64,000 nt of DNA from Haliclystus octoradiatus (lineage: Eukaryota; Cnidaria; Staurozoa; Stauromedusae; Haliclystidae). A program made the position numbers and the translations under genes. The DNA is taken from assembly GCA_916610825.1 (NCBI GenBank), contig OU744453.1:12729826-12793825 (forward strand), in the 5' to 3' direction. Position 1 is the stretch's first letter; every line of letters starts with the position of its first letter. Under the pieces are notes generated by a model. That model saw nothing but the letters and a program-made list of their open reading frames with translations. It had not been told where the DNA came from and did no database searches. This document shows, in pieces, positions 1 to 64,000 of the stretch.

Positions 1-479
1 TTTATTTTAAAGATAAATGTTTTCCCAGAAAAAATGTAAGTAATGTTTGCAGAATACTGAGCAAACTCGAGAAAGGGATGTGAGCTCTATCACAAACAGT
101 TCAAAGCTGCTCTTGATTTCAGGGTGTCAATAAGGGCTGGCGGAGCCCCAAAGTAAATATGATTTTCATTAACTGTTGTTCTTTTTACCATATCAAAAGT
201 TTGTACAAATGAGGAGACGATTAAAATACAAATCAAACTCAGGAATAAAGAATAGCCTCTAATACTTTTAACACAAACACTATGGTATATTGGACACATT
301 TGATGGGATTGCAAGAAAACTTATCAAGGCCAAATTTATAATTATAACTATAACAACTTATTAATGTCAACTTATGTTAATTTGAAAAACAATGCAGTGG
401 ATGTTGTAGTAGCTTTCTATTCTATAGTTATTATTTACAAACTTATAAGATAAACAGTAATGTGTTTATTTTTGGATAA
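1..479. other. Unassigned AT-rich stretch
   Basis: No gene is recognised. A minus-strand frame from about 165 down to 90 is open and ends in a stop. It could be a terminal exon, because an AACAG precedes it on that strand, but nothing links it to a family. The rest is AT-rich sequence without repeats that I can see. Confidence 0.4.
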
Positions 480-974
480 TACTAAAAATTTTAATATTAT
501 ACTTGTTTACCCGAAAATAATGTACTGTAACATGTTATTCAATTGCATTGCTTTACCAAGAAGCTTTAGCTAGATTTTTGAATTATATATGTCCAATAAT
601 GTCAAACAGCCCAATTATAACATGCTGTGGTAATTTCATGCGCTCTATTGATGTAATCGGTCAAGAATAATAACGAACATTCCATAAAGAGTTCATGAAC
701 TTATTCATGAACCCAGTTCATGAACCTATTCATGAACCCAGTTCTTGAACTTATTTATGAATCCAGTTCAAGAACTTGTTCATGAACCCAGTTCATGAAC
801 TGGGATATGCCAAAAATTATTGAAACGTTCATGAACTGAGTTCATGAACATTTGTGCCATTTCACGTTCATTTCATGGGACTGTTCATGAACTAGTTCAT
901 GAATAGTTCATGAATAGTTCATGAACTGTTCATGAAGTTTATTCATGAACTGTTCATGAAGTTTCGCAGGGGTA
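480..974. repeat. Interspersed element with TTCATGAAC array, copy 1
   Basis: The right half (about 688-960) is a dense array of the palindrome GTTCATGAAC and near variants, often as the 12-mer AGTTCATGAACT. The left half is unique-looking DNA. Both halves recur in opposite orientation at 5386-5690, including the left-half words ATAACATGCTGT and CAAGAAGCTT and the right terminal word TTTCGCAGGGGTA, so this is a dispersed element and not a local slippage product. The number of palindromes differs between copies. No coding capacity is seen and no target duplication was resolved. Confidence 0.75.
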
Positions 975-1365
975 CCAATGAGCATGAAGTATAATACGGT
1001 ATAAGATTCATCACAACCGAATACGTTGAGCTAAGATGATTAATGACTTTTTTAATGACTTTTCTGAATCAACTTGGATCTGCTTGGAATAATAAATGAA
1101 ACTTCAAGTAATCGTGTTATCGATTCATCAAACCCAAATTCTATACTCAGCCTTCTCCCAGAGGCAAAAGGTCAGGAATCAGAGGTCATCACAAATAAAA
1201 CAATTGAATGGTATAATTTCGTATATACTTTGATTTTGAATTACAATTCGATTATAAGTAGATAGTGCTGTAATGGCTATAAAATTCTTAAATCCTTACA
1301 TATTTTTATATATATAGATTCAACTTAGCAAACCAAAACATTATACATTATAAATACTTTAAGCA

Positions 1366-1919
1366 TAATTTAATGTTGCTTTTATCTTTTCTCTCTTCTC
1401 TATCTGCTTGACCCACCTTACGCTCTCTGAATAATTTCCTATAAATCACATATAATTAAGCATATATTAGATAACACTGATGGAGCATTGATACTCTCCC
1501 TGTAGGGCAGTCATACTTACATTAGGCGGTGCACCACTATCCATTCTAGAATTTGATACGAAGAAATATCAGATCATAAATATGGCTCAATTTGAACATT
1601 GACGTAATCTAGTTTGCAACTTACCTTCTTTCTTTAGCGATGCACTTCGCTTTAACATTGGAATTAAATATTGTCTTGCATACAATTCCCTTTCTTCTAT
1701 TAATTTCTGAATGCTAATAAACAAAAAATTAAATTGAGAAAAAACATAAACATACATGATGTCTTTGAAATTTCTCTTTAAAAAACAGAAAGTCAATCAT
1801 CTCACCATAATTCTTCCGGGAACAGTCAAACTTGAATTTCTTGATAAAAAGTCGCAACAACAAGTTGGATATTCCAGGTAAGACATGTAGAACAAAGTAC
1901 GCAAATAAAAATTCGTCAT
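1366..1919 (-). CDS. Possible chain of small minus-strand exons, product unknown
   Basis: Read on the minus strand, four segments join with matching phase. 1919-1806 starts with ATG after CTTAG and is followed by GTGAGA. 1706-1625 lies between ATTCAG and GTAAGT and reads KLIEERELYARQYLIPMLKR onward. 1545-1521 lies between TTCTAG and GTAAGT. 1438-1417 follows TTATAG and either splices at GTGGGT or reads on to a stop near 1366. The 82-bp exon is the most convincing because it has good sites at both ends and a charged, protein-like sequence. The two microexons (25 and 22 bp) could be chance. I do not recognise the protein. The strand matches UQCC6 upstream, but the sequence does not resemble the expected UQCC6 C-terminus. 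Confidence 0.3.
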
Positions 1920-1924
1920 CTAAG

Positions 1925-2094
1925 AAAGGATACCTTCAAGTTGATTGGTTTACACGTGTGCACGCATTTTCAGATAGAGTGAGGGGGGATTATAGATTAC
2001 GAAAGACAAAAGGATACATTTAAGTTGATTGGTTTAGACGTGTGCACGCATTTTCAGATAAAGTGTAAAGTGAGGGGGAATTATAGATTACGAA
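1925..2094. repeat. Two-copy tandem duplication, about 84 bp unit
   Basis: Two adjacent copies share AAAGGATAC, TTGATTGGTTTA, CGTGTGCACGCATTTTCAGA and a closing TTATAGATTACGAAAGA. The second copy carries a short internal insertion. It is a simple local duplication with no coding signal. Confidence 0.8.
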
Positions 2095-2659
2095 AGAGAA
2101 GACACAAAAACAAAATGCTGTTGTAGCAACCAATTTATAATTGGGCTAACAATATATAGGTAAACAAACAATGGCAAATCTTTGCAAGGAAGCGTGGACT
2201 AATCCATACCAGTTATAGCTACATCAGGGGGTAACTGAAGGACAACCTTAATCATAAACGAGGCTCGACATTAGATCACGGCGCATTGCAATTCGATTAC
2301 ATGTTTCACTTCTCCCTATGAAAAACATCAAATTGTGCACTTATTCTCCCTTGAATCGGTCACATGTTTTCGCATTTCACCAATAAGTGTTTGCATCTTC
2401 TAGGTCAGAAATGGGCTCTAGCCAATCAGAGGTGTCGGTTGACTATTCACAGATCGGTCTTTTGTTATTTATTTTCCTATAAAAGTAAAATTGTTTTTGC
2501 TCGACTTGCTCGAGAATCAGTTCAGATTATTCCAAAATGGCATTCATGAAGCTGCCACAACGTGTAGCTGTCGTTTCAAAACTATTTAAAAGATAGCAAC
2601 TTAGTGGAGGCCATTTAAACAGCTACATTGCAAAATTAAAAGCAAGATAGCTTCAATAG

Positions 2660-4735
2660 AACAGTCTAGGAGCTTCAAAAAATCGCGAAGCGATTTTTTA
2701 AGGGGAGCGGGGGATAACGGCGTCGAGCGGAGCGAGGCGCCACTAAAGTATGCAGGTGTGTTATATCCCACGAAACGAGAAGTTTGTAGCCTACTAACGA
2801 AACACCCTGTCCAGACACATGTAGCGATCCGCGCGTCCCACAAACAAACCGAAAACGCCATCCTGTAGAAGAGCTTGAGCACATCTACAGGACTTTTTTC
2901 CAATCCCTACCTGGTAAAATGGATTTTTAATTAATATTTTAAAACTATCAAAATCGTAAACTTTTTCGACAGCTGTTCGCGCGCGGCTGCCAATATCGAT
3001 ACAACAAAGGGCCCTTTCAAAGTGTTAACACTATGGTCCGTGACGCACGAGGGCAGTCGACCGCGAAGCCACTCATCACTTCCTCTCATCGTCATGGCAA
3101 CCGCCATGTGGGCAGCTCTCGTAGGAAAGGGGGAGTGGCGCGCTCTGCAAACAGGCTCGGTCCAGTTCCCGCTACGATTTGAAGCTTGTAAAGACTGCAC
3201 AGGGCCAGAGGAGAGACCCGGGCAGCGGAGAGACAGTGCAACGGGACCTTGACACCACTATCGACATATTGCCAAACATGAAATGTTGCTAAATACTAGA
3301 GGCCCTCCTGGCCCCTTCCCAAAATAAGTAATTATTCTCCTATTGTTTATCAACTAAAATATGTCCTAAAAATTTTCCCTCAGATACTGCAAGTTGATCT
3401 CACATTCATGTTTATGGCAAATGTTCTCTTCATAATTATTCCAAAATTTTCTAGGAGATACTGCAACTTCATCTCACATTCATGTTTATGGCAAATATTC
3501 TCTTCAAAATTATTCTTCTATTATTTATCAACTAAAATATGTCCTAAAAATTTTCTAGGAGATACTGCAACTTCATCTCACATTCATGTTTATGGCAAAT
3601 GTTCTCTTCATAATTATTCTCCTATTATTTATCAACCAAAGTAACTCCTAAAAATTTTTCCTGAGATACCGCAATCATCTAACCTTGATGTATAGAAATT
3701 GTGATTTTAAAGCGTCCCGATCGCCGCCGTAGAGACTGCCAGCCAGTCTCTGAGGTCAGCAGGGAGGGTGCCAACTACTATTTTTTCGTCATCATTATCA
3801 ACACCGGGGAGCCAGTCAACACAAGGAGGGTGCGGACTGCGCAGCAGTACGGGGGACTCGCAACTCGCAGTTTACATGATAAACTCAGCTATATAATAAT
3901 TGATTTACGTTATCTTACTAGGGCCCCAGGGGCCGAGCGGAGCTTCAAAAAACCGCGAAACGCTTTTTAAGGGGAGTGGGGGATAACGGCGTCGAGCGGA
4001 GTGAGGCGCCACTAAAGGACGCAGGTATGTTATATCCCACGAAACGACTTTTTTTCAAATCCCTACCTGGTAAAATGGATTTTTAATTAATATTTTAAAA
4101 CTCTCAAAATCGCAAACCTTTTCAACAGCTGTTCGCACGGCCACCAATATCAATACAACAAAGGGCCCTTTCAAAGTGTTAACACTATGGTCCGTGACGC
4201 ATGAGGGCAGTCGACCGCGAAGCCACTGATCACCTCCTTTCATCGTCATGGCAACCACCACGTGGGCAGCTCTTGTAGGAAAGGGGAAGTGGCACGCTCT
4301 GCAAACAGGCTCGGCCCAGTGCCCGCTACGATTTAAAGCTTGTAAAGACTGCACGGGACCAGTGGAGAGACCCGTGCAGCGGAGGGACGGTGCAACGGGA
4401 CCTTGACACCACTGACAACATGTTTCCAAACGTGACCAGTTGCTAAATACTAGGGGCCTTCCTGGCCTCTTCTGAGGGCCGAGGAGGGCAGGCAGGGGAG
4501 TATAGAAAGTGTGATTTTAAAGCGTCCTGATCCCGGCCGCAGAGACTGCCAACCAGTCTCTGAGGTCAGCACGGAGGGACGCCAACTACTATTTTTTCGT
4601 CATCACTATCAACACCGGGGAGCCGGTCAACACAAGGAGGGTGCTGGCTGCGCAGCAGTACGGGGGACTCGCAACTCGCAGATTACATGATAAACTCAGC
4701 TATATACTAATTGATTTACGTTATCTTACTAGATC
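2660..4735. repeat. GC-rich composite unit duplicated head to tail
   Basis: Block X (about 2675-3310) and block Y (about 3692-3921) are repeated as X' (about 3942-4470) and Y' (about 4501-4733) in the same order. The DNA is much more GC-rich than its surroundings. X opens with a near-perfect hairpin (AAAAAATCGC, 3-nt loop, GCGATTTTTT) whose stem has decayed in X'. X also has about 100 bp (near 2788-2892) absent from X'. Y contains the 7-bp stem GAGACTG/CAGTCTC and both Y copies end in TTATCTTACTAG. No long frame is conserved between copies, so a non-coding element or structured RNA is more likely than a protein gene. The class is unknown. Confidence 0.7.
3328..3672. repeat. Tandem array, about 130-bp unit
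   Basis: Between blocks X and Y lie roughly three copies of a unit containing ATTATTCTCCTATT, TATCAACTAAAATATGTCCT, AGATACTGCAACTTCATCTC and CATTCATGTTTATGGCAAAT. One internal copy lacks the TATCAACTAAAATATG part. The array is absent between X' and Y', so it arose in, or was lost from, only one of the duplicates. Confidence 0.85.
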
Positions 4736-5385
4736 GATTGGAAAGTTGCTTTTTACTGTAATCGTGGTGAGGAGATATATTCCCTTTTTGGTTGTTTTTG
4801 ACCTCTTGGAACTCGTGTCATGCAGAGAATATTTGGTATGCTAAAGTAAGAAGTTTCTGTATATAATATTACTTAACAAGGAAACAAATGTCTGCAATTT
4901 TCATTGTATACCTCATATCACCTGTCATATAAAATGCTTGAATCAACTATATTACTGTAAGAATATTTATTTCACATTACCTATAATCTAAGGTTTAAGT
5001 TGAACCTAGCATGATAACATCTTCAACATTTGACAGTTTCAATTCACTGACTCCACTTCAGGTCTGATGTATCAGAGCATGTATTGTACAGCTCAGGGCC
5101 TTCATGAGTGGCGTCTTCCGTTGGACGCATTTTGTGGGAAATTAACCTTATAACTTTTTGAATATGTTGAAATAATATTAAGTAAATATTTAATACTGTA
5201 GTTTTGTTTTCAGTTGTTAAACATACTGTGAAATACCATCCAGGGAGCTCCTGAGAGAGATTAATCCAAAAAGTTTAACCTTCATGGCCCTGGCCACATG
5301 GACTTCAGATTCTGAAGAACTCATAATTTTTCCTGCATCCACCCCTGGCAATTTTCGCAACTGTCAAAGAGTGAACAATATTACC
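4736..5385. other. Unassigned spacer
   Basis: No gene or repeat is recognised. A short minus-strand frame near 5160-5080 is open for about 25 codons but has no supporting splice or family signal. The stretch ends where the inverted TTCATGAAC element copy begins. Confidence 0.4.
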
Positions 5386-5690
5386 CCTGCGAAACTACAT
5401 GAACAGTTCATGAACTTGAAATGGCACAATAATTCAATAATTTTTGTCACATCTCAGTTCATGAACTGGGTTCATAAATAAGTTCATAAACTGGGTTCAT
5501 AATAAGTTCATGAACTATCAAGAGAGATCATTAATAATACTACAGCATGTTATAATTGTGTTGTTTGACATCCTTGGATAGATATAAATTAAAAATCTGA
5601 AGCTTCTTGGAAAGGCAAAGCAGTTGAAAAAACATGCCACCGCACATTATTTTCAAGGTATAAAAATTCTTTAATCTGCATCATATAAAA
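5386..5690. repeat. TTCATGAAC element, inverted copy 2
   Basis: This is the reverse complement of the element at 480-974: TACCCCTGCGAAA, then a shorter run of AGTTCATGAAC palindromes, then ACAGCATGTTATAATTG and GAAGCTTCTTGG. Homology stops sharply at the GCAGGGGTA word in both copies, which marks one true end of the element. Confidence 0.75.
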
Positions 5691-6139
5691 TAGTTAATTA
5701 CACATCAATCTTTCTAAAAGTTCTAATCAGACCATTGGCAACATGTTCTGAATTTTATTATGCAGAATGTCCTTAGTGCTATTTTCATTGTGCAGGGGAA
5801 TATATCTTTCGACTCAGTAAATAATACATGGACTGGTACACACATATGACAGTGCTCCTTCTCCTTTGAGGAAATTTTACATCAAAATAATTATTCAATA
5901 TTTTCTTGTTCACCAACACTTCATTCAGCTCATTAACTTTCTATACAGTTTGTGAACTTGATAGCTCATGGACTGTATCTATGAACTCTAGAATGAACAA
6001 CTAATTCCATGCACAAATATGAAAATGGCCTTGAGATATTTACAAATTCATCAGTTATTCACAAAAACTTTATTCCATGAAAACGCAAATATTCCATGAA
6101 CTCAGATATTACAGAAGTAGTAATAAAGTATATTAAATT

Positions 6140-6430
6140 CATGGGTAAATTTATTGACTATTCATGAAAAGTTCATGAATTTATCAATGAACTGGCAAGT
6201 TCATGAACTCTCACTGAATAATTAATTTGATCAACTACTAACAGACAATTCATGAACCAGTTTATGAACGTTGGAAAATGTTCATGAATTGTCAATCAAA
6301 AATTGAGTTCATGACCTTTTTATGAAACGTTCATGAACCAGTTGATGAACTGTGTATTCATGAACTTAGATTGACAATCTTTTCACGGACAGTTTATGAA
6401 CAGTTCATGAACAATACGAAGTTCACAAAG
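6140..6430. repeat. Degenerate TTCATGAAC-rich cluster
   Basis: More than ten TTCATGAA or GTTCATGAAC words occur in irregular spacing. The flanking unique half seen in copies 1 and 2 is not evident, so this may be an old or partial member of the family. It lies just downstream of the UQCC6 exon on the transcribed strand. Confidence 0.6.
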
Positions 6431-6575
6431 AGCAAATAAACAACAACATTTCTTGAACATATTGCAGCCGGATCAATTGCAGAAACTGTTTTTAAAACTG
6501 ATATCTAGTAGAAGATTTTCAGATGAAGCACATGTTGAAGATACCACATCAAACTAAAAAACTGAATTCACATAC

Positions 6576-6683
6576 CATGTTTGGTTTGTAAATCTGATGA
6601 ATCATGAATCCACCACCAAGCATAGATGCAATGCAACTTGTAGAAAACATTATATAACGTAGAAAAGAAGTTCCAGCTGGCAT
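6576..6683 (-). CDS. UQCC6: UQCC6 (C12orf73/BRAWNIN), first coding exon
   Basis: UQCC6 is a roughly 70-residue inner-membrane microprotein required for assembly of respiratory complex III. This exon gives 36 residues opening MPAG, then a hydrophobic helix and HQIYKPNM. That fits the family pattern of MPAG start, Y..MF, small residues in the helix, then H..Y.P. It ends at codon phase 0 before a good donor (GTATGTG at 6575). The family's conserved second part (a PEIPP...GEL type segment) should lie further down the minus strand. I could not find it between here and the left edge, so the gene is partial in this annotation. The ATG is 49 nt after the UQCC5 stop on the same strand, with no poly(A) signal between, which suggests a bicistronic or operon transcript. 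Confidence 0.72.
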
Positions 6684-6732
6684 AATCAAACTTATGATCT
6701 CTATTGCATGATGGTTAATACTGTCTAGTCAA

Positions 6733-6815
6733 TCATGTAACGCTGACGGTTTCTTTTGCTTTGGTTGCTTTCTCGGTCAACTTTCTTTCAGCTTCTTTCC
6801 TTAAGTATGTATCAT
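6733..6815 (-). CDS. UQCC5: UQCC5 (SMIM4), exon 2, C-terminal part
   Basis: This follows a strong acceptor (ATTTTCAG). Two bases complete a Tyr codon split with exon 1, then 26 codons rich in Lys and Glu (DTYLRKEAERKL onward) run to TGA. The join reads KETFYDTYLRKEAER, which matches the human SMIM4 pattern QETFYDVYRRKASER almost position by position and fixes both the frame and the 16.3-kb intron. The tail is probably the soluble part facing one side of the inner mitochondrial membrane. The exon sits immediately upstream of UQCC6 on the same strand. Confidence 0.88.
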
Positions 6816-7084
6816 CTGAAAATATTAAAAAGAAAACAAATATCACAGATATATTATAGAAATAGCAAAATGATGGATTTTTTAGCTGTTGAGAATATGC
6901 TGTGGTTGGCATAATAGGGAGGTACGCTTGAATTTTTTCTTTAAATGAATTCCAGTGTAAATAAAAGATTAGCAGTAAAAAAAAAGTATGTGAAATTAAA
7001 TTTTAACTGTCATTGAATTAACAGAGATACTCAGCTTTTACTTTATAAAAATCAACTTATGTTGTCATGATGACGCAAATGATT

Positions 7085-7155
7085 AATTTTTGCTGTTGTT
7101 TATATGTGACGTCATTTCGCAAGAAGTTCCTCTCCGATAAGAGCAAGATGGCTGA
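7085..7155. promoter_or_regulatory. Possible promoter with CRE and YY1-like motifs
   Basis: GTGACGTCAT (a full cAMP-response-element palindrome) is followed about 55 bp later by GCAAGATGGCTGAC, which contains the AAGATGGC core typical of YY1 sites near start points. It lies inside the UQCC5 intron and could drive the small plus-strand candidate at 7361-7671. This is motif evidence only. Confidence 0.35.
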
Positions 7156-7360
7156 CTTTCAGTTTTGAGTCGAAATGATCGTGCTCAACTAAGAAAGAGA
7201 AAAACCTTGAAACATAATTGTTTGTCCCTGGATAAACAGCAAAATTATTAAACCTGTTTTTACAAGCCGCAAGTTGATCGACGGACTCAAGAAAACCGAA
7301 GCCAAGCCATCTATTACAAATCTTATACGAATGTACAAATTCGAAACCTAAATTAAAGAT

Positions 7361-7671
7361 ATGCTATTTCTGTGTGTTCCAGATGATTCAATTAGATGTG
7401 ACGTTTGGTGGTTTAAAGTGTATAACCCGGATATTCAGACCTTTACGGGAAAGGCGCGCGATCACGCTCGCGCCTTCAAGCGCCTTGTTTTGGTTTTTGA
7501 AGAGCGTTTAATAGCGCGCCTCACTGATAATTTAGGTACATATTTTTAAGGCTTTTAGAATTTTAATTTCCAAATTAAATTTATTTTATATTTTGCTTCA
7601 AAGAACATTTTATTTTAGCTTTTTTCTTCGGATGTTACGTTGGAAGAAAGGCTCTGCCAAAACAACAGTGA
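7361..7671 (+). CDS. Candidate small two-exon gene, product unknown
   Basis: A frame open from ATG at 7361 reaches a possible donor at 7536 (TTTAG then GTACAT). It continues in phase after the acceptor TATTTTAG (7611-7618) to TGA at 7669, giving about 75 residues. AATAAA follows at 7732-7737, about 60 nt past the stop. A second reading is that TTCTGTGTGTTCCAG (ending 7380) is itself an acceptor, which would make the upstream ATG wrong. The segment also holds the hairpin AAGGCGCG/CGCGCCTT. No family is recognised. The arrangement of promoter, frame, intron and signal is suggestive but each part is weak. Confidence 0.25.
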
Positions 7672-8310
7672 TAACCATTTGGCAATAAGGCGCGACATTG
7701 TTGAACTGAATATGTTGTGTTGAAGGTGTTGAATAAATTTATTTGAATGAATTTTCTTTGTGTATTGTTCTCTAGTATGACCCCTTATTGTTTTACACCT
7801 TAATAGCGGCCGATATCAATCAGCTGTTAAGTTAGCCGTCACGTCAAAAGGTAAACAACGTCTATTCTGAAATAGATATGCATTAAGTTACGACATTACA
7901 CAGTATTGACATTAAAATAGACATTTAACCCGAAAGTAAATAGTAAACATTACAATAACATCTTTAGAATAATAGAAAATATAACCATATACCACGCATG
8001 CTATTGAAAGAAAAATATTGACAAATTATTTATTCAAATTATTCATTTCAGGATGGCGTATGTCATTCTGAAAATTAATTATAACTTTTAATTGATTTTC
8101 AGACATAAGGCGTCTAGTTAATGATAGTAGAAATTTAATTAGCCGTCTGTCACATGTGTGGTGTTTGTCTGAGACGATTGCGTATTGAATTATTAGGCAT
8201 ATCCTGTCGCGCCGTTTTAGCCATATATAAATCAGAATAATTCTGTATAAATTGAGCCTTAAATAAACTGGCATTAACAGAATTAACGTTGATAGCACAA
8301 TCACTTTAAA

Positions 8311-11261
8311 ATGTTTCGCCCTGATGTTGGATCTTTTGTCCAACTTGCTACTTTTCTCAAATGGGGCGTATCAGAAACAATAGGCCATTTCCATGAAGTT
8401 AAAGATGGTAAAGATAGTGTAACAAAAGTATGGTGTAAGCTATGCGCAAAGTACGTCGATGAAATAAAAAGAGACAGTCGATTGAAAGGGAAAGCAAAAG
8501 ATGAATCTCTAAAATATGTTGAGGGGACCACCTTTATTACTAAACACAACGTTCTACGTCACCTTTCCTCTGTGGTAAGATTTGCAAATTTATTATTGAT
8601 ATTGATTTCATAAGGCTCTTAATTTCTCTAAATGTTGAAGTTCTATATTTGATGTAGAATGAATTGAGAACATGTATATACAATTCTTAGAGATATGTAA
8701 ATGAGTCAAAGAAAACAAATACTATTTATTATAATTCTGATTTTCACTCCATTATGGTATTCATCATGTGGTTTAAATAACTTTGTTTTACAAAATTAAA
8801 TAATTACATTTCTTAAGTTAAAACTGGGTAATGTTAATACAATAAAAAACAAATGATATTTCTATTGTCAAGCTGCTGCTGTATGTATATATGGCCATAG
8901 GCTGCTTCAAGGTTTTAATATGAAACTTGTTGATTTACATAATTTTTTCCCAAATGTGTTGCAGGCAAATATAATGCCAATATGATAAATTAGAAAAGCG
9001 ATATAAGCACCTAATAAATAGATTAACAAAGACTGGCAAGAAATTTTAAATATTATGAGTTGATTAATTTTAAGAAATATATTTAATTTGCTATTGGTTA
9101 ATTTTCAGGCCCACAGAATCGCTTTAGAATCACAAAGACTTCTTCATCCTGAAACAGTAGCTGCAACATCATCAGCATCTCTCCCATCATATGCATCCTG
9201 TTCGACTATAACTCGGCAACCTAGAATTGATACTTCTATCCATAATCAAGCAACGGAAGCATATCGTAAACTGTTAAAGACTGCATACCTGTTAGCAATT
9301 CATTCTCAGCCCTTATCTTTATTTAAACTACTTGTTGGTGTGCAGAAGGCAAATGGTGTAAAGTTAACATAAGGTTATGATAACGGGAATAGAGCAAGAG
9401 AATTTATACAACACATTGCTCAAGCTATCCAAAGAAAGATCGCAATTATTGTCAACAAGTCCACTGCATTTAGTGTCTTATTTGATGGTTCCCAAGCAAG
9501 GAAGACCGGCAGCGAGTAAGAGTTGGTTATGGTCCGTGTAATAAAAGACTGTGGTCCAACTTACTTAACTGTCTGTCTCAAAAATATTGATGATTATGGT
9601 GATGCTACTGCTGTAAATTTGAGGAAGTCCTTAGACGACACATTTTTAGCTATTTTGTCTTTAGAAAAAGTTACATATGAAACGAAAATGATAAGTTCTA
9701 CTGCTGACGGAGCTGCTGTAAATTTTGGTGAACACAATGGCATTCAAACCAAATTGAAAGAAAAGCGCCCTTGGCTTCTGACAATTCACTGCACTTGTCA
9801 CAGGGTTGAATTGGCATTGAAGTATAGTTTGCTCGAAGAACCAAAATTTGTTAACCTGAAAGATTTGTTAATATTAATATTCGATACAATGAAAAGATCT
9901 GGAAAATTTAATAGGCAGTTTAAAGACACTGCCAATGCACTAGGAGTGCAAGTATATAAATTCCCAAGAGTACAAGGGACGCGATTTGTAGAACATCTAA
10001 GAAATGGTATAAGTGTTTTATTACACAACTGGATACCTTTCCTTATAGCAATAGAAAATGCGCTTGCCACTGACGACACAACTGCTGCAAGTTCAACACT
10101 AAAAGGTATAATGAAAAAAATGAAGGATGAGAGGACTCTGGCTGCTGCTTCAGCATTAAAGTGCATTCTGGAATGTATTGCTCCGCTGTCGTTATTGTTT
10201 CAAAAAGATGACCTTGTGTCTATGAGGTAACTCCAGCAGTTGATCTAGCAGTAGATAAATTGAAAGAGCTAGATGATGATGAATTCTGCCCTTTATCAGA
10301 AGTAGAAATCTCTCATCAAGATGGCATGATTTCTGCTACTTTGTGCAAAAAGGGCCATATGAAGCGTGACAAGAAGAACAGAGAATATATAACATTAAGC
10401 ATTGGTAGAATGACACACAGTGGGCAACTATCTGTTGGTAGAAATGTAATTAAAAATAATATCTATAAAATTGAAAAATGTTTAAATGAAAAATTTGATA
10501 CATTTAACAATGATGTGTATACCCATATGAGCTGGTTGAATCCACAAAACTGGAGTGAACATATTGAGAATGATCTGAGAAGCATGGATATTATTAGTTC
10601 GAAATTTAGTGTGATATTACAATTGTATGGGTTTGATAAAAATAAAATTAAAAAAGAATGGAAAGACCTAAAACTAACAGTGAAACATTATTACCAATCT
10701 ACAATAAATGGCACTGCAGATGAAAAAAAAGAGCTTTGGAAGAAAATTTTGAATTATAGGAGAAAGCAATTCCCAAATGTATGCCTCCTTGTAGAATTAG
10801 TAATGGTTATTGGTATTAGCAACAGCTCCGTTGAGTCTTGTTTCAGCTACCTGTCAGCCATTTTAACAGATAGACGCCTGTCCTTGGACCATAAAACAAT
10901 GTCCAATCTATTGGTTATTCGGGCAAACCATTTGGCATGGACTGATCCAGAAAGAACCAAAATCATTGAATCAGCACTTTCAACATTCAAAGCAAAAAGG
11001 CGCATAACCGCTGTAAATCAGTCAGGTAACTCAACATATGAAGGATTCTGTTCTTTATCTGAGCCTGGACCATCAGCTGCAAAGCAACCAAAACCACCAG
11101 GACCAGTCATAATTGATAACGAAGATGATAGCAACAGTGATAGTTCTGATTTCTCCTCTGCCAAAGACAGCTCCGAAGAAGATGACCTGTGTATGATTCG
11201 GGAACAATTTATCAGTAATGCATCACTTCCAAGTAGTGACTCTGATTCAGACATGAACTGA
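8311..11261 (+). pseudogene. BED-finger hAT transposase, broken
   Basis: hAT transposases cut and paste DNA elements with 8-bp target duplications. Exon 1 (8311-8574) encodes a BED-like finger: C-x2-C in VWCKLCAKY and H-x4-H in KHNVLRH. It ends at GTAAGA and rejoins at 9109 after ATTTTCAG. Exon 2 has the first catalytic Asp (LFDGS, codon 9484), the second (STADGAAVN, codon 9706), the CTCH motif typical of the family, and the C-terminal dimerisation domain with the catalytic Glu (SSVESCFSYL, codon 10833), then an acidic Ser-rich tail. Three lesions break it: TAA at 9370, TAA at 9517 and a frameshift near 10220-10228. The catalytic triad is intact, so inactivation looks recent, or a domesticated or fragmented product is still possible. 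Terminal inverted repeats were not resolved. Confidence 0.88.
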
Positions 11262-11593
11262 ATGCTGTTAAACATGGTGTTGGTAAAAAATTTATAATAT
11301 TTTTCTGTAACCTATTCATCAGTAATCTTCGATTTTACATTTTTAAGTTTTTATGAAAGTTTTTTAAATATTATTCCATTTACAATAGCTTTAATTATAT
11401 ATTTTCTACTTTTGTTTTGTATATAGATAGCTCACGGAATTGCTTGTTATTGTATACTAAGATACAGTATTTTGTTATATCGCTCTGATGGTTTATCTGT
11501 TCTTGAAAAAAAATTTAAATCACTCCCCTACTGCTCTCCTGAACTGAATGAGGAGAGCGATTTTTCACTCGCCTTCATTTTGCTCCTGTAAAG
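11262..11593. other. 3' flank of the hAT remnant
   Basis: AT-rich DNA with no gene. It contains a short perfect hairpin, GCTCTCCT and AGGAGAGC around a 10-nt loop, near 11532-11557. It probably belongs to the hAT element or the adjoining foldback repeat, but no element boundary can be fixed. Confidence 0.4.
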
Positions 11594-12464
11594 GTCTGGA
11601 TATTGGGGGATTGCTTCTTTAAGTAGAGAAAAATTTTCTATTCGTACATGATCTTCTTGTGTTTTTACTTTGCGCAATCATTTCTCCTTCAAAAATGCAG
11701 TCAAAGTGACGATTTTGGGTTAATTTTGTGTCTCACTCTTTTTCCTCGGACAGGAACCCACTTATTTTTCACAAGAGGGTTTTCACCTGAAAAAACGCTA
11801 AACTTTTTACTTATTTGTCTCTAAATAAAAAACCACTAAACCAAATGACAATCTGCTTTCGGAATGAAAATTTCAACGTTCAGCTGAAGATTTAGAGCTA
11901 TATTTGATCAATATCCAGGTAAAGAGATATAAGCCTCTAAAGTCAAAAGTTTTTAGTTTTGGATTTTTCTCACTCAAGTGTAGTCGGCATAGTTGATGCG
12001 TATTACAATAGTCACACACCTTTAATAACCAGCAGCGATAACCTGCTTAGACGAAGTCGTAAAGAGGTGCTAATCGCGCGAGTACTTGAATGAGAAAAAA
12101 TCCAAAACTAAAAACTTTGACTTTAGAGGCTTATATCTCTTTACCTGGATCTTGAATATTGATCAAATATAGCTCTAAATCTTCAGCTGAACGTTGAAAA
12201 TTTCATTCCAAAAGCAGATTGTCATTAGGTTTAGAGGTTTTTTATTTAGAGACAAATAAGTAAAAAGTTTAGCGTTTTTTCAGGTGTAAACCCTCTTGTG
12301 AAAAATAAGTGGGCTCCTGTTCGAGGAAAAAGAGTGAGACACAAAATCGTAACTTTGATTGCATTTTTGAAGGGGAAACGTTTGCGCAAAGTAAAAATAC
12401 AAGAAAATCATGCACTGATAGAAAATTTTCTCTATCTGAAGCAGCAATCTCCCACTATCCGGGA
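11594..12464. repeat. Long foldback inverted repeat (about 390-bp arms)
   Basis: The left arm (about 11594-11980) and right arm (about 12083-12464) are reverse complements with scattered differences, separated by a loop of about 100 bp. Matching landmarks include TATCTCTTTACCTGGAT against ATCCAGGTAAAGAGATA, and CACTTATTTTTCACAAGAGG against CCTCTTGTGAAAAATAAGTG. A transcript across it would fold into a long double-stranded RNA. No target duplication was found, and the frame open across the right arm (12298-12591) is probably fortuitous. It is likely a foldback transposon relic. Confidence 0.85.
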
Positions 12465-14982
12465 TATACACTTTAAAGCTGCAAGAAGAATTGAGATGGG
12501 ACATGACACAAAGACAATGGTTAATAGGCTCACGTGTCTGGTGCTGTTGCCTATTGAAATTACCGATATAACGGGAAGTGTCCTCCTATGATCTGTTCCT
12601 AAAGGCCCCATCGAATTTCAAGCCCATGATTTAATATAGCGATGTGATGTGCCAAGTAAGGTGACCAAAAAATATGTAATATTCATAAATAAAAAATGAA
12701 AATAAATACTGCATGGTGGACACCTTTCTGTGCCGCAACAATATTTGAGGACCAGGGGCTGGATCCCAAACAGGATATTTTTGACAAGAACACCTGAATC
12801 AGTCAAGTCTACTGAATTTATATGTAAATATATCAGTAAATGGCTTTTACTAAATGTTTATGATCGCAATTACATTTTTATTTAATTTTTAAATTTCAGT
12901 CAAAGAGAAGTAAAAAAAGAAACAGTTGCCATTAAAAAATTATTAACAAATTCTGTCAGCATCTAGTCGACAAAGGGGAATAACTTTTTCTTATTCCAGA
13001 CGTCCTTCATTTACTCAAAATTTTCAGAAATCATCTAACAAGAAGAAAAATAATATACAGTTTGTCTAAATGACATCATAGTGAACACAGGACAGAAAAA
13101 TTAAAGTACAGCTACCGTACTCATATTTTATGCCAAAAGACTGATACAGCAATATGACTTTAATTGAGAAAGAATAGCCTGTGTCAAGACTAAAACATTT
13201 CTAAAGGAGCGTTTTAGTTTGGACGCAGGCTAAGAAAGAATTGGTAGACAATGGTTTGACCTAATGACATGAAGCTCAACCTTAATCTGTTTATGATTTA
13301 GAAATTAGCAATATTGCACCACATTTTAATGACAAATGGCTCAACCCTGGACATTTTAAAAAATGAAAATAAACATGGTGGCAAAATTGTTATGCCGAAA
13401 AACTGGCGCAGCAATAAGATTTTTTTTAGTAGACAAAGAATAGCTGGGCAAACACCAACGGTCATTAACAAGTGCATTACTTGCAGACATGGTTGGACAA
13501 TGGTTGGACCAAATAACAATTTAGGACAACCTCAACTGCTTTCAATTTGTTTAATAAAGAAACACATAAGACCACTGTTCAACTTTTAAATGATTTTATA
13601 GAGGTGGTGCATGATTTAGAAATTAGCAATGAATAAAATGCAACAATTAAACCTGCTGGAATTATTCATGCTGCGTCAAGCGCGTTACAACTACAATAAT
13701 GTCTTCTTGTTGAAAGAAACTACGGTACAAATTTGTTTTAAGGAGCACATTCGGCCAAGATGCTTTGGAAAATTTGTTTACACAAGTCAGGTTAAATAAT
13801 CTAACTCCAAAAACATAAACTGCAATAAAAACAACAGGCGTGTACCTTGTTGACAAAGATGAAACTGCTACATCTCTTTTGGACTACCCAAAGATAAATG
13901 AAAACAATACACCTGCAGTCATTTGAAGCTTAATCTTGTCCTACCAAGTTATCAAGAATAGAAAACTATTGAAATTAAAAGTCTACAGCCCCTTGTAGGA
14001 TATTATGTTTCTCAGTTTCTGAAAAGACACAGATTCTGAGAAGTGTGTTGCTACAATCAAATTGAAGTAAAGTAAAGAAAAGAAAAATAATCACGGAAAC
14101 GTGAGAGTGCAAGCTTGGAATCTTAGTTACATCATCAAAAACTGCTATTGAATTGATTATCAAAGCAGATTCATTATTTGCAGAAAACATGAAATCATTG
14201 GGCATTCTACATCTTTCCTTATGTAACATTTTACTATGCAATACAACCAAAAGCTTTTAATCACGTCTCGACAAATCAATAGCCAGAGCAGTAAGAGTTG
14301 TGCTTGAATGGAGCAAAAGCCATTTAACAGGGGATTGCCTAGCAGAGATATCAATACAACATGGTACAACAAAGCAAGTTATTTTGGAATTTGTGGTTAT
14401 GCTATGTTACAATGTCAGATGCAAAAAGTCCCCACAGTACATTTCGAAGAAGTTCAGCTATGTAAGCGGGAAAACAAGAGCTGCTACTAGAAAATCCTTT
14501 GTTGAGCTTAGTTACAAATGCGCTGCTGGCAAAGACTCTGTGGTACGTACTGCTGGGAAACTGCAAAATGAAATAAGTAAAAATCAAAAAGAAATATATA
14601 ACAAAACTACATATTCATTGCGAAGATTCATAAAACCATCAAACTTGAAGAACTAATTAAATAAGTTATGAAACAGAACGATGTTTAACTTATATTTATC
14701 TATAAATCTACTACTCTTTTTTTTAATCAAGCGAACTCCAGAGATTTTAAGTTTTTAAATCTTATGTAAGTATATACCATTTTTAAATTCCTAGTTACTT
14801 CTAATTTTAATCCTTTAATTAATTGCTATTTTACCATACTCGTCATTCTGTAAAACATATTGTGCTTTAACGGTAACTATTTTTGTATTTAATATGCTAA
14901 ACAGTAGAATACGAGTGAAAATAAATAAAGAAGATGATGACGATGAACCGATCATTGTTTAATTAATTTCTTAAACAACAGA
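12465..14982. other. Unassigned repeat-like DNA
   Basis: No recognised gene. The phrase GATTTAGAAATTAGCAAT occurs twice (near 13297 and 13613), suggesting decayed repeats. The plus-strand frame 14300-14656 (118 codons, Lys- and Ser-rich) is open but matches no family I know; AATAAA follows at about 14921. It may be a remnant of another element, and its position directly before the LINE fragment fits that. Confidence 0.4.
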
Positions 14983-15336
14983 TTCCGCAAATCAAAGTTC
15001 AAGTGTCATATTGCTGTTTTCATTGATCTTACAAAAGCATTTGATACAGTATCCCATCCTCTACATTTACAATTGTGTAACTATGGTGTACAAGATAGTG
15101 AAATTAGATGGAGGAAAAATTATCTGCAAAATCATCAACAAATTCTTTCTTTTGACGGTGTTCCGTCATCCAGTCAAACGGTAAATTTTGGAGTTCCTCA
15201 GGGAAAGGGAAGCATTTTAGGTCCACTTTTATTTCAAATTTCTATCAATGATCTGACAAAGTGCACTTATCTTAATTTAAGTCTGTCTTTAACACCACGC
15301 GCGCGCAAAGTCATTTGTGCCATTCGCGTTTTGTAA
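14983..15336 (+). pseudogene. LINE reverse transcriptase fragment
   Basis: One frame shows non-LTR reverse transcriptase motifs in order: AVFIDLTKAFDTV (palm motif A with its Asp), a YGV...W...YL region, and GVPQG...SILGPLLFQISINDL (motif B region). Two extra residues split GVPQG from SILG, and the frame degenerates before the expected catalytic (F/Y)ADD motif. This is therefore a dead 5'- and 3'-truncated copy. It ends about 120 bp before the DIRS gag remnant. Confidence 0.88.
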
Positions 15337-15457
15337 GTGAGCATGTGTTACATTTCCATGGATAATTTCAACATTTTTCTATTTTTTGGATTGGAATTTC
15401 TGCGGGTTTAATGCTAAATATGATTATTATTTGTTATTTGTTTATTAGGTTTACATT

Positions 15458-16480
15458 ATGGATCCGGGAGATCTGCGTTTTGAAGCTTCACTGGATGATA
15501 ATTCAGATAAAGAGAAACCCCAGGCATTCCTAATATCTCAGAGCAGATGCCAGCCGTATCAGAGAATACAAATTTGGTTGCTGTAGAATCAACAAACCTT
15601 ACCGTAACACAAGCAAAAGGACCTCATGCTGTTGACGATGAGACATTAAGATTGTTTGGTGGACCAGAGTTTGAACAAGATGCTAACAACACAGAAATGT
15701 TTCTAGAGTCAGTTGATCAATCTCTACTCCCTGCAGATAATTTTGGTCCATCCATTCTGACCAAGTAGCAACATTGGTCAATAAGAAATTTCTTGCCGAT
15801 CTTGGCATTGATAAACGCAAAGAGTTACAAGAAAAGTACAAGGTGCCTAAGAACTGCAACGAATTATGTGTATCACGAGTGAATGATTCTGTATGGAGTA
15901 AATTGCAGAAACAATGCAAACAGAGGGACCTGTGTGTGGTAGTATTGTAAGAGTAAATCGTCAAGGTTTCAGCTGTTTTGGCAATTACGAACCATAGACC
16001 CCAAAAGCATTGCCATTAAATTATTTGACTCCTTGGCATTATTAGGTCATGTCAATCTCGATTTATCGTACAAACATCGAGATTCAATGAAATCTTTCCT
16101 AAGTGATGAGTTGCAGGCAGGTTGTAATAAGTCAAACATTCCTAAGAAGTTGTTATTTGGCAATGATTTGACAAAATTATTTACTCAATCTAAACTTATT
16201 CCTTGCCTCTAACACATCCAGCAGGTCTTCACGTTTTACTCCATATCATTCAGCAACATCTATTTCTCCAGGTTGTCCATTTTATCCCACAGGGGGAGTG
16301 GAGCGGCATCAGCCTCTTTCCCTCCCTATCAGTACCCTTACCAGAACCAATCTCGTCGGGGTCTAATATCACCAGAGCTCCAATAAGCGGCTCAAAACTC
16401 ATTCGTCCAAAAATCAACTATGCTAAATTCACAGGTAACTACTACACACCATACCTATTTGTAAACCTTCAGTTAAAACA
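15458..16480 (+). pseudogene. DIRS-type retrotransposon gag remnant
   Basis: DIRS elements are retrotransposons that integrate with a tyrosine recombinase. The region starts MDPGDLRF, shifts frame near 15520, and is open at 15547-15768. It then shows family-typical phrases in shifted frames: KVPKNCNELCVSRVN with a following VWSKL, then SLALLGHVNLDLSYKHRD and KKLLFGNDLTKLF. A Pro/Tyr/Gln-rich tail follows. Several stops and shifts break it. It leads directly into the reverse transcriptase part, so order and strand fit one element. Confidence 0.75.
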
Positions 16481-16504
16481 TTTCTTAATTGCAAAAGTAA
16501 AACA

Positions 16505-16935
16505 ATTTACAGGTGACACCTGATTTAACTATTCTTCAATCTGTGAAGGGAGACATAATTGAATTTCCAAATTCAATGTCATTTAAAAGCAAAATTTCCC
16601 TTAATTTTATTCCTAAAGATCATGTTTCCTTTTCAGAAAGATAACAAAATTCGATTAATTCTAAACCTCAATTCTTTCAATCAACATTTAGAATAAATCC
16701 ATTTCAAGATGGACTCCATTCGCACAGCATTGCAATTGATTTCTTTAAATTGTTGGATAGCTTCAGTTGATTTGAAGGACTGTAGAAATTCGTAGTGATC
16801 AATAGAAAGTTTCAAAACTTTGCTTCCAATGAATATTGTACCATTACATGGTTTACCCAATGGGTATGTCATTTTGTCCACGTAGATTTACAAAACTTTT
16901 GGAGCCCCATTGTCATATTGGAGACAAAGATGCCA
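16505..16935 (+). pseudogene. DIRS-type reverse transcriptase remnant
   Basis: Translated phrases in order are DLTILQSVKGDIIEF, KIRLILNLNSFNQHLE, HFKMDSIRTALQLI with ASVDLKDC, then LHGLPNGYV and IYKTFGAPL. These follow the DIRS reverse transcriptase layout up to the VDLKDAY-type catalytic region. Stops and frame changes are frequent, and the later Asp-Asp motif is missing because unrelated DNA follows. Confidence 0.75.
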
Positions 16936-17444
16936 AAGTTGATTATAATGTGTGACATTGAATGCATTAATTTGTTAAACATTGACAAGTTGGATGATGG
17001 GAAAGATATGTGATTATTGTGAATTGGTGATTTAATTTTGTATCATATTTTAAGTACAATGTCATTGAAGTTGTTATGTAGGTCAATAAAAACGTGAAGC
17101 CGTCCTGAGTGCCCAAGAGGGACCAATTTCAGTTTTAAGGATTTTTGGATATAAGATGAAGTTCCGATGGATAGGGTGAGGGACGTAAGTGAGACGCTGC
17201 ACGAGATAAGGCAGGCGGAACAAGTCAACAATGTATTGAAGTCAATTGTCAGAAAAATGTAAGATGATAATTATATGGATATTCGTGTTTTATTGTTTAG
17301 AGAAATTTTTTGCTGGGTGGAATGTGTTGTATGATGTGTTGAAAGAATGTTTGTGTATTATAAGTTGATATCTTGTTATTGAGAGTAGAGAGTTACATTG
17401 TTTATTATGTTTATTGTGTTGCGATATATTGATATAATTATGTA
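16936..17444. other. Unrelated DNA inserted in the DIRS element
   Basis: This separates the RT and RNase H parts of the DIRS element. A plus-strand frame ending at 17262 reads DEVPMDRVRDVSETLHEI onward to a stop and has a coiled-coil-like, coding-looking composition. It may be the end of another retroelement frame, but I cannot name it. Confidence 0.35.
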
Positions 17445-17621
17445 CAGTCAAACCTGCTATAACTGCCACCTCTATAAAGCGGCAACCTGTTTATAGTGGT
17501 CACTCTTGCAATGTCTAAAATAGTATTTTCTATTGATTCAAACCTGTATAGAAAGGCCACCTGTCTATAATGGCCAATTTATCTACCTCTTGTAGCTGGC
17601 TGTTATATACATGTTTCACTG
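17445..17621. mobile_element. MITE family 1, copy A
   Basis: 177 bp bounded by TA dinucleotides. The ends are imperfect inverted repeats: CAGTCAAACCTG at the left and CAGTGAAACATG read inward from the right. The interior contains several CACCTGT/TATAGTGG words. Related copies lie at about 24978-25400 (interrupted), 49758-49933 and 50911-51093. The TA duplication and CAGT ends fit the Tc1/mariner/pogo group of non-autonomous elements. Confidence 0.85.
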
Positions 17622-17808
17622 TAGTATGTGATCTGGAGATCATGGGGGCGTGTAGGATTTAGTTATGATATTGTTTAAAGTAACACGTCTTCCTGGTCTC
17701 AGTTATATATTTGTGTGAAGTGTTGTCTTTAAGGATGGGTTGAATGTATGATGTTGTGTGGTGTTTTACGTAGTATGATGATGATGTTACGTGGTGTTTT
17801 TACCGCGC

Positions 17809-18757
17809 CTTGTGGCGACAACATCTACATTAGCAAAACTGGTCCACCTTCATAGAGGCTCTGTTTATCAACTGTCATATTAACCCTCATTCATCCTCTC
17901 CCTGTTGGTGGCCAGCTACAGTTATTATTACAACAATTACATCAAATATATATATGTACATATTGGTAACACCGACAACTTGAAATCGCAGCCTATAACT
18001 TTACTCGTTGTTATGGAGAAATATTGAAAAATCTTACAGTATCTGCAATCTACAACCAATTTGGGTGAGTGACATCCACTTACGAAAAATTACTATACAC
18101 TCATTCCATCAATCAAAACCAATATCCTGGCAGTCAACTACAAAAATTATCTAGGGCTTAACCCAAACCAACAATAAATCTTGTCAGTGATTGTTGGAAC
18201 ATCAAACAAGAAGCAGAAATAGGCCTAATCTACAATTCTTAAAAATAAATGCCAATCAAGTTATCAAATCAAAGATCAAAGCCTACACATTAAAACTATC
18301 AAATCTCAAAACCAAAGAAGAGAAGAACGATTACATAAGTAGAACTATTTAATTGAACACAACAAACAATTTTTATTTCTTTTATCATATAATTATATTT
18401 TATTCATTCATTCTTGTATATATTTTTTCATATCTTTTACTCACAGATGGGACTCCGTCTCCGTGGGGAAAAGCTATGTAGTGGATTGTTCTATGCCTAT
18501 TGTTTATCATAATGTATTTCCTTTGTTAACTGTAAAGCTTCTATTTGAATCACGTATACCTTGTAAATGCAAATCACTGTCTGTAATGTATAACCCTCTT
18601 CACGTCTGCCCTTCGTGGCGACAACATCTACATTAGCAAAACTGGTCCACCTTCATAGAGGCTCTGTTATCAACGGTTATATTAACCATCATTCATCCTC
18701 TCCTTGTTGGTGGCCAGCTACAGTTATTATTACAACAATTACATCAAATATATATAT
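17809..18757. repeat. Pair of about 148-bp direct repeats
   Basis: Copies at 17809-17956 and 18611-18757 share GTGGCGACAACATCTACATT, TTCATAGAGGCTCTGTT, CATTCATCCTCTCC and the closing ACATCAAATATATATAT, with few differences, around about 650 bp of unique DNA. This could be a small terminal-repeat retroelement or a repeat belonging to the DIRS element. No coding region and no flanking target duplication were seen. Confidence 0.8.
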
Positions 18758-18885
18758 CTCAGAATTGTCTATCTATGTGTGTGGTATTTAATAGTCATTG
18801 GCTAGTTCCACCCGCTACAAATCTTACAAGTTATTAGCTGCTTACTTTGCTATCTAACAATTCATTTCAATTATCACAGAAAAGC

Positions 18886-19740
18886 ATGTTAAAATTATGA
18901 TTGATAATGCAACTGCAGTCTTCATTATCATCAGCATGCTGGGAACCTGTCACAGTGACTCATGTAATTCAACTACACTGAAAATTTGGTGTATCTGTGA
19001 ATCAAGCAAGATGTGGTTAACGGCAGCACATATTCCTGGAAAACTGAATGTAATTGCAAATAGGGAATCTCAATCAAAAAACATTGATACTGAGTATATG
19101 CTCAGTTCTACCATGATGAAACATGTGTTGAAACATTTCCAGTTTCACCCACAATTGATTTATTTGCCTCCAGGCTAAATAAACAATACTCTGTCTATAT
19201 ATCATACAGACCTGACCCAGGGGCTATTTATATTGATTCCTTTACAATATCATGGCCCGATATACAATTTAACTGTTTTCCCCAGTTAGCTGCATTCTCA
19301 AAGTCAGACATGGGAAATCTAATCCAGAAAATAGTCTAAAATCAATGATATCTGGATCATTTGTAATAAATTTCAATTCAATGGCAAAAGGGCAAAATCT
19401 TCTGTTCAAGATAATGAAAATACGCTGAAAATACGTCTGAAAGATTCTCATGTCTGCAAAGTTCTCGGGAAAATTGTGCAGGACAATGCACAGGGAATTG
19501 ATGTTGTGTCAGATTGGCCAACTCAAGTTTGGTATCCGTTGTTGTTAGCAATTTAAGTTTGACTACCTGTAACCCTTCAACGATCAGCAAATCTACTAAC
19601 ACTACCAGCCCATCCAGAGATTCAACATCCGTTAAATCAAACGCTCAACATACTTATTTGTCATGAGTCAGGGAAAAATTACACAACAAAGACTTGAGCC
19701 CTTCCACAGAGGACATTATTCTCATTATTCTTATAGCCCC
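18886..19740 (+). pseudogene. DIRS-type RNase H and downstream remnant
   Basis: The reading KHVKIMIDNATAVF, then SSKMWLTAAHIPGKLNVIAN with a following RESQSK, matches the DIRS RNase H region (D-N-T-A-V, A-A-H-I-P-G-K-L-N motifs). Further on, IVQDNAQGIDVVSDWPTQVW and PLLLAI match the region after RNase H in shifted frames, followed by a NLLTLP motif. Frameshifts and stops are frequent. The tyrosine recombinase expected next was not found. Confidence 0.78.
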
Positions 19741-20799
19741 GTTAAATGACTTTATATATTTCGCCAGCATTGATAGGATTTAATCGGCATGGAAATATAT
19801 GATAAATGATGGCACATTTGATAATGGCATTTTGAATATCCATTTTGAATAATAATGGTTTCCTGTATACTGTACGAACATGTAGCCTATAATTGGAGGC
19901 AAAAAGCCCGCAAAATTCCACCACTATTAAATCACGGTTGAAGCCAGAATGTAGGCTAAACTGCATTGATTTCAGTGAGTTGAAAATATGTGAAATAGAT
20001 ATCTGCGATGAATTTATTTTAGCCGTGGTAATGACCCAATTATGCAGTAGGCCTAAATGGTTTTTAGATGCCGTAAAAGAGCTGCCAGGTTAAAATAAAA
20101 TTAAATAAAAATAGTAAAATCGAAATTAAAAAGTAATTTGGCCACTCTGCCAACATCAGTAGAATTACGTCGAGAACAATGATCAATGTTTTAAAAATCT
20201 TACCAATGTTGGCGAAATAAAAAGTCATTTAGCTACGTCTTAAGCAGCATTTTTTCTAACCTGGCATTTAAATAACCTTTCAAACACATTTTGTTTGTCT
20301 CATTTCTAACAATCCAATATGGGCTAGAAAATTTGGCAAAGCAAGGATATAGCTAATGGTGGGTTTATACAACAAATAACGGAACTATTTTTCAATGAAC
20401 ATTTTAGCATTATTGTGATTTGTTAGGCCTAGTTATAAATATATTTTTAGAATAATCCAATCATAATAACCTTCTTCTTTTGCAAAATTACAAAGAATCT
20501 TTTAGATTTGTAAAGTGTCACAATAATATTTTGTTGAAATCTACCGCAAAGTTATGGAGGATTAAATTGGCCATATCAACTCGATTTTGGTTAAACGTAT
20601 TTAAATTAACGGGACTATGTAAAGTAATACGTATTTAAAATTGTCACAACATAAAAATTGTAAATTTTTAAGCAATGTAACATATTATATTATACAAGTT
20701 AGGAAAAGTATAAGATTTTGACTGCTTCGCTCAATTCTTGTGTCGGTTTGAGATCACATAACTTCTTACGCGTCAATTCAACATAATCTGAGCGCGCGG

Positions 20800-20830
<31 letters not shown>

Positions 20831-23006
20831 TTATTCAGAACCTTTAAGTTAAAACGATAGAACTGCCATTCCCTGTATTATATATTCTATGGCCTGGACC
20901 ATGCACTAGCTGTTTTACGTACAGATCGTCTCCATATATGACAGGTGCTTGTCGGGTGTTGGAGTCTTTTTCAACAAAAAATGCTGGTTCAACTACTAAA
21001 TATCCTTGTATCTCATGCGTTTCTTGGTAAAATGAACTTGTTTCAAGAAGAAAAGGTATTCTAAAGGTACGGGCATTGCTGATTTGGACATTGGAAACTT
21101 TTCATTTCTCGCAAAAGATTTCAAATTTTAAATTGTCTGTTTTCCTATATTAAGACCACTTGTCATCCAGACTAATATTGTTCTGAGTTTGGAAAAAGTG
21201 AATGATCGAAAATAGGGTATATTCAACATTAAACATCACCGCTTATATATGTCCAAATTGAAAATCCTTTTCACCAGTCTTCCAGATTGGAAATGAATGC
21301 ATTGTGCGGCCAAGGTTGTATTTTTTCTCGGAAAATGAGCGGCTGAAAACTGAATTCTGATGTAATTTTGCGCGGGTGGATCACATATGTAGGCAAATTT
21401 TAGATATAGGATCTAAATAATCATGGAAATTATGTCAGTATCTTGTAAAATACGAATAAAATTATGAAATGTGCAACTGGAATTTCAGCCGCGAAAATGA
21501 TTGCGCGTCCAAGATCTTGCCCGCAAACAGCAAACTTTCCAATCTTAGAACTGTGCCACATGCCCCTGTACTTCACTTTACCTGCAGACGCTTCATATAG
21601 GGGACATGTAAAATTTAAATGAAAAAGTGAAGCGCTTATTTCAGAAAAATGAAATGATTAATCACAGACAAGCATCTGTGAAGTTTTTTGGATCTTGAAT
21701 TTGTGATGTATCTCATGAGACAGCTCCTTCAAGAGCAAAATATTTTTCAAACGTTTTTTCAAAGCTCCAAGCAGGCAGCAGCTACACTTAGCTTGTTTTG
21801 TAAGTGTTTCGTAGTAGTTGAAACCAAAGGTTTTAAGCTTTTGAGCTCAATCCTATGTTTAGTTAGAATATTAACATGCTTTTATTGGGTACTTAATTCG
21901 TTTTATCTTGAGATGTGCCTGATTAATAAAGTTTATAGACTACCGAATATTGTTACGCTGTTTAATACGCTGGCCTGAATACAACTTGGGTGTGTTTTCT
22001 CGTAAATCAAACCAAGGTTTTAAGTTTTTAAACTTGATTTTATGTTTATGTAATATATTAACATGCTTTCATTGCGTTTTTCAATCGTTTTATCTGGAAA
22101 TGTGCATTCTGAATGAAAATCGATTGATGTCGAACTGTAGGCCTGACACGTGCAACTTGGAAGAAAACACTGAATGCTTTAAGAAATAATAATTTGCTCA
22201 TATTGAATCACTCATCGCAGCAATTGTGAAGATCAACATACAAATTTAGACCTTGACTACGTGTATGAGTTGAAAAAAGCTTGTAAACTGGCATTAAACG
22301 GTAAATTATCAGCATGTAAATATTGCAATTTTCCGTGAATGTGGCTGACATGCTTTTCATTCTAGCGGAATAACATTGGACTTCATTATGGATATTTTTA
22401 TCATTATTTGATAGAATGGATTACAGATAATACTTTTCTATGAAGTTAATGATTTGAATACATCTACTTTACTCTATTGTTAGTAACATCAGTAATATTT
22501 CATTTGTGTGGTAACAACATTAATATATTATTTCGGCTCAATGTTGTTTATTCTTTACTTTGTAGAAGTTGTGCTTCATCCGTTTCTCAATTCATATCTG
22601 CAATATTGATTCGCTTCGATCAAAATTTCTACGATTTGGAAAGCTACAAAATTAAGTTTCGTTTTAAAATTTCAAATTGATTTTAACTGTGTGATGCGGA
22701 TAAAAACGTTAATGTCCTTCCGTCTTGACAGTTGTTTTCATTTACTGTTGGCCTTGGTGCACAGATACTTGACAGCAGGCGCTCGTGAGTATTAGGGTCA
22801 GAATTTTCTTAATGCATCACTTTATTCACATAAATTTTACAAGGCCCAGATGAGCGCAGCGAAATAGTGGGCGTTATGGAGCTAGGCTATTCCAATCTGG
22901 CCAGTCTTCATGATTTAGCCTCAGTTACCCGAGTCTGTGTTAAATTTTTTGTGTGTCATGTGCACTTTTAGCCTAAGTCTATGTTGCATTCTTGAATATA
23001 CTTTAA
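19741..23006. other. Intronic DNA without recognised genes
   Basis: Part of the UQCC5 intron. It contains a (CAT)n microsatellite at 20800-20830 and a weak direct duplication near 21815-21920 and 22010-22115 (shared AGGTTTTAAG, TTAACATGCTTT and GTTTTATCT words). No convincing coding exon or RNA gene was seen. Confidence 0.45.
20800..20830. repeat. (CAT)n microsatellite
   Basis: Ten uninterrupted CAT trinucleotides in the UQCC5 intron, directly after a GCGCGCGG stretch. Confidence 0.97.
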
Positions 23007-23161
23007 TCAAATACAGTGAAGCCTAAAAACTGAAATCAAAATAATATTCCCAATTAATGGCCTCATCGCACATTTGTTAGTAAAATCCAAACCGGAAAAC
23101 GCGATCATCTTGACTGTATTTAGCCCCGTGAGAATACTTGATCTGGCATTTGGATACTCAC

Positions 23162-23273
23162 AAAATGTTTCTTTTCCAATTCTGACTTTGATCATAAATA
23201 ATTCTATCCCAGCACCGATTCCGAAGAATAAAGGCAGGTATTTATAAGCTCCTACTTTAGCTAAGACGCCCAT
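23162..23273 (-). CDS. UQCC5: UQCC5 (SMIM4), exon 1
   Basis: UQCC5 is a single-pass microprotein of the inner mitochondrial membrane that acts early in complex III assembly, around cytochrome b. This exon encodes 37 residues: MGVLAKVGAYKYLP, then a hydrophobic membrane helix, then MIKVRIGKETF. The last block is the family hallmark (human MIKVRVGQETF). It stops one base into a codon at a canonical donor (GTGAGT from 23161). That base pairs in phase with exon 2 at 6815-6733, giving a 64-residue protein against about 70 in human. The ATG is the first in frame on this strand after the short upstream region. The promoter must lie above 23274, close to the long inverted repeat that begins near 23357. 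Confidence 0.9.
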
Positions 23274-23356
23274 CAGCGAGAGAAAGAGACCATCGGCATC
23301 CGCATCAGTGATTTAAGGTTGCTAAGTGTAGTCACTGGGAAATAAATGCTACAAAA

Positions 23357-24063
23357 TAGGGTAAACAGAATATTCAACAGGCTGCATGGAGTCATGCGCA
23401 GTAGCACCCTGTCCCGTCTGATATTTTGGCCACATCTGAATTAAATCTGAATCTCGCACGATTGACTGTACTTCGGTTTGATTTGTATTTCAAACTCAAC
23501 TTGACTTTGAGATTTCTGATGGCGGCCAGAAAATGGTGGTCTTGTCCGAATGTAATGAGATTAAAGTTTCAAAATAACAGCTTTCGACAATAGTCATCGT
23601 CATATAATATAATTTGTGTGGATACAAAGTTCTTATCCTGGTCATCGTAAAATTCCAGTACAGTTGATGTAACACTTATCAATTATTTGCACGTCTACGT
23701 TGTTACTTATCAACGAACAGTCTAACAGAGACAGAGTACACGGTGTATTTTTAAATAGCTAATATTGAATATTGGACAGGGTAAGGGAAGATATTTGAAA
23801 AATTAACATGAAATATGGTGTAATCTAACTCAGCTTTGAATAGCAAGATTTGATAATATCAATATAACATCAAAACATGAATAAATTGTACACATAGAAT
23901 AGGCTAGTCTATATTTTCTAAAGTCATTGCTCGTAGACTAGGCACCTTCAAATCATAGTCTATAACCTACATTAATCAGAAAAGTAGGGGAAGGAGCTCA
24001 CTCAATCAAGTAAGGGCCAAGGTACTAACTGATGATAGATAGGCTTAGTGATCCACTGTCTTT
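23357..24063. repeat. Left arm of long-range inverted repeat
   Basis: About 0.7 kb whose reverse complement lies at 31038-31740, roughly 7 kb away. Matching landmarks include CAACAGGCTGCATGGAGTCA, ACACGGTGTATTTTTAAATA, GGACAGGGTAAGGGAAGATA and GGCTTAGTGATCCACTGTCT. Differences are scattered and the arms look roughly 90 percent alike. The arm starts within 90 bp of the UQCC5 start codon and may overlap its promoter. Confidence 0.9.
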
Positions 24064-24970
24064 GATCTGATATAGTATTTATTAAATTACAAAAAAGCTA
24101 ACATTAATGAGCGACTATTATGGAAGAGCTTTTGGTCTCCACTACACACAGTATCTCAATTCAGTTGAAAACTAATAGTTATTGTTTTTAAAAACAACTT
24201 ATCTGAAATAGTAAACAAACTTATCTATTTGTATTGTAGACTTTGCAACACTGAGCCAGAGTAAATGTTTGTAATATTGTTTAAAATCATAGAAATGTAG
24301 GCTACTTGCAGAACAAAATCCTCTGATCAAGTGTTCCACCGTGGATATAGCACAGCTAATAAATGGATTCTTAACCACTTGCAGAAACAGGGCAATTGTG
24401 GCATTTGGGACGATTACTTTGTCATAATCCTTTACACCTTGCCTATAATAATTATTAATTAATATGTATCAACATGTGTGTATATGCATCAACATGAGAT
24501 ACTTATACACAACAACTAACTAATGGACAATCTACAAGATTATAGGCTAAGCTAATTTTTGATTTATAAAGGGTAGGCCCCTACAAAGTTGAAAGAGACA
24601 GCATTCTGAGGTGATCGGTCAAGATAATTAAAATTTAAGCAACATCGGTAATCTTCATCAGGATATCTCGTGATATTAAACTACCTCCTAGAAAATTATG
24701 TTAGACATACGGGAGTCTGAGAGCTCGACTGTACGCGGACATATGTTTTGTAGATTATGCCTAGTAATCAGCAAAGAGAAATGTTAACTTTTCAATAGCA
24801 AATACCCCCCTAACATGCCTTGGCAGAAATCATGAAACAATAGAGGGATGGTTTATATTTCGTGTAGGGCCTATTTCTGTGTGTGTACTTTTTTACTAAA
24901 AACATCATCATACATTTATGAAAATTGATGTTCTTCAATCAAATATCAAAATAATGAGTTGAAGTTTAGA
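24064..24970. other. Unassigned spacer inside the inverted-repeat pair
   Basis: AT-rich DNA without recognised gene, RNA or repeat. Confidence 0.4.
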
Positions 24971-24977
24971 AATAGGC

Positions 24978-25400
24978 TAGATACAGTTGAAATCTGTGTA
25001 TAGCAGCCAGCTATGAGAGGTAGATAAATTGATCAATGTAGACTGGCAGCTCAATTGTAGAGTGCATGTAGTCCCTGTGGGAGACCGGGGTTTGATTCCT
25101 CATCGCCTCACAAAATGTATTTTTTTTCTATACGTACCAGTAACTTTCATGTAATAGAGCTCATTGTAATTTCAATTAGTTGATTATAAATTTGACTGCT
25201 GTTCAGACATTCATTCCCATGCAAACAAGCTTGAAGCTTATGTGGTTAAATTCAAATTGTAAACTGCGAAGTGAAACAAAATTATCCCATCACACCATTA
25301 TATGCAGGTGGCCTTTATATGCAGGGTTGATTAGATAGAAAATACTATTTCAGACATACCAAGAGTGACCACTGTAGACGGGTGGCTGCTGCATAGAGGT
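24978..25400. mobile_element. MITE family 1, copy B, interrupted by a SINE-like insertion
   Basis: The left piece, about 24978-25030 (CAGTTGAAATCTGTGTATAG onward), and the right piece, about 25290-25400 (TATATGCAGGTGGCCTTTAT onward), align with the uninterrupted copy at 49758-49933. About 260 bp of foreign DNA splits them. The insertion carries TGGCAGCTCAATTGTAGAG, which resembles a tRNA A box, and GGGGTTTGATTCC, which resembles a B box with one change, about 35 bp apart. That is the layout of a tRNA-derived SINE head. The far end of the MITE is missing. Confidence 0.6.
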
Positions 25401-27017
25401 GACCACTATGAATTATGGCAAAGGAGCATGTGGCCATTGTTTTCAAATTAATTTTAATAAGACTAGGCGTTTGGCGTGGCCCTGGAATACTGTAGCAGAA
25501 AAAGCTACATGGGTGCAACCCTGGGCAGCACAATGCTGTACCAAAACCTTTGAAGCCATTGTTACTCGAGTCTTGTAGCTAATCTGTCTCCCCTACTACC
25601 TTCTTTTAAGTCACTTCAGAATCAATCAAATGCATTTCTAATTTTGTACCGATTTTGTCTGAAACTCTCCTCTTACATCCCCTCTGAGTTTTGAATCTCT
25701 CTCTTGTCACGTGGGTATTTTCAGTGTGCGTTGTTCAAGGTAGTCAAATTAGACCTATTCACAAATATATTCATAAACAGGATAACAATAATTATGGAGC
25801 AATTTCTCTTTGCCTTTATTGTTGAACTTAATTGAATTCATTTAACAACTATCAATTTACCAATCATGAATTAGAAAACGTTCCTGCACAACAGTAGTAG
25901 GTTTCACTTGATGTTTACATCTAGAAACAAGAAAGATTTTGTTTGATGCCTTTGTTTTCCATCATTTCGAAACTGTGCTGACGTCTGGGAGAACCAACAG
26001 TATGCAAAAACACCTTGATTGCCTACATAATCTACTGAACAAGGATACATGGCATTGGTGTCATTTATATTATCGATGATTAGAAATAAAGTATACGCTA
26101 AGTAAAGCTCGTGCTCAAGAATGTTTAAAGAACGTGCCTATTTAACTTGCGCTAGTGCAAGTTTTCCCGTCTGTTTTGATCCTCTCACAAGGCCCATGGC
26201 TGCCACCTAGTCTGCTGGTCTTAGGTTAATCCGTAAAAGTATACGCAAAATGCAGGCTGTGATAACAGTTCTTGAACTTTGAATGGACCAACAAATATTC
26301 ATGAATTGTTCATGAAAAACAGGCCATTTAACCAGATATAGCTACGTTCAGCCCAAACTATCAAGGGTGTAAAAATTGTCAGTAAGAAGAATTGAAAGCA
26401 GCACAAAAATAAGTGTATAGTATGAAGATCAGTATGTAAAGTACTGCACTTTGAAAAGTTGAAACGACTCAACGCAACAGTTATTCTAATGTTTCTTGAA
26501 AGGCCTATTCAAATTGAAAAACTATATTTAAAATAACTTCTCAGAAAAGTGACTACTGCCCAGAATGTGTAAAACAGGCTTGTATTTAAGGTTCATGAAT
26601 AGTTCATGAACTCAACAAATTTTTCGTAGGGGAATAGGCCTACTTATTTGCGTAGCACCAACCAAAGATATATCTATGTGAAAATCATATGATGATAATT
26701 AATGAAATATTTTGTAATAATAAAATAAAATAAAATCTAAAAGAAACGTTCTTAAAAGCATCAGGACCAAATTTCTGAGTAATGAAGAAATCATACCCTC
26801 TATAATATAAACTTTGTAATAGAACCTACATTAATCATACTATCACAGAGTCATATCTGACAGGTATAATTCAAGTGAACAACCTTCAACCTTTTTGGCT
26901 GTGTTTAAAATCAAACCCACAACGAAAGTTAAACTAAAGTGACAATATTGTCAATTACGAATAAGAAAATATAATAATTAAAGAATTTGACCATTCCAAA
27001 AGTACATATATATGTTA
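25401..27017. other. Spacer with a decayed TTCATGAAC element
   Basis: Around 26268-26640 there are ATTCATGAATTGTTCATGAA, GGTTCATGAATAGTTCATGA and a TTCGTAGGGGAA word that mirrors the TTCGCAGGGGTA end of the 480-974 element, so this is probably an old copy. The rest shows no gene. Confidence 0.5.
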
Positions 27018-27025
27018 GTTATGAA

Positions 27026-29663
27026 CAGGGATGTTAGTAACGATTACAAAAGTAACGACGTTACTTGTAATCGTTACTTTTTAGTAACTTCTACTTGTAA
27101 CTAGTTACTTTTCTGTAAAAGTAACTTCTACTTGTAACTAGTTACATTTAGGATTAAAAATAAAGTAACGATTACTCGTTACTTTTTCACTACATTTTCG
27201 CTTTCTTCCGTTACTTTTTTCACGAAAGAGTGCTGATAGTTAGCAGCTTCTCGATCGCTATTGTGTTTTAATTAGTCAAAATCTTTTGTTCTCATTGTTA
27301 CCATCCAAGAACAATAAAAACACAGACAAAAAGTTCCCAACAACTGCAGGAAATCCTGTTACAGATTTGGAAGTCAAGAAAATTACATTTAGGGAAGTAA
27401 CATTCTGTTATAGAATCTGTTTTTCCGAGTTTATGATATTCAAGTGATTCAACGTCAACAAGCGTTTCATGTCTGATATGTCTGTTCGATCAATTAATTG
27501 TCATAGCAACCAAGCCTGAAATAGAACTAATGGCGCGTAACTTGAGATCTTCTTTGTTATGGAAATTAGGGGGATCGCCTAGACCATTCAAACACGCAAA
27601 AAACGTCGCTGTGAAATAGTCGTCGGGTGTCTGTTTTCGTATATATATTGTCAACAAGAACATTTGATTAATTAACAAATTAAAATACAGAAATATTATT
27701 TGAATACTTCATATATGTCTCATTGCTTCTGTTGGATATTTTTGGACTTATTTAGAAAAAGTAACGGGAAAAGTAACTGTAACTAGTTACTTTCGAATTA
27801 AAAGTAACTTGTAACTTGTAATCGTTACTTTTTCTGAAAAGTAACGTCTGATAGCAGGGGCGGATGCAGCTGAAAATCTGACTGGTGCTGAAAGGGGACA
27901 ATAAAGGGGCGAAGCCCCGTCATCTAGGGGGGTCCGGGGGTATGCCCCCCCGGAAAAATTTTGGTATTCAAAAGCTATTGAAGGGCTGTGACACCACTTT
28001 CGTAACTCCATCAGCAATATTTCAACGTAATTATAAAGCTTACATGATCAAATATTACACCATCAAATAAATAAACACAATAAAAAACACAGAAAAAATT
28101 AAAAATGTATTTTATTCACCTTGTGCTTAAATAGATATGCATGCACTCAGACAGGCTATACAGTATACATTATGAATGAAACGTTTTAAATGCGAAATAA
28201 TTAACAACTACTTAAATTCAAATAAACTATTTAGACATCATAATCAGTAGTAATAATTGTAAAACAAAAAGTTATATAAATCTTCTGATGTTTAAAATTG
28301 TAATTATTACATCCAGTTGTAAAAGGTTTTGAATGCATGTACACAAATGAATTATAGGGGCAATCCGTCAACATCAATAGACGTTCTACAAAAAAGGAAT
28401 GGAAAACAGATGTATTTTCCCTGTCACTAGACATCAGCAAGACAGCAAGCCTACCCTGAGCTGGGTCTACCAACAGGCGACAGCGGAGCAAATGGAAGGG
28501 TTTGCAGCCAATCATTATTCATTCAGGCTGGAATTATGTCAATGTGTTATCGTAAGATCATCTGAATATGTGTGCTGAAACTAAATGGACATAATGATAC
28601 AATAATTTATTAGGCCTGTAGAAGTAGGCCTATTTATCAGGCCTTATAGACCTTTGTTGGAAACGAGAAGAGGATCCACAACCAAAATATGTAAATACAG
28701 ATCTCAAACATACGGTAGTCGGCTACAATAAAATATTGAAACCAGTGAATTTAAAGCCAAAATAAAGACTACTAACTTATCTACTAACCTCTTGTGATAA
28801 TGCATGCAATAGCGCTTCCAATTTTTGATAGGAAAATGAGTTCTTCTTGCAATTCTGCGAATTTTATTTACATTTCTCAAACTTCTTGTTTCCTTGTGCT
28901 GATTTTTTACATTGAAAGGTTGATAATAAGTCTTGAATCAGCTAGCTTTTGTCGACTGGAACTTTCTTCTTTAAATTACATGTTAAATTGTCAATATAGA
29001 GCAGATTCTGTAATAACGCAGCAAGATAATGTTAAGCTTTCCTAGACGCCATGCTTGCAAAAGTGGAAGGCATAACAACTTGACTTGATTAGACTTGATA
29101 AGTTAACACGAAGTTGAGAACAACACAGTCGGACTTAGTATTGTACATGATTACTTGACGTCATTCTAATTCTAGCATTAAAAAAAGCAATGAAGGTGCT
29201 CACTGGTGCTCACTGGTGCTCAAATTCCTGAGATTCCTAATTTAGAGAATATGATTGGTTGAAACGATTGGGCGAAAGCGAGAATGGAATGTTGATTGTT
29301 CTGACTGGTGCTCAAAGACGACATACGATTGGCTTTTAGATTTCCAGGGGTGCTCAGCCCTTGTTGCTGATTGGAAGATTGCTTTGAATCATTGACCCAA
29401 TGAAATCGTTCACTGAGAGAGTTCGGGACTGCTATCAGCAGCAGAATATGGCAAACGCAAAAATAACTTAAATCCTTCCGTTTCTATGGCAATATCAAAT
29501 TACGTCATTGCGGCAACATCACAGCTTTGAAAATCTGACTGGTGCTCAAGCACCTTTTGCCCCCCCTTGGATCCGCGCCTGTCTGATAGTAACTAGTTAC
29601 TTTCTCGCCCAAGTAACGGTAACTGTAACTAGATACTTTTAAAAAGTAACTTTAACATCTCTG
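27026..29663. mobile_element. Non-autonomous hAT element (outer)
   Basis: Flanked by a perfect 8-bp direct repeat, GTTATGAA, at 27018-27025 and 29664-29671. The ends are inverted: CAGGGATGTTA at the left and CAGAGATGTTA read inward from the right. Subterminal regions are packed with GTAAC words and the palindrome GTAACTAGTTAC. Without the nested element at 27855-29581 it is about 0.9 kb. No transposase frame is present. The 8-bp duplication and CAGGG ends place it in hAT. Confidence 0.92.
27855..29581. mobile_element. Second hAT element nested in the first
   Basis: Flanked by a perfect 8-bp direct repeat, TCTGATAG (27847-27854 and 29582-29589). The termini CAGGGGCGGAT and CAGGCGCGGAT are inverted, and inside them the phrase GAAAATCTGACTGGTGCT occurs near both ends. 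The left part has a C/G-rich stretch (GGGGGGTCCGGGGGTATGCC). The trinucleotide-like phrase CTGGTGCTCA repeats near 29200. No transposase domain was seen in its 1.7 kb, so it is non-autonomous. Confidence 0.92.
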
Positions 29664-29671
29664 GTTATGAA

Positions 29672-31037
29672 TAACAAATTTAACCTCTGAAAGTTTTGAG
29701 CCTCATTTATTTTGCACCTGCATATTAAAGATGTGCGAATCCAATCAGATTGGATCGCATCCAGGTAGTGATATTTTAGGTCTTTGGATTGGGTAAAATT
29801 TGTATTTATTGATTCCAGATGATTTTGGATTTTGAAACTTGGAAGAGTATTTGTCCTTTGTAGCGATTAATCAATGTGTCCTAGTTTCCTCTCAACTGAC
29901 CGCTTCTTGTAGCCTACATATAGCGACATTCATGTTCCACTCTCTAGTATTCCACTCTCTAGTACATCAATTACACGTTTGATGTGAAATGAATTATACA
30001 ATTTCTTCAAGGAAATGATCAAGATTATTGATTCATTGTACGTATTGTATTATCATTTTGATGTGCTGTATGTGACTGTCTCATGTCAGCACCCTATATA
30101 ATTCCTGTAATCTATCTATGTTGTCTATGTGTAGATTGAATAATAAATTAGATACAGTTTAGCCTTCATTGTGCTCACTATCCATTGGGTCTCGAATATC
30201 AATTAGTTGTTGTTATAGCAAAGCCAGCTATACGATATACAGTGATAGTATGTCACATTTATTCATGCTGGTATTTATTATTGCTGTGTGGTAGTTTTGT
30301 ATTTTATCACAGTAGTAGTAACTAAGTGTCTAACGCAGAATATCCAGCATCAAGTTAACAGATATCTGATTAAAGCGCCTGAGACTGTATCAAGCAATCA
30401 CCCATAAATTTATACATTAAAAACTTGGATTAGTTTACATTATTTAAAAATTATTTGCTTCGAATCGGATTATATTTATAATTGGCATATTGCTTCAAAT
30501 CGGATTGGAATCGGATCATTACAACATTCATACCCGTAATCAATTTTGTGTAAATTCGATCTGATGCACACTTCAATGCGTATGGTCTTGCTTCAAGAGG
30601 ACATGAACATATATACTGGCTCTTGCTATCATTGAACTATACTACAGTTACGCCTACTTGTAGTTTTTAAAATTGAAATTAATTGATTAAAAGCCTATCG
30701 TTCACTCATGCATTTGTAAATATTTACATTGTTTTATGGAATTCAGATAATTGATATTTTCTGAATTGATTAATACTGCACGCTGTTAGTTTTGAAGCTT
30801 CAATATAATTGTTTATGGTATGACGACTTTCAGCGCAATACACTGCAACTGACTTGTTTCAGTCAAAACTCTGTGGCTTGGTAGAGATTTTATTGATAAG
30901 AAGTACTATATTAACATATCATATCATAACTAACATTTTGAAATATATTGAGTGTTTGAGAATTATTAAGATTTAAAAAATCAATTTCTTATTCAATGAA
31001 TTGATTAATACATGTATATATGATAATCATATCATAG
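29672..31037. other. Unassigned spacer inside the inverted-repeat pair
   Basis: No gene recognised. It includes a short local duplication, TCTCTAGTATTCCACTCTCT near 29940, and AT-rich sequence. Confidence 0.4.
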
Positions 31038-31740
31038 ACAGTGGATCACTAAGCCTCACTATCATTAATTATTACCGCAGCTGATTGAGTGAGCTCCTTT
31101 CCTTACGTTCCTGATTAATGTAGGTTATAGACTATGATTTGAAGGTAGGCTAGTCTATGATCAATGACTTTAGAAAATATAGACTAGCCTATTCTATGTG
31201 TAGGCCTACAATCTATTCGTGTTTTGATGTTATATTGATATTATCATATCTTACTATTCAAAGCTGAATTAGATTACACCATACTTTATGTTAATTTTTC
31301 AAATATCTTCCCTTACCCTGTCCAATATTCAATATTAGCTATTTAAAAATACACCGTGTACTCTGTCTCTGTTAGACTGTTCGTTGATAAGTAACAACGT
31401 AGACGTGAAAATAATTGATAAATATTACATCAACTGTACTGGAATTTTACGATGACCAGGATAAGAACTTTGTATCCACACAAATTATATTATATGACAA
31501 TGACTATTGTCAAAAGCTGTTATTTTGAAACTTTAATCTCATTACTTTCGGACAAGACCGCCATTTTTCTGGCCGCCATCAGAAATCTCAAAGTCAAGTT
31601 GAGTTTGAAATACAAATCAAACCGCAGTACAGTCAATCGTGCGAGATTCAGATTTAATTCAGATGTGGACAAAATATCAGACGGGACAGGATGCTATTGC
31701 GCATGACTCCATGCAGCCTGTTGAATTTTCTGTTTACCAC
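31038..31740. repeat. Right arm of long-range inverted repeat
   Basis: Reverse complement of 23357-24063. Homology begins near GACAGTGGATCACTAAGCCT and ends near CCTGTTGAATTTTCTGTTTA. The frame open at 31452-31706 lies wholly in the arm and looks fortuitous. Confidence 0.9.
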
Positions 31741-32732
31741 AAAATAGCTGCCATATTGATAATGAAATAAACCGGGAAAGTATTCTTATTACTGGGTACG
31801 AGAGTTTGAAATGTTAATCAAACCATCAGATCTCAACTACTCAAAATAATTTGATTTTGTGGAAACCCTGTCATTAAATTTTTACCAATCAACAAGATCA
31901 ACTAAGCATTTCATAAAACTATAAAGTTTTTCCCTAAAGTCTTGTCATAAAATAAACATAAACAATAGTCAAATCCACGCCTAGGTTTACAACTCTATGT
32001 AGAGTACGCTCAAAAAGGGCCTCTACGTTCTAATTCTAACCACCGTACCATGAACAACTATAACAATCCTGAGCCCATACAGTATGTATTACGTGACTCG
32101 GAGTTTAACAAACCTATAGAATTCATGTCTCTGATAGAACTCCGTGGTTAAACAATTAAGTACTGACAGTACTGTAGCTATGTTTCCTTTTCTTCGATTT
32201 AATTCGGCATATAAACTGAATAACAGTTCGCTATTCCAAACGAATGAACTATGTACATCTACAAATATTGCACCACCGCAGAAGTATAAAGTTTAGACTG
32301 TCGCAGTGTTATTGCTTTGTAACAATATAATTCTATTCGTATGACTAAGAGAGCGTTATATTTCGATTGAACCAGATGGCACTTGATTGATAACTCAATT
32401 GTTATGAAGCGACGCAAAACGCGAACAATCGACAAGTGGCGAAATGGAATTGAACAAAACATCTCCAAAATTGTAAGATTGTAGTTACATCACTCAAAAC
32501 AATCCTTGAACAGACAGCCTGACGATTAATACGCCTATTCGTCGCTTTATATCTTGTTACGTGTCTAATTTTTACTGTAAAATCCTGTGAAAACAGAAAT
32601 GTGTTGCTACGAAAAAGGACCATATGTAAATCTTTGACAGCGGCGATATTCTCTTACTAAGATCCATATTAGAATATTCAGAATTAGACTAAACGCTCTG
32701 GTTTTATATCGCTGAGAAACTTCCCTAGAAAA
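31741..32732. other. Unassigned spacer
   Basis: No recognised gene or repeat. Overlapping minus-strand frames at 32259-32837 lack family features. Confidence 0.4.
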
Positions 32733-33450
32733 ATGGCGCAAGAAAGCAACCGTGAGAATCACAAGCGTAAAAATATCGTCTCTAGTGTTTACAGTCACAT
32801 GACTCGGTAATGTCAACATATTAGGAGGTAGAAACAAATTTCTAGAATTGATTTACAAACAATTTTATTACCTATGCAAGATTTATACCAGCTTTAGATA
32901 TTTAATAAATTATTGAAATATCTCCATAGCATTAATTTTAATGTTTCAACTCCTTTGCCTTATAAATTAAATTGTTTTTTATCACAACATATCATACGTT
33001 GGGAGCCCCCTGTTTGTTATAGAACGGACATGGTCTGATGACGCTACGCACCTGCGCACTATCATTCTCTCTCGACTTCCTGATGGTCTCAGCAACTCAA
33101 CCGAGGATCCAACGACAAACGCAAACGTATAAGACTACGTTAGTAATATCAAACGAAAAGAAAGGACGCCAAAACTTACTTGTTTTGACCCTGTTTATTG
33201 ATCGTTACCACTGAATCGATGTGAACTTGTGATAAGTTACTCATAGTTCTGAGTACATTAATGTTTTCTACTACTATTATTCGACCATATTAGTTGTTGC
33301 CAACGTGGTCACCACACCATTGTTTTGGTTCACATCGTGGGATTTCTTACTCCCTCTGGGAACTTGTCAGCACAGTTTATACCAAATTGGTGAAGATTTC
33401 TACTGTAAATACTCGTGGTAGTATCTCTGGAAGCGTTGATCTACTTGAAG
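32733..33450 (+). CDS. Candidate 5' exons of an unknown plus-strand gene
   Basis: ATG at 32733 in a fair context (GAAAAATGGCG) opens 24 codons (MAQESNRENHKRKN onward) to a possible donor at 32807 (GTAATG). An exon at 33371-33450, between TTGTCAG and GTACGT, is open in only one frame. That is the frame needed to join, reading TVYTKLVKISTVNTRGSI onward and leaving phase 1. No further exon was identified and no family recognised. Alternatively 33371-33450 is a non-coding first exon of KMT2E, which lies on the same strand 16.7 kb downstream. Confidence 0.28.
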
Positions 33451-35353
33451 GTACGTTCAGTAGCTGTTAGGCCTATTTACTTATTGTATTATATCTTCGA
33501 CTGACGAACTATGTATAACGAAAACTTTTTCCATTTAGTTGTACTCTGAGTAGTCAAGAATAAGGTTAGGAGTTATCTGTGCAATCGGGTTCTCAAGCTT
33601 GTATCAACCTACATCTCTAGCTGAAAATTCAAATATATTCTAGAATAAAGAACAATAAAATGTGTACACTGCATTGTAGTTCGACTGCAAGATCGACTGT
33701 ATGTGGCTGTAAATTGGTTTTATTTTGAAAAATTAGATTAGTTTTCGAATTTTTGAGTTATAATACCCGAATCATATACAGTTAATTAATTTGGTTATTA
33801 AACTTTGCAAATAGTCAAGGTCTTGTGGAAAAATGATTCAGAGCTAATGTCCTAATATTCGTTGTCAAAATATCCCTAGCAATTCAAATAAGTTCGTTGT
33901 GATTCAGCTGTCGTACCATAAGCTTTTTTACGTTCCATCATCGTGACTGTATATTATAAGAATTCGTTGCATGTCCTGCAAACAATCTTGAATATATGAA
34001 ATGAAACTCATTCAGAATTAGCATCAAATCAAATACTAAATTTATCTATGTTGCTTATGGCAAGCTACGTTAATTTGGTTGCCCGCGTCTAGAAATGAAT
34101 ATTTTCTCAAATTTTGTAATGGTTTTCGACGTTAAGAATCTTCATTTGAGAGGCAGATTCTGCTAGATTTTGAATTTTTCCTTTATTTGCTATTTTACAA
34201 AGATATAGTGTATTCGTTTTTAAATGTCTATATTTTGTAGTGCACATTCTCAACCATTTATGTGGCCTACCTTATTGCAAACCTTCTAAATTTTATGTCA
34301 AAGCGAATGCTAATTCGCTCAAAACGAATGTAATTTCGTTAAATTGGAGTTGATCTGTCTATCAAATGTTACCCTATGTTTAACCAACTTTGAGCTTGGA
34401 AATTTTCGGGTGATGATGTTGTTTCTGTTCTGCTTAGCTAATGAGTTTATTATTGGGTTGTGTACGACTTTTCTCACTGTTTTCGTTCGTACTTCTACGC
34501 TTTTCAAGATGGCGTCATTTGAAATTATGATTCAGCGCCACTTTTTGCATATTGTCATAAACATAGTTATATTGATATCTCGTTCATTAAAACATTTTCC
34601 TAATGTAGCTTTACTTTTTAGAATGGCAATAATGGTTAATTTCACGTTTAGACTGTACAAAATACGTTTTTTTTTAAACTCCCATTTTTCTGCCACGCAC
34701 TGCTGGCGCTTCATCATCAGAGGCGTGACGAGCTCGAGCTCTAACACAATGTGTCCTTCGACAAAACTTTTCATGTACATTATTGTTATTTATATAAACT
34801 CTGTTTGAGACGTGTATTTGAGAGATTTGGTCGAGAAGATTTGTCCAACACGCCCTAATCTGAATTGTTAATATTTTTAGTTAATGTGAACTATTTCTAG
34901 TTTCTACATCGACGAAATTATGTTCGTCTGAATTCAGTAGGAACGTGTTTACTTTGAAGGCTTTCGTTTGCGTTGAACAAAAGTCTTGGCCTTAACAATT
35001 CGTATGAGAAACCATCCGGTTTTGTAAAAAAATAATCTCTTTATACAGTAAGCAGCTCGTATTTCGCTGTTGTTTGGAGGACATCGTTGCTACGAAAGCC
35101 AAAACAGTACTGGTGCCGTTCTCCCAACCAATAACGGCTTGGCGTCGTAAATTTCAAATTGGAAATGATTTGTAATTCCCATTGCTACCATGAAGCCGTT
35201 CCTGGCACCTGCCTGGTCAATAAGAGTCTGCTATTCTTAACTTTTATAGCATAAGGCCTACCTGAAATAATTTTACATTTCTAATCAATAAAGTTTCAGA
35301 AGTAAATGTTGAAATTTAGAAATGTTAATCATCTGATAAATTGCTATAGGCTA
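33451..35353. other. Spacer before the giant element
   Basis: Mostly non-coding. A 154-codon plus-strand frame (34344-34808) is open. Within it CAAGATGGCGTCATTT at 34506-34521 resembles a start site with a YY1-type motif. The predicted product is hydrophobic and matches nothing I recognise, so I do not call it a gene. Confidence 0.4.
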
Positions 35354-35939
35354 CGAGTATTCCACGATTGGCTATTACGTCGAAAAGTTTTATGTCGAAA
35401 AGTTTAACGTCGAAAATTTAACGTCGAAAAAAATAAACCGCAAAAATGGATGTTTAATGTCGAAAAGCGGTTTTATTGCCATTTTATTTTTCTGCGTTTT
35501 TTTTCTGCGTTTTTTAATTGTGCTGTTAAAGTGGGAATAATCCCCCAGACTATCTTTACATATGTAGTAGAACTCGACGTGAAAAAAACAATGGCGTAAT
35601 TTTTTTTTGATCTGGAAATTATTTCTTGGTAAAAAATGCCTTCAAAGTGGTGTTTTGACCAAATGTCGCTTAGGAAAGAAAAGGGATTGGATATAGCTTT
35701 ATGACGACAAAGTCACAAGTCGTGCGGTTTTTCTAATAGACTTTAGATCGAATTAATCACGCGATGTTGCGTTTGAGATGGCGTAGCTCTGTAACGGCAA
35801 TCTATTTTTCTCTCTCACAAAACTGAGGTAAGGAAGAACATATAAACTCAAGAGTAGCAAAATTCCAGATGATTTAATGATTTTGAAGTTTACGAATTTG
35901 AAGAAAATAAAAATCAGAAAATGTTTCATTCGTAGCACG

Positions 35940-37142
35940 TGTTATACAGATTATATTTTAACATATCATTCTCACACATATTTAACACATATCAAAAGAT
36001 TCTCTGGTGACCCACAATAGCTAGATAATTAGAATTTATTGTTGTAAGCATGAGTCTGAACTGATAATGGAGTATTCTTTTGAGGGTAAAAATCATAACG
36101 TATGGCGGGAAACGCTATAAGAACACCATAACCATTAATTTTATAGTCCTCTTTTCACAGAAACGAAATCTGCTCATCTGATTTATTTCGTCTCTGTAGA
36201 AAGGTATTTTGTGCAAAGTATAGCTTCTGCACTGTACATTACCACATCCTATAAACTACAGATTGTGATATGAATGATGCTAACATGTTCTACTTTCTAG
36301 CCAAAGGAATGAATACTAGACTGGTAACACAATTTGGTGGCGTATGTATAATCAGGAACGAGACTTCACATTGCAAAACCCTAATTTTGTTAATCAGATA
36401 ACGTTGGTAGAGAGGATAACAATTTATGCAATGAAGATATACCGCAAAACCGAAAAAATGATAGAATATGCATAACCGTAGTTCTGGTATACGGCTGTAA
36501 ACTTGAATAAGAACGTCCAAGCCCTCATATCATTGTTGTACTATTTTCCGATATTTTATAGAATTTTAGAGTGTAATGTACTGAAGAATTTTCAATCGTT
36601 TTACAATAATTGAATGCTTAGTGAATGAATGATGAACACTTTGTTAGACTATTGAGTATAATATATCTATCTACAGTCGTATAAACTATACGATTACATG
36701 GTTAAAGAATTACTAGACAAACATCAATTTCAACTTAAACTTTGAAATGATAATTGAAAAATGTCTACTTAATAACTTAGTAATACTTAAAGAAATCCGA
36801 AAAAGTACAATTAATACTTTGCAGTACCAACTATTTCGAAAGAAAAGTCGTCTGTGCAAGCCTGTGCAAATCGAGTCAGTTTACATTCACATTTAGATCA
36901 AGAAAAGGACATCTTGTAGAAATATTTAATCAAGAACAAATTTTCAGATAGAGTTAAAAATAGTTATAACTTATTTATATAGCGTAGGATAAAGCTATTT
37001 CGAAGGGCACGTGTCTAATTAAGATTTGAAGAAGTACTGCGGTCACACAGAATACGTAACTAATATGTATCACTAGACTAGTCACAAAGGAACACTCGCA
37101 CCGCCTGACATTTGTGTTTATCCGCAATCTATATCAGATTCT
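35940..37142. other. Unassigned part of the giant element
   Basis: AT-rich. A minus-strand frame at 36520-36290 is hydrophobic and could be a further piece of the membrane-protein gene upstream on the plus map, but no splice sites or motif support it. Confidence 0.35.
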
Positions 37143-38690
37143 TTGTAAAGGTTTACTTGACATGAATTTCATGATGGTATATGCGATAAAAAACACACAA
37201 TAATTGGCGCAACAGTTTCGATTTAATCTAAAATCATCTTCAGGCAATGTAAAAAGATAGAGTTAAAAAGTTACATGAATATTTATATAAAAATCTAATT
37301 AATTTGTCTATTGAATTTATCGGAACGGTATTATACTTTTTAACAATGGCAAACAATAATTACATGAGAGATATTTTAGCACAAGAACTAATTACGAATA
37401 TACGATACAAACACGGTGAAATAACAGTTACAATTAAAAATAGTTTAACAGCGGCAAAATGCTCTTTGGTATTATTCTTCCATTTTCTGTATTTCTTCCG
37501 GTCGTTGTTTAATATATTGCCGACCTGAGTGGTCGACATGACAGCATCGCGCATGTCACACAAGATAACAACAGTTAGATTTAGCGTAACTATGAATATG
37601 GAATAGTAATAGTTTAGAACAAATTGACAAACAGAAAAACTAAGTACGGATATACTATAAGACAGATACAATGAAATAATTATTACAACCAAAAACAAAT
37701 AATCCAAAATCCATTCATCAATGGCAAAATGTTCTATCAGATTGATTACCAACTTTCTGTATTTCCTCTGGTCGTTGTTGAAAAAATTGCCGACCTGATT
37801 GGCCGACATGACAGCATCGCGCATGTCACACAAGATAACAACAGTTAGATATAACGTAACTATGAAAGTTAATTCAAAATCTTTTAGGCCACATTGACAC
37901 CAAATAAATCGATGAGGTATTCCCTCCGGTCTGTAAATATACCATATCATTGAAACTCCAAATAAAAACAACAAAATAATCTTCGTACAACATCCAAAAA
38001 ATAAGTAAAATATATACGACGACAACATTTATATCTCCAGATGTAATTGATAATGAATTGCCACACCTCCCAAGTCACTTAGAAAAGTGTAGCTGGCTAT
38101 CGCGATTAATAAATGTCTTCGTAAAGGTTTAGTTGACATGAATTTCATGATGGTATTTGCGATAAAAAACACACAATAATTGGCGCAACAGTTTCGATTT
38201 AATCTAAAATCATCTTCAGGCAATGGGAAAAGAGAGAGTTAAAAAGTTACATGAATATTTATATAAAAATCTAATTAATTTATCTATTGAATTTATCGGA
38301 ATGGTATTATACTTTTTAACAATGGCAAACAATAATTACAGGAGAGATATTTTAGCACAAGAACTAATTACGAATATACGATACAAACACGGTGAAATAA
38401 CAGTTACAATCAAAAATAGTTTAACAGCGGCAAAATGCTCTTTGGTATTGTTCTTCCATTTTCTGTATTTCTTCTGGTCGTTGTTTAATATATTGCCGAC
38501 CTGAGTGGTCGACATGACAGCATCGCGCATGTCACACAAGACAATAGACAAATTAATTAGATTTTTATATAAATATTCATGTAACTTTTTAACTCTCTCT
38601 TTTCACATTGCCTGAAGATGATTTTAGATTAAATCGAAACTGTTGCGCCAATTATTGTGTTTTTTATCGCATATACCATCATATATATCA
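37143..38690. repeat. Duplicated and inverted module inside the giant element
   Basis: About 420 bp at 37143-37566 recur in direct orientation at 38116-38541 (offset about 974 bp) with few changes. A shorter piece (TTGCCGACCTGA, GACAGCATCGCGCATGTCAC) occurs a third time near 37790. The first part recurs inverted at about 38542-38690, so 38145-38690 forms a hairpin with about 140-bp arms. Confidence 0.88.
37360..38223 (-). pseudogene. Multi-pass membrane protein frame with internal repeats
   Basis: A minus-strand frame from ATG at 38223 runs 64 codons to TAA at 38031-38029. It resumes directly at ATG 38028 for 222 codons to 37360, so one stop breaks a frame of about 287 codons. It has some six or seven hydrophobic segments separated by short charged loops. 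A module containing ILCDMRDAVMSTTQVGN and a following NND.+KYRK occurs twice in the long frame and a third time in the duplicate at 38551-38336. That indicates internal duplication. No family is recognised; chemoreceptor-like or transporter-like proteins share only the general hydropathy. It lies inside a transposon, so it may be a captured host gene. The opposite strand also has shorter open frames here. Confidence 0.45.
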
Positions 38691-39189
38691 GATTCATCGC
38701 GCTTAATGACGCTACGAGAAATTATTTCGACTGAGCGTTGCAATAGATTTTATTCTGCTCCTGTAATCACAAATTGCATCTTTTTACGTAATTCGGGAGT
38801 GTATATGTTTGTTCATGGCTCAGCCTTGTCAGAAATTTTTGTTATGTGACCTCTCGGAGCTAGGTCACCTCAAAGATAGCGTCGCGTAATTAGCCCACTC
38901 TAAAGTCTGTTAGACAAACCGCACGACTTGTGACTTTGTCGTCATAAAGCTAGATCCAATCCCTTTTTTTCTTAGCGACATTTGGGTCAAAACACCACTT
39001 TGAAGGCGTTTTTCACCAAGAAATAATTTCCAGATCGAAAAAAAAATTACGCCACTGTTTTTTTCACGTCGGGATCTACTACATACGTAAAGATAGTCTG
39101 GGGGTTTATTCCCACTTTAAAGATAGTGCCGTATAACAGATAATAAATGTGTTAGTAATTATTTCCATTCAAAATACCACGGTTTTTAA

Positions 39190-39383
39190 ATATGAAGAAT
39201 ATTGCCAGCGTGCACCTATCGCAGGGGCGTGCACTAAAAACTTTTTAAATATGAAGAATACTACCAGTCTAGTATTAAATTAAATATGAAGAATACTACC
39301 AGCGTGTTCCTGTAGCAGGGCGATGTAGCAGGGCGTGCACTTTAAACTTTTAATAAAATATGAAGTGTATTACCGGCGTGCAC
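39190..39383. repeat. GTGCAC repeat array, left inverted part
   Basis: Units such as GGCGTGCACTAAAAACTTTT, TAAATATGAAGAATACTACC and GCGTGCACCTATCGCAGGGG are the reverse complement of the array at 46498-47925. The 1.94-kb element at 39384 is inserted in this array. Confidence 0.85.
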
Positions 39384-41323
39384 TATGGTGGCCCATCGTT
39401 GCCATAGCGTTTTTTTTTGAAAAAATTTTTATGCCATGGCCCATTGTTGCCATAGTAAAAAAAAATTTTACCACGTGGCCCATCGTTGCCATAGTCTAAT
39501 ATTTTTAAATGATGGCCCATCGTTGCCATAGCAAAAAAAAATTTACCACGTGGCCCATCGTTGCCATAGTCTAATATTTTTAAATGATGGCCCATCGTTG
39601 CCATAGCAAAAAAAATTTTACCACGTGGCCCATTGTTGCCATAGTATAATATTTTTAAATGATGGCCCATCGTTGCCATAGTAAATTGTTTTACTTTTTC
39701 ATAAAATTTTATTTTCCGAAATCTTATTTTATAGCCATTGGATATAGCAATATTTATATATATATATTACAATATAGCCAATAATGATATATTCTACAAT
39801 GTTGCAAACAACTCGAAAAATGAGACAGAAACAGCATAAAGGCCCAGAATTCCATTGAAAGTTGGGAGAATAGCTACTAGACAGTCAACATTTTTTGTTA
39901 GATTAGCATCAAATAGTCAATTAGCGTCTATAAATTTTTGATAGAATCTGCAGATATCCATACCTATTTAAATACTTGCAACTATTTCAACAGGTGGGAT
40001 ATTAAAATTGTCAACAATATTATTAATAAAATTGAAACCGAGAGCCCAAGAGGTAGGCCAAGCGGAAAACACACATCTTTGAAATTGATATTTATGTCGA
40101 CCATGTTACATTTTTAGTTGCGCGTCTATACTTTAGGGCAAACTAGCTGTGGGTGTAGAGGCCATACAGTTAATGGCTGTTAACCCGCTAAGCTCTCAAT
40201 ATTGTATAGGCTAGCATCCACATTGTTGCTCAGAATATTGGTTCTATTTTCTAGTTATGCTATAGTTGTATAGGCAATGCCACAATGCATGCTGGTATAT
40301 GGCGGTTCTCAGTCAGCGTGCTTTTGAACAAATAAATGAATCAAATAAATGAATGGAAAGTTTTTGCTATGCCAGCGCTCAACGTAGCTAGCTACAACAA
40401 TTTTCTTTAACAATTTAACTTATTATCTTAAAATTGATATATTGACAACTTTTCGAGCCTGGAGTTCCACCCTACTGTTTTAACAGTCTGTCATAGCTAG
40501 ACCTAGACCTGTTGAAAAGACGTAAGTATATGTGAACTATTATTTCCTGTGAAACAATATAATTGATTAATTGTAACTAGACTATTGAAATATTTAGGTT
40601 GGACATATCCAAATCCAAACGTGAATTTGCGAATGTAAGATAATGATGATTGATGACGATGATTTCAGAACTCTCCCGAGAATTATAATTACATATTATT
40701 CTTTGACTCCCGATAATTAGTGATCGTAAGTGTATACATCATTTACATTGTATAGCCAAATAAACCATATCATAGCCATAGTCAAATGTAATTACTATAC
40801 TTCTGTTTAACTTGTACTACACATTCCCATGTTTTTTAGTTATATTGTAACCATATTACATTACATTAAAGATATGAAATAGTGCTCAATCTCAATGTCA
40901 GCATTTGACAGAGCTAAATACAACAGAAGGAATCAAAGACAAAACATACACAACATGGCACAGCGTTTTAAATACAAAAATAACTTAATAATAAACATTT
41001 AGTTTATGAAAAAGTAAAACAATTTACTATGGCAACGATGGGCCATCATTTAAAAATATTATACTATGGCAACAATGGGCCACGTGGTCAAAATTTTTTT
41101 GCTATGGCAACGATGGGCCATCATTTAAAAATATTAGACTATGGCAACGATGGGCCACGTGGTAATTTTTTTTTACTATGGCAACGATGGGCCATCATTT
41201 AAAAATATTAGACTATGGCAACGATGGGCCACGTGGTAAAATTTTTTTTTACTATGGCAACAATGGGCCATGGCGTAAAAATTTTATCAAAAAAAAACGC
41301 TATGGCAACGATGGGCCACCATA
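39384..41323. mobile_element. 1.94-kb element with subrepeated TIRs and 6-bp target repeat
   Basis: Flanked by GTGCAC at 39378-39383 and 41324-41329. Removing the element restores a normal unit of the surrounding repeat (CCGGCGTGCACCTATC). The termini are TATGGTGGCCC and its exact inverse. The inverted repeats are about 320 bp (39384-39705 and 41007-41323), nearly identical, and built from subunits such as TATGGCAACGATGGGCCA, alternating with ACGTGG or TTTAAAAATATTA spacers. The 1.3-kb centre has no coding frame. A 6-bp duplication is unusual for the common DNA transposon superfamilies, so the class is uncertain and the element is non-autonomous. Confidence 0.85.
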
Positions 41324-41359
41324 GTGCACCTATCACAGGGGCGTGCACTTAAATACTTT

Positions 41360-41625
41360 TCATTTCAAAGAGCTTTTTCATCAAGTTATTCATTTTTGAC
41401 ATTAAACTTATCGGGACACAACGCCAACGCGATACAACGCAACAGTAATGCATGAATTTGATTCATTACAAACTCCTGCTAAATAGCTATAATTAAAACT
41501 ACAGACGAAGGTGTATATATATGTTATCTTTGTTTGGTATCCAATACTATTCATTTTAAAGGGGTTTTTCATCGAGTTATTCATTTTCGACATTAAACTT
41601 ATCGGGACACGACTCGGTACCTGTA
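41360..41625. repeat. Inverted copies of the satellite unit
   Basis: About one and a half units in reverse orientation relative to the array at 41941-45640 (AAGTTATTCATTTTTGACAT, ATTAAACTTATCGGGACAC, ATGAATTTGATTCATTAC). They sit immediately after the 1.94-kb element, so the satellite existed on both sides of a former inversion point. Confidence 0.85.
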
Positions 41626-41940
41626 CCTATATAGGTGAAAGTTTTATTCTTCGAATGATACATCGTTTTCTATTACATCCTAGAAATTATTTGACATACA
41701 ACTAATCGATATCGAACGATTATTTAATATAGAACTATTTCATAAATATTTAACAACCTCATGTAAGTTCTTTATTTTATAATCAATTTATATAAAATCA
41801 ACAAGAGGCTGACAAGGTAAATATGACAACGAAGAGAATAAATATATAAAGTAATTTTATTCTATTTAATTGTAATTAGAGGATATATGATATTGTAACA
41901 GGATATACATGTTAACTTAATATAAATTGTTGTTAATAGA

Positions 41941-44900
41941 AAATCAAAAGTATTGGACACCGTAGAAAAGTAACATATAGATACACCTTCTTATGTAGTT
42001 TTAATTATCAATTATAGTTATTTAAGTATAGTTTGTAATGAATCAAATTCATGTGTTATTGTTAGTGATGAAAATCGCATTGTGTGAAAATCGCGTTGTG
42101 TCCCGATAGGTTTAATGTCGAAAATGAATAACTTGATTAAAAAACCTTTTAAAATGAAAAGTATTGGACACTGTAGAAAGATACCATAAAGATACACCTT
42201 CTTATGTAGTTTTAACTATCAATTATAGTTATTTAAGTATAGTTTGTAATGAATCAAATTCATGTGTTATTGTTAGTGATGAGAATCGCGTTTTGCCCCG
42301 ACAGGTTTAATGTCGAAAATGAATAACTTGATTAAAAAACCCTTTAAAATGAAAAGTATTGGACACTGTAGAAAGGTAACATATAGATACACCTTCTTAT
42401 GTAGTTTTAACTATCAATTATAGTTATTTAAGTATAGTTTGTAATGAATCAAATTCATGTGTTATTGTTAGTGATGAAAATCGCGTTCTGCCCCGATAGG
42501 TTTAATGTCGAAAATGAATAACTTGATTAAAAAACCCTTTAAAATGAAAAGTATTGGACACTGTAGAAAGGTAACATATAGATACACCTTCTTAGATAGT
42601 TTTAACTATCAATTATAGTTATTTAAGTAGAGTTTGTAATGAATCAAATTCATGTGTTATTGTTAGTGATGAAAATCGCGTTATGTGAAAATCGCGTTGT
42701 GTCCCGATAGGTTTAATGTCGAAAATGAATAACTTGATTAAAAAACCCTTTAAAATGAAAAGTATTGGACACTGTAGAAAGGTAACATATAGATACACCT
42801 TCTTATGTAGTTTTAACTATCAATGATAGTTATTTAAGTATAGTTTGTAATGAATCAAATTCATGTGTTATTGTTAGTGATGAGAATCGCGTTGTGTCCC
42901 GATAGGTTTAATGTCGAAAATGAATAACTTGATTAAAAAACCCTTTAAAATTAAAAGTATTGGACACTGTAGAAAGGTAACATATAGATACACCTTCTTA
43001 TGTAGTTTTAACTATCAATTATAGTTATTTAAGTATAGTTTGTAATGAATCAAATTCATGTGTTATTTGTTAGTGATGAAAATCGCGTTGTGTGAAAATC
43101 GCGTTGTGTCCCGATAGGTTTAATGTCGAAAATGAATAACTTGATTAAAAAACCCTTTAAAATGAAAAGTATTAGACAGTGTAGAAACGTAACATATAGA
43201 TACACCTTCTTATGTAGTTTTAACTATCAATTATAGTTATTTAAGTATAGTTTGTAATGAATCAAATTCATGTGTTATTGTTAGTGATGAAAATCGCGTT
43301 GTGTGAAAATCGCGTTGTGTCCCGATAGGTTTAATGTCGAAAATGAATAACTTGATTAAAAAACCCTTTAAAATGAAAAGTATTAGACAGTGTAGAAACG
43401 TAACATATAGATACACCTTCTTATGTAGTTTTAACTATCAATTATAGTTATTTAAGTATAGTTTGTAATGAATCAAATTCATGTGTTATTGTTAGTGATG
43501 AAAATCGCGTTCTGCCCCGATAGGTTTAATGTCGAAAATGAATAACTTGATTAAAAAACCCTTTAAAATGAAAAGTATTGGACACTGTAGAAAGGTAACA
43601 TATAGATACACATTCGCATGAAGTAATAACTATCAATTATAGTTAGTTAAGTAGAGTTTGTAATGAATCAAATTCATGTGTTATTGTTAGTGATGCAAAT
43701 CGCGTTGTGTGAAAATCGCGTTGTGTCCCGATAGGTTTAATGTCGAAAATGAATAACTTGATTAAAAAACCTTTTAAAATGAAAAGTATTGGACACTGTA
43801 GAAACGTAATATATAGATATACCTTCTTATGTTGTTTTAATTATCAATTATAGTTATTTAAGTATAGTTTGTAACGAATCAAACTCATGTGTTATTGTTA
43901 GTGATGAAAATCGCGTTGTGTCCCGATAGGTTTAATGTCGAAAATGAATAACTTGATTAAAAAACCGTTTAAAATGAAAAATATTGGACACTGTAAAAAG
44001 ATACCATATAGATACACCTTTTTATGTAGTTTTAACTATCAATTATAGTTATTTAAGTATAGTTTGTAATGAATCAAATTCATGTGTTATTGTTAGTGAT
44101 GAAAATCGCGTTGTGTCCCGAAAGGTTTAATGTCGAAAATGAATAACTTGATTAAAAAACCCTTTAAAATGAAAAGTATTGGACACTGTAGAAAGGTAAC
44201 ATATAGATACACCTTCTTATGTAGTTTTAACTATCAATTATAGTTATTTAAGTATAGTTTGTAATGAATCAAATTCATGTGTTATTGTTAGTGATGAAAA
44301 TCGCGTTGTGTGAAAATCGCGTTGTGTCCCGATAGGTTTAATGTCGAAAATGAATAACTTGATTAAAAAACCCTTTAAAATGAAAAGTATTGGACACTGT
44401 AGAAAGGTAACATATAGATACACCTTCTTATGTAGTTTTAACTATCAATTATAGTTATTTAAGTATAGTTTGTAATGAATCAAATTCATGTGTTATTGTT
44501 AGTGATGAGAATCGCGTTTTGCCCCGACAGGTTTAATGTCGAAAATGAATAACTTGATTAAAAAACCCTTTAAAATGAAAAGTATTGGACACTGTAGAAA
44601 GGTAACATATAGATACACCTTCTTATGTAGTTTTAACTATCAATTATAGTTATTTAAGTATATTTTGTAATGAATCAAATTCATGTGTTATTGTTAGTGA
44701 TGAAAATCGCGTTGTGTGAAAATCGCGTTGTGTCCCGATAGGTTTAATGTCGAAAATGAATAACTTGATTAAAAAACCCTTTAAAATGAAAAGCATTAGA
44801 CAGTGTAGAAACGTAACATATAGATACACCTTCTTATGTAGTTTTAACTATCAATTATAGTTATTTAAGTACAGTTTGTAATGAATCAAATTCATGTGTT

Positions 44901-45640
44901 ATTGTTAGTGATGAAAATCGCGTTGTGTGAAAATCGCGTTGTGTCCCGATAGGTTTAATGTCGAAAATGAATAACTTGATTAAAAAACCCTTTAAAATGA
45001 AAAGTATTAGACAGTGTAGAAACGTAACATATAGATACACCTTCTTATGTAGTTTTAACTATCAATTATAGTTATTTAAGTATAGTTTGTAATGAATCAA
45101 ATTCATGTGTTATTGTTAGTGATGAAAATCGCGTTCTGCCCCGATAGGTTTAATGTCGAAAATGAATAACTTGATTAAAAAACCCTTTAAAATGAAAAGT
45201 ATTGGACACTGTAGAAAGGTAACATATAGATACACATTCGCATGAAGTAATAACTATCAATTATAGTTAGTTAAGTAGAGTTTGTAATGAATCAAATTCA
45301 TGTGTTATTGTTTGTGATGCAAATCGCGTTGTGTCCCGATAGGTTTAATGTCGAAAATGAATAACTTGATTAAAAAACCCTTTAAAATGAAAAGTAAATG
45401 ACGCTATAGAAACGTATCATTTAGATACACCTTCTTATGCAGTTTTAACTATCAATTATAGTTAGTTAAGTAGAGTTTGTAATGAATCAAATTCATGTGT
45501 TATTGTTAGTGATGCAAATCGCGTTGTGTGAAAATCGCGTTGTGTCCCGATATGTTTCATATCGAAAATGAATAGCTTCATGAAAAAACCGTTTAAAATT
45601 AAAAGTATACGGAATGTCGCGTTGTTACTTGATAAGTTTA
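41941..45640. repeat. Satellite array, about 18 units of 192-212 bp
   Basis: Each unit contains TTTAATGTCGAAAATGAATA, CTTGATTAAAAAACCC, TATAGATACACCTTCTTATG, ACTATCAATTATAGTTATTT and GAATCAAATTCATGTGTTAT. Two length classes alternate: the longer has a doubled AAATCGCGTTGTGTG word. Diagnostic variants (ATTAGACAGTGTAGAAACG in two successive units, then a unit with CACATTCGCATGAAGTAAT) occur at about 43170-43610 and again at about 44790-45235. This indicates a higher-order repeat of eight units, about 1.62 kb. The last unit (to about 45600) is degenerate. No gene lies in the array. Confidence 0.95.
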
Positions 45641-46497
45641 ATTTCGAAAACTAAATTTGAGATTGATCAAAAGTTTCTTCGTGAAACATTTCAGAGTGAA
45701 AGATAGCAACAAAAAACTACAAATAGATTATTTATTATACCATCGTCAGTTCAAAAGAATAAATATTAATTTACAAATTATTTAATAGGCTATAATGGAT
45801 TTATAAACTTAACACATTGTAATTGTTATAATACTGCTAGAAATTAAACAATGAAAAAGGAAGGAACCTAGTCAATTACAAATGTGTTATATTTATGCAG
45901 TACTTTACAAAAGGAGTCGGGAACGGATAGAGTCACTCTGAGTGCATTGTGAGGTTTTTTATCAAGGATAATTAACATTTCATGTACTACACAGTCGAAT
46001 TTATTGCTGCATTTTTCTCTACTGAAAATAAATGTTATACTATACAATACTATAAGTTATTAGATATATATTTTTTTTTTTTTGGGGGGGCGGGTGTAAC
46101 ACGGTAATTCCAGCCTCTGCAAAGAACAAAACTTGAAAATTCTCCTAAAATCCAACAAAATACGGTAATTTTTTATTTTTCCAATTCAAAGTTGATTTTT
46201 CAAAACTCTCAAATTTGAAAAGGAGACTAAAATCTGAAATTTGCAATTCAATTTTTCTCATCGTAATCGTTTATCGGGGTGAACAATTTAATCCATCGTT
46301 TTATCACGTAGTTCTTTGTTTCACTATTACGTTTGACCATGGTTTGACTATTTCTCAAAAATGTAGTGTATTTCCGCAGTATCCTTTTGCCACCGGGATT
46401 GTGTCGGTTTAACAGTGGGGAATCTGTCATAACAAAGCGAACAAAGTTAGTGTACGTGTAAATAAGATAAATTCAAATGTAATATAGTTAAAAGTTT
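45641..46497. other. Unassigned part of the giant element
   Basis: AT-rich with a T13G7-type homopolymer junction near 46073-46090. Opposing short frames at 46215-46430 have no family features. Confidence 0.4.
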
Positions 46498-47925
46498 CAA
46501 GTGCACGCCCCTGCTATATAGGTGCACGTTGGTTTAATAGTCTTCATATTTAATTAAAATTTTGATTGTACCACCATGCGATAGGTACACGCCAGTAATA
46601 TCCATATGTAAAAAAGATTTTAAGTGCGCGCCCTGCTATATGTGCACGCCGGTACTCTTCTATTCTATTCTATTCTATTCTATATATTTAGTTTTATGTG
46701 CACGCCCTGCTATAGGTGCACGCCGGTAATAATCTTCATATTTAAATTCAAGTTTTAAGAGCACGCCCTGCTATAGGTGCACGCCGGTAATATTCTTTAT
46801 ATTTAGTTTGATGTGCACGCCGGTAACATTCTTCAGATTTAAATTTAAGTTTTAAGTGCACGCCCTCCTATAGGTGCCCGCCGGTAATATTCTTTATATT
46901 TAGTTTTATGTGCACGCCGGTAACATTCTTCAGATTTAAATTTAAGTTTTAAGTGCACGCCCTCCTATAGGTGCACGCCGGTAATATTCTTTATATTTAG
47001 TTTTATGTGCACGCCGGTAACATTCTTCAGATTTAAATTTAAGTTTTAAGTGCACGCCTTCCTATAGGTGCACGCCTGTAATATTCTTTATATTTAGTTT
47101 TATGTGCACGCCGGTAACATTCTTCAGATTTAAAGTTAAGTTTTAAGCGCACGCCCTCCTATAGGTGCACGCCGGTAATATTCTTTATATTTAGTTTTAT
47201 GTGCACGCCGGTAACATTCTTCATATTTAAGTTCAACTTTTAAGTGCACACCCTGCTATAGGTGCACGCCGGTAATATTCTTTATATTTAGTTTTATGTG
47301 CACGACGGTAACATTCTTCATATTTAAGTTCAACTTTTAAGTGCACACCCTGCTATAGGTGCACGCCGGTAATATTCTTTATATTTAGTTTTATGTGCAC
47401 GCCCTGCTATAGGTGCACGCCGGTAATAATCTTCATATTTAAATTCAAGTTTTAAGTGCACGCCCTGCTATAGGTGCACGCCGGTAATATTCTTTATATT
47501 TAGTTTCATGTGCACGCCCCTGCTATGTACACGCCGATAATATTCGTATTTAAAAAAGTTTTTAAGTGCACGCCCTGCTATAGGTGCACGCCGGTACTAT
47601 TCTTTATATTTAGACGATACGATAGGGTGCACGCCGGTAATATTCTTCATATTTAAATTCAAGTTATAAGTGCACGCTCATACGATAAGTGCACTCCGGT
47701 AATATTCCTATTTAGTTTCATGTGCACGCCCCTACTATAAGTACACGCCGGTGATATTCTTCATATTTAAATTCAATTTATAAGTGCACGCCCATACGAT
47801 AGATGCACGCCGGTAATATTATTCATATTTAAAAAAAAATTAAATGCACGCCCATGAGATAGGTGCACGCTCTTAACATTTAAAAACTTTTACGTCCACG
47901 CCTCTGTTTTAGGTGCACGCTGTCG
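46498..47925. repeat. GTGCAC-rich repeat array
   Basis: About 1.4 kb of irregular repeats. The alternating motifs are AGTGCACGCCCTGCTATAGG, TGCACGCCGGTAATATTCTT and an AT-rich TATTTA spacer, in units of about 75-130 bp. The middle part (46810-47230) is a regular higher-order array. A short (ATTCT)n run lies near 46657-46683. Inverted counterparts are at 39190-39383 and just right of 41323. Confidence 0.92.
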
Positions 47926-48171
47926 ATATTTTAGGTTTACGTTTCGTGTAAAATTGCGGTAATTATTTTACTTCCGCGGCAAATCGTGCCGGCTCCTTCT
48001 TGTATCTACGTCATTTCGTGCAAAATTGCGGCGACAATTTTTGCCGCGCGGCAAAATCTCGTAGATGCACGTGGAAAAACGTACATTTTGGGATTTATGT
48101 CGAAAATTTAACGTCGAAAAAATTTTTTCGACGTTAAACTTTTCGACGTTATAGCGTACAATCGAGTATTC

Positions 48172-49630
48172 TGCCATTCTCAATCATAAAAGGACCCGGC
48201 AGTAATAAGTATTGTCGATTGTGGTTTTTCGACCCTTACATGCGCTTGAATAGTTTCGTTTCTGGTTGGTCGATTGTCATTTGCCATGCTTGTTGTCAAA
48301 GGATCGTACCACCTAATCCATCGTTGATTGTCCCAGTTGCTTGGCTGTTTATCAATTTAGTTTTGATCTCTCGTCGCCAGCCGCTCTACGAATGTCATTT
48401 GAACCCGAACTGCGCCCGTTTCCAAGTCGTTCTCTTCGAAACGGATTTTCTACTTATTGACTCGTATTTTGTTACTCGCCCTTCCTCGTTCTATAATTTG
48501 CCGTGTTTCCGTCCTATCGTACGAGTGTTGTAAATTAAACCTTTGTGTCAGAGATTTGGTCTGATAAATGAACCGCATTTCAATTTTCGTCTCATTTTGT
48601 CTAACAAAGCCAATTTCGAAATATCTTGAGGTTAAAATATGTTCTGTAAATCTTCATCTGTCCATGATTTACTTTAGGTGGGCGATGTAACAAATACCGA
48701 ATCAATACTTCTGTTTGACCGCTTTTCGTTGTTCAAAATAATTTCATTTGTTGTTTGCTTGAAACAAGACAGAAACAGCCGTAAAAATGTGACGATTAAA
48801 AATTCAATTCACCATGCATGACGTATTTTCGTTAAGCATGCGTCTAACAATGAACTACCGCTGGTCATTTTTGTACGTGATAATAAAAACGATTTGAATG
48901 AAATTTTTGTTTTCTCTCATAATGAGCAATAGTCTATGCCGGTAGTATAAAGCGCCATGAACGATGTGTATTTTACTAGCTCGTTTCCATTTTTGAACAA
49001 CAATTTGTTGAATATTTCTTACTTTGTTCCGTCTTTGTGTACACTTTTGTATATATTGTCTAGATATAAGCTTTTGTATCTGCAAATTCACTTGAACAAA
49101 GCAAAATCCTGTTATTATTAATTTGAATTGAAATTAAATTGTATATTTCAACTTTCACTAGACTGCACAAATCAAACTTCTGCAAATATAGTGATGCGTT
49201 AATTTTAATTGAACTTAATTGTAGATTACACAAAAAATACACAAAAATGTGACTGAAATTAAAATGAACTGATTTTAAAAACATAAAAATCTTCAGAGTT
49301 TCAACATATTTCAGACTACTCCACATTTGTAAACTCTACCTTCTTGCCTTTTTCTCATTGAAATCCGTTCCGTTACAAATATATATCCTTGAATTCATGC
49401 TATTTTAAAATTTGAATTCTTATGCCAACTTTCATGTTCTTAAACTTATATTATTGTATTATACACTGTAATTACACACTACTTTTAGGGATCGAAATTT
49501 GACAATATTTTTCCATTGAAAAGGTGGTTTTGCTTTTGAACAAAAAGTTTTTTGAATCCATAATATATTTTCCCGAGCTTGGGTTTGACAGAACAAAAAT
49601 GGCATCCATAAAATCATGTGAATGGCATTT
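48172..49630. other. Unassigned spacer between the giant element and KMT2E
   Basis: A 104-codon plus-strand frame (48219-48533) is open but matches nothing recognised. It could hold an upstream non-coding exon of KMT2E. No repeat family was identified. Confidence 0.4.
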
Positions 49631-49632
49631 AT

Positions 49633-49684
49633 CCAATGGGAGCCGACAGTGGCACGTGAAAGAGTGTCCCAACTCCTATAAATA
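49633..49684 (+). promoter_or_regulatory. Possible KMT2E promoter elements
   Basis: In order on the plus strand are CCAAT (49633-49637), the E-box CACGTG (49653-49658) and TATAAATA (49677-49684), spaced as in a TATA promoter. They lie about 430 bp upstream of the first KMT2E exon found. A first exon between about 49710 and the acceptor at 50112 would be needed; none was fixed. Motif evidence only. Confidence 0.3.
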
Positions 49685-49757
49685 GATGGCTCTGGTAACC
49701 TATGCCCAAACAACATAGTCTGTTACCTTGATTAACATAATTTACTAAATTTTGGCA

Positions 49758-49933
49758 CAGTGAAACCTGTATATAGCAGCCAGCTTAAACAGGCCGATAA
49801 ATTGATCACTATATGCAGGTTGCCTTTATATACAGGTCAATTCAATAGAAAATACTATTTTTGACATTGAATGAGTGACCATTATAGACAGGTGACCACT
49901 GTATAGAGGTGGCTGTTGTAGTTAGTTTGACTG
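49758..49933. mobile_element. MITE family 1, copy C
   Basis: 176 bp with ends CAGTGAAACCTG and, read inward from the right, CAGTCAAACTAA. TA follows the right end. It is the most complete guide to the interrupted copy B. It lies between the possible promoter and the first KMT2E exon. Confidence 0.85.
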
Positions 49934-50112
49934 TAATTTGAATAATAGATTGATCAATTCATTGGATAGGCCATTTTATACTCACTGATTGTAGTTTGTT
50001 CAGCAGTTAACTCGTTTTCTCCTTAGTCTCAATCTGAACTTTGCAGTGTAATCAGTTTGTCTTTGTTCCCAAAGTACTAGTTTAATGTTGGAAATTGTTA
50101 CATTTATTTCAG

Positions 50113-53100
50113 CTACCAGAAACCTCTGTGTAGAATCTGTCACCCTGATGTTTTGAAAGAGATTACCTCCTCCTATGATAAAGGTTATTCTTGAAAATGT
50201 TAGATGCCGTTCTTATGCATGACAACGCAGGACATGAATGTAGACCTTTTGAGGGAGCTGACAAAGAAGTCATGTAAAGCTGGAAAAGAAGAAATCCAAA
50301 ACGACCACAAGAAATCATTGCAAATGTAAGTGGGAGCAAAAATTTTAATCAGTCTCCTACTGGCAGGGTTTGATAAAAGTAGGAATCCTGCAATCCTAGA
50401 TTCTGGAAGGCTAGATCAAATTCAATTTCTTGAAATGTGCTAGGATTCCAGAAGATTTCACATTTTGTTGGGAATTTAACAAATGCATGGTCTGACAAAA
50501 GGTTCAGCCTTCTGGAATCCAAGAGGCATGCATTTCAATTTTTTTCTGATTTTATTATTGTTGATGTTTGATCAACAAATCGTTAAAAATATCAATTTTC
50601 TGCTGAATTTGCTTTAACCTTCGGAATCTAGTTGTTATTTGTGTATGTATAACTTGTTTTAAGATTTGATATTTGGCAGTCAACATTTAAGAGGTAGTGG
50701 TGAAGTCTAGTTAGTTCCTAGAAAGTTTGCATGTTCCATGTGATCAGTTTTATTTAATTTTCTTTTTTTTTGCAGCACCAAGGATATTGATAGTGTGCAG
50801 AAAAGTAGCATGGTTTGTTTTGAAAATGGATTTGGGCCGGAACGAAAGCATGGGCATTTTACAGGAGTTAGAAGAAACGTTATTCCATATCCAGTAAGTA
50901 AAATTCAGTACAGTCAAACCTGCTATATCGGCAATTGTCACCTGTGTACAGTGACCACCTGTCTATTTTGGTCACTCATGCAATGTTTATAACAGTGTTT
51001 TCTATTTGAATCAACCCTGTGTTTAAAGACCATCCGTATATAGTGGTCGGCAGTGTATCTCTCGTAGTCAGCTGTTGTATACATGTTCCTCTGTACAACT
51101 GTTTATTATCTTTGGTTCTGATTGTTTCTTGCACCAGTGGCATGTTATCTATTTAAAGTGGAGCATTAAATATTGCAAAATTTTGACATTTTTACACTTG
51201 AACAAACAGGAATGCTCAACATAATTCGATCAAGTAAGCTTTGAATTACATATGCTATTCATAAAAACTATTGTTCTGAAATCGCTTACCTACAAAATAA
51301 TGTTATTACTTATATAGGAAATATGGACAATATATAAAAAAGTGGTATAAAATGTTTACTTACTGAATTTGGTTGTTATTTTGAGTCGACTTATATGTAC
51401 TTGCACTTTACAGTTATCTGGATTATTTAGCCTGAAGATTAGGTGTCGACTTAAGCTCGGGTCGACTTAATAGTCACTCTAATCCTGTAAATGATAATAG
51501 TAACAAAATTAAACTAATTTTTTTCAGGATCATAACTATGGCCAACCGCCTCCAATGACACCCCCTGGACCTTGCAGCCCCGATCCGAATGAGCAAACTG
51601 ACACTGGTAATGAAGAGGAGGACGAAGAAGGAGTGACACGTTGTATATGGTGAGTACAACAATCGCTGCAATTTGATTGATTAGCTGATAATGCAAGAAA
51701 TATCAATTTAGAAATGCCAAAGCAGAGAGATGCGGAATCCCAGCTCTTGTTGGACCTTGCTTATGGACTATGGCAAGATTGTAGTCTACAAACTGTAGTT
51801 TATTCTAGGGAAAGCTAAAGTTAAATATTTCCCAGTATTTGCCCGATGCTGTTATCTCCTCTATAGTGGTTAAAATGTTGTAATAATGTTTGTTTGTTTT
51901 TTCTAGTGGATTTTCACATGACGATGGTTATATGATTTGTTGTGATAAATGCAGGTGAGTCTACGTAATGTCTGATGATAGTAAAGGTGTAACAGACTAC
52001 CAATTTTGGTTTCGCAATTTTAGGTCTCATTTTATTTTAGGTCCATCATCATTTGATTGAAGTATTGTGTTATTCTGTGGATGTTAAGTTTTTATATTGG
52101 CAATTTTCATGTAATTACTTTATTTTATTTTACTGCAGCTCTTGGCAGCACATCGACTGTATGGGTATTCTATCAAATGCTGTACCAGAAAAATATCTTT
52201 GTGACAAATGTCAGCCCAGGTATGGAATTATGATACATACTAATCAGTCTTGTAACGCTATTACAACTGTTGTATATATTTGATATTCGATTATTATTGA
52301 TTCACTTCATACATTTAACACATTACACTTTCTTTAGGACACTTGATGTTGATAGGGCAAAAGCAATTCAAAAGAAAAAGCGAGAGGAAAAGTCAGGTAG
52401 GACAGAATCAAAAATTTTCATCAAATCCATTCAATCAAATAAAATTGTATTTTATTCTAATAGAGTCGGTTTCAAATTTGGCTATGCACTGTATCTTTTT
52501 CTGTTTATTATTTATTTCTGCTTGACTGTTTTTATCCAACCAGTGTTACAAATTTATCTTCTAAAATAGAGTAATAATGTTGAAATGATGTCTAGTTTGT
52601 ATGTTGTTCAAATTCCATTCTGACAAAATGTTTAGCCATCCAGAGTCCTAGAATCATTTCAACATTTTCTTCCAATTTTTTTGTTGATGTCTGACCAATA
52701 AAATATTAAAAATATCAATTTTCTCCTGAATTTGCTCGAACCTTCCAGGATCTAGATTTTCAGGATTCCTACATTTGTTGGACTCTGGCTACAATAAAAA
52801 CTACAATTTTAAATATTTTTTCAGCATTTCACTTTCTGTAAATGTGTTCTTTTACAAGTTGATATTAAATGTTTATTTTTTACCAACTGTAGATGATGAC
52901 GACAGTGACACTGACGATGAGAGTGTTGCATCGTATACTGCTGTATCAAGCACCCCAACACGCATTACATTGACGGCAAACGCATCTTCTAGTAAAAAGA
53001 AACCAAAATGGAGATTGCCTGTTAATAGGGTGAGTTGTAGAGAATATGAAGAAAACTGATGTTTTTACGATTAATGTGCAAAACTTACAACACAATATGC

Positions 53101-56100
53101 AGAAGAAAATGCTGAAATGTTCTAGTATTCCAGAAGGCTAAACCTTTTGTCATTCCCTGTTTGTAGGGGTGCTAATATCAGATATTCAGACTATTCTACA
53201 AGACTGGTTTAAGGCAGATGTATAGTAAACACTCACATACAACCCGGAGCTATGAGAGGCACACCATATAATTGGTACATGATATAGCTATCATAGAAAC
53301 AAAATCATTTAAAAAATTGGAATTGTTCAAGATTGCCACCCGTAACAAAACAGGATAATATTTGCAAGAAAGGCTTCTTTGGATTGTTCGCAAACATTGT
53401 TTTGCTGTTTGGAAAAACGTTGGGATTATATTAAATTAAAAATTGAGTCAAATTTTGACAGGAGTTTTTGTTCAATATTCATCCTAGAATGAAGTATCAA
53501 ATATATGTGTGGAATTAATTGTTTACATTAATACAATATTAGGTAATTTATATATGTTAATTCTTTATTAATGTTTTGATATTTCGTTTCATTAGCTTTC
53601 TTTGAACCCAACACAAATTCAAAAGACATCAGCAACATCCACTGCACCACCAAAACTTACTAAAAAGAAAAAGAAGAAATTTGAAAATGGACTTACTGGT
53701 ATGTAGGCTATGTTTCATTCTTATGCGACTACATTGTTTTATGCTGACAAATAAATTAAGCCATTGGATTCCCAATCTTCATCCTGAACTGTTGAATACC
53801 TGTTAGCTTGTGCGTGCGTGCGTGCAACCCGTGTAGATCATTCAGATGATATATGCCTGTCTGCAGCACGATTCCTGAAGGCTTGCATATCCCAAGAATA
53901 AAAATAAATCCGAAGAAAAAAAATAAAAACTTTACTTGGGTCTACATTCGTTCAAAAGATCAGACCTTGTCTTCGATTTTTTCATAAGTAAATATTTTAA
54001 CACAAATCAGGGATTTTCGTGATTGAGTTGATCCCATTTAGAAAACATTATTTACTCTGTTGAACATTAAACATGATTTATTTACAAAATGGAAACACAG
54101 ATTAGCAAAGTTTCTGCAAAAGGCGGCAACAGCAAGCAATCTACTTCATTTAATCTGGAGTCAACTGACATGCAATTCTTTTTTTCCGTCAGATGGTTTT
54201 GTTTCCTTTGTTCTTCTTTCGTTGTTTTAATTGACAGACGTGGAATTGATCAGTCTTTTTCTGCCTTTTTAAACTATACAACATTTGGGATTAGTGATCG
54301 CAATACATCCATGTACTTGATTGTTTACAAGCTTCACAATGCCATGTTCTTGTTTCATTTGGAAGCCATGCTTAGCTTGTAAATGATAACACTGTATTTC
54401 AGAACAGGTTAAGTCCTTCAAATCCTTCTAAGCAATTTATATATTCTCTTACTATTTTTTCATTGCAGATGATATCCTGGCATTCTGGGACACGCATTGC
54501 CTTGACAAATACCACGAGTAAGTATTTCTTAGCCTGCTCGCAGACCCAAATCTTTTATGATGATTAATAGGGTCTGTGTAATATTGACTGCACTGGGATG
54601 AGTTGGGGAGTAGCTGAAACATTAGAAGACCATTGTTTGTCATTATTCATCAGCCAATCGCTAGCGAGTTCTGCAAAACTAGAACTAGACTGTGATTGGC
54701 TGAGAAACAATGGACAAACAATGGTTTCTCATGTTTTTGCCACTCCCCCAATTTATCCCAGTGCAAGCTTTCTGTAAATATTACACAGACCCTGCTAATC
54801 ATCAAAAAAGATTTGGGTCTGCTCGCCGGCTAGTATTTCTCTATTCAACAATGATCATCCTTTTTTAATGCACAATACAGTATTATTAAAAGATGAGTGA
54901 CATTTATTTTTATGTTTTATAGAGCAATGACCAATTTTGAACCTATTTCCAAATGTCGTTACGAGAGTGGATTAGATGTTGTTTTATGGCAAGCACCTGA
55001 GGTATGTTGATGATACAGTACCGTAGGACATCAAGTGTTATTATTTGCATATGTTGATAATGATGTTAATAGTATAAATAGAGGTCACCTTTATGTAGCC
55101 AGTGTCCGAGAAAAGGTTTTCCAGAATCTTAAACAATATTGTATTTTTTCTTCTGAATTTTTTGTTGAGGTTTGGCCTAGAAATTAGAAAATGTCTATTC
55201 TGAATTGCTCCAGCCTTCTGGGATGTAGGATCCCAGGATTCTCACTTTTGTTGGTCCCTCTATATAGAGACCACCCTGTCACTTCAGTGCTCATAAAGGC
55301 CTATGTTATGACTGGCTGGGATACAGATGCCTTACTATAGTACATGACTATATTATGATTTCAAGGGCTGTGTGTTGTTCACAGTTCTTGAATCACCTAT
55401 CTTGGCAAAAAGGAAACAATTTTTAGCAATAAAATACACTTGCATGCTATGACTGAAAATGTAGTCTTATCTTTTGTTATGTAGTATTTAATTATATAAA
55501 TAATTCTGACCATATAATTATGATTAAGGTGTATCTATTGTATTTACAGGGAACTGAAAATGAATTTGATTTTGCAGCAACTGATAATGTGTGTGTTGTA
55601 TCAAAGGCATCAGAATTGAGAAAGGTCAGTCATTCATTGTAATTTTTTGACTTTCCTATATTGATTAGCAAATAATAGACGTTTGTTTATGAATGTAATG
55701 TTTATCTTTTATCAAGGGCTTGTTTGCGGCACGTGATATTGAAAAAGGATCAGCAATTATAGAGTTGAAAGTAAGCTTCCTGTCCGTTTATGTTATATCA
55801 ATTCTGATGTTGACAGTTGAGAATATTTTATAACTAATGTTTCTTTGCAGGGAATTGTATCACTGACACCAAACTTCAAAGGTCACTCACCAGCAAGGTA
55901 AGTTAATATTATTATTGCATAAATTCATAGGAAAATGAATACAGTACCAGGGTTGCGAATGGCTATATATTGGCAAACTCCATTACCCTGTTTGATTATG
56001 TCAGACCTATTTTAGCATACAGGCTAACGGGACTCTTCGGAAAAAGTTGTCCCTTTCAATCAAGTAAATGAGTCGAGTTTGGCCACAGAACTAGTAACTT

Positions 56101-59100
56101 TGTCAAGCTGGGATAGAAGGTGTACTGTTATATAAATCCTAAATCTTGGACTACATTCGAACTTGTTTAATATCTATCTTTTTATCTATGGTACATATAA
56201 AAATTGGGAATTAGGCGAGGTAGAGTTATAAGAATTTGTATGGAGAATAAAAAATAGAAATCAGTTATATGTGGGGTTTTTAAGCAAGGTGGAACATTGA
56301 AAAGGGGATATTAACCGAGTTCTACTGTATTTGCTACATGTGTTCTTTCACATCTGCGATGTTCAGCTTTCAGAATTCTAGAACATTTTCCAATTTTCCG
56401 TGCACATTTTTATTTTTAAGTTTGATCTATAAATCAGAATCTAATAATAAATACCGGTATACGCGAAAATCAGACATTCATATTTGCTACTAATGGTTTC
56501 ACTCCTTTGGCAAACATCAGGCAACTTAATCTATGAAAAATAAATAAATGTGGTACCTTCTATGATTAGGGATGCACCAAAATAATACAGTTTCGTTTTT
56601 TTTGGCAGAAATTTTGGTTACCTAGCGGCCGGTTTTTGTCCTTTTGTTATGAATTTTCCAAACGAAATCTGAGTAAAAATCATTTATATATTACATTGGA
56701 ATGCAGAAAGGTTTTGAAAACAAAGTAACTAGCTACACAAGATAAATAATGATTCTTTTCCTGGTGATTTTTAAAGCATGTATTTAGATCATGCCATGAC
56801 AGGCAACTTTATTTCTTTTCGATCTACTCCACTCCAGTATTATTTTCCTTTTTGTTTTGTAAGGAAATCAATTATGAATAACATTTGTGTTTATTGAGAA
56901 CAATAAATAAACAATTAAATTAATCCACTTGTTTCTTCACAGCCTTTATTTAATTTTATTGGAGAAAACCATACTCTAGATATTATAGGTTCAAGAATAG
57001 ATAAATCCAAACATAATTTTACGAAGAACAATCATGGGAGAAATTTTTTAAACACTTTTTCAGATGAATTTTTGAAAGTGAGGATGGCTTGAAAATGAGG
57101 CGAAACTTGATAATAGCTGCGATCGGCTAAAATCCTTGTTATTATCCTATCAAAGACTTTATGGTGCATTGGAAAGAAGATAGAATCGAACATTGTCTTG
57201 ATTTAGTTTACAAAATATGATTGTTGGCTACGTTTTACTTGTTCATTAAAACTGACCGAAACTGCCGAAACTGAAGGTCAAATTCGGCAAAGAGGCCAAA
57301 AGCCGAGAATATTTCAGCCGAACAGAATTTCGGTGCATCCCTATCTATGATATATATACAAGCAAATAATTGTGTTCTTAAGCTAAGCCTTATATTGTTT
57401 ATACTGCAGATGTAATTTTGTCCTTCCGTGTTTTCTTCTGTTGTGATATTAGCGTTGTAAATCAGATTATAACAATTTTCTTCTGTGTACAATTTTCTTT
57501 CTTTTTCTTTGATGATCTAGAATCACCGGCATCCCCCAACTTCTGTATGACCCTGCACATCTGTGTATTATAATATGAGAGTTTTTTATGTTGGTCTCAT
57601 TATCTCCTTTCATTGATTATAGATACTGTCCATACTCACTTTATTACAATGAATTGGATCACATGGAATTTATGATTGATTCACGCAAATCTGGAAATGA
57701 TGCAAGATATGTTAGACGTTCATGCTCATGGAATGCCTTGGTAGGTACTTGGTATGATTCGATAGGATGGGAATTCTAATGCTAACTTGACGAAAAAAAT
57801 GAAAACATGTTGATTGTTTTTAGAACATAGGAGGTATCCTATCTGAATGTCACTATTCTGTCTGTTTTTACATCTGAATGGATTACTATTCTTAAATTCC
57901 AAGTTTATCTTGGTGTTTTTGCAAGTGGTCATCGCCTTGACCACTGTGACCAAGTGGTCAAAGCATTAGTTGTTATAAAATCGCTTGCTTGCCGTCATAG
58001 TTATCACCTGCAACAATGATCTTAATGTACAAATCATAGCCCAAGCTCATGGGAACCTGTTGGGTGTAAATCACACTTTAGTTCACACACCCTATGGTTT
58101 CAGAAAAAACCTTGTGGCTGGTAGGCAGGCTAGATGTTTGCTTGAACTGTACAGTATTTGTTTCTACAGGTTATGCAAAGTTTTGTACCCATTTGTTTGC
58201 TCATGCTTTTCTCTTTTTGCCTTTTGTATTCCAGGTAAAGCACCAAGTAGTTGATGGATCTTTGCGTTTCTTTGTATGTGCCAACAAGTTCATACCTCTC
58301 GGAGCGGAGATAGTCATTAGTTTTGAACATCCAATACCTGCATATACCACTTTCCTAGAATGCGCATGTGGTTTGGCAGAGAATTGCCCTGTTACAAAAC
58401 ACAATGTGAAATTCCAAGCTGCAAATCAGCATAACAAAGTTAAAGTCAAGGAACTTGTACAAGCGTTTACACAGGTGCATTTGGAAACGCGTAATCCACA
58501 CAATGTAAGTGTTTGTGATGTAAATTCAAATTCAGGTATTGTACAGTGTAACCTGCGTGATTGCAAAACATCGATTGTTATGCATTTATTTGGTGTTTTA
58601 ATTTATTCAAAATTGGTAATCTAGTTGTGAGGCTATTCAACGCCACATTTCAATTCAACGTTAGTTCATATTAGAATTGCTTATTATAATTTCACATTGA
58701 TTTTTGTGGACGTAAGAAAATAGCTGTTGTTGTGAATATGCTGTTACAATCAATCCTCAAATTTGTTAAATATTGACAATTATTTTGAACAATTTTCTGG
58801 TTGACTGGACTTGGCTCTGTGATCCTAGAATCTTGCAACATGAATTCACAATGGTTGCTCTATGAGCAATAATTCACTAATTCCAATGTTTATTTACTTT
58901 AGCCTGGCTCTGATTCTGATGATGCACATGATGTTGATGTTGGTTCTAATGAGAAACAATCAGCAGGACGACGGAAGCAGTTATCTCGTGAAGACAGAAA
59001 ACTACAGGCATATCTGAAACAGATTGAAAAAATGGAGAAAAAGGAACACAAACCTAAAGATATCAAAAGTACACCGCAAAGGTAAATGATATGCAATTTA

Positions 59101-62100
59101 TTTTTAGAGGATTCAAGACTTTCAATGACCAGCAACTTTTATATTGCTTTTGTTATTGGTATTGTAGAAGGAAAGCTCAGGCTCAAAAAATGCGAAAGAC
59201 TGCTGTGTGATATCATAAAATCGAATCTGGATTAGTTTTTTTTAAGAATGCTGGTCGCTTTAAGACTTTTACACTATTGTACAATACTTTTAACCTAGTA
59301 ATGTAGGAACACTTTATGATGTTAGTAGTTATGCTTCAACCAAGTTATGCAATTAGTCTATTTCTATGCTATCAGTATACTGCTCAATACGATAAGGACC
59401 TCGGATGGCAATGGCTGCAGACATTTTTTGAAAACAAGAATTGCTGCAGACTTTCAATATTTCAGAATTTAAAATTGTTGTTTTGACTTTTCTGGATTAA
59501 CGACTGATATATTCTAAGCATATTCCATTCAATGTAATTCTTGCTAAAAAATTATGTCCTTTCTGAACTTCAGTAACTTTAACAATTTCCAAGGACTCTT
59601 GAAGAAAAGATTTGGTTGCAGGCACAAATATACTATGGAGACCATTGATAACATGGATGACTGAGATTTTAGATTAAATTGACATTTCTCATTGAAATAA
59701 TGGGATATTGGAGTTGTTTGTTTTGATAATTACCAGTTTTTGTTTTACTTTAGACCATCTGTTGAAGAAGCTCAAACTCCAACAACACCACTTGCCATTC
59801 CTAAAGATAAAATGATGATGCCAAAGTATGTTATTGATATCAAAGTAATGTAGTCTGTAATTTTATTTGTGACAAAACATTAGTTGAGCTTTCAGTGATG
59901 GTATAAAAACTGTATGATGAGTCCATTGCTCAAAAGTCTAAGTAATAGATCTATATATACCGTCTTATCTTCGAGTTAATGTTAATAATATAGTATATGT
60001 ATAGGAACCCAACAGCATGACTATGAATTATAAACTAAAAAAATACAGTAGATAAAATCATGCTAGATTTATACCCTTAAGTAAGCTGATGTTTGGTAAA
60101 GAAACAAACAGACTCTAATAATTTAGTTGATAGTCTCAATTATCCATTGTTATGTGGAGATGTTTCAAATACTTTCATGTGATCCCTTTTTAATTAAGAT
60201 CTTATTTAGATATTACCTGAACATGAGTTATTTTACGTACAACACCCTTTTGAACAAAAACTATGCTGGTTAACTGCTTTCTCTCAATTGGTGAACATTT
60301 TTATGTTTTTATTGCCCTCAATACAAACAGAACTGTTTTGTATCTAATTTTTGTACTCAATTATAATGGTACTTTGCTTTGTAAAGTTTCTAAATGTTAA
60401 TTAATTTTTCATTGTAGGAAATGTGGGGGTCGTAGAAAAATGAGTATGACGAAAGGGTATGTTTTTACATTATATTAAGCGTGATCATTGGATTAGACTG
60501 TAAATGGGATATGCCCCATTGCCCCAGTCCAGTAAGCCAAACCTTTTGATGATGAATATTATTTTCTCCCATGCAGGAAACGTCCAAGACTATCAAGTTG
60601 TTCATCTGAGCCTCTTTCTCCTGATGTTGATGTGATGAGTACTCAAGCAACAACACCTGTACTTAGCTTGTCATCTGGTTGTATTGAAATGCCCTCTAAA
60701 TCAAAGTCTCTAAAAAGAGACAAATGTAGTATTACGAATGGTTTTAATATTGATAAACATCGCACAGCACCTCTTGCCAAACGATTGAAGCAAGAATCTC
60801 TGGAACAACTTACAGCAACATCAACAGGTAGTCCAACACCTCCTTCTACTCCTGGTCAATTGAGTCCGACAGCAAGAGTTCTTTCGATTCAGACAGATCT
60901 GTTGGTAACGCGTAATGATATGCATTCTGCAGTTTCACCCTTTGCCAATAGCATTCTTTCTCACACATCACCGTTATCTGCCGTTGATGGCAGGAAGGCA
61001 TCTATCAGTGGTCTGCTACAGTTGGCAGAGCAATCTGATAGTAGTTGTGGTTCACTAAATAACAGTCCACTACCTTTACGGAAAATTTCAACTTCTGGAT
61101 GTTCGACAAGTGAAGAGAAAATTGGTGATTGTGGCAGGAATGAGATGGATCCATCTATTGCAAAAGAGTTTATTCAACCATCGTGTTCATTGCTAAGCGC
61201 AAAATTATCGAAACAGAGACCTTATTATGGTTCGCTGAAAAAGGTGAGTATACCTATATCAGATATGAGAATAATCCTTTTTTGATTAAATTCAAAACTG
61301 TTACACCCTTGAAGATCTAAACATTTTCCAAATGAAATCCAAAATTTCCATTGAATTTTTAATTCAATTTCAGAAAGTTCTATGTGAATTACAGAAATTT
61401 TCGAATGAATTTCAGACAGATAATTTCTTTACATGCAACCGCCGGTTTCGTGCGTATCTGTCATTCATAAAGTTGTAAACTACCAGAATTGTAAATCCGT
61501 GGAATGGTTTACCTGAATCTGTTGTAGGCTATCGTCATCTAGATATTTGTTGTTTAGCCTAACTGTAGACTCAAGTTGTTAGATTTATCTGTAAATGTTT
61601 TACAAAATGCATCATGTAAGTGCTTTTATTTACAGCCATTACTGCCAAACTCATTTCATTAATACAAATTAAATTCACAAATAATATGATACGTTTCTTT
61701 CTTTTTTTCTTTAATTAGAAATGGCTTCATAAAATGTATTATAACACTTGCGCCATTGGTCAAGATAATGACATTGACAAATCTCCTGCCATCAGTCTGT
61801 CTGCGCTCATGTCTAACTCACTTCTGTATGCCAAAAAGATGTTTTCGCAACCATCCTCAGTCATCAATGGATCACTTAGTAAGTAATGTCACTGTTGAAA
61901 ACTTAAAATACGGTCTCTTGTCATTAAAATAATGAAAATAATTTTTAAAATTTGGAATTGTCGTTGTTACATAATCTGACTTGTCAAGGTATTTCCCTTG
62001 AAATTCAAGGAAAAGGCAACAAAATATCTCACCACTGTTCCAATTCTGACGGTTCAAATGATTTTGCAACATATTTGATTTCAAAATTTCACAAAACTTT

Positions 62101-63813
62101 AGGAATTACTTTCTGGAAATTTAAAAATATGCAAAGATCTTGATCTGAATCTAAATAATTTAAAATCAGTGTTCTAGGCAATATAAAAACGGTCCAGTAT
62201 TTATAAACCTATCACTGTCCAGTGTAACATTATAAGATTTATGCATCTCGAAAGTTAATTAGAGCTGCAAGTATTTCATAATTATTGCTTACCCTCTCCG
62301 CATTCAATTGCAAATTAATTGACGCTTTTTTCTTTGTATTAGGCCGTTTGCCATTAAAGAAGCGGAGGCTAAAGGCGGCAGTTGCTGATATGATGGAACC
62401 TGAATCTGACTCAAATGACTATCCATCTACATCAAGTGGGCGGCTTGATAAGTATAAACCAGATAGACCTAGACTATCGCTGTCATCATTCCTTTTGTCG
62501 TCATCTGCATCATCAAGGCAGCAAGCCAAACAAGCAGCAACACGTGAAAGATCAGAGTTCTCAGTTTCATTTGAAGAAGATGAAAAAAGGGATGAAACTT
62601 CACAAGATACACCAGCTTTCTCTTCAATATCGACTGAAACTGCAGCCAGTGTTAGCTCTTCAGTAACAGCAGAATTAACTGAGTCTAAAGATTTACCTGA
62701 ATCTACTCTGACTATATCTGAGCCTGGAGACTCTCAAGTTAAATCATTAAGTTCGGAAACAGAAGTTGTTAGCAGTGCACTCTCTGTGATTTCAAGTCCT
62801 TCTGTAAATTCTTATGCGATCCCATCTGCCGATGACACAAATGACAATATCGAATCTTCTCCTATTGATATAGTCAGTAATGATGTAGTAACAAGTGTTA
62901 CGGTTGAACAATCTACTTATCAATGCACACCATCATCTAGTCAACTAGAATCACAAGCAATTCCTACAATGTCTAACGAGTCTGATCTTACGAGTTCTGG
63001 TTATTCAATATCTACAACGCCACTTGAAGGTCACAGAGAAAATGTTGAACGTCGTGATTCTGTTTCTTCGACATCCAGTGAACGCTCAGACATTCCTGGG
63101 ATGGTGAATACCTCTGGTGGGAAGAAAAAGGTATGTTTATAATGGATATACTGGATTGTATAAAGTGCTAGGCGAGTGACCCTACATATATTCTGGATTG
63201 CCTAAGAAGGTGGTAGATCATTTCCACATGTTCGCAACTATGTTTATTGCTACTTCCCAACTTGTTTTGCAAAGTTTAAGTCCAGTTGTCTGGTTCCTAT
63301 CACTGTATTAATCAAATCAGTGACTTTTTGGCAATACTTTACTCTCTTGTGCATGGCCAATTACAGATATATATAAATTACTCAGTAGACATCTTTTTGA
63401 ATCGTATTGTTTTTTTTTTTTATAGATGTCCCTCAGTGAATACCGTAATAGACAGCGTACTAAACCGATACCATCAACCCCTTCACCGACGGTGACACCG
63501 TTGTCAAAATCGACTGGCCAACCATTTTCAAATGAGCAAGTAGCTTCATTATCATCACTTACACAAACACCAACATCTTCCTTCGATCATAACAATACCT
63601 GGTCTGCTCAAGCTGATTCTTTGTTAACACCTAGAACATTGTCTCTGAGTAGTAGCTTTTCATCTGGACAACAATCAAAAGTAACATCACTGTCATCCGC
63701 TGCTGCTAGTTCAAGTTTAGCAGAATCATCATCAGTAAGCTCAAGCCCTATGTTCGAACCTGTTAGTCCTACCAACGATGATGATCATTTTGTGAGCACA
63801 ACTCAGACACATG
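50113..63813 (+). CDS. KMT2E: KMT2E (MLL5)-like chromatin regulator, 22 coding exons, 3' end outside window
   Basis: KMT2E proteins read H3K4me3 with a PHD finger and carry a SET domain thought to be inactive. Coding exons: 50197-50273, 50776-50893, 51528-51649, 51907-51954, 52139-52219, 52338-52396, 52893-53029, 53596-53698, 54469-54517, 54923-55001, 55550-55624, 55717-55770, 55851-55897, 57623-57740, 58235-58504, 58903-59081, 59754-59825, 60418-60456, 60577-61243, 61719-61878, 62343-63130, 63426-63813. All have AG/GT borders and consistent phase, giving at least 1243 residues (human about 1858). The first exon starts at 50113 after TTTCAG. An in-frame TAA at 50179 precedes the ATG at 50197, which supports that start. 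PHD plus SET excludes SETD5, which lacks the PHD finger. The last exon ends in phase 1, so the C-terminus lies beyond the edge. Confidence 0.92.
50366..50645. repeat. Intronic repeat family 2, copy in intron 1
   Basis: Words such as TTCAGCCTTCTGGAATCC, GTTGATGTTTGATCAACAAA and AAAAATATCAATTTTCTGCT recur at 52604-52792. Related fragments lie near 53105-53165, 55120-55256 and 56345-56400. The ends carry inverted versions of AGGAATCCTGCAATCCTAGA, so it is probably a MITE of about 180 bp. Confidence 0.7.
50776..51649 (+). CDS. KMT2E: KMT2E exons 2-3: HCF-1-binding motif
   Basis: The exon 2/3 junction reads NVIPYP then [13 protein letters not shown] (residues about 60-78). This matches human KMT2E LPYADHNYGARPPPTPP. 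DHNY is an HCF-1-binding motif of the (D/E)HxY type, by which the human protein recruits the host-cell-factor coactivator to E2F targets. Its survival in a diverged protein implies the partnership is retained. An acidic stretch then leads into the PHD finger. Phase 0 at the junction is fixed by this match. Confidence 0.9.
50911..51093. mobile_element. MITE family 1, copy D, in KMT2E intron 2
   Basis: 183 bp flanked by TA on both sides, ends CAGTCAAACCTG and, read inward from the right, CAGAGGAACATG. It starts 17 nt after the splice donor at 50894, so the intron 5' end is almost entirely transposon. Confidence 0.87.
51907..52396 (+). CDS. KMT2E: KMT2E exons 4-6: PHD finger
   Basis: Together with the end of exon 3 these give residues about 104-149 with the C4HC3 zinc ligands C104, C106, C118, C121, H126, C129, C143 and C146. 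The core [12 protein letters not shown] is nearly identical to human. Trp124 and the Asp residues of HDDGYM occupy positions used by human KMT2E to hold trimethyl-lysine 4 of histone H3, so reader activity is likely kept. Exon 6 continues into a basic segment ([10 protein letters not shown]). Introns here are 130-250 bp. Confidence 0.92.
52604..52792. repeat. Intronic repeat family 2, copy in intron 6
   Basis: Same unit as at 50366-50645, here fairly complete: CTGACAAAATGTTTAGCC, GTTGATGTCTGACCAATAAA, AAAAATATCAATTTTCTCCT, then TTTCAGGATTCCTACATTTG. Confidence 0.7.
54469..58504 (+). CDS. KMT2E: KMT2E exons 9-15: SET domain
   Basis: Exons 9-15 cover residues about 249-479, with the SET fold from about 300 to 440. 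Exon 14 gives [18 protein letters not shown] (residues 367-384). The usual NHSC cofactor-binding signature is replaced by RRSC, exactly as in the vertebrate KMT2E/SETD5 branch (RFIRRSC). Near 414-420 EIVISFE stands where active enzymes have a catalytic ELxYDY tyrosine. Both points argue for a non-catalytic SET domain. ECACG at 431-435, with later Cys residues, resembles the post-SET remnant. Exon 13 is the least conserved part. Intron 13 (55898-57622) carries a 777-bp hAT element. Confidence 0.9.
54530..54831. mobile_element. Palindromic MITE with 9-bp target repeat, KMT2E intron 9
   Basis: A perfect 9-bp direct repeat, AGTATTTCT, lies at 54521-54529 and 54832-54840. The two halves are inverted copies of each other: GCAGACCCAAATCTTTT, GGGTCTGTGTAATATT and CCATTGTTTGTC in both directions. 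The 302-bp element folds as a near-complete hairpin. A 9-bp duplication suggests a Mutator-like source. The left target copy begins at intron position +4, inside the donor context. Confidence 0.9.
55120..55256. repeat. Intronic repeat family 2 fragment in intron 10
   Basis: Contains TTTTTTGTTGAGGTTTGGCC, CCAGCCTTCTGGGATGTAGG and ATTCTCACTTTTGTTGG, matching family 2. It is flanked by TATAAATAGAGGTCACCTTT and CTATATAGAGACCACCCTGT, so it may sit inside a decayed second element. Confidence 0.55.
56567..57343. mobile_element. Non-autonomous hAT element in KMT2E intron 13
   Basis: A perfect 8-bp direct repeat, TCTATGAT, lies at 56559-56566 and 57344-57351. The ends are inverted: TAGGGATGCACCAAAAT and TAGGGATGCACCGAAAT. 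Next to the ends are CGGCC/GCCGAA-rich words. The 777-bp interior has no transposase. These termini are typical of a widespread animal hAT group. Confidence 0.93.
58903..63813 (+). CDS. KMT2E: KMT2E exons 16-22: C-terminal region
   Basis: Short motifs anchor otherwise Ser/Thr-rich sequence to human KMT2[21 protein letters not shown] in exon 16 matches the REERK...LEKREKR coiled coil. RRKMS with [17 protein letters not shown] across exons 18-19 matches the RRRHRTVSMCSD...SPDIEV block. KWLH in exon 20 matches KRWLK. PLKKRRL in exon 21 matches PLKKRRF. The exon 21/22 junction KKK then [11 protein letters not shown] matches KKKVSLLEYRKRQR. Exon 22 ends TQTHG, like human AQAHGK. Most of the length is low-complexity and probably disordered. 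Confidence 0.88.
59168..59210 (+). CDS. KMT2E: Possible alternative terminal exon of KMT2E
   Basis: After the acceptor TATTGTAG, joining exon 16 in phase gives [14 protein letters not shown] and then TGA at 59208. The added residues are basic and prolong the charged coiled coil. The product, about 553 residues, would keep the PHD and SET domains only, similar in plan to the short human MLL5-beta form. No clear poly(A) signal follows nearby, so it may equally be a cryptic site. Confidence 0.3.
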
Positions 63814-64000
63814 GTAAGATATTATTCAAAACCATGCAGACATTATCAATGTTGTTGTTTCAGCTTAGTATTTGTACTCTTCTGCCAGAGCAACACGGTA
63901 CTATTTATACTGATTGATCATATTGATGTTAAAAATATATATTTTGTTCATCCTTCAGTGTGCGAATTATATTTCTTGAAATACTGTAGATAGTGTCATC

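Follow-up and report, generated by a model that had tools for sequence, protein, structure and literature searches.

A UQCC5-UQCC6 gene pair in the staurozoan Haliclystus octoradiatus resembles the bicistronic sloth1-sloth2 gene of Drosophila

In Drosophila, the microproteins Sloth1 and Sloth2 are encoded by a gene pair (CG32736-CG42308) whose ORFs lie 5 nt apart and are carried on one bicistronic mRNA, as demonstrated by RT-PCR (Bosch et al. 2022, PMC9681215). The sloth1 start codon has a C at -3 (ACACATG) and that of sloth2 has an A (CAAAATG), and reporter assays support leaky scanning from the first ORF to the second (PMC9681215). The human orthologues are SMIM4 and C12orf73, referred to here as UQCC5 and UQCC6. 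The same study describes a similar architecture of the pair in the choanoflagellate Salpingoeca urceolata, the sea squirt Ciona intestinalis and lamprey, while the two genes are unlinked in jawed vertebrates, with those of human on chromosomes 3 and 12 (PMC9681215). In human cells, SMIM4 and C12ORF73 belong to a complex that also contains UQCC1 and UQCC2; each of the two binds cytochrome b that has just been synthesised, and they have a joint role in early complex III assembly (PMC8719881).

A first-pass annotation of a stretch of Haliclystus octoradiatus DNA had taken a bicistronic or operon arrangement of UQCC5 and UQCC6 to be undescribed as far as was known, and the two genes to be unlinked in vertebrates. 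The cases above show that the first of these statements was mistaken. The second stands for jawed vertebrates, where the genes are on different chromosomes, but fails for lamprey, where the pair appears bicistronic-like (PMC9681215). The arrangement is thus already known, and the Haliclystus pair is a new cnidarian example of it rather than a new kind of gene. Because the words Cnidaria, Nematostella and Hydra are absent from the main text of PMC9681215, Haliclystus apparently extends the set described there to cnidarians. A literature search covering titles and abstract openings in a limited collection found no description of another cnidarian UQCC5-UQCC6 pair.

The window that we analysed is a stretch of 64 kb from chromosome 8 (OU744453.1) of Haliclystus octoradiatus (Cnidaria, Staurozoa). 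The genome note for this species reports 262 Mb in 33 scaffolds, with chromosomes that include ones of 39.98, 38.98, 35.87, 26.96 and 20.73 Mb, and an 18.3-kb mitochondrion (PMC9975415). Our genome searches used the assembly of 261,861,806 bases in 33 contigs.

The gene structures, the homologies, the spacing of the two ORFs, their start contexts and their single place in the genome were all read directly from Haliclystus DNA. UQCC5/SMIM4, the sloth1 orthologue, is split into two coding exons on the minus strand. Exon 1 (23162..23273) encodes MGVLAKVGAYKYLPLFFGIGAGIELFMIKVRIGKETF from a provisional start codon and is followed by a GTGAGT donor, while exon 2 (6733..6815) encodes YDTYLRKEAERKLTEKATKAKETVSVT and ends with the stop codon. 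Between them lies a 16.3-kb GT-AG intron (6816..23161). The sequence reads AAACATTTT and then GTGAGTAT across the end of exon 1 at 23162, and TATTTTCAG and then ATGATA across the start of exon 2 at 6815; the phases match, and splicing brings together the two parts of a Y codon. The peptide KETFYDTYLRKEAER is present only when the two exons are joined. The spliced product of 64 aa matches Pfam family PF15114 with 66.4 bits (cut-off 27) over profile positions 18-65 of 67. In tblastn searches of the window alone with the human UQCC5 sequence, exon 1 was found with an E value of 4e-9, and exon 2 with one of 6.8, which is chance level. Exon 2 is supported instead by its splice phase and by the match to Pfam. 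Its acceptor is pyrimidine-rich and scores 9.9 on a simple home-made scale, a level reached by 0.85% of the minus-strand AGs in the window.

The first coding exon of UQCC6 (C12orf73/BRAWNIN), the sloth2 orthologue, occupies 6576..6683 on the minus strand, encodes MPAGTSFLRYIMFSTSCIASMLGGGFMIHQIYKPNM and is followed by a GTATGT donor. Its 36 aa match PF14990 with 47.3 bits (cut-off 27) over positions 1-36 of 46, and tblastn of the window alone with human UQCC6 gave an E value of 2.8e-4. The two Pfam matches bear out the gene identities assigned in the first-pass annotation. Both proteins align with the human sequences without gaps, over 44 residues for UQCC5 and 36 for UQCC6, and, like their human counterparts, each has one hydrophobic segment (a 19-residue stretch with a mean of 1.56 in UQCC5 and of 1.44 in UQCC6). 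Human UQCC5 has about 13 more N-terminal residues than the Haliclystus ORF, and human UQCC6 has a longer C-terminus than its Haliclystus counterpart. When compared with each other, the Haliclystus proteins gave no convincing similarity (local score 17), a result that speaks neither for nor against the proposal that the two fly genes are paralogues.

We then asked whether either gene has another copy in the genome, since a better copy elsewhere had been put forward as evidence against a shared gene. Within the 262-Mb genome, the UQCC5 query matched the two window exons only and the UQCC6 query matched the single window exon only, so that no better copy of either was found. By our own arithmetic, the chance that two unrelated single-copy genes would lie no more than 49 nt apart on the same strand in a genome of this size is on the order of 1e-7.

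The positions reported earlier for the junction between the two genes are correct: read along the minus strand, the last base of the UQCC5 stop codon is 6733 and the first base of the UQCC6 ATG is 6683, which leaves a spacer of 49 nt (6684..6732). The spacer indeed has no canonical poly(A) signal, neither AATAAA nor ATTAAA, and contains a weak variant, AATAGA, at 6705; it also has no good splice acceptor. The end of UQCC5 and the start of UQCC6 both fall inside one 240-nt segment running from acceptor to donor, with UQCC5 first and the two ORFs in different frames. Given this single segment, the missing canonical signal and the poor AGs of the spacer, separate mRNAs for the two genes would require either that transcription also start inside the gene or that a 3' end be formed in a very unusual way.

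Altogether, the locus closely resembles fly sloth1-sloth2 (PMC9681215): the microproteins are orthologous, the order and strand are the same, the frames differ, the spacer is short, and a start codon with C at -3, provisional in Haliclystus, precedes one with A at -3. It differs in the length of the spacer (49 nt in Haliclystus and 5 nt in the fly), in the 16.3-kb intron that splits UQCC5, and in having extra short ORFs around the spacer. In the fly, the bicistronic mRNA has been demonstrated (PMC9681215), whereas in Haliclystus we infer it from the genome. The gene anatomy and the fly precedent together suggest that UQCC5 and UQCC6 are probably transcribed together. We consider it likely (a probability of roughly 0.8) that the pair represents a cnidarian orthologue of the sloth1-sloth2 gene, with a single mRNA translated by leaky scanning.

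Under this reading, one promoter upstream of UQCC5 exon 1, probably near 23.3-23.4 kb, would drive a minus-strand transcript. Removal of the 16.3-kb intron, with the transposons it bears, would then yield an exon in which the end of UQCC5 is followed, after the 49 nt of the spacer, by the beginning of UQCC6. Translation from a single mRNA and joint function are both carried over here from work on fly and human. Ribosomes that pass the UQCC5 start, with its C at -3, and the AUGs that follow it would initiate at UQCC6, with its A at -3. Co-expression would in this way supply two inner-membrane partners that act jointly in early cytochrome b and complex III assembly.

How readily ribosomes might reach UQCC6 depends on the start codons that they would meet. 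The provisional UQCC5 start lies in the context CGCTG-ATG-G (C at -3, G at +4), and that of UQCC6 in TGATT-ATG-C (A at -3). Between the two are four further AUGs, one of them in frame within UQCC5 and the others opening the short ORFs MIHT, MID and MQ, each ending in a stop codon. The MID ORF (ATG ATT GAC TAG) overlaps the UQCC5 stop, and the MQ ORF (ATG CAA TAG) follows it in the spacer. The AUG of the latter is 218 nt after the UQCC5 start and has an A at -3, and its stop lies 17 nt before the UQCC6 start. With these features it is a real obstacle to leaky scanning, and some reinitiation may be needed; some ribosomes may reinitiate after the spacer ORFs of three and two codons. Leaky scanning, perhaps aided by reinitiation, is most likely the way in which UQCC6 would be translated.

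The UQCC5 start context must be read with the 5' end of the gene in mind. A short upstream ORF, MRMPMVSFSR followed by a stop, overlaps the UQCC5 ATG, and there are good acceptors upstream of it at 23348 and 23334. These features make the 5' end, and hence the start context, uncertain, and the sequence suggests that there may be an upstream exon.

Three other readings would give the two genes separate mRNAs. Like the spliced-leader operons of Hydra, Ciona and nematodes, the Haliclystus pair could be two genes transcribed together (as we suppose for this locus), with one pre-mRNA resolved by trans-splicing in the spacer into two monocistronic mRNAs. There is cnidarian precedent, as Hydra trans-splices leaders to both mono- and polycistronic transcripts (PMC7986045). 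Such operons, however, are resolved at a trans-splice acceptor, and the 49-nt Haliclystus spacer offers no pyrimidine tract, good acceptor or canonical poly(A) signal. The best of its five AGs scores only 3.4, which 26% of the minus-strand AGs in the window equal or exceed, and on this ground we rejected trans-splicing as highly improbable. Our literature search, made in a limited collection, also found no spliced leaders in Staurozoa. The missing canonical poly(A) signal also weighs against the pair being independent neighbours, in which UQCC5 would be polyadenylated before UQCC6 begins. The weak AATAGA variant could be called on in favour of such an arrangement, but the UQCC6 promoter would then have to sit in UQCC5 exon 2 or its intron, and we regard this reading as very doubtful.

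More thought is due to the possibility that UQCC6 has its own promoter within the UQCC5 intron, at about 7.0-7.4 kb, so that the two genes would have overlapping, separately driven mRNAs and the bicistronic form would be minor or absent. The candidate is a CpG-rich stretch at 7000..7435, where the observed/expected CpG ratio is 1.10 (14 CpGs) as compared with 0.48 over 6576-6999. It holds TGACGTCA (7107-7114) and, on the minus strand, GCCATCTT (7151-7144), and no second copy of 7000-7430 was present among the genome matches listed, for which 40 of 82 candidates were scored and where a missing match is no proof of rarity. In that search, made with 6980-7520 as the query, all 39 of the non-self matches started at or beyond query base 452 (window position about 7431). 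Several observations pull the other way. The CpG-rich block does not end at 7435, but continues from about 7431-7436 into a richer stretch (7436-8300, ratio 1.39), and beyond 7436 it is part of a repeat that is also found beside hAT copies on other chromosomes. The motif TGACGTCA carries little weight as evidence: the window has two copies of it, and when the window was shuffled 100 times, 9 of the shuffled sequences had two or more. The GCCATCTT/AAGATGGC site, moreover, can be read equally well on the opposite strand. A separate UQCC6 promoter replacing the shared one is therefore, in our estimation, unlikely. A mixed arrangement, in which the promoter at 23.3 kb gives a bicistronic UQCC5-UQCC6 mRNA and the CpG-rich, CRE-bearing promoter at 7.0-7.4 kb gives a UQCC6-only mRNA, also strikes us as rather improbable. 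If it were true, such a two-mode gene would stand midway between an ancestral gene with a bicistronic mRNA and the separate genes of jawed vertebrates.

Returning to the single bicistronic gene that we favour, the intron of UQCC5 shows how much DNA such a pair can accommodate. Its transposon pieces include a hAT element, 3.8 kb or more in length, which extends from about 7436 to 11261 or beyond, and a fragment of a reverse transcriptase at 14947-15336. Of the 33 frames in the window that reach 100 aa, ten were searched against Pfam, and two of these matched. The pair can thus remain together although the UQCC5 intron is 16 kb long and has received transposons. Along with the choanoflagellate case, the Haliclystus pair fits the view of PMC9681215 that the two genes were linked early and were separated toward jawed vertebrates.

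The 3' part of UQCC6 can be drawn in more than one way. If the GTATGT donor is unused, the frame comprises 44 aa, the last base of its stop codon being 6549, and two canonical AATAAA signals downstream of the donor on the minus strand (6074..6155, first bases at 6155 and 6074) offer a candidate 3' end. If the donor is used, a possible downstream exon chain on the same strand (1348..1706), assembled by eye, would add KLIEERELYARQYLIPMLKRSASLKKE, EWIVVHRLM and KLFRERKVGQADREERKDKSNIKLCLKYL before a stop, for a product of about 100 aa. The acceptor that keeps the frame (1706) falls below our list of candidate acceptors, which begins at a score of 6, while the strong acceptor nearby (exon start 1713) joins UQCC6 in a different frame. 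We scored ten versions of UQCC6 against PF14990, namely nine hand-picked downstream continuations (eight from a longer candidate list, and the KLIEERE one from outside that list) and the unspliced read-through. They ranged from 46.9 to 49.8 bits, with 49.7 for the KLIEERE version and 49.8 for an unrelated candidate. These scores do not discriminate among the versions. The chain has no relatives in the rest of the genome, in Pfam or in PDB, and so may be another gene or none; it could also be the UQCC6 C-terminus. Searches of PDB sequences with UQCC5 and UQCC6 likewise gave no matches.

An Rfam scan of the 64-kb window at gathering thresholds returned 0 matches, and a scan of viral contigs for UQCC5 found none. 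Elsewhere in the assembly, the mitochondrial contig (18,316 bases) has cox1 in the orientation opposite to cox2-atp8-atp6-cox3-nad2-nad5, with gene names assigned by reading translations. This contig has only two tRNA calls, and polymerase-like ORFs lie at both of its ends.

The 16.3-kb intron of the minus-strand UQCC5 gene (positions 6816 to 23161) contains two plus-strand features related to mobile elements. A hAT-type transposon, identified by a match to the Pfam family Dimer_Tnp_hAT, extends from 7436 to at least 11261. Among the matches scored in a genome search, its protein showed 96-97% identity to four other genomic copies of the element, and the repeat end at approximately 7436-7520 recurred no more than 3 kb from these same four copies. 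The same intron also holds a reverse-transcriptase fragment at 14947-15336, which matches RVT_1 in Pfam.

Outside of this intron, numerous degenerate copies of a palindromic motif (TTCATGAA/GTTCATGAAC) are situated downstream of the first coding exon of UQCC6, at 690-960, 5456-5517 and approximately 6040-6400 (minus strand). A satellite-like array of about 17 copies of a ~195-211 bp unit occupies 42085-45608, with a GC content of 28% and a strong GC skew.

At the right end of the window, plus-strand ORFs at 48000-64000 resemble a SET-domain regulator of the KMT2E/SETD5 type. Searches of five of these ORFs against Pfam and of one against the PDB returned no match. The CpG observed/expected ratio is approximately 1.8 between 47.5 and 49 kb; beyond 49 kb, the 1-kb windows give values of 0.25-0.78, a pattern resembling that of mosaic gene-body methylation.
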